Part shown: positions 1-59,445 of the stretch, one piece after another | Position numbering within the stretch: the stretch's first letter is position 1 | Layout of the letters: each line of letters opens with the position of its first letter | Source of the DNA: Conoideocrella luteorostrata | Lineage: Eukaryota; Ascomycota; Sordariomycetes; Hypocreales; Clavicipitaceae | Assembly: GCA_032433595.1 (NCBI GenBank) | Contig: JASWJB010000280.1 | Location: 1 to 59,445, forward strand | DNA length: 59,445 nucleotides | Direction of reading: 5' to 3' | Notes under the pieces: model-generated | Told to the model about the DNA's origin: nothing | Database searches by the model: none | Seen by the model: only the letters and a program-made list of their open reading frames with translations | Position numbers and translations under genes: made by a program

Positions 1-148
1 TTTTTTTAATTACCGCCACAACCCCTTATCTAATCTTTATGCCATTACTTGCCTAAGAAGCTTTGACAGGCGAAACTAGAAAGCTAATTTTAGTTAGTGC
101 AAGTGCTTGATATCAAGACATGATCTGCTTGGTTTTTTACCTAATCCA

Positions 149-583
149 TTACTGTGCTGGCGGACTGTCGTGGGCGGAGAAGCAGTCTTCCTTAGTCCCG
201 AATTTGGGCTGATAAAACGTCTCACAGTATGTTTTAGTCCCGCAATCACGCTCGCTGGATGACATTGCACCACATTCGTGAGAGAACACGCCCGGCTCGA
301 GCCAAGGAAGTTTCTTCTCCGCAGCCAAAGGACTTGGTGCTGACGGACTGTTATGGGCGGAGAAGCACTCTTTCGTAGTCTTGAACTTGGGCTGATAAAA
401 CATCTCACAGTATGTTTTAGTGCCGCAATCACGCTCGCTGGATGACATTGCACCACATTCGTGAGAGAACACGCCCGGCTCGAGCCAAGGAAGTTTTTTC
501 TCCGGGGCCGAAGCGTTTTGCGATATGCCGTGAGTTAAAGACAAAGCGCTGGCAAAGATAATGACGTTAAACTTCATTTTCAT
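149..583 (-). CDS. Small secreted cysteine-rich protein with two near-identical repeats
   Basis: A single-exon 144-residue protein that I do not recognise as a named family. Residues 1 to about 26 (MKMKFNVIIFASALSLTHG...) look like a signal peptide; a start at Met3 would work equally well. The rest is two copies of a ~55-60 residue module beginning EKKLPWLEPGVFSHECGAMS and ending CFSAH(N/D)SP. Each copy has four cysteines (HEC, RDC, TYC, EC), so two disulfides per module are possible. The copies differ at only a few residues (CEMFYQPKFKTTKE versus CETFYQPKFGTKED). The same near-identity is visible in the DNA, so the duplication looks recent. Small size, secretion and paired cysteines suggest an effector-like or antimicrobial role; that is inference. 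The gene stands alone with no neighbour within 1 kb. Confidence 0.7.
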   Translation of the reverse strand: MKMKFNVIIFASALSLTHGISQNASAPEKKLPWLEPGVFSHECGAMSSSERDCGTKTYCEMFYQPKFKTTKECFSAHNSPSAPSPLAAEKKLPWLEPGVFSHECGAMSSSERDCGTKTYCETFYQPKFGTKEDCFSAHDSPPAQ

Positions 584-1495
584 GTTGGACCAGAAAATCG
601 TCAGGAAAGTATAGTTCTTTGGGCAAGAGCAGGAGATACTGAATTATCGATCTTAAGGTGAGAGTGTTGGTAGTGTGCGAAGAAAAGAAGAAACTAGACA
701 ATAGAAGATTAGCCACATCTTTATAGGACTCTCTGGTAGCAGCTCAAGCTGCCCTTTGCTTCATTTGGTCCTCAGACAAGCTTGCCATCGGAATTTTGCT
801 ATTCGACAGGTATTAGTAACTGACTCGCCGTTTTCGTCAATTATGCATGCATTGATTGGTCCCATATTTGCCAAAAGAATTTGGTATTAGTGGGGGTAAT
901 AGCGGTAATATAATTCCATCTCGGAATTATCTTAAAGTCAATGACGGCGAAGTTCACGCACTCATAGTGTCAAACTACTACCAGGGAAGTGACAGGCAGG
1001 GTGACCCTAGATACGAGCTTTTCTGGATATTTCGCCGGTCTCTGACCCGTGTCATGTCGCAGATGCTAGCAGTATTTATCGGCATGTTGTGGGGTCTTCG
1101 GAAGGATGTGGGGAATAACGTTGACATAGAGCACAGGACCTAAGAAAGAAGGGCGGATCTAATCTTGGACGTTTTTGCTCATAGATGCCTTGATCTTTGA
1201 ATTGTGTTCATTGGTCAAGATGATCAGCTCAAGTCAATCGAGGCAGTTCAACAGCGGTGAAACAACTGTGATCGGGGGGACCGAACCCTTTGGCTGAGAA
1301 AGAAGAGTCAACCCTGCCCGGTTCAATATGCCGAAGTGGCAGTGTTTCCCCATTCAATACCCTCTTCATTGGCCTGAATTGCTTCATTTCAGAACTACTT
1401 TCTCGCAGAGGTTCATGCATCATCAGCTTTTTGTCCGAGCCAGTTAGAGCCGCGGACCCGTCAGCTGCGTGCCTGCGTGTGCCAACAATAGGGGC
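584..1495. other. Intergenic, no supported gene
   Basis: Upstream region of the secreted protein followed by unassigned sequence. A 95-residue open frame near 856-1143 (+) lacks a convincing ATG start and any recognisable motif. I see no gene here. Confidence 0.4.
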
Positions 1496-1499
1496 TTGC

Positions 1500-1995
1500 A
1501 CGCAACTCCACATCCAGCGCACCAAACGGCACGAAACCTGGCGAAAACAATGAAGAGCAGCCCGGCGCACATGGTGCACACGATGCAGACGAAACAAGGC
1601 ACTCCCAGTGCGCGCGGCAACTCTGCGGCGGGCAGCGCACAAAATGCCGGCGGGATGGGTGGTTTTTCGGTCAGGCTGTGGGCCGTCTCCCTTTACTAGG
1701 ATGGAGACCTTGCAGTCTTTACTCTAGTAGAGAGTAATTACTGCAGGAGACGTAGTCCTAGTAAAGGGAGACGGCCCACAGCCTCTTTTTTTTTCTGCTC
1801 ATAACCTCCTCCTTTTCTGCTCACAGCCTGACCGAAAAACCACCCATCCCGCCGGCATTTTGTGCGCTGCCCGCCGCAGAGTTGCCGCGCGCGCCGGGAG
1901 TGCCTTATTTCGCAATTTTTACTATTTCATCGTGTGCGGTGTGTTTCTACGAGTCTTTTGCGCCAGGTTTGGGGTTGTTTGGTGTGCTGGTGGCC
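1500..1995. repeat. Long palindrome: two composite-repeat ends head to head
   Basis: The arm at about 1500-1701 is the reverse complement of 1756-1995, separated by a ~54-bp centre. Paired landmarks are GACGGCCCACAGCC, TGACCGAAAAACCACCC, CGGCATTTTGTGCGCTGCC and GCAGAGTTGCCGCGCG. The right arm carries an extra ~40-bp pyrimidine-rich block (TTTTTCTGCTCATAACC...), so the arms are not perfectly symmetrical. The same end sequence recurs singly near 20300, 25660, 43500 (inverted) and 55650. This therefore looks like the terminus of a repeated element joined to an inverted copy of itself. Confidence 0.75.
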
Positions 1996-2329
1996 GAGCT
2001 GTGGTAGTTAGTGTGTGAGCCGTGCATTTTGGCCCATTACATGCCAGGTGTTTTGTTTCATGCCCTGCACTTTCTTGTACCTTGTGTGCTGGGCTCTTAT
2101 GCATCTTTTACGCCGGGTTTCATTCTGTCTGGTGCGCTGGTTGTGGTGTTACTAGTTATGGTGCTGCATGCTGCTTGTACGCAAGCCTGTCACAAGTGAG
2201 CAGTTATGGAAGTCGGGTCTCTAACAGTGGAAAATTGTCCTTGATTTCTATCTAATTGACGGGGAATTCGACTACTATTTATCTCTGCGATATTCCTCTT
2301 TTTGTGGGTCCATTCAATTCCCTTAATTC

Positions 2330-2530
2330 TGACGATATCGTAGGTTTCCGGCAATATCGTCCGTTTCCGATGATGTTGAATTCCTCGAGCGGGAAGCATT
2401 CGTCGGCATCGTTCAATTCCAACGATATTGAATGCTTTCGGTCGTACGTTTCCGATGATATTGAATGCTTCCGGTAATGTTAAATGTTTCCGGTCGCATC
2501 GTGCGTTTTCGGCGATGTTGAGTGCATCGT
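2330..2530 (+). repeat. Short tandem repeat with TTTCCGATGATATTGAATGC core
   Basis: At least five degenerate copies of a 20-35 bp unit (GATATTGAATGCTTCCGG and variants such as GATGTTGAATTCC). They lie between the composite-repeat body and the 76-bp satellite. Confidence 0.6.
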
Positions 2531-2554
2531 GCGTTGGTGGCGAGGAATGTTTCC

Positions 2555-3065
2555 TGTGACAGAGATTTGAACCGTTTCATCGTCTTCGTTAGCTACCTTA
2601 AGATATGTAATACCTGTACGTCTTCCGTGAATTGAACCTTTTTGACGAGCTTCTTCGCTTAACTTGCGATACCAGATGTTTCTTGCAGCGCCTGTACGTT
2701 CCGAGATTTGAACCTTTTCGGCGTGCTCGTCAGATCGACTTGCGATATCGAACGCCTCTCATAGCCCGTACGTCTTTCGAGATTAAAACCTTTCCACGAG
2801 CTACTTGCAGCCTACATGTCTTCCGATTGAAGCCTTTCAATGAGCTCCTTGTAGCCCGCACGTCTTCTGAAATTAAACTCTTTTAATAAGCTCCTTGCAG
2901 CCTGTACAATTTCCAAGATTTAAGCCTTTCGGCGTCTTCGTCAGATTGACTTGCGGTATTTTATGCTTGTACGTCTTCTGAGATTTCAGCCTTGGAACAA
3001 GCTCATCAGATTAACCTGCGACATCCGATTGTCTTTATCAGATTAACTTAGGATATCTGATGCTA
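2555..3065 (+). repeat. ~76-bp satellite array, block 1
   Basis: About six to seven degenerate monomers. The diagnostic order is CGTCTTCCGAGATTTGAACC, then TTT(C)AACGAGCTCGTCAGAT, then TGACTTGCGATATC, then TGATGCTTCTTGCAGCG. Monomer length is about 76 bp with indels (roughly 65-95). There are no unique spacers. Confidence 0.75.
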
Positions 3066-3359
3066 TTACATTATTAAGGCCACAGCAATCGCACTTAGTA
3101 GGAATAGGTAGAATGAAGTATATTAATCATTTTTGATGCCTTCTAATTTAACGGAAAATTCCTTTCTTTTATGCACTTCAACTAATTCTTCACATTCCTC
3201 GATGCCCTGAATAGCTAAAAACCTCCTGTAGGTATTCTTTAGCTTGATCAGCCGCTCAGTAGTGCCCTCACTGATCTAGCTATATGCGGCACTGGTCTTC
3301 CTGACAGGGAGCTATTCTCGTTTCATGATAAGCTGCTAGCTATAATGTTGCGGTAGCTA
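3066..3359. other. LTR-A-like debris
   Basis: Contains the signatures of the 3' part of LTR family A (CTAGCTATATGCGGCACTGG, CCTGACAGGGAGCTATTCTC) in degraded form, leading into the 62-bp repeats. The same transition occurs at 55040-55310. Confidence 0.45.
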
Positions 3360-3610
3360 TCAACGATATTCGTAAGGACTCTACTGGCTAGGATGTCGCG
3401 GAGAGCTATTAAATGAATGGTCGGGCTCGAAGGGAGCTGCTGGCTAAGCTATCGCGGCAGGCAGCAATCGAATTCGGTCAGGCTCGAAGGAAGATGCTGG
3501 CTAAGGTATCGTGGCAGCTATCGAATGATGGTCGACTCGAAGGCGTATGCTGGCTACGATATCGCGACAGGCAGCTATGGAATTCGGTCGGGCTCGTAAA
3601 GTCTCCTGCT
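3360..3610 (+). repeat. ~60-65 bp tandem repeats (GGAAGCTGCTGGCTACGATATC)
   Basis: About four degenerate copies built on GGTCGGGCTCGAAGGAAGCT, GCTGGCTACGATATCGCGGC and AGGCAGCTATCGAATTCGG. The same unit recurs at 9535-9805 and 55311-55460. It is a second satellite family, distinct from the 76-bp one. Confidence 0.7.
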
Positions 3611-4349
3611 GCAAATTGGCTGCCGTTTTCGACCGCCTGCCTACAAGGTGAGGCGCGCCCTCCGCCCTACTTTGGACCTCTCCCTGCTTTACTTCGCACT
3701 CCGTTAAACCGCTCTCCATCGAACCGCTCTCCATCGAATCCATTGCTTCCGCTTCCGCTTCTACTTTCCTGCTTGTATTGTCTAGCATTTCCTTACGCGC
3801 GTTAGCTCTATTACCATATGGGATCAATAGAATCCACCGTCTTTAATTGCGATACTGTTTTCTCGACGACCAGCTCTGAAGCTTTCACTATACTAAAATG
3901 ACTACTTCGTACGGAGTATCGCAATTGGATCATAACGAAATTGTGTTATTCTATTATATTATTAATTATATAATCTAATTAATATATCGGCTAGCACTAT
4001 TCTTTATATCTATAGGATAAATTTTTATACATATTTATATTATTATGCTTAAACTATTAAACACTACGGAGTAATAAAATGCAACTCTTTTAACTTGAGG
4101 CTCCCAAGACACTATAATGTGGCGCGGCGCACCGCAACTTGGAGGCGCAGCCAGGGGATGTCCCCACGTGATCCTAGCGATTAGCTAGTATGACCCCATG
4201 CTTGCGGTCCCGGGACGAAGGAGGCCAGGCAAGCTTAAGTACAATACAGAGAGTCCCCATACGCTCTTGCCTAGCTACATGAGATATCTAACAAGACAAC
4301 CTCAGCAGCCACAGCTTTCTCGCTATCGGCGAATCCGACTGGCTGAGGA
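3611..4349. other. Intergenic, partly AT-rich
   Basis: 3900-4090 is strongly AT-rich (runs of TATTATATTATTAATTATA). The rest holds no gene I can support. This is probably the decayed promoter side of the NLR relic that starts at 4350. Confidence 0.4.
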
Positions 4350-7300
4350 ATGGAGCCCAGCCTCTCGCATGGCGACTACAGCGTGGGCTGGATTTGTGCA
4401 TTACTGTGGGTTGCACAGGGTTGCTGTGCAAGTTGATCTAGATCAAATGCATCAAAATACAATATATTCAATAATAGTCGGGTCTGTTTAAGAGGGGAAA
4501 AACAAGTCAAGATACGATGCCTACGATGCTCGTATAAATAGAGTGGCCGAAAGGTGACCACGTGACTCGCTCGGTGCTCTTGTTGTGTGCTTGGCGGCAA
4601 GATTCCAACAATTACCTCTAGAGCTGACGGCGTGCATGGCCATGCTTGATCAGCAGCATCCATCTCTCCCGCAGGGCCTGCATGACGACAATGTCTACAA
4701 TTTGGGGAAGATAGGACCGCACAATGTGGTAATTGCCTGTCTGCCCGCCGGCCAGATGGGTAACAGTTCCGCTGCAACTGTGGCAAGTCAGATGCGATTG
4801 ACGTTCCCAGCCATCAGATTCGGCCCAATGGTCGGTATCGGTGGCGGTGCTCCGAGTTCTGAGAAGCAAATTGCACTGGGTGACGTGGTGGTCTCGCGCC
4901 CAGGAAAGAATGACGGTGGCGTGATACAGTATGACTTCGGTCGTACTGTTGCCGAAGGTCGCTTCGTCCGAAGCGGAACGTTGAATGACCCTCCGGCGGT
5001 TCTTCTAAATGCCGTCAGCGCCCTTCAAGCAAAACATAAATTGTCCGGCCACGAGCTTGCCAAGAGTTTGTCGGTCTTTGACTCCCCTGCGCTGAAGTCT
5101 GCCTACACTTATCAGGGTTGGGAAAACGACATGCTCTTTGAAGCAAGCTACGACCATGTAGGCAGTGCGCCAGCATGTGAGCGGTGTGATAGATCGAGGC
5201 TCGTCCCTCGTCGAGTGAGATCAACTGATCCAACCATTCATTACGGCACAATTGCCTCTGGTAATCAGGTAATGAGGCATGGAGAGTCCCGAGAGCGGTG
5301 GAGAAAGGAGGCGGATGTACTATGCTTCGAGATGGAAGCGGCCGGCCTGATGAACAACTTTCCCTGTATTGTGATTCGAGGCATCTGCGATTATGCTGAC
5401 TCTCATAAGAACAAGCGTTGGCAAGAATATGCTGCCGCTACAGCCGCTGCATATGCCAAAGAGCTACTCTTGGTTGTGCCAGGTAGTACGGCTAACCCGG
5501 CTACTTGTCGTGAAGCCAAGGCTGATCAAGGTAACGTTGTTTTCGTTGATCTCCTAACTTTGTCTGTGCCCATGTGAGCAACTTACAGGACAAATACGCA
5601 AAGAAGGCTTCAACTCTGACCCGACACAGAGATCTTTTAGTTTCATACCTTTTCAGAGAAATCTTCGGTTTTCTGGTCGCAAGTCTATCATTGAATTAAT
5701 AAAATCTCATTTTACAAATTGTACAACCCAACAGACTTTTATCCTCCAAGGTATGGGAGGCATAGGGTAAGTCTCCTGAAGATGCATGTCTGTCGTACAT
5801 ACTCACCACTGGTCCAAAAAGACGCAAATCGCCCTGGAGTACGCATATAAATGCCAAGACAACGGTTTAGACGTCTTCTGGCTGAATTGCAGCACGCCAC
5901 AGAGCTTATTCGCGGCCTTCAATCATATCCAAAGGATGATACAAGCCGTCAAGAAGAACGATTATGACGACGACAGGACCGCGGTGCATCAATGGCTCAA
6001 ACATCACAAAAATTGGCTACTTATCTTCGACAACGCGGATGATTCCTCATTCCCATACGGAGACTGGATTCCACGATACAACGGAAACGCATCTACTCGA
6101 CGTATCCTTTTCACCACGCGTGATGAGAGATTGAGCGGCGCAATGATTAATAGCGTCAAGGCAGAGGTACCTTTGATGGACGACCATGAAGCTACTGATC
6201 TATTCAATGCTGGCACTGCTGGTATCTCTGAGAAATCGACAAGAAGCTACGAAAGCGTACTAGGGCTCGTTCAGAGGCTTGCCAACCTTCCTCTGGCCGT
6301 TGCACTTGCTGCTGCATGTTTGAGGGAATACCCATGGGTGACGGTTGAATAGTACATTCAACAGTTGAACAGCTTTTCCGATCGCTTCAAAATATTCAAT
6401 TTCAAGCAAGCTTTCTCTAACTAAAACCACTCTATCATGTCGACTTGGGAGATATCTTTCACAAAAGTTCAACGAGATAACCCCCAGGCAGCGGACTTGC
6501 TTATACTGTTGGGGTTCCTTGCTAATAATCATGTGGTTCTTGGCGTACTCAAACGTGTGTCGGCCAATGCAACAACTGGAGACTTGACCTTTCTACAGGA
6601 CGCCGTAGGGCTGGAACAGTCACTTGGTCTTTTAAGATCGTTAGCTCTTCTATATTTTGATGGAACCACCATAACATTTCATCCACTTGTTCACGAATGG
6701 ATCCAAGCAGGCTAGAACGAGACGATGTGGTACGTTGGGGTTTGAAGGCACTGTGCGTCGTCTTCTATGCGTATATTTCGTACGTGTACCCTCACGATGG
6801 ACTGATCCCGATGCGTGACGACTTCGAGGCACATACTCGTTTCGCTTTGACTGCTGTTAATCGCCATTCTCTGCCTAAGTCTGCTATACCAGAGGAGTGC
6901 TATCTCCTTCTTTTGACTATTCTAGCTTATCAGGGTCGAACCTCTAAAAGCAAACTTTCGTCTTTCGATGAATTGCTGTCGGACGAGGATACAGCATCGA
7001 TCCCTTTACCACTATGTAATACCGACAAAGCAACAAAGAAAAAGTTGGACCTAAGCAGTTTCAACTTCTTGAGGAGACGAAAGGAGAAACCACAGACAAA
7101 GATATTAACGAATTTTGTATCCAGAACTTCAACTATTCTCGGATCATCCTCACAAACTTCTCTGTTCCAGCGGGCCACTGTGCGCGGACGACCTTTGAAG
7201 ATCCACATCTCCCTTGATAGCGTCTACCATCGAAACTCTGTTATTTCTTCGCTGGCAAGGCAATTGAGTAAGAAAATCGACCCTAAAACGACTGCTTTTG

Positions 7301-8036
7301 TTGCAGTGTGTACCCAGGTGGCTTTTTCCCTTATTGATTTAAGAGACTGGTGGATGTCGCATTCACCTGCCACACACTTACATGCTGCGGATGTGACTAA
7401 TTTTGCCTCAAGCTGGAATCGATACTTGCTTTCTGTGATCAAACTTCCATGCAAGCTCACGAGCTCACAGAACCTCCACCGCAGATTCTCGCCACTTTAG
7501 TCGTGTACTTTAGTTCTGCTGCCATGAACATAGGACGGCGTATTCATCCGAACTTGGAAAAAGCTATTGAGCCATTAAGAATCAGGCTCTTTCAAAAATC
7601 CTACTACCTCAGTCAGCACCTAAGCTTAAAATTACAGGAACACCTTCCTATAAATTTAGCTGTCTCTTATGCAAAGTTCGTCGATCAACGATCGCTCAGA
7701 GACCCGCGCAATTGGCTCCCGGTTGAGGAGTGTCTTGTCGGGAGGCTAGCATATGTGGTTCAAGAGCTGTGGCAGGAAGATTCATCTACATTTCATGACT
7801 TTCTCTGTCAAAGTATGTGGGAGTCAGAGCATGAATATGCTTTGCTCAAATTTTGTCAATTTATTGAACAAAAGGACCTCCGGATCAGCACTAAATGGAG
7901 TACTATGCTGAGTGCCCGCTGGACGGAGCTGAAGTTAACGGAAGACGGCTTCAAAACCTTGTCCGACCCTGAATCTTTACTTCTTAATAAGCTTCTTGAG
8001 CTTGGAGAAGGTAGAAAAGATGTCCGTGAGAGATAA
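4350..8036 (+). pseudogene. NLR immune-receptor relic: PNP_UDP + NB-ARC
   Basis: Relic of a fungal NOD-like receptor. ATG at 4350 opens a PNP_UDP (nucleoside-phosphorylase-like) domain: DYSVGWICA precedes 4400, LPLELTACMAMLD resumes after 4616, then NVVIACLPAGQMG, VGIGGGAP and CFEMEAAGLMNNFPCIVIRG. After an apparently good intron (5531-5588) comes NB-ARC with the P-loop start LQGMGGIG, TQIALEYAY, WLLIFDNADD, RRILFTTRDE and LPLAVALAAACL. Downstream lies a winged-helix-like part ending HPLVHEWIQ, then C-terminal sequence with no repeats I can recognise. Lesions seen: a solo LTR at 4405-4610; loss of an in-frame AG acceptor for the intron opening at 5767, inside the P-loop; in-frame stops at 6350 (TAG) and 6422 (TAA); frame changes near 6712 and near 7450-7500. 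In this family the N-domain is the effector and NB-ARC the nucleotide switch. This copy cannot make the full protein. Confidence 0.9.
4405..4610 (+). mobile_element. Solo LTR, family C, in the NLR gene
   Basis: 206 bp from TGTGGGTTGCAC to GATTCCAACA (TG...CA ends), with a perfect 5-bp target duplication ATTAC at 4400-4404 and 4611-4615. Internal landmarks are GATCTAGATCAA, GTATAAATAGAGTGGCCGAA and GGTGACCACGTGAC. It lies inside the PNP_UDP codons; excising it with one ATTAC copy restores the reading frame. Confidence 0.92.
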
Positions 8037-9020
8037 GGTCATGCAAATCACTTGTTAGTGGATACAAAGGGCATCTAAGAGATAAGGGAGATGACATACT
8101 TCAGTCTCATTTGTAAGACTTCTCAAGAATTTTAGAGCCTAAGATTTATTGGAAGTAGTTTAAGATTCAAATTCAAACACTTTCATGCCAAAGCCAATAC
8201 ATATGTTGATAGCCATCTCTAGGTCCTAGAGAACTTGATCCAGGAGTGCTATTATTAAGTTTCACCTATATAGTAGTTTTGATTATGAATAATTTCTCCA
8301 ATATGAATCCTGTGGGCACAGGCGTGATCTCAAACTCGGACAAACTTTCACCCCCTCATCACTGGCCCAAATAGTACACCAATCTCTGTACACTACTATA
8401 CAATAAGTGTCAAATGCCGTAAAAAGTCTCATTGGATAGGGAAAAGCCCGTTTCTTCGCTCCTATCACACGTCCGGTTTCCAACCCAATACACACATCGA
8501 GGACGCGGTGTTTTCGATACAGCCATTGAAGGCGCTAAGATTGAATCGCCGCGCGCGCGGAGACATGCATCTTGCACTTGTATTCAAGCCCTTGCGGGAG
8601 CCGTTGTGGTGATTTAGAAAGCGCTTTTCTCAACAAGAAAAACTACCTTTGAGATACTGCCTCGTTTAAAGACATGTTCGGATTCTGTTCGAAGGCTTGG
8701 ACTACATGCATACGCAAGCCCACGTTATACATACTAGTCTATCAACCAGCTGCCGCAGAAGTATATTAAGCTAACACTGTTAGATTTAAAGCCGGGACAT
8801 GATTGAGATTATCGCTGGAATCCGAGATCAATGCTCATTATGGGCAATCCCACGTGTACTACACTCCTGAACAAGCACAAACCGAACCCTTGCCGTTTAA
8901 TTGCTTCGAATAGAATACGTATCGGCCGTAACGATGCTTACCTCCACGCAGCTTAAATATATATTTGCCATTCCTATAGTCTCAAGCGCCGTGTCCCCGG
9001 TGCGGAGGCTGACATGATGT
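8037..9020. other. Intergenic, nothing recognised
   Basis: Unique-looking AT-rich sequence between the NLR relic and an LTR. Short open frames only, no motif, no RNA gene seen. Confidence 0.4.
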
Positions 9021-9349
9021 TGTTGAGACTAGAGATGCTCGTCTTCACGATTACTGCCGTAAATAGCTAGAACCTATAGCATGGCCACATCTATCGGATA
9101 AGAATGGTTAATTAGAGTTAAGATTCGGAGGAATTTGGTTAAGCTGAAAACACGAGGATACGGGGAATACGAGGATATGAAGCCTGTAAAGTTACATAAA
9201 TAGGTGGCTTTCAAGCCCTTCAGGAAGTTCAGAATCATAAAAAAAAAAAGAATATTATCAATGTCATTTAATTCAGTCGGAATTTTAACCCTTCTATTCC
9301 TATCAATTTTCCACCGCCCAAAATTCCTCAAAGTGCTCATAACGCAACA
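9021..9349 (-). mobile_element. Solo LTR, family A
   Basis: Reverse orientation: starts TGTTGAGACTAGAGATGCTC, ends CTCATAACGCAACA, 329 bp. The flanks GATGT (9016-9020) and GGTGT (9350-9354) are a near-match 5-bp duplication with one mismatch. Contains the family hallmarks TGCCGTAAATAGCTAG and ACCCTTCTATTCCTATCAATTTTCC. Confidence 0.8.
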
Positions 9350-9534
9350 GGTGTGTGGTGCCGACCGAAAGTCCGCCTAAGCGCCTTACAAATTATCCTC
9401 CAAAAATGGCATCCCAACAGAGACCCGACCTCCAAAAACCGGCATCACGACTTCCATAAATGGAGATACATTTGCGGTAAACCCGTAACTTTGCTGTAAG
9501 GAAGCTGGCGGCTAGTAGAATGCTTGCGGCAACC
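9350..9534 (+). repeat. Dispersed repeat shared with 42045-42120
   Basis: The block GACCTCCAAAAACCGGCATC followed by ACGACTTCCATAAATGGA recurs, diverged, at about 42060-42105 (GACCTCCAAAAACGGCGTCG). Element type unknown. Confidence 0.5.
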
Positions 9535-9805
9535 ATTGAGTAAACAACTCGGCTCGGAGGAAGATGCTGGCTGAGACATCACGGCAGCTATCGAATGAGC
9601 GGTTGGGCTCGAAGGAAGCTGCTGGCTACGACATCGCGGCAGGCAGCTATCGATTTCGGTCGGGCTCGTAAGGAAGCTGCTGGCTGAGATATCGCGGCAG
9701 CTATTGAATGAACGGTTGGCTCGAGGAAAGCTGCTAGCTGAGATATCATTAAACAAACGGTCGGGCCTAAAGGAAGATTCTAGCTACGATATCGCGGTAG
9801 CTAAC
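9535..9805 (+). repeat. ~60-65 bp tandem repeats abutting the helicase gene
   Basis: About four copies of the GGAAGCTGCTGGCTACGACATC / CGCGGCAGGCAGCTATCGA unit. The array ends about 30 bp before the ATG of the XPB-like gene at 9835, so it occupies the place where the normal promoter and 5' exon should be. Confidence 0.75.
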
Positions 9806-9834
9806 ACTGCTTTGAACAACTATATATCACTGAT

Positions 9835-12129
9835 ATGGCTACTGCGCTTTTCCGGTCAGAGCATACGCACGACTTCACAGCGCTGTCTTTGAAGCCTGAT
9901 CACCAAAATCGCCCACTCCGAGTCGATGGACGCGGAGGGCTTATCCTCGAAAATTTCCACCCTCTGGCGCCTACAGTGCAAGACTTCCTCGTTACAATTG
10001 CGGAGCCGATATCACGCCCGACTTTCCTACACGAATATAGGCTCACAACCCATAGCCTCTACGCTGCAGTCTCGGTCGGGCTTAATTCCAACGACATCAT
10101 TACTACGCTTGATCGCTTTTCAAAAAATACGATGCCACCCAATGTCGCCAGGTACATTCAACACTGTGGCAAGAGCTATGGAATGGTGAAGATGGTCCTA
10201 AAAGACAATAAGTACTTTTTGGAGACTGCAGACCCTGATATATTACAAATGCTGCTGCAAGACGCCAAAGTCCGAGCGTGTCGGGTGCAAGGCACTGCGG
10301 AAATAACCACAACTGCTACCAAGGCTGACACCGTGGCTATTGCTGGCACGAGCATTGCTGGCGGAATTCGAGAAGCGGAAGGCCTGGCAAGTCACGGTCG
10401 TGGGCGGCACTCTGAATATGAACCGAGGACTGGGGCCGAGACACTCCGTCTCTTGGACGATGACGACGACGACGACGACGATGAACGAGGGGTCATTCAC
10501 GCCCTTCAAATCATGGATGATAAAGTAGGGGCTGTTGCAGAGAGATGCCTAGCTCTTCATTATCCCGTGTTGGAAGAGTACGACTTCAGAAATGATCATG
10601 CCAACGCAAACCTGGAAATTGATCTGACACCCGGAACGCAGATTCGGCCATTTCAAGAAAAAAGCCTCACCAAGATGTTTGGCAGTGGACGGGCTATGAG
10701 CGGCATTATTGTCTTGCCTTGCGGGGCTGGCAAGACTTTAGTTGGCGTAACAGCTGCGTGTACGATCAAAAAGGGCGTGGTTGTACTTGCCACCAGCAAC
10801 ATGTCCGCAATCCAATGGAAAAATGAATTTATTAAATGGTCCAACATTAACCCCGAGGATATTGCTCTCTTCTCGTCTGATAATAAGTCAGTTTTTACTG
10901 GGACCACGGGGATTATCATCACGACGTATTCCATGATAACAAACACGCGCGAACGTGCCTATCAGTCAGCTAAAATGATGCAATTCCTTCGAGATCGGGA
11001 ATGGGGGCTTATGCTGCTCGATGAAGTACACGTTGTTCCGGCTCAAATGTTCCGGCGAGTGATTGGATCAATCAAGGCACATTCAAAACTGGGCCTAACG
11101 GCCACTCTCCTTCGAGAGGACGATAAGATTGAAGACCTAAACTTCCTTACAGGTCCAAAGCTCTACGAGGCTAATTGGATGGAGCTCTCGCAGCAAGGAT
11201 TTATCGCCAAGGTACAGTGTGCTGAAGTTTGGTGCTCTATGCCAACTGAATTCTATCAGCAGTATTTAGAGACAGGGCCTCGCACTCGACTTCTTTTCTG
11301 TGTCATGAACCCAACCAAGTTCCAAGCATGTCAGTATCTTATTAGATATCACGAAAGCCGCGGCGATAAGATTATTGTTTTTTCAGATAATGTATATGCC
11401 CTTGAAGCTTATGCAAAAAAGCTGATGAAACCATTTCTATATGGCGGGACCAGCAACGCCGAACGTCAGCTAGTACTAGACTACTTTAGAAATTCGCCAG
11501 ATTGTAGCACACTTTTTTTGTCAAAAATTGGAGATACATCTCTAGACTTACCTGAGGCAACGTGTTTAATACAAATTTCCGCGCAGTACGGATCTCGCCG
11601 CCAAGAAGCCCAGCGACTTGGCCGAATCTTACGAGCAAAACGGAGAAACGAGGATGGATTTAATGCTTTCTTCTACTCCCTTGTATCTAAAGACACGGTG
11701 GAAATGGTCTATTCCTCCAAGCGCCAAGCCTTCCTTGTTGACCAGGGCTATGCATTCAAGGTTATTTCGCAGCTCAAGGGCATGGATAAGATGTCTAATC
11801 TGGCCTTTGGCACAGCTCAGGCCAGAAGTGAGCTTCTTCAAAAGATCTTGGCGGAAGTTGACACTAAATCCTGGAAGGAGGAAGAAGCAAGAGAGAGAGC
11901 GGGCCTCTTGGCCGACGGAAACATGTTTTACGGCCCGGATGGCAAGCCCCTCCGCAAAGGCGCTAGACGGGTGGCTGGCGTTCTAAAAGACCTTAGCAGA
12001 GGACAAGATATGGCATATATCGAGCGAAACAAGAGCGCCAACAAGTCCATGAAGACAAAAAACAGTAGTCGCCATAAATTTTTCAAATCAATCGCGCGGG
12101 AAAACGAACGGAGGAGGAATGCTGAATGA
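9835..12129 (+). CDS. XPB/Ssl2-type DNA helicase (TFIIH), N-terminally short
   Basis: 764-residue homologue of XPB/Rad25/Ssl2, the TFIIH translocase that opens promoter DNA and acts in nucleotide-excision repair. Motifs seen: conserved N-terminal region from about residue 14 (FTALSLKPDHQNRPL), Asp tract near 205-215, Walker A GAGKT (~297-301), DEVH box (~396-399), RED motif (~427-429), motif VI QRLGRILRAKR (~593-603), and C-terminal DMAYIE..KSANK. Fungal XPB is usually around 800-850 residues. Here the basic/acidic N-terminal leader (roughly 70-80 residues) is absent: an in-frame stop (TAA at 9802) sits just upstream and satellite repeats abut the ATG. The C-terminal acidic insert also seems shortened. 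An LTR starts 8 bp after the stop. All helicase motifs are intact, so it may function, or it may be a diverged, truncated second copy. It has no introns. Confidence 0.85.
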   Translation: MATALFRSEHTHDFTALSLKPDHQNRPLRVDGRGGLILENFHPLAPTVQDFLVTIAEPISRPTFLHEYRLTTHSLYAAVSVGLNSNDIITTLDRFSKNTMPPNVARYIQHCGKSYGMVKMVLKDNKYFLETADPDILQMLLQDAKVRACRVQGTAEITTTATKADTVAIAGTSIAGGIREAEGLASHGRGRHSEYEPRTGAETLRLLDDDDDDDDDERGVIHALQIMDDKVGAVAERCLALHYPVLEEYDFRNDHANANLEIDLTPGTQIRPFQEKSLTKMFGSGRAMSGIIVLPCGAGKTLVGVTAACTIKKGVVVLATSNMSAIQWKNEFIKWSNINPEDIALFSSDNKSVFTGTTGIIITTYSMITNTRERAYQSAKMMQFLRDREWGLMLLDEVHVVPAQMFRRVIGSIKAHSKLGLTATLLREDDKIEDLNFLTGPKLYEANWMELSQQGFIAKVQCAEVWCSMPTEFYQQYLETGPRTRLLFCVMNPTKFQACQYLIRYHESRGDKIIVFSDNVYALEAYAKKLMKPFLYGGTSNAERQLVLDYFRNSPDCSTLFLSKIGDTSLDLPEATCLIQISAQYGSRRQEAQRLGRILRAKRRNEDGFNAFFYSLVSKDTVEMVYSSKRQAFLVDQGYAFKVISQLKGMDKMSNLAFGTAQARSELLQKILAEVDTKSWKEEEARERAGLLADGNMFYGPDGKPLRKGARRVAGVLKDLSRGQDMAYIERNKSANKSMKTKNSSRHKFFKSIARENERRRNAE

Positions 12130-12136
12130 ACAAGCG

Positions 12137-12335
12137 TGTTGGAATCCTGTTGGAATCCCTCGTCAAACATACCAACGATTTGCAGACAAGGTCACGTGGC
12201 TACCCTAGCGCGCTTCTTTTATACGGCGCCCTCGGGGGCATTCCTCTTCCCGTTCTCTTCTCTTGGATAACCCAGATCAGATGAAATGAATTATTTGCTT
12301 TTTGTTTTAATTCACACGCAATGCACACTGGCATT
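12137..12335 (+). mobile_element. LTR family B copy
   Basis: Starts TGTTGGAATCC (tandemly doubled at 12137 and 12148), then CCCTCGTCAAACATACCAACG, GGTCACGTGGCTACCCTAGC, CGGCGCCCTCGGGGGCATTC. The distal end is not defined because no clean target duplication was found. Similar starts occur at 17468, 23281, 39371 and 54736, and a 5'-truncated copy lies near 59236. Confidence 0.6.
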
Positions 12336-13114
12336 TTAATTAGCAGCTACTTTAGTTTGTATTTTGTCACACAAAAATAGCGTAACCAGAGGCCACTTTT
12401 CATGTGTAGTTATAACCCTTAAATAGGCTCATATTGTCCTATGACACGCGCACTGCGCGGGCCAGCACGCCGGGTTGGGGCATGTGGCAGTGCCAGTACC
12501 AGTGCTCGTTGGGCAGGGCGTAGAGCATTCGTGTCTGATCTGATTCCTTCACAGCAGGACATGTAGGAAAGACGACCGAGTAAAAGAACGCTCGTCCAAG
12601 TGTACGTACGGCGGGTTGGGACAGAGTTTCTAGCCACCAAGTTTACTGAGGCATGCGTGAGCAATTACTACCGAGGCCTTGTCACCATGTGGCAGCTACA
12701 AATCATCTGATCTCGTTTATCTAAGAGAGAAGAAGAGGAAGAGGAATGCCCCCGATCGGAACTCCCTCTAGTGACCCGGACAAACTCTACAGAGCCATTA
12801 TCGCAGCTCATGACAAAGTCATTGGTGCGTTCATAAAGAACTGATATAAATCGGCTGTCAGCCTGGTATCCGCTCAGTCGTAATTACATTCTTGGACGAG
12901 CCGACTACACATCTTTTAGCCAGCGACTGGTGTTAGAGCTGGCGTGCCAAGCCTCGCCCCAACGCTAGCCAAGTGGCGGGGCCACGTGACCCATACACGG
13001 GTCCGGGACACCCGCCGGTCAACAGCCCGCGCCGGCTTCCAGCATCCTCTCTTGCGCCATCTCCGCAGAGAAGGGGTTACAGTCGGCTCGGTAGCCCACA
13101 TCACATCTGCAAAC
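12336..13114. other. Intergenic: mixed repeat debris and VPS54 promoter side
   Basis: 12369-12445 is shared with 22016-22092 (GCGTAACCAGAGGCCACTTT, ATGTGTAGTTAT). About 12660-12770 contains an inverted fragment of LTR B (AGAAGAGGAAGAGGAATGCC). The last ~300 bp before 13115 look unique and are presumably the VPS54 5' region. Confidence 0.45.
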
Positions 13115-16100
13115 ATGTATTCGAATCCCAGCGCACCCAAGTCCGTCGATAATCTATCGCCAGCTGTACCACCTAGTGCACATCGAACCAACTTGCCCTT
13201 TCATAGGTATTGCGGCGACCGGGACGTTTTAGCAACAGATAGAGACTAACTTCTTCCCAAGGCAAGGCTCGACGGCAAGCTCAATCGGAGCATCACCGGA
13301 CACAACGTCAGGTAGCCAGGAAAATGCCGTGCCGGAAACTAGGCAGAATGGTATGCTAAATGCTTCTCATCCCGTGTTCAAGGCATGAGCTAATACCTTG
13401 AGAAGCAATATCGATATTACTGCAGCCGCCGATAGTACAAACGGGGCCTATACCGCATACTCTTGCTTCACCATCAAGCGCCCACAAGCCTCCGACCACG
13501 CGTGATATCCCCCCAGTGACACTGACAACCACCACGCACGTTGACGCAGCCGAAATCCAGCCCTATCTATCCCGAGTGGGTGTACTATACAATCAATTGC
13601 GAAGAGTCAAGGAAAGCGAAGATACAGCGGCAGATAACCTTCATGGAAGAAGAAGCAAAACAGACAAGTTTGCTGCCGTCTTCGATGACAGCCACCTACA
13701 ACCGGGAAAGAGACCATTAGTATTAAGAAAAGGTTCCGTCTCCTCCGTATCTTTGTTCCCACCTACAGAAGCGCCTAGTCCTATTCGAAGACCTGGTACA
13801 AGAGCAATGCGAGACCCACCGCCGTTATCGACTATACCTTCTGTCTTTTTCGACAAAGACTTTCACTTGGAAAACCCTCGCACATTTGACATAGTCAGTG
13901 AGAGGTCAGAGGTTATTCAACTGCCTCCAGGGATACTGGATGGAAAGGCTTCGGCAAACGGAAATGCGGCGGCACCACGGAAAGCCCTCGCAATAAATGC
14001 GATATTACAAGAAAAATTATCATGGTATATAGACACAATTGAGATATGCCTTATAGATTCCATTTCAACGGCTTCCACAGCCTTCTTCACTGCACTACGT
14101 TCGCTACGGGAACTTTACTCAGAAGCCGCCGGCTCCGTGGAGAGAATCAAGGCTCTTAAGAAGGAGCTGGAGGCTTTGGATAATGAGATTGCAACCAGCG
14201 GGTTAAATATTATCCAGAAGCGACAGCGGCAAGAGAATCTCCAACAGCTACACAATACAGTCCTGCAACTAAAACATGTGGTTGATGGCGTTGCGACCTG
14301 CGAGTCTTTCGTTGACAATGGAGAAGTAGATCAGGCTTTAGAAAGCATTGACTCTCTTGAGAAGCTTATCGCAGGCGAGCCAGAGCTTTCAAAGACACCA
14401 CTAAACATGGATGGATGGCATCTCCAGTTAAGAGATCTTCGAGCTGCAACTGCACTACAAAGCGTCAATGACGATTTGAGTACTCTACGATCCCGAATCG
14501 GCAAAGTTTACGAAACACGATTTCTTGGTCTCCTCATGGGAGACCTCCGGCGACACCTGGAAGCTGTCTCCACGCAGGAGGTACTCATGCGTTGGACCAG
14601 TGCTTCAGTGCGGTCTCGAGGCGTCTATACGCAGGAGTCTTCTGTCTTCCCATCCTATATGAGCTTAACCGATCGCGTTCGGTCCGAGCTACGAGAGAGC
14701 TTGACAGGCTTGCATCGAGCACAACACCTCACGACTGCTGCCACCGCCTATAGAGAGGCTATACTAAAGGAGATTCGCAATCTAATTCGGCGACCTCTAC
14801 CCAGCTCACACGATGATGACAAGGGGTCACTCATGTCTTCGTCAACCATGCCAACAAGGTTGTCCCAGCAAGAGAAATCGTCTATTCTAGCTCATAACCT
14901 ACAAGCTCTTGAGCCTGAAGAAGCTGAAGAACTACTAATCAAAATTTATATTAGCGTTACCGAGACGTTGAGGAGGTTAACGACACAAGTCAAGCTGCTG
15001 TTAGACTTTGCCAGCTCATTGGGTCATGACTCTAGTCCTTCAGGGTTAACATCTCCTCAGAGGGAATCGCCACTAATTAGTCCTACTGTCAAGAGGTCTT
15101 CTATTGCGGCACTTGACGCACAAGAATTGCACGAGGCGATGGACCTACAGAACCTCCTAGGTCAAGCTGTGGATGTCGCACAAGACAAGGTTATAAGGAT
15201 CCTGCGGGTTCGTTTAGAGCAGAGTGCGCATCCATCACTAATCTGGTTCCTCCGATATTTTACTCTCACCGTATACTTCACTAACGAGTGCGAATCAATC
15301 TCTGGGCGGAGCGGCACAGCCCTGAAGTCAGTCGTCAATGGGCAAATTAAAGACTTCATACACAAGTATGGCGATGCGGAAAAGCGAAAGCTTGCTCAAG
15401 GCATGGAATACGACCAATGGGAGGCAAAGGACTTTTCAGAAAAAGACACTGCCGAGCTCAACAGAATTCTATCCTGTAGTACCAAGGATCCGGCTGAATG
15501 GTCGGGTGGTCTCAAAATTTGGATCCCGTATTCAGATGACCATCTTGAGACTAATGGCGCTGGTGAGCCGCAGCAGCCCAACAGCGACGGCAAAGCCAGG
15601 ACTAGGAATGCGTCCATCAACGAGGAAATATTCATGCTTCCCAACTCTGCAATTCTTTGCATGGATGGCTTAGCCCACTTCTTGCAACTGATAGTTGCTA
15701 TCCCCTCAATGACCCCAGACATCGGGGCTTCATTGGTCTCCTATCTCCAGCTTTTCAATTCACGGTGCACACAACTTATCTTGGGGGCAGGGGCCAGGCT
15801 ATCTGCGGGCTTGAAGAACATTACCTCGAAGCATCTAGTTCTCGCATCTCGGGCATTAGCGTTCGTCGCTACCCTGATCAGCCACGTCCGCGAGTTTGTC
15901 AGACGACATACCAGAAGTGGTGGTGCTGCTGCCTCAAGTCTCGTGGAATTCGACAAGGTCAAATGTGACTACCAAGAGCACGAGAATAGCATTTACAACA
16001 AGATAGTCGAAATTATGAGTCGCCTGGCTGCCGCACATGTCAAGGCCATGAAAAACATCGACTGGGACAATGGCCAGAAGAATGTGCATCCCTACATGGG

Positions 16101-16563
16101 GATATTAGCCAAAGACACGACCTCATTGCATCGCATCCTGACCAAGACTCTACCAGAGGGCACTGTTCGGATGCTCATGACTTCAGTCTTTATCAGTTAC
16201 AAGGATCAGTTCGGCAAAGCGTTTCAGGGAGTAGATCCCAAGACAGAATTAGGTCTAGGCAGGTACGTCTGTTGGAGCCCCCAAGCAAGCTTACAGTATT
16301 TGCTGATTTGGTACAGCATGCTACATGACATGGATTTTTTTAAATCCAAACTCGGCAAGATAGATGGCTTCGGTGATACTGGAGAGTACCTAGCCGCAAT
16401 CATCAAGTCCAAGCAAGTCAAGGGCGTAGGGCTAGCCGCACTAGCCGCCACCGAACTAGAAACGAAAGACACCCAAGACACCGAGGATTTAGCCGAGACA
16501 AGGGACAGATCTGAAGATGGAACCAAAGGAGGCAGAGGGGGCGATGACAAAGACTCCGCTTAG
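13115..16563 (+). CDS. VPS54: Vps54, GARP tethering-complex subunit
   Basis: Vps54 of the Golgi-associated retrograde protein complex, which tethers endosome-derived vesicles at the trans-Golgi network. Three exons fit exactly: 13115-13206, 13262-13350 and 13406-16563, with 55-bp introns (GTATTG...CAAG and GTATGC...GAAG, the second with a GCTAATAC branch site). They give 1112 residues. Exon 1 begins MYSNPSAPKSVDNLSP. Exon 3 opens with ISILLQPPIVQTG, which matches the usual fungal Vps54 N-terminus. Family landmarks are FDKDFHLENPRTFDIVSER (~residue 208), the coiled-coil stretch ERIKALKKELEALDNEIA, and the Vps54 C-terminal domain (LVEFDKVKCDYQEHENSIYN onward). The tail is acidic and low-complexity. 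No stops or shifts, so it is probably the functional single copy and an anchor to core chromosome. Confidence 0.93.
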
Positions 16564-16887
16564 GAATCGGCATCCTGCAAAATCAAGTAAATCCCATATT
16601 AAATAGATCGGAGGTCCCATTTGGAAATTGGGCAACACTTGTCATGCCATGTCCAAAGTGCGTCTGACAACCTCCGATAGTGGTACCTGTTCCCTCGATG
16701 TCCTGCGAATACATGCTGGGGGGCTTAAACCATGGTGAAGCAGCTTGGTGTGACAACCATCACAGCATGTCATACACTATCTTATTGCCGATATAGCTTC
16801 ATCATGTACCTTTACATAACCTAAAACCTAAGTATTTCAGATATCTTTTCAATGTGTCAGCTATGTCGGCAATTGCCCCTTTGTGTG
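16564..16887. other. Intergenic, VPS54 3' side
   Basis: Unique sequence with no open frame or RNA gene that I can support. Presumably 3' UTR and terminator. Confidence 0.4.
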
Positions 16888-17095
16888 TGTGGGGGTTGCA
16901 CAGGGTGTTGTGCAGTAATCTAGATCAATGTTTCAATATGCAAAAACAATGTATCCAAATAATTTTTTGTCTGTTTAAGAAGAAGAAAACAAGTCAAGGT
17001 GGAAGGCCGGATATCATTGTATTAATATCGTGACCAAAAGGTGACCACGTGACCTGCTGCGTGCTTCCTATTGTGCTTAACGATGGACTTCAACA
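16888..17095 (+). mobile_element. Solo LTR, family C
   Basis: 208 bp, TGTGGGGGTTGCACAGGG to GACTTCAACA, flanked by GTGTG at 16883-16887 and 17096-17100. The duplication lies in a GT-rich stretch, so it is slightly less decisive than the one at 4400. Shares GGTGACCACGTGACC with the other copies. Confidence 0.85.
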
Positions 17096-18540
17096 GTGTG
17101 ATACTAGATAACACTAATACTTCTAACAGTCACAGTCCCTATCCTTAGTTCTCATTCGCTATTCATTGTAGACCCACATCCCCGCAGGAGTCACAGTCCG
17201 GGTCATGACCACACCCGCAATCAACTTCTACCCTTCAACTCGCAGATGGCACATTGGGGCGGTCGGGGTTACTCATTGTAGCAGTGGGTTGTTTCTAGCA
17301 TGGAGTCAATACATTAGCATAAGACTATTACAAGATTCATGTAGAGTAGACAGGTCTCTTACACGACTAGACCTAGAGCTCTTGAGAAGCAGGCCAGGTC
17401 ATTACAATGTAGAGAGACTTAACCAAGGTAAATATGGGTATATAATAGGCTCTGGGATATGTGTGACTGTTGGAATTCCTCGTTAAGCGTACGAGCAGTT
17501 ATTCCCGAGCTGCAGTAGCGGGGCAAAGACGATGCCTCATGCATGACACGTCATCCACATGAACCAGGACCAGGCCAACCACCTCAAGTACGCGACTAAG
17601 AACATCTGCGCGCTAAGAGACACATGCTCAAGCCTGGCTCTAGTGATTTTTTTTATCGGCAAAATCACCAGGCGCCAAAAAGTTGGTTTTCGTTTGCGTT
17701 CAGCCGCCGTGGTCGGCTCCATTGGCCCTAAGCCCCTTCCCCTCCCCCCCTCGCTGTCACACTTGGCGCCCAGAAAGAGTCCACCAAGTCAGCATTGCGG
17801 GGGCCGAGCATGCTGGGGCTTCATCAAGCGCTTGGACAAGCCTATGAAGTGGCATAAGTATGTTTTTGATATTGTTCTGGCAAGCCGTACATTCGGCCAC
17901 ACCAAACAACTGAACCCTCTTGTCTTGCCTCTGTAGAGCTGTATAACCAGATATTCATCCCTGTCGTTTGTCACGGAGCAAACCATGGGCTCGTCCTGCC
18001 CTTAATAGCAAGATGCAGCACATTATCACACGGCTGAGCTGCTGGCTAGCATGCACCCGCTCAGTGTTCACCAGGTTCCATCTAATAGGACAGGCCCGGT
18101 GACTTCTTTCAGCGCGGGTAGTACATTATTATCTAGTGGGCTCTTGATCCGGAAACCGAAACAAATTAAATTACTGCCCAAGAGCGTTAAGGGCCATCTC
18201 GGACATCAGGCAGGCACCGTTGTAATTAGCCTACCCATAGCTTATTATGTTAACAGCCCCCACCTATAGGCAGCTTGCAAGACCAGCCTTGTCATTACCA
18301 TCTCTTTGTCACAACGTGATGACGGTAGACCGCTTTTACCGGCCGTTAAGCTAAAATCTTGTCGCTAACTAATAGATTTGCTAGGGAGATCTTGTGAGGA
18401 TAACAAGACAGTAGAAAAAGCTAAATCATGGTCTTCCGAGAGTATTCCTTACAGTATAAGTAAAGACGTGAATCCCCTAAACCTCTAATAATATAAACTT
18501 ATTCTCTATTACTTAGTCCCTCCTTGTTTAACTTCATTGT
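17096..18540. other. Gene-free stretch
   Basis: Contains an LTR B start at 17468 (TGTTGGAATTCCTCGTTAAG) that loses similarity after about 35 bp. The frames at 17205-17486 and 17559-17936 have no recognisable domain. I see no gene. Confidence 0.4.
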
Positions 18541-20225
18541 TCTTTACCTTCAAATTACCCCCCTGTTGTGGCGGCTGTGTGACTGTTGAGATGGCCAGAC
18601 CTGGTTTTTGGCGGATTGCGCGCCGGGTGGTTTGTTTCGCGCTCTGCCTTTTATTTAATTACATGTGCTAGGCTTTATTATATCCTTTTCACCAGGTTTG
18701 GTTTCGTCTTGTCATGTTATTGTTGTGTTGTGTTGTGCTGTGTTGTGTTATTGCGCCCGTAAGTCGCCTTGTTGCTGAATTCCTAATAAAGCGGGTTTTT
18801 TGTAGGCCACACACCGGATGATTTGTTTTGCGCCCTGATTTTTATCGCAACTTGTGCGCTGGGCTCTTGTGCATCTTTTGCACTAGGTTTGGATTTGTCT
18901 TGTCATGTTGCTGTTGTGTCGTGCTCTGTGCTACTCTTGTGCTACTTACCAGCCCCTCTCCACCCCAGACCAAGCCCTGCTTTTCTTGCACCTTGGGCGC
19001 TGACCCAGATCTAACATTTGCCTGGGCAGCAACATCATCATCATCATCAGTTGCGGCATCATCACCAGCAGCGGCATTTCTTGCGTGGGTAGCAACATCC
19101 ACGTCAGCAGCAACGGCATCATCAGCAGCAGCTAACTCATCCCCCCTCCCGAGTGCTGACTTTTCCCCTCTCCCCAGTGCTGAAAGCAGCAGCGGCATTA
19201 TCATCAACAGTAGCGACATTTTTTGAGTGGGCAGCAACATCCTCATCATCATTAGCAGCGGCAACATCCCCATCGGCGGCGACGGTATCCTCATCGGCAG
19301 CGTCATCGTTATCATCATCATCAGCAGCAGCAGCGGCATCATCGAGCTTGTCAGATCGACCCGCGATACCAGATGCCTGCAGGTCTTCCGAAAATTGAAC
19401 CTTTGAACGAACTCGTCAGATTGACCTACAATGTCTTATGCTTTGTGCAGGGTACGTCTCCCGAAATTTAAGCCATTTCAACGAGCTCGTCAGATTGACC
19501 GACGATGTCTGATGCTTCGATAGCGCCTGTAAGTCCCCCGAGAACCGAACTCCCGAACAAGCCCGCCAGACCGACCTGCGATATTAGATACCTGTACGTC
19601 TCCCAAATTTGAACCGTTTTATTGTCTTCATTAACTACCTTGCGATATGTTATACCGGTACGTCTTCCGGGAATTGGACCTTTTTGACAAGCTCGTCAGC
19701 TGACTTGCGATACCAAATCCCTCTTGCAGGGCCTGTACGTTCCGAGATTTAAACCTTTTCAGCGAGCTCGTCAGACTGACTTGCGATATCGAATGCCTCT
19801 TGCAGCCTACACGTCTTCCGACAATTAAATCCTTTAACCAGCTCATGGCAGCCCGTACGTCGTCCGAGAATTGAGCCTTTTCCAATGTCTTTGTCAGATC
19901 GACTTGCGGTATTTCATGTCTGTACATCTTCTGAGATTTGAGCCTTTTAACAAGCTTGTTAGATTGACCTGCGGTATCTAATGCCTCTTCCAGTATATGT
20001 TTTCCCAGATTTGAACCTTTCAAAGAGCTCGTCAGATTGACTGCATATCCGACACTTCGAGAACGTCTGTATTTGAACCTTTCAATGACCTTGTTAGATT
20101 GACCCTGCGATCTAATGCTTCCTGCAGCGTATGTACGTCTTCCGACATTTGAACCTTTCGACGAGTCTGTCAACTGACTTGCAATACCTGATGCTTCTCG
20201 CAGCGCTGTACGTCTTCCGAGAAGG
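18541..20225 (+). repeat. Composite repeat, copy 2
   Basis: Same order as copy 1: T/G-rich body (GTTGTGTTGTGCTGTGTTG, GCGCTGGGCTCTTGTGCATC), TTTTCTTGCACCTTGGGCGC, long ATC/CAG trinucleotide tracts (19030-19350), GAGTGCTGACTTTTCCCCTC blocks, then the 76-bp array. The terminal GC-rich block is not at its left end here but follows on its right. Confidence 0.65.
19365..20225 (+). repeat. ~76-bp satellite array, block 2
   Basis: About eleven degenerate monomers of CGTCTTCCGAGATTTGAACC ... GAGCTCGTCAGATTGACC ... GATATCTGATGCTTC. It ends exactly at the hairpin at 20225. Confidence 0.75.
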
Positions 20226-20760
20226 ACACTAGTCCTTATGGTCTATTACTTTACTCCGGTGAAGAAGTAGACATAAAGGACGTTAGTGTCCTCCTCGGAA
20301 AACGCCTCACAGTCTTCTCCTTTTTCTTCTCACAATCCGGGCGAAAAATCACCCATCCCGCCGGCATTTTGTGCGCTGCCCACCGCAGAGTTGCTGGGCG
20401 CGCCGGGAACGCGCCTTATTTCGCCATTAATTTGTGTGCATCGTGTGCGCTGCGTCTTTGCAAGTCGTTTTCGTCAGGTTTAAGCCTGCTGCAGCGGCTG
20501 TGTGGCTGTTGAGATACGAATTTGCCGGACTAGGTAGGACATGGTTTTTGGCGGATTACGCGCTATGTGTTTTATTTTAAGCCCTGCTTCTTATCACATC
20601 TTACGTGCTGGGCTCTTTTGTATCTTTTGCACTACGTTTATATTTGTCTTGATATGTTGCTGTTGTGCTGTGTTATGTTATTAGCAGTCATTCTGGTTCT
20701 GTCGGGCGATGGAACCCACTTGTCCGAACACGGAGTTCTGAGTGGTTAGTTACTCCGTAC
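20226..20760 (+). repeat. Composite repeat head after a hairpin junction
   Basis: GGACACTAGTCC at ~20225 pairs imperfectly with GGACGTTAGTGTCC near 20280, making a ~75-bp stem-loop at the boundary. The terminal block follows (CTCACAGTCTTCTCC, GAAAAATCACCCATCCCGCC, GGCATTTTGTGCGCTGCC) and then the T/G-rich body. Copies 2 and 3 are therefore head to tail, with a hairpin at the joint. Confidence 0.6.
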
Positions 20761-20811
20761 TCCGTACATGTTTATTTACTTATGAACCCCTCATAGTTCA
20801 ACTTTAGGGTT

Positions 20812-20994
20812 GCACAGGGTGTTGTGCTGTGATCTAGATGACTGCTTCAAAATGCAAAGACAATGTATTCAAATCTGTGTATCTAAGAAGAGGAAAGCAA
20901 ATCAACATGGAAGGCCTAATATCGTCGTATAATATCGTGGCCGAAAGGTAACCACGTGACCTACTCCGTGCTAACCTATTGTGCTAGGCGGAAA
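20812..20994 (+). mobile_element. LTR family C, degraded
   Basis: GGGTTGCACAGGGTGTTGTG through GGTAACCACGTGACC to TGTGCTAGGCGGA. Both extreme ends have decayed and no target duplication is visible. Confidence 0.7.
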
Positions 20995-21158
20995 TAAACG
21001 TGTTTGTTTACTTTTCAACTTTTTTCATAGGTCAACTTTATCCACTACGTCGAATGAATTCCACTACAACTGTTTCCAATCCAGAGTGCAACTCACTCGC
21101 TTACGCGAACAAGAGCAAATATACTATCTACAAAAAACTCATCAACGCGTAAAAGTCG

Positions 21159-22870
21159 ATGACTCCGGCAAAGAGAACAAAGCCCTTGTCCAACAATGAT
21201 GCCTCGCGAGTTACAAAATCTGTCCAAACGAAATCCGCCCGCAACAAATCCACAGACCGAGGCCAAAAAGCTACGACTTTAGCTCGACACAAACGTGTCC
21301 TAGAAAACAGAGAATTAACCATTGAGCCTACTGTTGCGTTATGAGCACTTTGAGCAATTTTTGGGCAGTGGAAAATTGACAGGAATAGAAGGGTTACAAT
21401 CCTGACTGAATTGAATTGAATTGAATGATATTGATGATGATCCTGAAATTCCTGACGAGCCTGAAAGCCTCTTATTTAGAGCACTTTTCTTCCTTCTATC
21501 GATGTCTTCTGACTTCCTTGCACTGCCCCGTTATCCGAGGCACTGCCTCACTATGCGAGGATTCTAGCTATTCACGGCACTAATCGTGCTGACAAGCATC
21601 TCTAGTCTCAAAACCTACCACTACACCGCAGACCCAATCGCGCTCAAGTGTAATTAACCAGGTCCCTACCGAGAAGCTCGCAATATTGTCTTTGGCACTG
21701 GCGAGACTGGTGGGCTTGGTCTTGGCCCCAAGAAAGCGGCAGTTTTCTCTCCTACTCTTAATCCGCTCCTTACGAATATTGTCCAACTTGCCTGCGGCGG
21801 TATGCATAGGGTTGCTTTGACAGTTAATAACAAGATTGTCACTTGGGGTGTGAATGATGATTATGCTCTTGGTCGAGATACATAGTGGGATTGTGAGCTG
21901 CGTTGCATGAATTGACTTGGGGAAAAGCAGCAACGACGACAGCGACGGCGATAGCGACAGCAATAAAGAGCCAGATAGTAGCGAAGCAATATGAATCACT
22001 TGGAAGCAACATGTCGCACAAAAAATGGCGTAGCCAGAGGCCACTTTTTATGTGTAGTTATGACTCTTACATAGGCTCATATTTTTCTGTGAAACACCTA
22101 TGGGGAGTCCGTCAGGTTGTTTCCCACCGGATATTCAATTTAGCCAGGTTGCTGCTGGTGATAGCTGCAGCTTCGCGCTCACTACTACTGGCTAAGTTTA
22201 CGGATGGGGCACTTTCCGCGTAAGTTTTCCCTTGTTTATCTTTTCCCTATTTCATTCTAATATCCTGTTTATTATAGGACTCCCAGGGTCAGAAGCGTTT
22301 TAGGTATAACGAGCTTAGAAAGATTGTCAACCAACAAGCAAGCCCTTTTCATATCCAAGGCCTTCAAAATATTACCCAAATTTGCTGTGGCGATAGTCAC
22401 GCCTTGGCTCTTGCGTGACCAACCAAGATCAGGAGTCTCTGCCAGCGGCAAGTGTTGATGCTAGATGGTGGTGCTCATCACTCTGCTGCCGTCACTGCTA
22501 ATGGCAACTGCCTAGTTTGGGGTCGCATAGATGATGGGCAATTGGGCATAGACTTTTCGTGTCTACAGAACTCAACGCAAGATTCGATGCACATTCGCTA
22601 CGATGGACGCAATAGGCCTTGCATTTGCTTATGCCCTGGCGTGATCCCTACTATCCAACAAGTCGCGTATGTTGCATGTAGCTCGGATCATACCATATTA
22701 ATGAAGCTGGCAACGCTTGCTCATCAGGCTTTGGCTCCCAGGGTCAGCTTAGTCACGGGTCTGATGACTATGTTACAGTCATGCAGCGCATCAAGGGCCA
22801 GACCACAAAGAATAGGCGATTGACTTGAGCCGGAGCTGGCGGCCAATATTCCATGGTGGCTGGGCCTGCA
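21159..22870 (+). pseudogene. RCC1/Pim1-type chromatin GEF relic
   Basis: Degraded copy of the fungal RCC1 (Pim1) seven-bladed propeller, the nucleotide exchange factor for nuclear Ran. A basic N-terminal tail begins at ATG 21159 (PAKRTKPLSNNDASRVTKS) and is cut by a solo LTR at 21332-21613. The propeller then resumes with PTEKLA, a frame change, GTGETGGLGLGPKKA, LACGGMHRVALTVNNKIVTWG and NDDYALGRDT followed by a stop (TAG near 21882). After another foreign block (22016-22092) come FSQVAAGDSCSFALTTTG-stop, an apparent GTAAGT...TATAG intron near 22219-22277, ICCGDSHALALA-stop and GGAHHSAAVTANGNCLVWG. At least three in-frame stops plus shifts mean no functional protein. A functional RCC1 must exist elsewhere if the gene is essential here. 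Confidence 0.88.
21332..21613 (+). mobile_element. Solo LTR, family A, in the RCC1 relic
   Basis: 282 bp, TGTTGCGTTATGAGCACTTT to TCTAGTCTCAAAA (terminal CAACA mutated), with perfect 5-bp flanks CCTAC at 21327-21331 and 21614-21618. Confidence 0.88.
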
Positions 22871-23929
22871 AAGAAGGATTGAAGGTCGTTTGTTTGTGTG
22901 TCATGGTATTGTTGGATAGAGTAAGAGGGGTTCAAATATGTTTGCATTCATGGGACGAGCTGTGTTACTGAGATGATGGAGAAAGAATTCCTCGTCTGAC
23001 GGCCCCGTCCAAATCCCCCTATAAATATCCCTACAATCTAAGACACCTTTATCTAAGATTCCTGCCTCAGCCCCAGAGGCCACATAACCTTTCTCACACA
23101 GCCCGTGTATCTTCACATCGTCTTCACACACACACGCGTAATCCAACAGGTATTTTGAGCCGGGAGCGGCTGACGCTTTGTGGATTTGTCAGCTTGAGAT
23201 ACTGTAATTGAAATATGTACTATTAATAAATGTTGTAAAGTGTCTTTGTACCTAAATTCTTCAAGAGAGAGAGAAGTGATTGGAATCCCTCGTCAAGCGT
23301 ACGAGCAACAACGACTATCTGGACACCAGGACGCAAAACGTTCTCCAAGTGATTGCAGAATCGTTGTTGCTTCCTTCTTCAGCGGTGTTGATAGGCTGTG
23401 GCAGTTCGAGCATGAGCAGCACATGCTTCAAGTAATGGCACGAGATTCTCCTTGACCAAGTATTGCCTACTGTTTTAATCACAAGGAAAGCATGTGCCTG
23501 AGCTCAGCAAGAAGAAAAGACTTGCGTATGTGGGGACATATCTTCGAGAAGTGAAGCCAGGCAGATTTGTCCATCTCTCTGCCACCCAAGCACTTTTCCG
23601 CTGTTTTCAAGGCACGCAAGTGTTAACTGTCTTTGTAACCGTCTTGACAATGATGGTCTCTCCATTTGGGCTCTACTTTGACATCAATGTAAATTTGTAC
23701 GTTATGAATCTGCTGCGATGGCTTGCGTCGTAATCCACTAACGGGCCCCGTCGAGATGTTAATTGGTCGGAATGCTTGTGGCTTTGCTCCACACAACACC
23801 CCAAAGTAGGCATGATAAGCTGAAAAGTAACGTGACCACTGTGGCCTGGCCTCAATACCGAGCCGAGCCTCCTGATTCTTGTAGGCAGTTCAATCACCGA
23901 TTCTTCGATAGGCATCACAGTCCAATGCC
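22871..23929. other. Intergenic, 5' side of mevalonate kinase
   Basis: Holds an LTR B start fragment at 23281 (TGGAATCCCTCGTCAAGCGT). Open frames at 23240-23733 have no recognisable domain and may be relics. The last ~170 bp are presumably the kinase promoter and leader. Confidence 0.4.
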
Positions 23930-25306
23930 ATGGAGAGAAAACCATCATCCCCAATGGCTCCTCCATTTATGGTGTCCGCACCAGGGAAAGTCATCGTCTT
24001 CGGCGAACACGCCGCAGTTTTTGGCAAGCCAGCAGTTGCCGCAGCCATTTCGCTAAGATCCTACCTCCTCGTCACTACCCTCTCCAAGTCCCAACGCACC
24101 GTCACTCTTAATTTCAGGGATATTGGCCTGAACCATACGTGGGCCATCCATCATCTGCCTTGGGAAGCCTTTAATCATGCCTCCAAGAGAAAGTTCTACT
24201 ACTCTGTCGTCGACCATCTTGACTCAGACTTGCTAGATGCTATTGCACCGCACGCGGAAGCTGTATCCAGAGACTTTCCAGAGAAGGAGCGGAAAGTACA
24301 TATACGATCTGCCACTGCCTTTCTATACCTTTTTCTTTCTCTAGGCTCCCACGATAGCCCCGGATTCACATATACCCTTCGTTCCACGATCCCAATTGGT
24401 GCAGGCCTGGGTAGTAGTGCCAGCATTTGCGTTTGTCTCAGTGCTGCACTGCTGCTTCAGATACGCACTCTTTCAGGACCTCATCCTGACCAGCCTCTTG
24501 AGGATGCTGAAGTACAAATCGACCGTATCAATCACTGGGCATTTGTGGGGGAATTGTGCATCCACGGGGATCCCAGCGGGGTTGACAACACGGTATCTGC
24601 TGGGGGAAAGGCAGTGCTTTTCAACAAAAATCGCTCTGGCCCACCATCTGTCACCCCCCTTGTTAAATTTCCGAAGCTACGAATGTTTGTCATTGACACA
24701 AAGCAGCCACGTTCCACGGCCAGCCAAGTAGAAAAAGTACGAAGATTAAGAGACAATCATCCCACGACAATAGAGCTGGTTTTGAACGCAATTAACCAAG
24801 TTACCTCTTCGGCGTTATCGCTCATCTCATCTAACAGCTTTGACGGCAACAATATGTACGATGCTATCGACCGCTTTGGGACGTTGGTTGACATAAATCA
24901 CGGCTTGCTGGATGCTCTAGGAGTCTCTCATCCTAGTCTAGAGCGTGTCCGCGAGCTCGTAGATCATGCAGGCATTGGCTGGACGAAACTCACTGGTGCA
25001 GGGGGCGGTGGCTGTGCCATCACACTCATCCGACCAGACGTCGATGAAGAAGTTGTGCGAGATCTAGAACAAAAGTTCCTCGCGGAAGGCTTTCATAAAT
25101 ATGAGACCGTCTTAGGCGCTGACGGAGTGGGCGTACTGTGGCCTGCCGTCTTTAGAAATGTTTTAGATGGAGACAATGGTGAAGAGATTGACCAAGGCAA
25201 ATTTGAGAATGCAGATGGTGCTCATGGAATCGAGCAATTGGTTGGTGTAGGGATACGGGAGGACCGTCAAGGTTGGAGATTTTGGACGCGGCGAGCTGAC
25301 AGCTGA
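23930..25306 (+). CDS. ERG12: Mevalonate kinase
   Basis: GHMP-family mevalonate kinase: ATP-dependent phosphorylation of (R)-mevalonate to 5-phosphomevalonate, early in ergosterol and isoprenoid synthesis, in cytosol or peroxisome. Single exon, 458 residues, within the fungal range. Landmarks are MVSAPGKVIVFGEHAAVFGK (residues 14-33), the ATP-binding glycine loop PIGAGLGSSASICV (~155-168), the HGDPSGVDN segment with the catalytic Asp (~219), and TKLTGAGGGGCAITL (~352-366). ATG 23930 gives the expected short leader MERKPSSPMAPPF. An out-of-frame ATG lies 5 nt upstream (23925) and overlaps it, which could modestly reduce initiation. No lesions. Together with VPS54 it shows that the window is normal chromosome, not an accessory plasmid. 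Confidence 0.95.
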   Translation: MERKPSSPMAPPFMVSAPGKVIVFGEHAAVFGKPAVAAAISLRSYLLVTTLSKSQRTVTLNFRDIGLNHTWAIHHLPWEAFNHASKRKFYYSVVDHLDSDLLDAIAPHAEAVSRDFPEKERKVHIRSATAFLYLFLSLGSHDSPGFTYTLRSTIPIGAGLGSSASICVCLSAALLLQIRTLSGPHPDQPLEDAEVQIDRINHWAFVGELCIHGDPSGVDNTVSAGGKAVLFNKNRSGPPSVTPLVKFPKLRMFVIDTKQPRSTASQVEKVRRLRDNHPTTIELVLNAINQVTSSALSLISSNSFDGNNMYDAIDRFGTLVDINHGLLDALGVSHPSLERVRELVDHAGIGWTKLTGAGGGGCAITLIRPDVDEEVVRDLEQKFLAEGFHKYETVLGADGVGVLWPAVFRNVLDGDNGEEIDQGKFENADGAHGIEQLVGVGIREDRQGWRFWTRRADS

Positions 25307-25615
25307 TCGTCTTCACTCCCCTTCTTGTTGATTTGGAAGGATTCGGATTAAGCTAAGACAGCAACATTGCTAGATCAACACTGAACTTTATAAACTGCCA
25401 ATCCGTATTCCCTAAACTAACCAAGTTGGCAAATGAACGTCCAAGGTTCTAGCGAGTTAAACATCAAATGATTCCAAAAACAGTTGCAACTTATTGTATT
25501 TGAGCGAGGTTAAAAGCAAGAGAAAAGCAGAATATTGTTGGTTTGCCTGTGTGGGGCTGCCGAGGTTGATGGCATTGATCAGTTAAACATTCATCCAACG
25601 TTACTAAGTACAGTG
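25307..25615. other. Intergenic, ERG12 3' side
   Basis: No gene seen. Presumably the 3' UTR and terminator, followed by the boundary of a composite repeat. Confidence 0.4.
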
Positions 25616-27250
25616 CAGAGTAATTAGATAAAGAACGTAGTCCTAGTCTCGACGAGACGGCCCACGGCCTCCTCCTTTTCCTACTCATAGTCTTCTTCTT
25701 TTTCTGCTCACAGCCCGAGCGAAAAAGCACCCATCCTGCCCGCATTTTATGTGCTGACCGCCGCAGAGTTTCCGGAAGCGCATTTAATTCGTCTGCATCG
25801 TGTGTGGTGCGTTTCTGCAAGTCTTTTGCGCCAGGTTTGGGTCTGCTACGTGCGCCGGTAGTCAAGTTGTGGTTTTTGGCGAATTGCACGCTAGGTGTTC
25901 TGCTTCATGCCTTGCTTTTTAGTTCACCTTATGCGCTGGGCTCTTGTGCATCTTTTGCATCAAGTTTGGTTTTGTCCCGTGGTATTAATGTTGTGTGGTG
26001 TGGTGTGGTGTGTTGTTGCGCTTATAAGCCGGTCGCGAGATTCCTGACCAGGCGGGTTTTTTGGTATATTACGCGTCGGGTGTGACATTTTGGGCCCTGC
26101 TTTCTATTTCACCTTGTACGCTGTGTTCTGCTCTATCTTGTGCGCTGGTTTGCTCTGCATATTATGGGCTAGTGGTTGCTGTGCTGTGTTGTGTGATACT
26201 TAATAGCCCCGTATCGCTGGTCCCGTACAAGCCCTGCTTTTTTTTTTGGCACCGACCCAGATCCAACATCTACATGGTGGGAATGGCTATTCTTGCGTCG
26301 GCAGTAGCATCCTCATCATCAACAGCAGCAGCATCATCATCAGTAGCTAACTCTTCCCTCCCCCGAGTGCTGACTCTTCCCCTCTGCCGACCGCTACTAC
26401 CGTGACCAGAATCCTGACCGGAACCCCGACCTGTGGCCATCATCATCACCATCAGCAGCAGCAGCATCATCATCATCAGCAGCTAACTCTTCCCTCTAAT
26501 AAGTGTGAACTTCTCTCCTCTCCCGAGTGCTGACTTTTTCCCCTCTCTCGAGTGCTGACTTTTCCCCTCTCCAGAGTGCCAACTTTTCACCCCTGCCGAC
26601 CGCTCCTGCTGTAACCGTTTTCCAGACTTGCAGTACCTGATGCTTTTTAAGCCTGTACGTTGTCTCATATTCGAACGCTTCAACGAGCTCGTCAGATCGA
26701 CCTAAGATGTCTGATGCTTCTATAGCGGCTGTACGTCTTCCGAGAATCGAGCCTTTGTAACGATCAGATCGACCTACATACAATGTTTAATGCTTCGATA
26801 ACGACTGTACGTTTTCCGAGAATTGAACTTTTGAATGAGATCGTCAGATTGACCTGCGATTTGATGCTTCTTGCAGCGCCTGAACCTTTAAGCGGGCTCG
26901 TCCATTGACTTTCGATATCTGATGCTTTTTGTAGTGTACGTCTTCCGAGATTGAACCTTTTTAGCGAGCTCGCGAGATTGACTTGTGATATCTGATGCTT
27001 CTTGCAGCCTCTACGTCTTCCGTGAATTAAGCCTTTTTAACATCTTGGTCATATTAACTTGCCACGCCTGATGCTTCTTCTTGTATGTTTTCCGAAAATT
27101 AAACCTTTTTAGTATCTTTGTTATATTAACTTTTGATATTTAATGGCTGTACGCCTTTCGAGCAACCTTTTCAATGAGCTTGTTAGATTAACCTGCCATG
27201 TCTGGTGCTTCTTGCAGTGTACATCTTCTGAGATCCAGGCCCTTTTAATA
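25616..27250 (+). repeat. Composite repeat, copy 4
   Basis: Begins with the terminal motif (AACGTAGTCCTAGTCTCGAC, GAGACGGCCCACGGCC), then CACCCATCCTGCCCGCATTT, the T/G body, TTTGGCACCGACCCAGATCC, ATC/CAG tracts (26300-26480), CCCGAGTGCTGACTTTTCCC blocks and the 76-bp array. This is the most complete forward copy in the window. Confidence 0.7.
26615..27250 (+). repeat. ~76-bp satellite array, block 3
   Basis: About eight monomers with the same landmarks as the other blocks. The last ones (27000-27250) are the most diverged. Confidence 0.72.
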
Positions 27251-27258
27251 TGCTTATT

Positions 27259-27438
27259 GTTGGAATGCCTTGCTATAAGCTGCTGTCTAAGAATTACAGC
27301 GTATAACCAAGTGTTATAGTATATTAAGCTTTAGACTATAAATACCCTTGAAGGAGAGCTGGGAAATATAATAAATATTGTAGCTAATAAAGTCCATATA
27401 GCCATATGAGAACTTACCAGTGTTATCCCTATTAGACA
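27259..27438 (+). mobile_element. Possible LTR (TGTTGGAATGCC...TAGACA)
   Basis: About 180 bp with TG...CA ends, a TATAAATACCC box near 27340 and an AATAAA-like region after it, as in Copia-type LTRs. The flanking pentamers do not match, so this is tentative. It sits directly at the end of satellite block 3. Confidence 0.45.
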
Positions 27439-27599
27439 CTACTACTACCTTAATGTTTAGCGCCTGCTTTACTTATATTATTAGTATGTAGTAGAAGCTA
27501 AAAACGTTGAGGAATGATATGTTCTTAGTGCTACTATTCTGGAAGCACGTGAGCTAGGTTATCACAGAAAACCTAGCCTAGGTTCTATAATAGATTTTA

Positions 27600-27918
27600 A
27601 CTTAGAGATGCGCAGAAGACTTCGGTGTATTTTTGGCACTTGGGATTGGTATGGGATTGTGTTGAATGTCAAATCTCTTTTAGTCCCTGGCTGACTTTAA
27701 ATCTGCCTAGGCAAACCTCTTCCGTTCTTTCTAGACCTAACATTATTGACCGCTCAGATTGTAATACTGAGCTTCCAAAATTGACCCTTGAAGACTATGC
27801 TGTATCTCCTCTACTTCACCTGAACATGCAATCTAGGCTGACTCGTCAATTAGTAGCTCGGTTTAGTGCACTAAAGAATATCATCGCTCCTCATAGATTG
27901 AAACGGTTAGCTAGTTAA
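27600..27918 (+). pseudogene. Fungal-specific transcription-factor domain fragment
   Basis: EMRRRLRCIFGTWDW (27605-27650) reads in one frame; RPNIIDRSDCNTELP and SPLLHLNMQSRLTRQLVARF read in another. These match the core of the Fungal_trans middle-homology region that follows Zn2Cys6 DNA-binding domains. No start, zinc cluster or remaining domain is present, so this is an internal scrap with at least one frame change. Confidence 0.6.
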
Positions 27919-28775
27919 GTTATGTCCGGTCCGGTGCGCCGGACACTTTGTTGTTCAGGATAGCCGTACTTGCGCTAACTCCACTCACCGTTTCAAGATA
28001 GCTGTTTATGTTGCGCTATGCGGGGCCTGCAGCCAGTTTCTTTGCTATGCTTTCCATCTCTCCTACATCGTGGATATGCAGAGCTTTACTTTTTTTTTTT
28101 CGGATAATTTGCATGAAGTAGACAACTGCAACTTCCACACCTCTCTTGTTAGAGCTTTATGTGAGGCCGCCTTGCAAATACTGGGCCGCCTTTAGTCGCG
28201 CGCATCACGCCGCCCCCGTGCAATATGCGCAATACGGCTGGACGGTTTCATCTATGTTATTTGGGCGGTCGAAGAATTATCGCCGGCTTATGTTTGGGGC
28301 CGGCGGCTATGACAGGAAGCTGTTCATGTCGGATTGTAAAAGTGGGTGGCTATTGCGGGCTGCTCTCAATGAGTCAGTCAGTGTCAAATTCCGAGCGCAT
28401 AAACAGCCCCACCGGTTTGCGTTCAGCTTGATCAATTTCTTGCTTTTCAACTGCAGGGTAGAGGTGCCATATTAGCGTGCAATAATCCCGGTCGTAGAGC
28501 ATAGCGGATAGTTTATTTGAGGCTGCGTCGAGTTGAGGGATTAAATAGCTATTGATAATTTCTGCCTTAAATTTCCTCTGAACAGCGAATCTCTGTGCTG
28601 TGATTGTATGTGTTCCGGGAAAGTCATGATTACATTCAATTCGCGAACGGTCCGGAAAATATATAAAAAGGTTGGTTCATCCAGATAATACAAGATTGCC
28701 ACTGTAGACCAACCAATGTGTTCAGTAAAGATTTTCGGGTGACTTCTTCTTAAGCTTGATTATTCATCTGATACA
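27919..28775. other. Intergenic, promoter side of the 28776 gene
   Basis: GC-mixed unique sequence with no recognisable protein in the short frames at 28146-28475. The ~100 bp before 28776 contain ATATATAAAAAGG (28660), a plausible TATA element for the downstream gene. Confidence 0.45.
28660..28675 (+). promoter_or_regulatory. Candidate TATA box
   Basis: ATATATAAAAAGG lies about 105-115 bp upstream of the ATG at 28776, a spacing compatible with a fungal core promoter. Inferred from sequence only. Confidence 0.4.
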
Positions 28776-31667
28776 ATGTACGGCATTAAACACGTGTTTA
28801 TATTTTGTCTAGCTACTACCTCAGTAGCCTTTCCCAACCAAAACAGCCTTAGCATATCCAAGAGAGGCCTTGCTACGCCGACTGGAAATGAGAGAATACC
28901 GCTAAAAATAACACTTGGAAGCACGGAATGGACTCGTGAGCAAATATCTGAGACGATAAAGAATGCTCGCCCTAGTGATATGAAGGATTTTTACAATCGC
29001 GGTCTACAAAATGTTAAGGGGAAATGGGTCTCTAAGAGCGGAAACTTATTTGAAGGACTACCGACCTCTAATCTGCAGGAAATTGATTTAACAACAGGTA
29101 TGAGACTATGGACTAGGCGACCTAATCTTGAGTTAAGTGCTTACGCGATAAATAGTTTCAAAAGACCGTGGAAAATATCGAGTCATTGTCACGAAGAATA
29201 AAATGTTTATTGGTATAACAGAGCATGTGGAAGCCGATAATGTGCGGAGTTTGTATGACGTGAACGAAAAAGCCAAAGCTGGAGAATTTTTAAATGGTGG
29301 GTCTCTACCAGAGTCAATAAAAACAACAAACAGCCTATCGGTTAGTCGCAAACAAATCGCTGAAGCAATGGACGGGAAGGTCAGGGGAAGCAAAGTGGGT
29401 GATGGATGGGCGAGAGAAATAAAAGAATTAGACGGTACGCAGTTGCAACATCCCTACCCTACCTGATCTTTCGCGTGTTGTTTTGCATAAAGAACATCAA
29501 GGATGAGAAGTTAATAACAATCACAGGGAGTTTGTCCAAGAATATTCGGGTTGTCTATAAGGGAAACACCTTTATTCGCCTGGAAGATTTTTCAAACGAG
29601 GACAATATCCGCCCGGTTTACACACCCCCTCCATGCAAGCGGGATGGAACGCCTTGCCCCTATCATATTTCAGACAGTACGGAGGAGATTACCAACGACA
29701 ACCGGCCTGGTGAAGTTAGTGCTGGCTCCGAAGAATTGGGAGTAGCCGAAACGCCCAATAATAATCGGCCCGGTGAAGTTGGTGCTAGTCCCGAAGAATT
29801 GGACGTGGCCAAAACTGCCGAGGAAGTGTCAGAAATGGAGTTTGCCGCATTTGCTAGAGCATTTGGCTTAGACGCTATTCCAAAGAAGTGGAAGATGAAA
29901 TTCTCCGAGGTGCGGCCCAAGTTGCTCGGATACAAGCCGCTAATGCCCAAGTCCCCGAACTTGCGAGCTGGCTCTGGCGGTGTAGCTGGAGCAAAGCTTT
30001 TCGGAGCCGTTGGAGTCGCTGCATGGGTAAATGGAGTAATCCAGGCTTTTAGACAAGATGCAAGTGCCTTGGATCGGGCTGCTGCTATAACGGCTATTAT
30101 CCCTTTTGTGGGTTGCGCTGTTGGACGCGCCGCCAAAGACAAAAATAATGAAAATTCCGTTATTAATTCCATTGATGAGGCTTTATGCTACCTGGGAGAT
30201 GGTTTGCTTCTAGGTGGCTTTGCTCCTGCTGCTGTTGTGGTTGGCTTTGCTAGGGTAATTATCCAGAGTTTTAAGCCTCCCCCTGAGCTACCAAAAGAGG
30301 AGGAAATACAGAGAGCTCGTGATGAGTCATGGAAAGACTTTATTAGTGAACAAGTCTTTACATTTATATACTCTCATGAGAATCTCTATCCAGAGGGCAG
30401 AAATGGTAGCTTCGCACCTATGTTAGAGAGTGCTCTTAAGATTGAGTCTCTGGCAGTTATTTCACGAATAGCGCAGGAAATAGGGGCACTAAATGCCAGC
30501 AGCCGGATATCTTCCCCTAACTTAGATCAAAAACAGCTTCAAATCAGCGCCCAGAACGCCACTGAAAAAGTCCGCGAAGAAGCGTTGGCAGAAGTTGTAA
30601 AAAGACAGCAAAATACCTTGCTTGGCCTTCCTTTTAGTCTAAGGGACAATTTTGAAGCCTCGCTTAGCGCTTCTGCTAGGGAATATAACAGTAAGTTCAT
30701 TAAAGAAATTACTTCTTCGGCAATGATTAAAAAACATTCACCATCTGAACTGGTTTCAGACATAGCTATTGGTGAAACAGCGCTGGTTGGCCCTGCGGAT
30801 CATAAGGAAATAAAATACGGGGAAGCCAAAAGGCGTATGGAAAAAATCAGCGAGTTTCTGCAAAAGCAACCTCTTCCCATGCCTAGTCTTTTTGAAGTGG
30901 CATTCGTTCTCGGACAGTCTAAAGGAATGAAGATTACTCCGCGCACGTTGTCGATACAGGACTTCCTGAAGCAGAGGGTTGCTCCAATATCAAATTCCTT
31001 AGCAAGTGCAATTACTATCACACATGCAACTAGTGTTGTACGTTTACTTCAAGGCGAGATCAAAGAAGACCAGCTCCCTACTACTTATCCTCTTTTAAAC
31101 AACGACATACGCCACCAACTTAATATTCTCTTGTCAATTAAATTGGGCAAGATTTATGAAGACGCTAAGGTGGCAAATGCTGATAAACTAAATGGCCGAT
31201 TTCTTTCACCAACAGAGCGCGACAGTCTTGTGCGACCTTTAGTTCCACCGATTGTTACTAAACCCAACACTACTGTTCTTGTTGGACTTTTGATTGGACT
31301 TTCTAACACTATCGCCGAGGCTAAATTAAACGAGTCCAGCCATGAGTTACCAGAGAAGCAACGCGAAGATGTAAATAAGAAATCTAACATTTTCCAGACA
31401 CTAGTAAACAGGCCCCAGGGTCCAGAGACCATCTTGAAGTTGCAGTTTGAATCCGACGCTACTTCTAGGGCCGAAAATAGCACAAATTCTACGTCTTTAA
31501 AGGCCATTATGACTCGGGACAAAGACCCCAGAAGAGAGCTTAATTTGGGCTCCCGCAATGAAACAAAGACAACAAATTCAGACGGCGAGCTTTTGTTGGC
31601 GGCTTTGACATATGCCGAAAAGCAGACGCAAAGGATGCGCGACATGGTTGCCAGGAAATTAGGCTAA
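28776..31667 (+). CDS. Secreted enterotoxin-like protein with large helical C-terminal region
   Basis: Three exons fit in phase: 28776-29097, 29156-29434 and 29527-31667, with 58- and 92-bp GT-AG introns (the second ends AATCACAG). They give 913 residues. The first ~20 residues (MYGIKHVFIFCLATTSVAFP) are a signal peptide. The N-terminal third has no clear ART catalytic motif. A pair of ~21-residue repeats (NRPGEV(S/G)A..EEL.VA) follows near 29700-29820. The remainder has hydrophobic helical segments (AGAKLFGAVGVAAWVNGV; AAAITAIIPFVGCAVGRAA; CYLGDGLLLGG) and a long alpha-rich tail. That central block resembles the C-terminal half of the 'heat-labile enterotoxin' proteins of insect-pathogenic fungi. 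Membrane passage or host binding is inference. Family assignment rests on this resemblance and is moderate. Confidence 0.62.
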
Positions 31668-31689
31668 CGCAAATGCAATTTGTATCTTT

Positions 31690-31940
31690 GTGTTGCGTTA
31701 TGTGTCTTCATGAGCATTCAAGGGCAACTTGCAACAGTGGAAATCGGCAGATATAGAAGGGATCAAGTGAATAGATTGAATTGATGAAGATGATGGCCTT
31801 CCTGAAGCAGTCCTCTCAACAAGCAGTACTAATTGATAAGACTCATACTCGTACTGGTTGCTTGATTACGACGATACTAATCCTGATTGATTAGCTTATC
31901 AGTAAATCACATGGTATAACGTAATTGTACTTGTGACACT
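31690..31940 (+). mobile_element. LTR family A, degraded
   Basis: Starts TGTTGCGTTATGTGTCTTCA (31692), then GTGGAAATCGGCAGATATAG. The right half is shortened and the end is not defined. It lies about 25 bp after the stop of the 28776 gene. Confidence 0.6.
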
Positions 31941-31944
31941 AATG

Positions 31945-32290
31945 CTTCGATAGCGCCTATACATATTCCGAGATCTGAGCCTTTTCAACGTCTTCGTCAG
32001 ATGGACTAGCGGTATTTCATGCCTGTATGTCTTCCGAGATTTTAGCCTTTTCAGCGAGCTCGTTGGATGGACTTGTGATTGCTGATACTCCTTGCAGTGT
32101 ACGTCTTCCGAGATTTGAGCCTTGTCAATGAGCTCGTCAGATTGAACTACGATGTCTAATGCTTCGATAGCGCCTATGTCTTCTAAGAATTGAACCTTTC
32201 AACGAGCTCATTGGATTAACCTACAATATCAGACGCCTATATGTTTTCCGAGATTAAAGCTTTTTCAACAAGCTCGTCAGATTGACCTGT
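31945..32290 (+). repeat. ~76-bp satellite array, block 4
   Basis: About four to five monomers (TATGTCTTCCGAGATTTTAG, CAGCGAGCTCGTTGGATGG and similar) between an LTR A relic and the ART gene. Confidence 0.7.
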
Positions 32291-32626
32291 CCACCGTTAT
32301 CCTGCTATTGTTAAGAGGAGAATTGCTTCTGTCAGGAAGATTAGTGCTGTAAATAGCTAGATTAGTAAGGGAATTTATCCCGATGTGACAGCTACGAATT
32401 ATCTGATGCTTTGCAGTGGAAAATTACCTTTGATTTCTACCTAATTTGGCGAGGAATTTAACTGCTATTTATCTCTTTAGTGTGTGTCTTCTGAATTCAT
32501 TTATCCCATTGCTTCCGGGGGTATCATAAGCTTGCGGCGGCATCGTAGGTTTTCACACATCCACGCAGTTCTACGTGACCTTGTCCGCAATTGCTCGTAC
32601 ATACGCTTCACGAGGGATACCAAAAA
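32291..32626. repeat. Mixed repeat debris 3' of the ART gene
   Basis: Contains an LTR A-like start (TGTTAAGAGGAGAATTGCTTC, 32309), a block also found at ~2225 and ~39300 (TTTGCAGTGGAAAATTACC, AACTGCTATTTATCTCTTT), and a scrap of the TTTCCGG short repeat. Confidence 0.5.
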
Positions 32627-33667
32627 TTAGCGCTTTGATGGGGCTTTGCAGTTCCTCCTCCTCCAAGAGCTCCCCAACGGCTGCTTTCTTCTTTCATCCC
32701 TCACCCGATCTGCCATGCTGCCCGAAAATTTTTTGTCGTTACAGCGAGGGTCCACCTTTCCATCTTTAAGCTCGTCACCATTTTCGTTGGGATCCTGTTT
32801 GCTGGGGTTCTTGTATTGTTTGCGAGCTAGATCACAAAAATTTTCGTTCCCGCTCTTCACACAGACTTTAGTCCAGACAAAATTTGCCAGATGATCCGAC
32901 GTAGACATATCAGCATATTTTTTCCATGGCTTTCTTTTCCAGACATTTTGAAACACTTCAATGGTAGAGGCTGGCACATCGACATCTCCTTGTTTAGGGA
33001 GGCCAGCGAGCTGCAGCTGTTCGCCGCTTGGTTCCTGTGACTTATATCGCTCAAGGTTGTATTTATCGTTTTTTGTGAATTTCAGACGGTTGATCCTCGT
33101 GTCCCATTTGCCACTAAATCGCCTTTCGTCCTGTGTTATTTCGTACCAGCCCTCTACTTGGTCCCATGGAATAAATCCCACTGCAGCTTGCTCCTTTTCG
33201 CTGGCAATGGGGGAGTAAGTTTTGAGTGATTTATTCACGTCTACCATTTGATGGCCAGTCTTGATTTTATATATGTAGCTGGTAGCAGCGCCTTCAATTT
33301 TGGAAGCAAAGCTAAGTGCCACATCTGGATCTGTGGTTGTCGATATATAATGAGTGACTTCTTTGGACATCCCCATTGCATGTTGAAATAAACTGCTCCC
33401 TTTGTTCAGCTGTGCATTGGTGAGTATTTCTCCATCTAGAACTCTTTCGAAGCCTCGTGAGTAAAACCCGCCATCTTCTTCAATCATAGCTGGTAGGCGA
33501 GTTATCTCGCCACGCCAGACAAAACTGTCTTTCAAATCTAGAGGTTGGGGTGGTCCTAGGTCTGTGCCACGAGTCACTCTGCTCCAAGCCGTATTAGACT
33601 GGTGAGCCTGTCCCAAAGAAATATACTGGAGGGTTGTCCACTGGAAAAAAGTGAGCCAAAATCTCAT
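32627..33667 (-). CDS. Secreted mono-ADP-ribosyltransferase, enterotoxin-A/pertussis-like
   Basis: Single-exon 346-residue secreted ART of the R-S-E clade. In this family NAD+ is cleaved and ADP-ribose moved to a host protein. N-terminal signal-like segment (residues 1-21). The three active-site motifs are present: Arg in FVWRGE (R52), the STT strand in HYISTTTDPD (109-111), and the ExE pair in SEKEQAAVG (E157/E159), followed by the family's GFIPWDQVEGW. The C-terminal ~150 residues are lysine/arginine-rich with four to five cysteines and end in RRNCKAPSKR. There is no separate B subunit and no long helical tail, unlike the gene at 28776. Motifs suggest an active enzyme; target unknown. The relic at 37690-38391 is a relative. 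Neighbours are LTRs and satellite, so it is not in an operon-like cluster. Confidence 0.82.
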   Translation of the reverse strand: MRFWLTFFQWTTLQYISLGQAHQSNTAWSRVTRGTDLGPPQPLDLKDSFVWRGEITRLPAMIEEDGGFYSRGFERVLDGEILTNAQLNKGSSLFQHAMGMSKEVTHYISTTTDPDVALSFASKIEGAATSYIYKIKTGHQMVDVNKSLKTYSPIASEKEQAAVGFIPWDQVEGWYEITQDERRFSGKWDTRINRLKFTKNDKYNLERYKSQEPSGEQLQLAGLPKQGDVDVPASTIEVFQNVWKRKPWKKYADMSTSDHLANFVWTKVCVKSGNENFCDLARKQYKNPSKQDPNENGDELKDGKVDPRCNDKKFSGSMADRVRDERRKQPLGSSWRRRNCKAPSKR

Positions 33668-34559
33668 TTTGTAGAGTTGGAATTGATGCGGGAATAATAA
33701 GGATAGATCCGAGAAAATGAGGAAAGGGCTTGAAAAGAGATTAAAAAGGGAAAGAGAATGAAACCTAGAGCTCTTGTATATAAACCAAGTGTAACGATGC
33801 GAATGGCTGTAGTCAATCTAACAGTTGCATAAGTCCTTGGTTCCTAGCTAGTTTGACGACAAATTGGGCCTCTTCTTATACTTGAATAATAAGTTTGTGG
33901 TCAATCTCTTTGTCACAGGTCATATAAAATGCATTATTCGCGCTATTAGTGTGCGGCTCCACCTTTTTGCTGAATTTTGTGACATCCTTCAGTCCCGTTA
34001 GCGATTTCGTTGCTGCCGATCACTTTCGATATCCTCTTAGGTGCTAGACCTAATTGTTGGATTACGTGGCCCTTAGACCGGAGTCAAGGAAGAAGGCCAG
34101 GATGGAGGAAACCTGCCGGCCCGAGTCATGGAGGACGCTCGTCATGGTGGATGGAAGGGGGGATTAGAAGGGCTATGAATAAGGGGATCCGGAAGGGTCT
34201 CAAAGGAGAAACTCTGGGTCTTTGTTCATCGTCATCGCTTTCGTCAATTTATATGACCTCCAACAATTTCCATTCATACCTGCTACTTCTGACACTAATA
34301 CAGGTGACGTGTAGAATAGTTTTTTATTCTGCTACTCCGGTACAAAAAGGAAATAACTTTTACAAGCCATCCAAACGGATCGAACATATCCCATGTATGG
34401 TGGCACTCGAATCTCGCACATAATATCTAATTCAAAAGTCTTACAAGTAGGAGTGGACCGAGTCATTGTCATTAGATCCTTAGGGGTACAGCAACATTGA
34501 AGTGCTGAATTGTATGCAAATATCTCTTACGTTTTTTCATGAAGTCAATTAAGAAGCAA
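33668..34559. other. 5' side of the ART gene and unassigned sequence
   Basis: 33905-33985 is similar to 36890-36975 (ATATAAAATGCATTA..CGCTATTAGTGTG). A 56-codon frame at 34247-34417 (+) starts with a signal-like leucine-rich segment (YLLLLTLIQVTC) but has no family match and may be chance. GTTGGATTACGT at 34056 recurs at 48228. Confidence 0.4.
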
Positions 34560-35232
34560 TTACACGCCTTGTCCAGAAATACCATGCACAGGTGTTCTGA
34601 TATGAGATAACATCGTACTGCCTACAAGCTCAGCTGTACAAGCAGCCTCCGTGCCATCTTTCAAGCTTTCATGACCGCTAAGCTGAGCCAAATGGGAACG
34701 GCCTATATAAACTTCAAGACCGGTTCTCCTAGTAAGCATTAGCGTCGGTGTGCCTGTATAAAAAGATGAAGGCATAATGTAACTTAGTCATAAAAAGCAT
34801 AAGAAGCTACTAAGGTAAATAAATCGCAAAACTGTGTCTTGACCCATTTTTGACTAGTCTACGGATTACTGTTTGCAGACATACGGATAGCGCGTCCGAT
34901 TAGCTGATTCCTCGTCTATAATAGTAAAATATTACAAGATATTTTTAACCCATGAAACCTTACAACCATCAGTGAGATTTATTCCTAATGATCAAACCCA
35001 GCTTTATAATCCCGGCCTGTTGTGCCACGCCATATTTATATGTAAACTTCTTTAGTTCGCCACTAGAAGTCCTGCAGCAGCAATTAGTATTGAGAGTAAA
35101 TATAGCCGGGAAGCTATTGAAGTAGAGCCCCACTCTTCTGATTCCGTCTGACCCTTTTTGTAAATGCTTGTCATAGGTTTGGAAAATAGACCGGTCACAC
35201 GCTAGGGGTGGATATACATCGGCACTAAACAC
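34560..35232 (-). other. Weak open frames, possible broken gene
   Basis: Two minus-strand frames (34969-35232, 87 codons; 34560-34775, 71 codons), with a sequence reading RNQLIGRAIRM between them near 34870-34910 and a TTTTATACAG acceptor-like site before the second. They may be exons or scraps of one gene. I cannot name it. Confidence 0.25.
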
Positions 35233-35626
35233 GAATTAAATGTAGTCATGACCCGCAGGAACAAAATTTTTCCTCTATTTATAACTGGCGGGTACAGGAG
35301 AACATGACTAGCCCATTCTTATGCTGCTAGATACATTATAAACCGCCTCAAAAAATGCAGCCACCTGCCATGTGCGCCCTGATTTAATGTACCGGTCACT
35401 AATGGCCTAATTAATCAAGAGCGGTTTGCCCTTTGAGCTCTTCCGGGAATTTCGCCTCCTGGGCTCCAGTTAATCGCCTCCCGTCTGGTGGCCAATGACG
35501 CGCATCTGGCCGCAACCGAAGTCAGTTATCATCTAATCGCAAGCTTGTCCGTAACCTTTGATACGTCTGGCAACAATCCTCTATCCTGCTTAAATCACGG
35601 CGGCTTGAGTTTTAAGGGAATTAATG
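35233..35626. other. Intergenic, nothing recognised
   Basis: No supported gene or repeat apart from the LTR that follows. Confidence 0.35.
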
Positions 35627-35922
35627 TGTTTCGTTATGTGCCTTCATGAGCATTTAAGGGTAAGTTGAAACAGCGGAAATCGGCAGTGATAGAAATGGAT
35701 TCAATTCAATAGATGACTGTGATAACTGATGATAATCGATAATGATAATAAGAGTGATGAATTCTTCCTGGCAGACCCGTTAGAACTCTTCAATTTTATC
35801 ACTCTTCTTCCTGCCTGTGAGGTCCCCATGCTTCTAGTATGATACCGTACATTTCACTATGCAAGGTATCTATCTATTTACGGCACTGGTCATCCTGCCA
35901 GCGAGCTATCCTCGCCTTAACA
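35627..35922 (+). mobile_element. Solo LTR, family A
   Basis: 296 bp, TGTTTCGTTATGTGCCTTC to CTCGCCTTAACA. The flanks TAATG and CAATG match at four of five positions. Confidence 0.72.
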
Positions 35923-36575
35923 CAATGAGTTCAACAGAAATAACCGTGTTTAATTGAGCTCCTTGGTGATTTTGTAGCTTGACTAGTCTCATTAACTATG
36001 AGACTGAATTAGCATTTCAGCATCACAAGAGCTTGTCTTAAGCATAGCTTCATTTGCCTTTAGGTGGGTGCGCCTTCTTTTAAGGGGGCTGATGGGCATG
36101 CGAATTTTTGCTCGTGGTCTTAGGTACTTCGCTTATGTGGGTAACTGCTGTCTCTAGCCACAGCTGCCACAAATCCGGTGCCGGATACGCCAGGCCGGGT
36201 GATAAACACTTTAATGCCCGAAGCCGCGATTTGATTTTCTGCTTTGCATGTTGCCTTTTTTTTGGCCAATTGCGATTCTAACTACCACTCTTTCTCCATG
36301 TAACAGTTCAAGCTGAGTGAATTGATAAAGAGCTAGGTTACTACTACGAGTGTCCTTAGATGAGTGACGAAAAAGGACAGAGGGACCCAACGCAGCTAAT
36401 TTTGCTTACTGGTTGTCCCTGCCCAGCAGACTCAGCCCGTTATACCATAATAGCTGCACCGGCTTGCAATTTCACAAAGTAAACTAGTCCTCGACTTTTC
36501 CCTGCCCCTTACCCGCTGGTGAATTTCACCAAGACTGCTGGCCAGGAAAACCAAGCAATATCCAACAAGTCGAAT
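35923..36575. other. Intergenic, nothing recognised
   Basis: No convincing open frame, repeat or RNA gene. The tRNA-like feel near 36390-36440 does not fold into a cloverleaf. Confidence 0.35.
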
Positions 36576-36866
36576 TTACTTGAAAATGTTGTCAAGGATA
36601 ACAACCTTTGTAGAGTTGTCCCCAGAGCTTCCATGTTCTTCCCGGTTGTTCAATTTAGGCAGGGGCGTTTCGAGCATAACATAGGACCTTTTGGGTTTTC
36701 CGTCATCGTTAAAGAGCGGGAATCGAAAGCTCCACGGCTCTGTCATTTTGTAATTAACCTCATAAGTCTTATTAGAAGGCCGCCAGATTTCCTGAATTAG
36801 GTCAGAGTCGTAGAGTAAACCCTCGCCAATCCTTTCGCCAATTCTATCCCCATTTTTTGCGGACAT
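36576..36866 (-). CDS. Hypothetical 96-residue protein
   Basis: Unrecognised. The start MSAKNGDRIGERIGEGL is hydrophilic with no signal peptide; the middle contains WRPSNKTYEVNYKMTEPWSF. It may be an exon of something longer or a relic. The ~85 bp immediately upstream (36890-36975) resemble a block 240-320 bp upstream of the ART gene, so this locus may share ancestry with the toxin locus. Low confidence that it is a real gene. Confidence 0.3.
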   Translation of the reverse strand: MSAKNGDRIGERIGEGLLYDSDLIQEIWRPSNKTYEVNYKMTEPWSFRFPLFNDDGKPKRSYVMLETPLPKLNNREEHGSSGDNSTKVVILDNIFK

Positions 36867-37030
36867 GGCATAGTAATCGTCGTGTTTAGGTCCGCTTGTG
36901 ACATGTCACAAGCTATATAAAATGCATTACTCAAGCTATTAGTGTGGAGCTTCACCTTTTGCTAAATATTGTAACATCAACAATAATAAAATCACTGACA
37001 GAATTAAAGCAATTTGTTATAACTTCATTC

Positions 37031-37316
37031 TGTTAAGACGACAATAGGTTCTGTCAGGATGATGAGTGCCGTAAATAGCTAGATATCTCAGATAGTGAGA
37101 CAGTGCAACAAAGGCCGTAGACACCGATGGACTGAAGAAAGGTGCTATAAATAAGGGGCTTTCAGTCCTCTTCAGGAAAGTCATCATCTGAATCATCAGT
37201 TCAATTCAATCATCATCTAAAGCTATCACAAGTTATCTAGTGAATCCCTCTATTTCTATCGATTTCCACTGTTGCAAGTTGCTAACTAATCGCTCATTAC
37301 AGCACATAACGGAACG
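37031..37316 (-). mobile_element. LTR family A, degraded
   Basis: Reverse copy: TGTTAAGACGACAATAGGTT, then GTGCCGTAAATAGCTAG, CCTCTATTTCTATCGATTTCC, ending near CACATAACGGAAC. No clean target duplication. Confidence 0.68.
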
Positions 37317-37333
37317 CGCTCACGGAATTCAGG

Positions 37334-37680
37334 TGTTAAGAGGAGAGAAGCTTCTGATAAGAAACTCAGTACCGTAAATAGCTAGATTAGTCTAATAGTA
37401 TTAGGAGACGCCGAGGACTAAGGAGACGCCGAAGACTAGGATTCTCCGAAGACTAGGGAAGGCCGTAGCCTCGGTGAAGCTGACGATAAGGAAATAGTTG
37501 CTTCTGGAAACTAGGAAAGTAAGCGTAAAATGAAGCATTTGCCGGGTCAGTCAGAGGAGGGATTCAGCATCAATCAATCAATCATCATCATCAGATTCCA
37601 CACTCATCTATTCAATTGAATACTTCTATTTCTGCCGATTTCCACTCGCCCAAATTGCTCGGAGTGTTCATGACGCAACA
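37334..37680 (-). mobile_element. Solo LTR, family A, truncating an ART-like gene
   Basis: Reverse copy of 347 bp: TGTTAAGAGGAGAGAAGCTT to GTTCATGACGCAACA. Flanks TCAGG and GCAGG match at four of five. It contains a small internal triplication of GGAGACGCCGA-like units (37400-37450). Immediately downstream is the decayed C-terminus of an ART-like gene. Confidence 0.75.
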
Positions 37681-37689
37681 GCAGGAGTG

Positions 37690-38391
37690 GCTAGCTAAAA
37701 TTCAACTATACCAAAGGGTCTAATTCCTTGTCAGTTAACTAGAATTCAAAGACTATTCCACTGCTGAAAGTCGCCACAGCTTCTCATTTCGTGGCGTGCA
37801 AGCTGAACGGCAGAATGGGACCAAGTCGTTAGTTCCACTATTCTGCCCAATGGTAGAGATACAAACAAGGCCGACAGAAAGCTGCGTCCTAGTAAAGACT
37901 ATAACAAGAAGTATGACGATTTAAAGGCGGGTGGGCTACAGTATCAGCTCGCCGGCTTTCCCACTCAACACGAAGCGTGGTCCAAAGAACCATGGAGCCA
38001 ATACAAACATAAAGATCTTAAAGAGAGTGGGCTGCAGTTTGCCGATGATAAGGGTATATCTGTGGGGCTAACCAGGAACAGCCCACTAAAGTTCGATATG
38101 AAATATACTACTGGGCAAAGCACCTTTTACGTGCCTTCGCCCTCAAAAGATAACACTTTACGGCCGTCCAACAAAAAAGAGAGTCCGGGCTTATCTTCAT
38201 CTTCATTGAATGAAGAAGAAGAAGAAGAAGAAGGACCTGGGAAGAGTGACGACAGGCAGGCAATTGGAAAAGAAGATGCTCGTTGTAGGAACAGGAATTT
38301 TAAGGGCAGCAAGGCGGATCAGGATAGGGATAGTAGAAGAAATAAGAAGCTAGGGAGTTCTTGGAGAAGTCGAAACTGTAAAAAGTCTTAG
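37690..38391 (+). pseudogene. C-terminal relic of an enterotoxin-type ART
   Basis: The last ~110 codons are open (38062-38391), and the upstream part reads through a stop and frame changes. Similarity to the 32627-33667 gene is clear: WDQV at the post-catalytic strand, LQYQLAGFP (versus LQLAGLP there), and the terminal KLGSSWRSRNC (versus PLGSSWRRRNC). The catalytic Arg and STT regions are absent, replaced by the LTR at 37334-37680. A poly-Glu tract (EEEEEEE) marks the linker. Not functional. Confidence 0.75.
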
Positions 38392-38517
38392 CACTGGTCA
38401 AAACATGACTTATTAGGGGTCGTGATGTTCAGATCTGTGTTTTTTTACTCATCGGAGCTGTACACACCCACTGTCGTAGCTAGATTAAGTCAAGCGGCTT
38501 GATTGATGTGCATCTAT

Positions 38518-38790
38518 TGTTGAGACGAGAATAGCTCCGGTCAGGATAATCAGTGCCGTAACTAGCTAGATGTGCTGAATAATAGGGTTGCCGGAGTTAC
38601 TGGAGATAATGGAGTTCAGGGAGTTAACGGAGATACGGAGGGAAGAAAGGTGCTATAAGTAGGAGGACTTCAGGGCATTCAAGGAAGATCAGAATCATCA
38701 CGATCATCAATAAATTAATTTGAATCCATCTATTCCCATCAATTCCACTGCCCAAAATTGCTCATAGCTCATAGTGTTCATAACGCAACA
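38518..38790 (-). mobile_element. LTR family A
   Basis: Reverse copy of 273 bp: TGTTGAGACGAGAATAGCTC to GTTCATAACGCAACA. Flanks do not match, so a recombinant or eroded end is likely. Confidence 0.72.
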
Positions 38791-38880
38791 ATTGTTAGCT
38801 AGACCGGGCCCGCACACACACGCAGGCATGCAGCGAACGCCCCCCTCACTGTCATCAGAGTGTATATATATAAAAGTCTT
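38791..38880 (+). repeat. Dispersed repeat shared with 54580-54660
   Basis: TTGTTAGCTAGACC, CACACGCAGGCATGCAGCGA, ACTGTCATCAGAGTGTATAT match a block at 54580-54660 (TTGTTGGCTGGACC...). The TATATA end suggests an LTR fragment. Confidence 0.55.
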
Positions 38881-39025
38881 GCAAAAAGTCTTGCAAAAGG
38901 TCCTACAAAAGGCGAAACCACGGTGCGGCAAAGTCAAACAAAGTCCGGCAAAATCTCAAGGCTTCGCTGCGCCGTGCACGGGCAATCACGCCGGGTTAGG
39001 GCATGTGGCGGCTGCGAACCATCTG

Positions 39026-39291
39026 TGTTGCGTTATGAGCACTATAAGCAATTTTGGGCAGTGAAATTGATAGGAAGAGAAGGATGTTATTCTTGCTGAA
39101 TTGAATGATATTAATGATGATTTTCAACTTCCTGAAGAGCCCTGACAGCCACTTATTTATAACGCCTTTCTTCCTTCTATTGATGTCTTCTGCCTTCTTT
39201 GCACTGTCCCGTTATCCACACTGCCTCACTATGCGAGGATTCGAGCCATTTACGGCACTCATCCTGCAGACAAGCACCTCTAGTCTCAACA
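39026..39291 (+). mobile_element. Solo LTR, family A
   Basis: 266 bp, TGTTGCGTTATGAGCACTAT to CTCTAGTCTCAACA, with a perfect 5-bp duplication ATCTG at 39021-39025 and 39292-39296. Good reference copy for family A. Confidence 0.9.
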
Positions 39292-39656
39292 ATCTGATGC
39301 TTTGCAGTGGATAATTGTCCGTAATATCTATCTAATTTGACAGGGAACTTGACTGCTATTTATCTCTTTTTGTTGGAATTCCTCGTTAAGCGTACGAGCA
39401 ATTGCGGACAGGGCCACATGGCCACCCTAGCGCGCTAAAAACAGCTCTCTGAATTCCTCGCTACCTTTTGCTTTCTCTTATCTTACAGTTAATTGCTAAA
39501 CAGCCATAGTCAATCTAATCACTGGTGGAAATTCTTGATCCCGAACTAGCTAATTAACGAGGAATTTTACCCCTCCGTGTCGCGGAGTTGACTCAGACGA
39601 AATAGGAGCAATAGTATTTGTTTGTAGTTCTCAAGACGTTAAAATCCTGCACACGA
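39292..39656. other. Repeat debris including an LTR B start
   Basis: The TTTGCAGTGGATAATTGTCC block recurs at 2225 and 32405. An LTR B start (TGTTGGAATTCCTCGTTAAG) begins at 39371. No gene. Confidence 0.45.
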
Positions 39657-40157
39657 CTAATGAGCTGGCACGAGTCGATGCTCATATAAAAAATCCCTCA
39701 TCTCCCCATGCGACAAATCCGTAGATACAATAATGTTGATGGAGTATTGCGTCGCACTTAATGCTGTAATCGTACAGAGTCCATCCACTGCCTTTAGGAA
39801 ATTGCCCACACGAATGATATATTCTGTCATGTTGACAAAACCAGCCACCGCTACAGCTTGAAACTGAGAATCCCCAAGGCCCGGCGTACGTTTTCGATTG
39901 TGCCAATAAATATCCAACTGAGGTGGGCCAGACTGTGTTGGTTCATTAGGGTCGGCCTGCTGAAGAACTCCATTCCCATCAATGTATTTCCAATCGACAA
40001 TAGGGAATCCGCTTTGTGTCCAATTTTGAATCTCAAACGGTGCGGCGCCTGGTTGCTCTGGATTTTGCTCCATGTTGATGATCGCGCTCCTTTCCCCTTG
40101 CTTGAAGGAAGAGTTTGTTTCAGGGTTGATGATGAATTTTAATGTGCCAAGCGGCAT
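39657..40157 (-). CDS. Orphan 166-residue protein
   Basis: Single open frame with an ATG start (MPLGTLKFIINPETN), no signal peptide and no membrane segment. It has a compact mixed alpha/beta look with several aromatic residues (IQNWTQSGFPIVDWKYIDG; DIYWHNRK). I do not recognise the family. It lies between repeats and a secreted cysteine-rich gene on the same strand, with about 570 bp between them. Length and even composition argue for a real gene, but this is not proven. Confidence 0.5.
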   Translation of the reverse strand: MPLGTLKFIINPETNSSFKQGERSAIINMEQNPEQPGAAPFEIQNWTQSGFPIVDWKYIDGNGVLQQADPNEPTQSGPPQLDIYWHNRKRTPGLGDSQFQAVAVAGFVNMTEYIIRVGNFLKAVDGLCTITALSATQYSINIIVSTDLSHGEMRDFLYEHRLVPAH

Positions 40158-40725
40158 CGGCGACGTGTAGAGGTTGGAAACAAGTGATTAATGGTCACGA
40201 GAGCTAAAAAGATAGAGTTGTAAGTTGGAACGCAAATTTGACTTGATAATGGCGTGTGACCTAGTTCATGACGTGAACATGATGCCATGCATCAACTAGG
40301 TAATGAGGAATGACGTTTCACAATTGAGGGGAAACAGGGTTATGGTGTGTCTAGTATGAACTGGCCTCGCTATTAAGCAATGGATGGTGTGTTACTAGTA
40401 TGAACCCCCCACTCCCCCGCTATTAACCAATCTTTTACCAACGCAACATCTGCTGGGTGTACCTTAAGTCGCTTAGTCTAAGACGCTTCATCCACAAGTG
40501 GGCTTACAGCTTAAAAGATTGTCTACGGAGCGATGCGTTGCAATTGAGAAGGCCTGTGAACAGAAATATGGGTACTTGAAACGTTTACTTTAGAAGTAGC
40601 TAACCCAAGTCAGATAACAAGACGGCCTGTATCCTTTGCAATAGTAATGACATCCACGCGACCTGCTAGTGACACTGAAGGCCATGCAGATTCAAATTCG
40701 AAAACAAAAGTTACTGAGTTTCATC
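40158..40725. other. Intergenic, nothing recognised
   Basis: Contains a diverged direct repeat (GGTGTGTCTAGTATGAACTGG at ~40342 and GGTGTGTTACTAGTATGAACC at ~40386). Otherwise no gene seen. Confidence 0.4.
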
Positions 40726-41052
40726 TTACTTCTCAGCCTTGTCCTCCTCCGATTCATCTACCGTTTCAACCTTCTTGTCGCAATATTGTGGGTGACAAGA
40801 ACCGATAGGCTTGCATGAGCAATTTTGCTTACACATGTTCATCACAGACTGAACGCCTCCGAACCCGCTGCATTGAGCGACATGATTTTGGCGACACGTG
40901 CGATCGGCCTGATAAGTGTAACACTCTAAGCGGAAAGCAGAACGCTTGCGCAAAGATTTGAGCTCCTCGCCTTGCGCAGTTGTGACGGGCACCGCAACCA
41001 CAGTACTCACACAAACTGCCAAGATGAATGTGGGAATAGAGACCTGTACCAT
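40726..41052 (-). CDS. Small secreted 8-cysteine protein with a Kex2-type site
   Basis: 108 residues. MVQVSIPTFILAVCVSTVVAVP is a signal peptide, followed by a short pro-segment ending in RKR, a Kex2-like site at about residue 37. The mature part has eight cysteines (EC, TC, QC, MC, NC, SC, SC, YC), consistent with four disulfides, and an acidic tail (VETVDESEEDKAEK). Single exon. Fungal small secreted cysteine-rich proteins of this size include effectors and antimicrobial peptides; which applies is unknown. I do not recognise a named family such as hydrophobin or CFEM. Confidence 0.68.
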   Translation of the reverse strand: MVQVSIPTFILAVCVSTVVAVPVTTAQGEELKSLRKRSAFRLECYTYQADRTCRQNHVAQCSGFGGVQSVMNMCKQNCSCKPIGSCHPQYCDKKVETVDESEEDKAEK

Positions 41053-42109
41053 TAGTCATTTGGAAAAACGGTTTGCTCCTTTGAGGGTGAAAACTCATAC
41101 CATGTCTTGTTTTTGAAAGCGAGAGTTGTGTTAAGTGTATGTTGGTTATAGTGTAGCTTGTGGATAAAGCACAGCTTAATTTACAACAGGGAAAAGATAA
41201 ATTTATAGAGAGGGGGGGAAAAAGGGTCATTTCTGTCTTCATTATTAATGCTGTTCATCTGAAGCCAATCACTCTCACTTTCTTACCGAGACATCTGCGG
41301 GGGCAGGTCAAATTCTTGTTAGTCTCAATTGTTAGCCGTTGGCTGCATGCATTCGGCCGTTGGACGCAGTATGCACGTTGGTCAGCATTCATGGCAGGCG
41401 AGCCTGGACGAGAGGCCTCCACACATATGGACGCCGAGATAGAGACGAGGATTGAAATTGTAGTTGTCACAAGGAATCTAGGGAAAGATAGCTGTTAGAT
41501 TTCTCGTCAAATTAAATAGCAATCAAAGACAAATTTTCCACTGTAGGCACTGAATGATCCGTGATCACTCCCAGTGAGAAAGGACATCAGGACGAGGCGA
41601 GGAATGTAGCCAGGAAAACACAACACTGGCTCAACTCTTGTCATGGTTCGCCGCGAGAACCAACTGCAGGATTCCCCCTAATTTAGATCGGTCTGGAACG
41701 AGTTTGTCAGGATGTACTCCGCCAAACACCTTTCCCATTGCGGAACTGGCCGAGTACCCCCGCAGAATGCAAAATTGGATTCCCTGGAAGATGCCCTGCC
41801 AATTGTGTCATGTCGTGCGACGTTGGGTGTTACCATCAGAATCATCAGATGCGTTGGTGGATTTTCATCCAATTGCTTTAGTTGAGTGACAGCCTCCCTC
41901 CTCCAAGTCCATGGAAAAGCGGCCGGTGAGCCGCGTGAGCCCTGTAAGTGTGTGGCGCTGCTGAACGAGCCTAGGCATCCACGCAGCTATGCGCCGTGTC
42001 GGTGGATCGTCGTTGCAAAATGGGGCCGGCCGCCGGCGGTGAGCCCAGCGCTTTCGCAAATTGACCTCCAAAAACGGCGTCGCGACCTCCAGAAATGGAC
42101 GCACTTTTA
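41053..42109. other. Intergenic with dispersed repeat
   Basis: 41515-41570 carries an inverted scrap of the GTGGAAAATTTGTC block. 42045-42120 matches 9390-9500. Open frames at 41160-41889 show no domain. Confidence 0.4.
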
Positions 42110-42470
42110 CCGTGAACCTGCACTATTGTTGAAAGGTTTAAATCTCGGGAGACGTACAAACATTACATATCGCAAGTTGATCTGACGGTGTGGGTTGCAC
42201 AGGGTGTGCAACAGGTGATCTAGATCAACTGCTTCAAAATAGAATATATTCAATAAGTCAAGTCTATCTAAGAAGGGAAAACAAGTCAAGCTATGATGCC
42301 TACGATACCCGTATAAATAGGGTGGCCGAAAGGTGACCACGTGACGATATCCGTGCTCTTGTTGTGTGCTTGGCGGCGATATTCCAACAGACGGGCTCGT
42401 TGAAAAGGCCCAAACCTCGGAAGACGTACACTGCACAAAGCATTAGATATCGAACGTCAGATGATGAGCT
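42110..42470 (-). repeat. ~76-bp satellite monomers split by an LTR
   Basis: One inverted monomer runs 42120-42188 and continues at 42390-42470 (GACGGGCTCGTTGAAAAGG), interrupted by the LTR C copy at 42189. Confidence 0.7.
42189..42389 (+). mobile_element. Solo LTR, family C, inside the satellite
   Basis: 201 bp, TGTGGGTTGCACAGGG to GATATTCCAACA, with a perfect target duplication GACGG at 42184-42188 and 42390-42394. It proves insertion after the satellite monomer was in place. Confidence 0.92.
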
Positions 42471-43560
42471 CGTTGAATGGTACAGGCGCACATAATGGAA
42501 GAAGAGATAGCGCTCTAAATCTAACACTCAGCGCGTAAACTGCTAAAAACCGTCCTTGGTCTTTGTCGGGCCAGCGATCACGGGCTTACAAGTAACATAT
42601 AACACATAATACCAGTATCACTATAACCAGCGCTCAAGACAGAATAATACTTGGTTCAAAAGATACAGCAGTTTACGGCGTATATAATGCAAGAAGAGGT
42701 AGTGCCCTAAATGTAACACTCGGTGCGCAAACCGCCAAAAACCAAGGGAGTCTGCTCGCGGCGCGTGGCGCAGCAAGCAGCAGCAGTGTACCGCTGGCAT
42801 TGCGAGCAGTCGAATTATAAGCAGCACCACCACCGCTACTAGCACTTGTACGGCATCACTTCCCTCCGGAGGCCCTACCAGGGGCCACCTACAGCGAGCT
42901 ACGCCTGACGGCGATTCTCAGACGACCAGAGAATCGCCGCCAGGCGCAGCTCGCTGCAGGCGGCCCCTGGTAGGGCCTTCGGAGGGAAGTGATCACGGAG
43001 TGCTCATCAGTAGAATTTCAATTGTGAGTAGCGCAGGAGCACCAGCACCAGCACAATGTATACAGACACCCAGTCACAGAGAAAGCACCTTCTTCTCCAT
43101 CCATCCATCCATCCAACCGTCCCTAAGCCTCCCCGGTCCGTCCAGCTTATCGTGCTCAGGGCCCGACAATAGGGGTTTGCAAACAACGGCGACAAGAGCA
43201 ACACACAAACACAACAGCAACACGACGAGGCAAACCTAAAACCAGGGCAAAAAATACACACAAGCCTAGCGCACGTGGTGCAATAAAAAGCAAGGCATGA
43301 AACAAAACACTTGGCGTGTAATCGGCTAAAATAAAGTCTTACTCGCTAACAACCACAACTCGGCGACTAGCGCACGCGATGCAGCCAAAATACCGGCGCT
43401 CCCGGCGCGCACGGTAACTCTGCGGCGGGCAGCCCACAAAATTCCGGCTTTTTAGGTCGGGTTGTGAGCAGAAAAAGGAGAAGACTGTAAGCAAGAAAAG
43501 GAGGAGAATTGTGGGCTGTCTCGTTGAGACTTATGTACTTCTTCTAGTAATTATTCTACT
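42471..43560 (-). repeat. Composite repeat, inverted copy
   Basis: Reverse-complement landmarks: GGCAAACCTAAAACCAGGGC, GCGCACGCGATGCAGCC, AACTCTGCGGCGGGCAGCCC, and GTGGGCTGTCTCGTTGAGAC at its outer end. Nested in it is the foldback element at 42855. Confidence 0.6.
42855..42993. mobile_element. Foldback element, 139 bp near-perfect hairpin
   Basis: ATCACTTCCCTCC...GATTCTC, then a short loop (AGACGACCA), then GAGAATC...GGAGGGAAGTGAT. The arms are about 63-65 bp with few mismatches. The arms match the ends of the longer element at 49111-49523, so this looks like an internally deleted derivative of it. Confidence 0.85.
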
Positions 43561-44520
43561 AGTACTAGGTATGGTACAGAGTAACTACTTGAAGAACGTA
43601 GTCTAAGTCTCAAAGGACAATGAAAGGGCTGATATCTCGAAAGACGTCCAGACATAAGATATCGCAAGTCAAGCTAACGAGCTCATTAAAATGTTTAAAT
43701 CTCGGAAGACGTACAGGCTGTAAGAAGTATTAGATATCGCAAGTCAATCCAACAAGCTCGCTAAATAGGTTCAAATCCTTCAAGACGTACAGGCGTTTTG
43801 AAGCGCAAGACATAGCAAGAACCAACAGATATGCAGTCAATCTGACAAGCTCGCTGAAAAGGTTCAAATCTTGGAACGTACAGGCGCTGCAAGAGGCAAT
43901 CTGGTATCGTAAGTTAGCTAACGAGCTCGTTAAAAAGGCTTAAATCTCGGAAGGCGTGCAGGCATCTGATACCGCAGGGTAATCTGACAAGCTCGTTCAT
44001 AGGTTCAATTTTCGGAAGAGGTACACTGTATAAAGCATTAGGTATCGAAAGTCATTTGACGAGCTTGTTGAAAAGTTTTAAATATCAGAAGGCATACACT
44101 GCACAAAGCATTAGATATCAAAAGTCAGTTGACGAGCCCGTTGAATGGTACACGCGCTGCAAGTTAGTCTGACGAGCCTGTTAAAAAGGGTTCAATTTTG
44201 GAACCTACAGGCGCTGCAGGAAGCATTGGATCTCGTAAGTTTAATCTAAAGACGATAAAAATGTTCAACATACGATGATGTTGGTGGCTACAGGTCAGGA
44301 TTCTAGCCAGGAAGACGATCAGGAAGACTATAACAGTAGGAGCGGTCGGGAGAGAGGGTAAGCCAGACTCGGGGGAGGGAAATGTTAGCTGATGATGTTG
44401 ATGATGCCGCTGCTGCTGCTGATGATGATGATTATGCTGTTGATGAGAATGTTGCTGCCCACGCCTGATCAGCAGCGAACCCAAGGTGCAAAAAAAGCAG
44501 GGCTTCATTAGTCGGGGGGC
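43561..44520 (-). repeat. Composite repeat, inverted copy with 76-bp array
   Basis: 43625-44260 holds about eight inverted monomers (clear 76-bp units, e.g. ATCTCGGAAGACGTACAGGC to AGGTTCAA). 44280-44520 is the inverted CAG/ATC tract and CACCTTGGGTTCGC block. With the preceding copy it forms a head-to-tail pair joined at a TAGTACTAGGTATGGTACAG junction (~43560-43620). Confidence 0.68.
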
Positions 44521-44560
44521 CAGCGATACAGGCTAGGATGTAACACAAGAGTAGCACAAC

Positions 44561-44860
44561 TATTGCGTTATGAGCACTATGAGCAATTTTAGGCAGTGGA
44601 ATTGATAGGAATAGAAGGATGTTATTCTGACTTAATTGATTGATGATTTTGATCTTCTTGAAGGGCCTGAAAGCCACCTATTTATGTTGCTTTACAGGCC
44701 TCATATCCTCGTATTCCCCGCACCCTCGTATTTTCAGATTGACCAAATTCCTCTGATTCTTAACTCTAATTAACCATTCTTATATGATAGATGTGACCAT
44801 GTGATAGCTTCTAGCTATTTACGGCAGTAATCGCGAAGACGAGCATCTCTAGTCTCGACA
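44561..44860 (+). mobile_element. LTR family A
   Basis: TATTGCGTTATGAGCACTAT (first G mutated) to CATCTCTAGTCTCGACA, 300 bp, with no matching flanks. Contains the CGTATTCCCCGCACCCTCG variant also seen in the 9021 copy. Confidence 0.75.
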
Positions 44861-46092
44861 ACTTGTTCGACGCCGGCAACGTTAACGAAGTCTTACAGCT
44901 GAAGGTCCCGTAGTTTCGTAGATTAGTCATTAGTCTAGCACGTCCTGTGCCCCTCGTAGTGGACCTGAGCGGCCTGAGGCCGCTGGACGGAAAATACACA
45001 TAAATTCATACGTACACTTTGCACTTTAGTGCAATGGATATTCAATCTAACAATTTGGAACTGTGACTTCCAAAAATACACAGAGAGCATGATGGACTCA
45101 GTAGTCCTCCATCTACATGTAATCGGAATTAAAAAGTCCAAACCTTTTAAAAATAAGGCGCATTAAGGTAACAGCACGGCTAGACGCAAGCAAGCTCGTC
45201 TGGAGCTTAAGCCCTTTGTTTTTAATGCGGTGCCCACCAGGCAGGGTGAGTGGATCCAAGATCTTGTGGCAATGGTCGTGGAGATCAGCCGGAAGTGGTA
45301 AACTAACGGAAACAATTCAAACACTGGTGCCGCCCCCAGTTATGACATAGCTTACGGAGTACAATTGCTGGCATTCTGGTCATAGGTCAGTCGGGTGGGG
45401 AGACTTTCTCCACAATGCTCAGGATCACCACATGCCACCATCGTTATATCCAACCCTCAATTGTAGGGCTGTTTTAATTGCACATTATCCGCCAATCTAT
45501 TGGTCGTCGCCTTTCATGAATAATGCTTTGACACTATTATGAGCTGATTTGCGCCATTATTCAAGCAAGTCCATTGCTACGCGGGCTATCTGTCGAGACC
45601 GGTGAATTATTATAGCTACGCAATAGGCCAGGATCATCTATAAGTTGGTATTTCCGTTGTGTACTAGATGCAGAATGGCTAGTGGAGGCGTCGGGGTTTC
45701 CATCAACGAGCATCCCGGAAAGTCGGTTCCATTGTGGACCTCCTCCACAAGTAGTTACCATCGAATGCAGGGGCTTTTCATTTGGACCCATCATTATTGA
45801 TTAATCAAATCCTAGAATGCCTCGACTCGTACACGCTGGGTATCTGGCCTCTGCTGACTCAATAAGCCGGTCGTTAAATGAAGAGTGCAGTGGTTGTCTT
45901 ACACTTGGCGCTCGTGTAAAGAACTCACAGCATGCAGAAAATTCTCTCCATGTCACAAGTAGTCCATTGTGTCTTCTTATTGCTGCACGTTTAGGAAAAC
46001 TATAAATTGTCCAACAAAGCAAACCTTGAAGAAAAAATGTTTACTTTAAGCCAACCCTTTCTTGTATTCTTTACATAACCTCGGCCACAATC
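44861..46092. other. Intergenic, 5' side of the 46093 gene
   Basis: No recognisable gene. Minus-strand frames at 45561-45794 and 45801-46022 lack motifs. A single-copy-looking buffer between repeats and the two-module ART-like gene. Confidence 0.4.
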
Positions 46093-48144
46093 ATGTCCTG
46101 TCAACCCAAGCAAGCAGCAACCATGATGTTTAGACACTGGACTATTTTGCTGACATTGTTCACTGCTTCTCTTTTTGGGCTTCCTGCTGTCAAGGCTGCG
46201 CCAACACCACCAAAGTTCAATCACACCATTAGTTCCCACGAGTTTGTATACATCGTCGGGGAGCGCGGCATCTTGGAGTCGCCTGTACATTATCAATCTC
46301 AAGGCGGCATTGGTCCAACTAGATGGGGTTGGTATAACTTGAGAGAAGAAAGTGGATTTACCCCGGTTACTCGTGCCCTTAATTTGGTCGAAGAAAGAAC
46401 CCAATTTCTGCGACACTCTGCAGAGGGATGGATTTATAGAATTGCTGCTTCGCCAAACATGATCCCTCGCCAAGCAGAAGCACCTGGTTCGATCACTTAC
46501 ACAGCCCTAGGAGGCATACTATGGTCCCAAGTCCAAGCATATGCTCCAATCGACAGGTCATCAAACGGGGGGGATCTTCAATGGCAACCAAACCCAGACT
46601 ACGATGGAAGGTGGGAGAACTTTGGCCTCGGCGGCGTACAACCTTTCCTATCTGGCCGCGACCGACCGGCAGATATGACCACTTCGGAAATAGTGCGGCT
46701 CTTCTTTAACGATGTCAGTGGCCAGGACAATAATGCCTTAAACGCAGAAAGGCGCACCATTTTGCGAGAACTACTAAGCTGGAATACGGATGTCGAACCA
46801 AGTCGTAACTTTCCGCTAATTCGTGGACAGCAAGGTAAGGATAATCTTAGGCTACCATGTATTTTGGCCGCTGTGGCTAACTGCTGTAGTTGAATCTCTC
46901 ACAAGTATGACACTTCGGCAATTCAATTGGGGTAGCTTGAATCTCTCGCCATTTTTCAATCTTATGCTATCAGAAGGTATCCCAACAGCAGCCCAGTGTG
47001 CAGAATTGCTTTTTATGGTAGGCGGGCACTTGGGAAATAAGCCAAACCGCAGGAGATCCAATGATGAGGAGGCTAAGCAGGGCAATTGTGATGACTTGGC
47101 TTCCGCAATCCAGGCAAAGACCATCATGGATGGTGTTGAACGTGGTATGAATTATCACCCTATTAATGCATATTGTATAATCTAATAGTGACAGCAGGCC
47201 CATCAAAAGGAAAAGAGGCATTGAAAGGTTCAAAGAAATCGTCTATTGTCTTCCATGGCGACAGTGTGTGGCCTGAGGAGGCTCGGGCGCGCGGTGGACT
47301 CTTTCCAAAACAACTCAAGCCCCTGGGTCCTAACGAGAAGCATTTAGACAAAAGCGGGAAGGAGGTCAGCTTGGACTGGATGAGCTCTATTGTTCCAGCC
47401 TACTTGACATTTGGCTCCGCAGCGGTAAAAGCAGCAGACCTTGCTTACCACAACAATATAAGCTTAAATGGCGTAGTGTACGCTGTCCATGCTACACCGA
47501 ATGTTCTTGCCTATGGGAATAATGCAGTTGCTGTCGGGGGCTTTCGATGGTCACAGGTCCTAGGCTGGATGCAAGTACCAAAAAAATATACTTATCCCAA
47601 GGACAGTGCTTTGGAGCGGGCAAATCTGCGACAACATTTTGCCAAGGCATTCCAAAGTGACACGAACCTATTCACACCTAACCCTGACTATGATCATGGG
47701 TTTGATCAGTATAATGCCACAACACAGGTGTCGGAACATTTCAGCTCAACCAGCGAGTTTTTACAATTCTTGAATAAGAACAAGGGGGGAAAGGCAGTGA
47801 GCTGGAAGGGATCTCCCCTGTTCAAGGCTAGAAACCGTAAAGTCCCTGGTAAAAGTAACAAGGGTAAGGAGAGCGTCTCAACTCCTCACGATCCAACAAC
47901 GTGGGAGAGACTCGAACGTTTTACAAAGGACCATGCTGTGGCTCTCGCCCTTTTACCTGCGGCTGCGGCGCTTAACTTTATTCCTGGCTTGGGTGAAGCG
48001 GCGGATGCCGCTGAACTTACTGCCCTCTGCGCTGACTCTGTCGAAAGCATTGAACTAGCCGATGCTGGTAGCTCTGCAATTGGCGAGACAGCCAATGGAC
48101 TAGCACAGCTACTCAAAGGCGCAGAGAAGCTCAAATTTGATTAA
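46093..48144 (+). CDS. Secreted protein with two ART-fold modules lacking catalytic residues
   Basis: Three exons in phase, 46093-46834, 46890-47144 and 47198-48144, with 55- and 53-bp introns; 647 residues. A start at Met11/Met12 gives the better signal peptide (MFRHWTILLTLFTASLFGL). Module 1 has YIVGERG, VEERTQF, WIYRIAASPN, GGILWSQVQAYAPI and PNPDYDGRW. Module 2 has VFHGDSVWPEEA, VVYAVHATPN, GGFRWSQVLGWMQV and PNPDYDHGFD. This is the order of strands in pertussis/heat-labile-enterotoxin A domains. The catalytic Arg is replaced (V in module 1, H in module 2) and no ExE pair precedes the GG(I/F)xWSQV strand. After a basic linker the C-terminus has a helical hydrophobic segment (AVALALLPAAAALNFIPGLG). 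I infer a non-enzymatic ART-fold binding or decoy protein; a divergent active enzyme remains possible. Confidence 0.75.
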
Positions 48145-48500
48145 TAAAAGACTTGCGGCAAAGTGAGGGATAAGCATCCGGGTATAGCAAGAACTATAGT
48201 GGTGTTTATCCGCGCAGGGGATGACTGTTGGATTACGTAGTAGCTGCAGCATGGCTGCAGTAGTGCTTACGGTGGTAAATAGTGGTGGAAGACGCTGGAA
48301 TCGAGGAATCAGAAGGCCTCACGGGCAAGAAGAAAAGGTATAAATTGAAGCATTCTGCCGGGTCTGTCGGAGGAGGATTTCATCACTTCTTCCAAAAGTT
48401 ATTACAGTCCTCTATTAAATTGAATCCTTCTGTTTCTGCCGAATTTCACTATTGCAAATTGCTGTTAAATGCTCACGAAGGCACACAATGCAATGTGGTG
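48145..48500. other. 3' side with LTR-A-like fragment
   Basis: 48310-48480 carries an inverted, diverged LTR A 3' half (GGTATAAATTGAAGCATTCTG, AATCCTTCTGTTTCTGCCG), similar to 37500-37660. No gene. Confidence 0.45.
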
Positions 48501-49110
48501 GTTGGCGTGTAAGCCGGCTGACTGACCTGGTTTTTGGCCGATTGCGCGCCAGGTGTTATGTTTCGCGCACTGCTTTCTATTTATTACATGTGCTGGGCTC
48601 TTGTGCATCATTTACACTAGGTTTTATTTTGTCTCATGCGCGGCTTATTGCCCTGACCATTGTGATAAGTAACTGTTTCGCTTGTAGCCCCTGATCGCTA
48701 GACCGAGACCACTCACTGGTTACTGGCAGCTTACACATGACTGTTCACATTTGGCGGACTGCCTTTTCTTGCATAATATGCGCCGCGTTTTCTGCATCTT
48801 TTGCAGCAGGTATTATTCCGTTTTGAACGCTGGTTATTGTCCTGACGATTGTGCTGTGCTGCATGCTGCTTGCAAGCCCCTGATCGCCGGGCCCCCACCG
48901 AGACCAGGCACTGGCGGCGCCGGGAAGACGAACGCAGACAGAGGGGAAGAGTACGGATGCAGAGACGGGTGTTTTTGACGTGGGTAAATTGCTGTGTATA
49001 CGGCAATTGCTGCATGTTGCAATTGCTGTATACGTGGTGCTGGTGCTGGTGCTTCTAATTCTATAGTTCAGAACTGTGCTGACACAGTTCGACTAACGAG
49101 ATTCAAACTA

Positions 49111-49523
49111 CACTTCCCTCTGGAGGTCCTGCCGGGGGCCGTCTGCGGCGAGCTGCGCCTGGCGGCGGTTCTAAGCCATGCAGATTGAATCTCATTGGCA
49201 GAATTCTGACCAGTGGAATTACGTGCAGCGAGGAGCTGCAGCAGCAGTGCAGGTAATATAACGTTTATTACTTGGCACTGCAGGCACTGTGAGCCGTTAA
49301 ATTGGCATCGTGGGTAGTAGAATTTCAAGCAGTAGATGTATAAGCAGCGAGAAGCAAGCACCAGCACCAGCAGTGCAGGTAGCATAGCGTTTATTACTCG
49401 GCACTGCAGGCATTGTAGCAAGTCGAATTTTGAGCAGCGCAGGAGCACCAGCACCCGGTCAAGAACCGCCGCCAGGCGCAGCTCGCCGCAGGCGGCCCTG
49501 GACAGGGCACCGGGAGGGAAGTG
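49111..49523. mobile_element. 413-bp element with ~65-bp inverted termini
   Basis: Left end CACTTCCCTCTGGAGGTCCT..GGCGGTTCT; right end AAGAACCGCCGCCAGGCGCA..GGGAGGGAAGTG. The interior has a direct repeat (GTTTATTACT(T/C)GGCACTGCAGGCA at ~49261 and ~49389). No transposase. Its termini match the foldback at 42855-42993. Confidence 0.8.
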
Positions 49524-50109
49524 GTGCAGTGCAGTGCTAGTGCTGGTGCTGGTGGTTGAGTTGTGGTGGCTAGCGTGTAAGCCTGCGGGACTGACCTGGA
49601 TTTTTCTGGCTTTACGGCATGACTCTGTATATCTAGCGCGCTTTTTTCTCTTGCATCCTATACGCTAGGCTCTCCTACATCTTTTGCGCCAGGTTTGGCC
49701 TTGTCTCGCTGCTGTTGTGTTGTGTTCCTGACCAAGCAGGTTTTTCGAAGACTACGCAAAGGGTGTGACGATTTAGGCCCTACTTTCCATTGCATCTTAT
49801 GCGCTGAGTTCTTCTGCACCCTGTACGCTGGTTTCACTGCATCATGTGCGCTGGTTGTTGTGCTGAGTTGTTGTGTTACACTTGTGTTACCAGCCCCGTA
49901 TCGCTTGTCCTGACCAAGCCCTGCTTTTTTTGCACCTTGGGCGCTGACCCAGATCTTACATCTGCCTGATGGGAATGACTATTCTTGCGTCGGCAGCAAC
50001 ACCATCAGCAGCAGCAGCAGCAGCAGCATCTGACTTTCCCCCCTCCCGACCGTTACTATCGTGACCGGAATCCTGACCTGTGGCCGCCATCTTCGTATCT
50101 TCATCGTCG

Positions 50110-51055
50110 TCAGATTGACCTGCGAGACCTGATGCTTCTTGCAGAGCCTGTACGTTCCGATATTTGAGCCTTTTCAACAGGCTCGTCAGATTGACCTACA
50201 ATGTCTGATGCCTCTTGCAGTGCCGATACGTCTTGCGAGACTTGAACTTTTTCATCGTCCTCGTCAGATTGACCGACGATCTGATGCTTCTTGCAGCGCC
50301 CGAACCTTTCAACGAGCTCGTCGACTGTCTGAATTAGATCGCGACCGACTATCCCATCACCAAAGAAACCGTCTTGGTCAGATTGCGTCACAATATCTGA
50401 TGGATCCGATGCTTCTTGCAGTCTATACGTTGTTCAACATTAGAACTGTTTCAACGAGCTCGTCAACTGACTTGCGATATCTGATGCTTCTGGCAGCCTG
50501 TACGTCCTGCGAGGTTTAAACCATTCAACAGGCTCGTCATACTGACTTGCCGTATCTAATGCTTCTTACAGCATCCGTACGTCTTCCGAAATTCGAGCCT
50601 TTCAACAAACCCGTTAGATCGACTTGCGATATGTATGCTTGCACGTCTCCCGAGATTTGAGCCTTTCAACAAACTCGTTGGATCGACCTACGATCTGATG
50701 CTTATGCTTCTCACAGCGCCCGAACCTTTCAACAAGCTCGTCAGATTGACCTGCGATGTCTGAGGCTTCTTGAAGCATCCGTTCGTCTTCCCAGAATTGA
50801 ACCTTTCAACGAGCTCGTCAGATCGACTTGCGATATGTAATGCTTGTACGTCTCCTGAGATTTGAGCCTTTTCAACGAGCTCGTCAGATTAACCTACCAT
50901 GTCTGATGCTTCGATAGTGCCCGTCTGTCTTCCGAGAATTGAACCTTTGAACGAGCTCGTCAGATTGACCTGCGATATCAATTGTCTGTACGTTTTCCGA
51001 GATTTGAGCCTGTCAACGAGCTCGTCGACTGACTTTCGATATCTGATGCTTTGTG
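50110..51055 (+). repeat. ~76-bp satellite array, block 6
   Basis: About twelve monomers; several carry the full TGATGCTTCTTGCAGCG / GAGCTCGTCAGATTGACCTG order. Confidence 0.75.
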
Positions 51056-51056
51056 C

Positions 51057-51208
51057 CTGTCAGTTCCAACTCCCTCCTCATCCTTATCTCCCTCCTCGCT
51101 AGCCTCGTTGTTGTCGCTCCTGCCGACCTCCTCCCCATCCTCGTCTACGTTAATAGTGGCGGACTCCGTCTCGCTCAAGTTGCCGTGAGTGCTTATGGTT
51201 CGGTCCAT
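51057..51208 (-). pseudogene. Acidic protein fragment divergent from the NADAR relic
   Basis: Begins MDRTISTHGNLSETESATIN and continues as a very acidic stretch (EEGDKDEEG), then runs straight into the 76-bp array at ~51055, so its C-terminus is lost. It is transcribed away from the NADAR relic. Family unknown; it may be part of the same foreign segment. Confidence 0.4.
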
Positions 51209-51302
51209 CTACATGTAGTGATTAAACCGGTTCTTCTAGTACTAATATCCAGCAGGATCTACATAATCCGATAACTACCATCATCGTCATTCAAGCGACC
51301 AG

Positions 51303-51790
51303 AATAAACGAGAACTACATCTTTTTCTGGAGGACTAGGGACGGCTACGGGTGCTAAGCCAGTGGTACATCTTGACCTTTGCGCGTGATGGGAAGACGTT
51401 CGCGAGCACCGAGATATACAAGAAGGCCGAAACCTTTGGCGACGTCGAGGTCATGTCCAGGATTGTCAGCGGGTTCGGGCTGCACCCGGCGGAGCATAAG
51501 AATATGGGCAGGATGGCGAGGAACTTTGTTCAACCCGACGACCTGGGACCGCGAGTTTATGCGCATCTGCAAGTTCACGCAGAGTCTAATGCTTATGAAC
51601 CTCTTGATGAGCACCGGCCAGAAGATCTTGGTGGAGAGCAGTCCAATCGACAGGATCTGGAGCATCGGGTACACGAGCCAGAACGTCTTGGCGAATATGA
51701 AGATCTGGGGGGCAGAACAAGCTGGGCAAGGCCCTCATGAGCGCCTCTGAGCTCGGGGACATGAGGAGAAACGCCAACACCAACACATTC
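51303..51790 (+). pseudogene. NADAR-domain (YbiA/DUF1768) relic
   Basis: The domain is readable in order but in three frames: ENYIFFWRTRDGYGC (51310-51354), then FARDGKTFASTEIYKKAETF and HPAEHKNMGRMARNF (51360-51530), then TWDREFMRICKF and LLMSTGQKILVESSPIDRIW (51540-51700), then WGQNKLGKALM (~51708-51740). These match the start, central and terminal motifs of NADAR proteins. Some members of the family remove ADP-ribose from guanine, others act on riboflavin precursors; members occur in bacteria, fungi and large DNA viruses. Frame changes near 51354, 51530 and 51710 exclude function. Base composition is more GC-balanced than the flanking repeats, as in the polymerase relic that follows. Confidence 0.72.
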
Positions 51791-51819
51791 GAGATCATCA
51801 CCAAAATGAGGCAATCCCA

Positions 51820-53430
51820 TCATCAGTATCATGGTATCCAACGGGGGCTGGTACAACAATGAGTTCGAGGACAAGTGCTATTGCCTCTATACCTTCGGTA
51901 AGTGCGGCAAAATCAAGTGGCCGGAGGGGCGCAACCCCTACGTGGCAAAGGTGTCCAGGAACAAGGAGGCGACCAGAGAGACCTACAAGGTCATCAACAT
52001 GCTCAGCCCGGACTTGGTGAGCGTGCACAACGGGTTCAACTAGAACTTGTGGTGCGTGCTTGGCGGCCTCAAGCGCGCCCTTGACCTCATGGTCAGGCCT
52101 GCGTTCTCGGAGAGGAGATTGGGCTGCTTCGGCGTAGGGATCTTCTGGAGGCTTGACAACGGTACCAGACTCGATGCGCATAGGGTACGGCTGCGATGGA
52201 GCCAACTAGCAACAGGTCCTCGTTGACCCTAGCAAACAAGTCCGAGAGGTTCAACCTAACCCCCGAAGATGCAGGACAGCGGCAGCATGGCGGTTAGACC
52301 CAACGACAGGATCGACGTCACGAATATCACCGAGTATAACGCCAGAGACTCGGACCTCCACGGCTGATTTGCGAGCAGTCGTGCATACTCGTCCGGGTGT
52401 CCGGGAGCACTATGTGGGACGCGATGGCTAACAACACAGCCGTGATGAAGTTCTGCCTGCAGCAATCTGAGGCCCTGAAATGAGACGTGTTGCTTGACTT
52501 GAGCAAGAACACTAGGGTGACCGACGATATCAAGTACGAGGGTGGCTTCGTCGTGGTCCTAACTCCTGGAGGCTACAAGGGCGTGGCCATGTTGGACGGT
52601 AACTCTTTGTACGGCTCCATCATGAAGCACTTGCAGATCTCTGTGGACAGGTGCATCTCGGCATCCAGTATTGTGTCCCAGTGAAAGAGACACGCCCGTA
52701 CTACTCACTACCTGACAATGTGGACCTACAACGAGTATGTAATCGTGATAACGACTAAACGCACCTACATATCCGTGTTGCAGGGCGAGGAGACTTTGTT
52801 GGGTTAGATGATGGGCGCGTTGATACAGTCGAGGGTGCACGGCGAGGGAGGAGGCGAAGAAGTACCCTAAGAACAGCATCGAGTAGCGCAGGTGGACGGT
52901 CTTGGGCCAGTGCTGTGGGTCAGTGTCTACGCTGGCATGAAGCTGAAGATGTTGATAGAGAAGAGCCTAGTCGGAACCCTGTTCGAGAATGTGAACGTGG
53001 ATCTGAAGGGGCAACTACAAGTACGTACATGTTGATCACGACCAGGAACGAATACTCGACCGTGGACTAGAGGTATGGCGGCGACGGTGAAGAGAGACAC
53101 GCTCCCGAAGGCAAAGTATGTCACAAACAACGTTATCAACACCTCGAAGACAAAGGAGGATAATAAGAAGAGAAACGTGTCCGAATTTTTGGGCAAGACC
53201 ATAGACGCCATCAGTAACAACAAGCTGCCGCCGACCATCCAGATGTTCGAGACAAAGATTAACTGCCATCCCCACTATAAATACAAGTCCGAGGAAGGCG
53301 TCTACGTCAGCATCCTGGTAGGCTCCAAGAAGTGGGCTTTGGAGAGGGTTGAGGAGGGTCGCGATGGCGACTATCTTGGGAGGTTGCAGGGTCGGGTCAT
53401 GTCGACTTGCTTATGTTCTTGTACCAGATG
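51820..53430 (+). pseudogene. Family B DNA polymerase relic, large-DNA-virus type
   Basis: An exonuclease-like part reads MVSNGGWYNNEFEDKCYCLY and LSPDLVSVHNGFN (Exo II-like, 52003-52042), ended by a stop. Next come SDLH and STMWDAMANNTAVMKFCLQQ fragments in other frames. The polymerase part has YEGGFVV and DGNSLYGSIM at 52595-52624 (motif A, DxxSLYP-like) and KYPKNSIE at 52860-52883, where motif B (KxxxNSxYG) would fall. No convincing YxDTD motif C is left. A thumb-like stretch (ETKINCHPHYKYKSEEGVYV) lies at 53235-53300. The order and spacing of exo, A and B support polB. The GGF...DGNSLY signature is more like viral polymerases than nuclear delta, epsilon or zeta. Many stops and shifts. This appears to be an endogenised viral copy; the virus group cannot be named by eye. 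Confidence 0.72.
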
Positions 53431-54560
53431 ATTATGAGGCAGAGAAGATGTGGTGGATCCAGCGCGTCCCAGTCGTAGTCGTGTTCGTGCGGGCAATCAA
53501 AATCGTGTGCATTATCGTCATCTAGTTGGTGGTACCCGCCATGCTGGTCACGGGTCGTCGTTCGTGGATGCGCATGGGTCACATTGAGAGGAGGTTGTTG
53601 ACAACCTGGACAAAGGCAATGAATAATTTGGTGTTGCTGTCAACACTACACTAAAGACGAGAAAGAAGAAGTGGATCTGCTTGGGTATCTGCGGTAAGCA
53701 TTATTTCCTGTTGATGGGTTTTGGCCGCTAGGAAACCTTACTGATGGCATTTGGACAGTGGCTACTATCCTTATAATCGTCATTGTCGTTCTCCATCTAC
53801 ATTTCCGTCGTCGGAGCCAACCATAACAACAATAACAACTACAGAAGGTTAGAGGATTGTTGGATCTGGCAATTTCTCGACCGATTTTTGGATACAACGA
53901 GGTACGACTGGTCGAGCTCGGGTGGTGACGCCGTTCTGCGCGTAGCTGCTGGTCCCATCTTCAAGCACTGCGGGAAGCACGATAAACAACCTCGAGAGAA
54001 CAACTCGACCTGCAACACGATGAACTACGGGCATACGACGAGCGATGTCAGGGTCCGCATGGATGGCAACTACTGCAATAGGGGTTGCGAGGCCATATGC
54101 GTTGGGTAGAAGTGCTGCACATGGCGGTTTCAAGTCCGTCACCGGCTACTACCTACCACCCCAACGTAGGGATTGATGTTTGTACACGACGACGCAATAC
54201 GGCAGCAGGCCCGAACGAGTTCTGCGTCAAGTGCATGACCGAGAACGAGCACATAGGCCACCCTGGATCACGAACAAGTTCGGGAGCACACGCCAACGTG
54301 TCCACAGGCGTTCCCGATAGTGTATCTATCTGATGTAGACGGAGGTCATGTCTGTGGTGTCTATGTTGATGTTGAGGTACGTCGTCGGGTGTATTGTGCC
54401 TCTTCACCTAGGGTCCCGGTTTTGCTCGTCATCACCAAAGCCATCATCAACATGCTCTCCTTGACCTCAACGGCATGAACGTGAGCTTGATGTTCTTCTG
54501 GGTGATCCCCACGCACTCGAACTCGATGTTGCCGCCGGACTAAAGTTTAGCGCTGGGTGC
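53431..54560. other. Remainder of the virus-like segment, unassigned
   Basis: Same GC-balanced composition as the polymerase relic. It holds scraps of frames on both strands, for example a cysteine-rich one at 53930-54108 (CGKHDKQPRENNSTC, NYCNRGCEAICVG), none with a recognised domain. The segment ends at ~54560, where a dispersed repeat (54580) begins. Confidence 0.45.
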
Positions 54561-54735
54561 TAAATTGCGTGCGAGCCCCTATTGTTGGCTGGACCACGAC
54601 GGCGTACACACGCAGTTATGCAGCCAACGCCCGCTCACTGTCATTAGAGTATATACACTCTCTCTTTTACTTTGTTTAATACCAAGTACAATAGCTGCTT
54701 GACAAGACCTTTTTCATATAAAAAAATAATGCCAG
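54561..54735 (+). repeat. Dispersed repeat shared with 38791-38880
   Basis: TTGTTGGCTGGACC, ACACGCAGTTATGCAGCC, CACTGTCATTAGAGTATATA match the block next to the LTR at 38518. Confidence 0.55.
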
Positions 54736-54910
54736 TGTTGGAATCCCTCGTCAATCGTACGAGCAATTGCGCCCAAGGTCATGTGGCTGCCCTGGCGCGC
54801 CTCTTTTGTACGGCGCGCTCGCAGGCATTCCTCTTCCTCTTGTTCTTCTTTTTTAGATAGAAATAATTGAATTGAATACTTTGTTTTACCTATTGCTTCG
54901 TGCAAGAACC
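54736..54910 (+). mobile_element. LTR family B copy
   Basis: Clean start TGTTGGAATCCCTCGTCAAT, then GAGCAATTGCGCCCAAGGTC, CCTGGCGCGCCTCTTTTGT and CATTCCTCTTCCTCTTGTTC. The right end is unresolved (near TGCTTCGTGCAAGAACC). Best family B example here. Confidence 0.65.
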
Positions 54911-55310
54911 TTTTGACGTCAAATCAGAAGTCCTGTGCTTCCTAGACTTTCAACGAGCTCCTTGCAGCCTGTACGTCTTCCGGGACTTAAGCCTTTTCAT
55001 TGTCTTCGTCAGATTAACCTGTGATATCTGATGCTGTTATGTTATTAAGGCCAGAGCAATCGCACGGTGGAAACTTGGTAGGATTAAATAGAATAAGTTA
55101 AGTTAATTATGTCTAATACCTTCAAAATTAAGAAGGACTTTCTTCATTTATGACCTACTTCAACTAATCCGTTAGACTCCTCGATGCCCTGCACAGCTAA
55201 AAACTCCTGTAGTTATCCTTTATCTTGTTTAGCCGCTCAGCAATGCCCTCACTAATCTAGCTATTTACGGCACTGATCTTCCTGATAGGGAGCTATTCTC
55301 CTTTCGGCAT
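54911..55310 (+). repeat. Satellite fragment plus LTR-A-like debris
   Basis: 54930-55040 holds one to two 76-bp monomers. 55040-55310 parallels 3060-3350 closely (GTTATTAAGGCCAGAGCAATCGCA; CCTCGATGCCCTGCACAGC; CGGCACTGATCTTCCTGA). A ~300-bp block is therefore duplicated at the two ends of the window. Confidence 0.6.
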
Positions 55311-55460
55311 AGTAAGCTGCTGGCCAAGATAACGCGGCAGGCAGCTATTGAATTCGGTCGGCCTCGTAAGGAAGCTGCTGGCTAGCTGCATGCTCGCGGT
55401 AGCTATTGAATGAACGGTCGGCTCGAAGCAAGCAGCTGGCTAAGGTATCGTGGCAGCTAT
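55311..55460 (+). repeat. ~60-65 bp tandem repeats
   Basis: Two to three copies of the GGAAGCTGCTGGCTAGC / GCAGGCAGCTATTGAATTCGG unit, again right after the LTR-A-like debris. Confidence 0.65.
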
Positions 55461-55599
55461 CGAATTATCTTAACACAAAAATCCTGTCACAGAAGTCAGG
55501 GATAGTACCGTGCGACGTCCCAAATAGCCCCAAAACACCACTTTCAACGACTGTGAAATCATGCCTCTGACGATGACGAATTCAATAACGGAGTCCTCC

Positions 55600-56419
55600 G
55601 ACCACACGATAGTTCCGGTTTTCCGCTCATGACCCGAGCTGAAAACCGCTCTCCTGAGAACTATCCATCCCGCGGCATTTTGTGCCCTGCCCACCGCAGA
55701 GTTTCCATTTACGCGCTGGTGCTGCCTGCATCGTGTGCGCTGCGGTTATGCGAGTCTTTTGCGCCAGTTTTGGGCCTACTGGTCGAGTTATCGCCGTTGG
55801 AGTGTGAGCCGCGCGGGATCCTCATTTTGGCTAATTGCGCGCCAGGTGTTTTGTTTCACGCCTTGCTTTTTATTTCACCTCGTGCACTGGGCTCTTGTGT
55901 ATCCTTTGCACCAGATTTAGGTTTGTCTTGGGGTGTTACTGTTATGCTGTATTGTGTGTTGTGTTATTGCGCTTGTAAGCTGGTCGCTGGATTCCTGACC
56001 AAGCGCTGAGTTTTTTTTGTATAGTGCGCGCTGGGTGTGACATTGTGGGCTTTTTATTACACCTGTGCGCTGGCTATTGTGCTGTGTTGTAGTGCTACTC
56101 TTGTGTTACTTACCAGCCTCCCCGTATCGCTGGTCCCGACCAAGCCCTGCTTTTTTTGCACCTTGGGCGCTGACCCAAATCTAGCATCTGCCTGATGGGA
56201 ATGGCTATTCTTGCATGGACAGCAACATCCTCATCAGCAGGAGTATCATCATTGGCATCTGACTCTTCCCTCTCCCGAGTGCTGACTTTTCCCCTCTGCC
56301 GACCGCTCCATCATCATTAGCAGCATCATCGCCATTGTCGTCGGCCACAGCAGCAGCGACATTATCATCATTATCATCAGCAGCAGGAGCGGCATCATCA
56401 TCATCAGCAGCAGCAGCGG

Positions 56420-56452
<33 letters not shown>

Positions 56453-57315
56453 CCCTCTCCCGAGTGCTGACCTTTCCTCTCTACCGACCGCTCCTATTGT
56501 AACCGTCGTCCTGACTGGAATCCTGATCTGTAGCCACCATCATCTTCTTCAGATTGACTTTCGAGATCTGATGCTTCCTGCAGCGCCTGTACGTCTTGCG
56601 AGATTTGTACCATTCAACAAACAGGCTCGTCAGACTGACTTGTCGTGTCTAATGCTTCTTGCAGTGACTATACTTGAACCTTTTCATCGTCTTCGTCAAA
56701 TTGCCTTGCGATATCTGATGGATCTGATGCTTCTTGAATGCCTGTACATCATCCGACATTTGAACCTTTCAATGAGCTCGTCAGATTGACCTGCGATCTG
56801 ATGCTTCTTACAGCGCCCGAACCTTTCAACGAACTCGTCAACTGACTGAATTGCAACGCGGCCGACAATCCCATCATCAAAGAAATCGTCTTGGTCAGAT
56901 TGCGTCACGATATCTGACGGACCCGATGCTTCTTGCAGCGCCTATACTATTCCACGATGCCATACCTGATGCTTCTTGCAACCTGTACGTTGTCTGACAT
57001 TTGAACGTTTCAACGAGCTAGTCAGATTGACTTGCTACATCTGATAGATCCGATGCTTCTTGCAGCACCTGTGCCAGTTAACGAGCTCGTCAACTGACTG
57101 CATTACATCGCGGCCGATATTCCTATCATCATCTTGGTCAGATTGCCTTGCGATATCTGATGGACCCGATGCTTCTTGAACGCCTGTACCATTCTACGAG
57201 CTCGTCAACTGACTTGCTATATCTGATGCTCCTTGCAATGTACGTCTTCCGAGAATTGGACCTTTGAACAAGCTCATCAGATTAACACGTGATATTAGAT
57301 GCATGTACGTCTTCT
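55600..57315 (+). repeat. Composite repeat, last copy
   Basis: GATAGTTCCGGTTTTCCGCTC head variant, ATCCATCCCGCGGCATTTTG, T/G body, TTTTTTTGCACCTTGGGCGC, long ATC/CAG tracts (56290-56450), and the 76-bp array from ~56535. It stops abruptly at ~57315, next to unique sequence. Confidence 0.68.
56535..57315 (+). repeat. ~76-bp satellite array, block 8
   Basis: About nine to ten monomers. A higher-order variant containing CGACAATCCCATCATCAAAGAAATCGT is shared with block 6 (50340-50390: CGACTATCCCATCACCAAAG), so these two blocks are close relatives. Confidence 0.75.
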
Positions 57316-57870
57316 GAATGGCGATGGGGAGCTTCTTGCCGACAAACCAGTATTTGCGACCGAATTCCAGAGTATGCGTACAAGCGCAGACCTTGGCGTG
57401 ACCATGATCCAGATACACTATGTTTGGGTCGGATACGCTGAGGGCGATGTTTCCCTGCAACGTGCTGGAAGTCTCCGTTAAGGTCGAATCAGCCTCTGTG
57501 GCCCAGAAGCTGCTGCACGAGATAGTTGGAACGTACTTTCCTAAGAAAACGCTGGTACACCTCTCGACTGATCCAATTGGAAATCTTCACTATCTTCCCT
57601 CCTGCGTGGCCTTAATACATTCATCAAATGGGAATAGACTCACATGCTTGCGGCTGCAACACGCAGGACTACTGCATTCCTCAAGGATCTTGTGACCGCC
57701 GACCATATCACCAAGGACTCAAAAACTATCCACATCTCCTTAACGGGATTGTTGGCCCGTTGGCCCGTTTGCAACTCAGCGCAAAGAACAATGACAAGCT
57801 CCTCTCTCCCGGAAGTTTTAGCATCTTGCCTCTATTGTTGGCCATGATGCAGGCATACTAGCTTCCGAAA
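57316..57870 (-). pseudogene. Unidentified coding relic, possibly virus-derived
   Basis: Protein-like on the minus strand in shifting frames: MLKLPGERSLSLFFALSCKR, LGDMVGGHKILEECSSP, KIVKISNWISREVYQRFLRK, and then an 88-codon frame 57194-57460 with DPNIVYLDHGHAKVCACTHT. Composition is GC-balanced like 51.3-54.5 kb and unlike the satellite it abuts. I cannot name it. It may belong to the same foreign segment or be an eroded fungal gene. Plus-strand frames over the same stretch are an alternative reading. Confidence 0.35.
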
Positions 57871-58158
57871 TATTAAGGCGCACAAGAAGGGCAAGCCCCT
57901 ACTCCCGACGACGACGGGAATGTTCTTGCCTTATTATTAGACGGAAGCCATCTCTGCTAGAAAAGACAACTACGCCACGCGCACAAGTAAGTCCCTTGCT
58001 GTTTAACATTATCCTGCCCCGCGTCATGAGACAAGGTGAATGGATCCAGCTCTGCCATCAGCAGGGCTACGGCGCGAACCTTAACCCACTCTCCCACCCC
58101 TTCTCACCTCTCACCATCGCATCCCCCCAAGAAAAAAAAGGAAACGCTTTAAACAAAC
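57871..58158 (+). promoter_or_regulatory. Upstream region of the P-loop kinase gene
   Basis: A pyrimidine-rich tract (CACTCTCCCACCCCTTCTCACC, 58088-58110) and an A-rich leader (AAGAAAAAAAAGGAAACGC) precede the ATG, typical of active fungal promoters with an unstructured 5' leader. Start context AACAAACATG at 58159 is favourable. Confidence 0.45.
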
Positions 58159-58743
58159 ATGTCCACCGTCCAATCAACTCGCACCAAATTATTCATCCAA
58201 ATGTCCGGTGCGCCCGGCTCCGGGAAAAGCACGCTGGCTAGGCTCCTTCGGCCTCCCATCGACGGCGTGGTCATTGACCACGACGTGCTCCGGTCCAGCC
58301 TGCTCGAACAAGGCGCTATGCCGTTCGACGACGCGGCCAAGCTGGCCTACGGAGCCCAGTGGAAGCTGGCCGAGGATCTCATGAAGCAGGGCCTTAGCGT
58401 CATCGTCGACAGCACCTGCAACTACCCGGAGGTGCTCGCGCAGGGCTCAGCCCTGGCGGCGCAGCACGGCTACGCGTACTGGTACGTCGAGTGCAGCGTC
58501 CGCGACGTCGGCCTGCTCGATCATCGCCTGCGCTCCCGCCCAAACCCAATGCCCAGCCAGCGCAGCGCCATCGACCGCCCGCCCGCCGCCGCCGCCGCCG
58601 CCCGTGCGGGAGAAGACCCGCATGCCCTCTTCGCCAAGTGGACCAAGAGCCCGTGCCGTCCGGCCGAGAATGCGATCGTCGTCGACGCCACGGGCGAGAA
58701 GGAGATGCTCCGAGATTGCATCCTGGAGCAGATTATTGTCTAG
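58159..58743 (+). CDS. Small P-loop kinase (AAA_33 / zeta-like fold)
   Basis: 194 residues, single exon. Walker A GAPGSGKST (17-25), then VVIDHDVLR (37-45) where the substrate-side Asp usually lies, then VIVDSTC (81-87), the Walker-B-like strand typical of AAA_33 kinases. An arginine-rich lid-like part (HRLRSRPNP) and an alanine/proline-rich loop (RPPAAAAAARAGED) follow. No signal peptide, so probably cytosolic. The family phosphorylates small molecules or nucleic-acid ends; the substrate here is unknown. Codons are markedly GC-rich compared with everything to the left, suggesting that the repeat compartment ends here and ordinary chromosome resumes. Confidence 0.82.
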   Translation: MSTVQSTRTKLFIQMSGAPGSGKSTLARLLRPPIDGVVIDHDVLRSSLLEQGAMPFDDAAKLAYGAQWKLAEDLMKQGLSVIVDSTCNYPEVLAQGSALAAQHGYAYWYVECSVRDVGLLDHRLRSRPNPMPSQRSAIDRPPAAAAAARAGEDPHALFAKWTKSPCRPAENAIVVDATGEKEMLRDCILEQIIV

Positions 58744-59235
58744 CGAAAGTAGGTGTGTGTGTCAACAAAGGAGACGGTGGATAGGGCCTGGGCCGGCTTT
58801 GGAGCCGGAGAGGTATGGGGAAAGGAAGAGGCGGAGAGAGAGCAAGAGATAAAGGAGGACTTGAGTTAAACGGTGGCGAAGGGCTGCAACGGAAGTAGAT
58901 TGATTTGCTATTGTCTATACCGCCATACTCCTTTTCTAATTGAAGCCTGTTTATCATTCTCATAACGCTTCGAACTCGCATGAATACCCCAAAAAAGTGA
59001 ACAGTAATCCGGCATGCCCTCGCCAAGGTTCGTGATCGAGGTCTTTGGTCACGCAGTCTGATACGCCTCGAACTCTGATTTACATAACACGCAAGGCTGC
59101 ACAACGATTCGTCCGCAGCGCTGAGATAGGAAGGCGAAATAGAGTGCAAATCCGTAGGAAGCAAGAAGCGGTCGGACCGTCCTCGCAGACGCGGCAGAGG
59201 CAGCCCAGGAGTTTCGAACCGTCGGCGACACCTGC
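58744..59235. other. Intergenic, kinase 3' side
   Basis: No gene seen. A G/A-rich stretch (GGAAAGGAAGAGGCGGAGAG) follows the stop. A TTTCGAACC string near 59213 is not a tRNA T-arm. Confidence 0.4.
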
Positions 59236-59370
59236 GGGCAAGGTCACGTCGCCACCCTAGCGCGCCCCTTTCATACGGCGCACTCGGGGGCATTCCTCTT
59301 CCTCTTGTTCTTCTTCTCAGATAGTCACGAATGAATTGAATTATATTGCACATTGTTTGTGTCACCTTTC
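59236..59370 (+). mobile_element. LTR family B, 5'-truncated
   Basis: Joins the family at GGGCAAGGTCACGTCGCCAC and continues CCTAGCGCGCCCCTTTCATA, CATTCCTCTTCCTCTTGTTC, AATTGAATTATATTGCACA. The TGTTGGAATCC start is missing. Confidence 0.6.
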
Positions 59371-59445
59371 GGTATCGATACCCTCGTCACCCGAAGCCAT
59401 GTGCTTCCTACAAGAGCACTAACACCGCTCATTGAATATCCCCCC

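Follow-up and report, generated by a model that had tools for sequence, protein, structure and literature searches.

The window, by which we mean the whole stretch of DNA analysed (59,445 bases), is contig C280 of an assembly of 46.4 Mb in 620 contigs, and its host is very probably Conoideocrella luteorostrata (Clavicipitaceae). C. luteorostrata ARSEF 14590 is an insect pathogen whose genome, of polished Illumina data, was published with 47.39 Mb and 864 scaffolds (PMC12352038), as against the 46.4 Mb and 620 contigs used here. A satellite array runs up to about 51051, and to its right the relics of a NADAR gene, a family B DNA polymerase (PolB) gene and a Cys-rich gene follow one another; other open reading frames of the window reach 774 and 1053 codons. 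The features are given below, with C328 denoting the contig of the same assembly that carries the fuller sister copy and P0010 an 815-residue PolB.

51180-51285, plus strand: left edge, upstream of the NADAR gene, common to C328:34713-34594 on the minus strand (tblastn of the piece 51226-51354, E 1.3e-6)
51285-51800, plus strand: NADAR gene relic including the tail after the domain, broken over at least two frames (PF08719 in two frames)
51807-53350, plus strand: PolB relic, from about residue 170 to about residue 772 of P0010 (P0010 search, tblastn maps)
52008-52040, plus strand: Exo II, PDLVSVHNGFN, then a stop (reading frame; C328 sister copy)
52595-52624, plus strand: polymerase motif A, DGNSLYGSIM (family alignment)
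52860-52877, plus strand: KYPKNS, stretch preceding motif B (52842-52913 against P0010 523-546)
53326-53531, plus strand: last part of the PolB relic, with a shuffled counterpart at C328:17668-17512 (blastn)
53984-54253, plus strand: Cys-rich gene relic (E 1.4e-19 and 60% identity to the open frame C328:31126-31890; 76% in nucleotides)
54334-54508, plus strand: fragment common to C328:17815-17997 (79% by blastn over 183 columns), where detectable homology ends on the right

The NADAR relic was recognised in two overlapping frames, only one of which passed the PF08719 gathering score of 35.1. Frame 51376-51747 reached 43.9 bits (E 3.9e-11, profile positions 98-152), whereas frame 51339-51737 stayed at 20.8 bits (E 5e-4, positions 12-82). 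The NADAR relic was 75% identical in nucleotides to C328:34663-34185 and 77% to C153:89358-89803; the left edge of the relic as a whole probably lies at about 51180. Counterparts of the sister NADAR on C328 were present on 11 IMG/VR contigs, at 41-49% identity; NADAR as a partner of this PolB was seen in C. luteorostrata only.

For the polymerase, Pfam alone was weak: the open piece 52484-52681 matched PF00136 below the cut-off (E 2.5e-3) and the other nine window pieces tried gave no PolB match. Searches with P0010 returned three segments, 51807-52385 (E 2.2e-60, 52% identity), 52187-52846 (E 2.0e-53, 50%) and 52931-53338 (E 4.1e-35, 57%), sequence matches that are far beyond chance, and a match to phrog_262 was also obtained (E 2.3e-7). 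An earlier note, made from the letters of this DNA, had described a NADAR domain adjoining a family B polymerase, and both halves of that description were borne out by PF08719 in two frames and by the 50-57% identity to P0010. The N-terminal part of the polymerase is missing and about residues 556-618 (P0010 numbering) are deleted. Exo II and motif A were found where the note had placed them, motif A aligning with its counterparts in the family; at Exo II the C328 sister copy reads SPDFVNVHNGFNFDL, with 82% identity over that piece. KYPKNS, which had been proposed as motif B, is a different stretch: the segment 52842-52913, weak alone (E 0.043) but in order, matches P0010 residues 523-546, before motif B (VSVYG), which starts at 552, and motif C (DTDS), at 600, and in the protein P0003 the counterpart KYPKGS sits 19 residues upstream of KLLVSVYG. 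In the window VSVY directly abuts residue 619, which truncates motif B and removes motif C; the complete motifs are thus Exo II and A only.

Decay through frame changes and stops, already reported in the earlier note, was evident along the polymerase, with 9 in-frame stops over the 484 window codons mapped to P0010 and, in the comparison with the C328 PolB (79% identity over 1653 aligned bases), 16 of 21 gaps that were not multiples of three. The relic did not end at 53430, as had been proposed, and continued to about 54508. Its GC content (0.531) differed from that of the left satellite (0.476), in agreement with the difference in composition previously noticed. The Cys-rich gene, whose C328 frame has its match in the window at 53984-54199, lies in the same direction as PolB in the window and is convergent to it on C328, reflecting rearrangement. 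Differences between window and C328 at codon positions 1, 2 and 3 amounted to 117, 93 and 178 over the 484 codons; such an excess at third positions hints that part of the divergence took place when both lineages were still coding. As its simplest account we suggest that related elements entered separately; one entry followed by duplication while the copies were under selection is also compatible with it. Repeat-induced point mutation (RIP) was considered as a cause of decay and left no strong sign, with TpA/ApT values of 0.76 for the relic and 0.93 for the polymerase part and a second index of 1.07 and 1.02, respectively; by the thresholds that we take to apply, the polymerase part is borderline.

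The P0010 search of the host genome yielded 22 matches at E <=0.001, three of which (C176, C212 and C254) corresponded to other, presumably nuclear, polymerases, and located PolB relics on six contigs (C280, C328, C109, C153, C22 and C370). On C280, C328 and C153, NADAR lies immediately upstream of PolB in the same orientation; it is downstream of PolB, about 5.5 kb apart, on C109 and occurs without PolB on C5. The fuller set, on C328, comprises NADAR (E 1.2e-31), PolB, the Cys-rich gene and an RPB2-like RNA polymerase relic. PolB is present there in one long copy (31938-34094; PF00136 palm, E 1.4e-23) and one shuffled copy (11606-13091). Matches below the cut-off on this contig were those to the PF03104 exonuclease (E 5.8e-4) and, in neighbouring frames, to RPB2 domain 6 (PF00562, E 7.2e-5 and 6.2e-3). 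The RPB2-like relic (C328:27470-29924), the only one found in the host genome, spans P0061 residues 4-817 in four segments (E 8.8e-133 to 6.8e-34).

Gene models exist for C328 (P0014 = QQS21_010782; P0060 = QQS21_010780, which matches a C328 frame at 100% identity across 99% of the searched part) and for C109 (P0007 = QQS21_006138). The NCBI model P0014 joins NADAR and PolB, a fusion that we do not retain as a feature of the element: on C153 the two are in different frames with a possible separate PolB start, and P0010, P0012 and other PolB members start at a Met of their own and do not match NADAR. The fusion on C328 probably arose by deletion. Further frames at 24-27 kb of C328 had no assigned function. 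One at about 26.1-26.9 kb contains KADGVK, which we take to be a capping-enzyme-like motif, and was rejected as a capping enzyme, having no Pfam or PDB match. An RPB1 partner was not found in the genome search with PF00623: three of the matches were long and open and are regarded as host genes, and a degraded copy at C157 is presumably that of a Pol III subunit.

Relatives of the polymerase were retrieved from public sequences. The 351-residue open palm frame of C328 recovered 8 proteins as a query, and a palm profile of six sequences recovered 54 matches, made up of 30 PolBs of 725-853 residues (P0009-P0038), 16 shorter ones and 8 distant PolBs (P0052-P0059; 19-29% identity), among them the spider protein P0058, which is not a member. 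With the RPB2 frame, 22 proteins were obtained from the best 7991 candidates, which were those scored; most are about 800 residues long. Motifs and sizes were tabulated for 31 PolBs (P0001 and P0009-P0038) and the 22 RNA polymerase proteins, leaving out other partial sequences and the 8 distant PolBs. Exo II ([IV]HNGF[NG]F) and motif C were present in 31/31 PolBs and Exo I in 30/31, the exception, P0001, being a fragment; the motif B pattern occurred in 23 and missed 8, the decayed P0014 among them.

Members or relics of the PolB family occurred in ten genera of four classes, all Pezizomycotina: Conoideocrella, Fusarium, Hirsutella, Xylaria and Apiospora (Sordariomycetes), Cadophora (Leotiomycetes), Circinaria (Lecanoromycetes), and Saxophila, Coniosporium and Elasticomyces (Dothideomycetes). 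The view that large-DNA-virus relics are uncommon in ascomycete genomes needs to be qualified to that extent. Contigs were short in F. albosuccineum (25.1 kb), C. calcarea (23.8 kb) and S. tyrrhenica (16.8 and 13.4 kb) and long in H. rhossiliensis (1.08 Mb), A. aurea (3.38 Mb), Xylaria (420 kb) and Coniosporium (167 kb), where the members look like chromosomal relics. In F. albosuccineum (P0070) and C. calcarea (P0071) parts of the RNA polymerase gene models look out of frame, and these copies may be decayed or badly predicted.

The metagenomic sequences provided 25 PolBs of 782-815 residues, 15 of them on contigs of 20-34 kb and none on a longer one. The table includes 38 metagenomic contigs, which are contigs rather than finished genomes; 22 measure at least 20 kb and the longest 33,710 bases. 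Outside the table, the broken metagenomic copy P0003 lies on a contig of 182 kb. A ceiling near 34 kb would fit a complete replicon of about 22-34 kb; among fragments of a 100 kb genome one would expect longer pieces. Eight contig sizes were common to the PolB and RNA polymerase tables (22610, 23781, 24431, 24815, 25116, 26420, 32482 and 48561, the last being C328), and it is on equal sizes that the linkage of both genes outside C. luteorostrata, a circumstantial one, is based.

In a PolB tree with 21 references, including four host PolBs, the family came out as a clade (support 100) whose stem measured 2.52 substitutions per site. The clade branched outside the nuclear, archaeal and bacterial PolBs of the tree, whose references comprised no giant-virus or protein-primed PolBs. 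Judged by its sequence, the window polymerase is a member of a distinct PolB family of about 800 residues. PF00136 was the best model in all four family members scanned (E 1.5e-29 to 7.7e-38, the latter for P0010); PF03175, the model of the mitochondrial-plasmid type, scored less well and appeared in one of the four (E 1.2e-5), and PF03104 exonuclease matches were below the cut-off (E 5.8e-4 and 1.8e-3). Set beside Polintons/Mavericks, which have a protein-primed PolB, a retroviral-type integrase and terminal inverted repeats, the element shows a PF00136 polymerase and, in the part of it covered by the C328 and window frames scanned, no integrase. Best matches to nuclear or mitochondrial-plasmid polymerases, or the lack of a significant PolB profile match, had been named in the earlier note as contrary to its reading, and none of these outcomes arose. 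The structure model of P0010 (pLDDT 89.6) had the fold of a PolB along almost all of the chain, and in the fold search RB69, archaeal, herpes, pol alpha and ASFV polymerases were tied within about two Z units, so that a search resting on this predicted structure favours no lineage. An earlier model, built on six partial sequences, was of no use (pLDDT 42).

Catalogues of viruses and prokaryotes were scanned as well. IMG/VR scans with intact PolB or RNA polymerase queries, and with the broken RPB2 frame, revealed no relative by a method that needs short exact peptide patterns; the scan with the palm frame gave one match of 42 residues. The RNA polymerase profile found no carrier among GTDB genomes. 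Bacteria or archaea as carriers of the PolB were discarded, the best 80 of 560 records being only 22-29% identical, and so was a phage origin, phage PolBs being only 23-25% identical among the matches listed and the RPB2-like protein being devoid of a phage match.

All these data considered, we think it quite probable that the window contains a dead, rearranged insertion of a double-stranded DNA virus-like element of Pezizomycotina, an autonomous element of about 22-34 kb with its own PolB and RNA polymerase. It would stand outside any known group matched here and could be a virus or plasmid-like. Capsid, packaging ATPase and terminal protein were not seen in the sequences analysed, nor were the ends of the element. 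The living element would be an autonomous replicon of about 22-34 kb, copied by its own proofreading PolB and with its genes transcribed by its own multisubunit RNA polymerase. The possession of both polymerases probably means a cytoplasmic life, by analogy with poxviruses and yeast linear elements (PMC6211774). NADAR would strip ADP-ribose from nucleic acid or nucleotides and thereby protect the element against ADP-ribosylating defences, and such a counter-defence role beside PolB is plausible by analogy. NADARs reverse guanine ADP-ribosylation and have been suggested to shield phage DNA from host toxins, as described in PMC11125620; the protective role is nevertheless a guess, because phage and YbiA-type NADARs gave cells no protection against DarT1 according to the same source. 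Entry into the chromosome was probably accidental, by repair-mediated capture, as suggested by the failure to find an integrase among the C328 and window frames scanned, which cover part of the element. The pieces would then have settled in satellite-rich DNA and decayed.

The earlier note had proposed a large DNA virus or related mobile element, and a relic of a Nucleocytoviricota giant virus (asfarvirus- or phycodnavirus-like), of whose large genome only fragments entered the chromosome, is the strongest competitor, an unlikely one in our opinion; the possible capping-enzyme-like frame of C328 would suit it. PolB and RNA polymerase subunits are markers of the nucleocytoplasmic large DNA viruses (NCLDV) (PMC10640383), NADAR is known in several of their clades (PMC9503650), and two NCLDV genomes have suspected fungal hosts (PMC9894930). 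On the other hand, metagenomic contigs with full-length copies do not exceed 33.7 kb, as compared with the 70 kb to 2.5 Mb reported for the phylum (PMC10640383), and the polymerases form a deep clade of their own in the tree of nuclear, archaeal and bacterial references. The capsid profile PF04451 and the VLTF3 profile PF04947 had no match in the whole genome, searches in which controls were silent too, nor had the A32 ATPase profile PF04665, for which controls were detected in 2/14; such genes may have been lost from the relic. With a fold search that ties several lineages and IMG/VR scans that gave no relative for intact queries, giant virus membership is left unsupported.

More doubtful still is a cytoplasmic linear plasmid or virus-like element akin to the yeast pGKL type and protein-primed. 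Yeast pGKL elements have a DNA polymerase of their own, a protein-primed PolB, and measure 5-15 kb. Here the polymerase is of the PF00136 type, PF03175 reaching no more than E 1.2e-5 in a single one of the four members scanned, and the contigs are larger than the yeast elements. In favour of this reading, pGKL is likewise a fungal element with its own RNA polymerase (PMC6211774), and no capsid gene was seen.

It is very improbable that assembly error or contamination lies behind the broken frames, as a draft short-read assembly might lead one to suppose: the relics are on six contigs, long open frames stand alongside them in the window and on C328, the copies have satellite sequence in common with the rest of the window, and the Illumina data were polished (PMC12352038). 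A decayed duplicate of a nuclear replicative polymerase, for which membership of the PolB family alone would speak, is refuted, since four other PolBs, taken as nuclear, are on C212, C254, C176 and C128, three host PolBs are just 23-26% identical to P0010 (the fourth was not among the matches) in contrast with 50-57% for the window, and the family is a separate clade; the idea of a foreign, virus-like PolB rather than a copy of a nuclear one therefore held.

Turning back to the virus-like element of Pezizomycotina, we give about even chances to the broader proposal of a new lineage, of at least family rank, of autonomous double-stranded DNA viruses or virus-like elements of Dikarya of about 22-34 kb, with PolB, a multisubunit RNA polymerase and NADAR counter-defence, which would be widespread in Pezizomycotina, repeatedly endogenised and absent from virus catalogues. 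A paper of 2023 stated that no double-stranded DNA virus had been identified in fungi and that there was indirect evidence for their existence (PMC10640383), and in a review on PolB diversity the word stem 'fung' is absent from the main text (PMC7544198). No account of the PolB family was found among the open PubMed Central papers listed by literature searches, which left subscription journals and preprint servers outside. With hardly any fungal DNA viruses known, the family offers a searchable sequence signature and named species, and adds a deep branch to the PolB tree; NADAR beside a viral polymerase raises the possibility that ADP-ribosylation is a field of antiviral conflict in fungi.

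Among known systems, the asfarvirus-like endogenous element (GEVE) of Rhizophagus irregularis likewise places viral PolB and RNA polymerase genes in a fungal genome, with several PolB copies. It differs in having 1.5 Mb, Asfarviridae markers and an arbuscular mycorrhizal host (PMC10640383), in contrast with the contigs of up to about 34 kb, the ascomycete hosts and the PolB clade lacking known close relatives found here. Nucleocytoviricota genomes from oceanic crustal fluids also tie large-DNA-virus genes to ascomycetes and are set beside the present element by their description only (PMC9894930, PMC10640383). T4-type and cyanophage PolBs (phrog_262; RB69 gp43) are among the closest known systems as well. 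To the NADAR family (PF08719), which includes phage and NCLDV members, the window relic is tied by its domain match above the cut-off; the difference is that here the gene adjoins PolB. The yeast pGKL elements are, like this one, fungal DNA elements with an RNA polymerase of their own; theirs is a two-subunit, poxvirus-like enzyme (PMC6211774), whereas the element described here combines an RPB2-like subunit of about 800 residues with a PF00136 polymerase.

On contig C328, which holds the sister copy of the relic, partial NADAR copies lie head-to-tail in two blocks at 7991-11603 (blastn, 20 rows), and are followed at 11606-13091 by PolB fragments in shuffled order (blastn). The array at 7991-11603 is a tandem repeat made from fragments of viral genes. 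The window relic has a satellite on its left flank, and repeats akin to this satellite are present in C328 and in C153, another contig with a NADAR-PolB copy.

Satellite, in units of ~64-142 bases:
window 19660-19835
window 50107-51051

Two relics on C328 are annotated as genes in the NCBI models: the NADAR-PolB model QQS21_010782 (P0014) is without motif B, and the RNA polymerase model QQS21_010780 (P0060; 925 aa) includes stretches out of frame. The frames at C328:24210-26917 were rich in third-position GC, and a family match sought for them was not found. One contains KADGVK, a possible capping-enzyme-like motif; this reading received no support from Pfam or PDB.

Elsewhere in the assembly, a decayed copy of the RNA polymerase largest subunit, with stops in frame, occurs at C157:62901-63500 and presumably resembles a Pol III subunit; three long open matches to the largest subunit lie outside it. 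The NADAR at C28:227408-227945 was more distant, sharing 28-42% identity with the copies in the relics across 41-49 codons, and is possibly the fungus's own gene.

Several open frames in the window may resemble ADP-ribosyltransferases of the enterotoxin-like family found in insect-pathogenic fungi:
~28743-31667
~32627-33817
~37807-38391
~46030-48144
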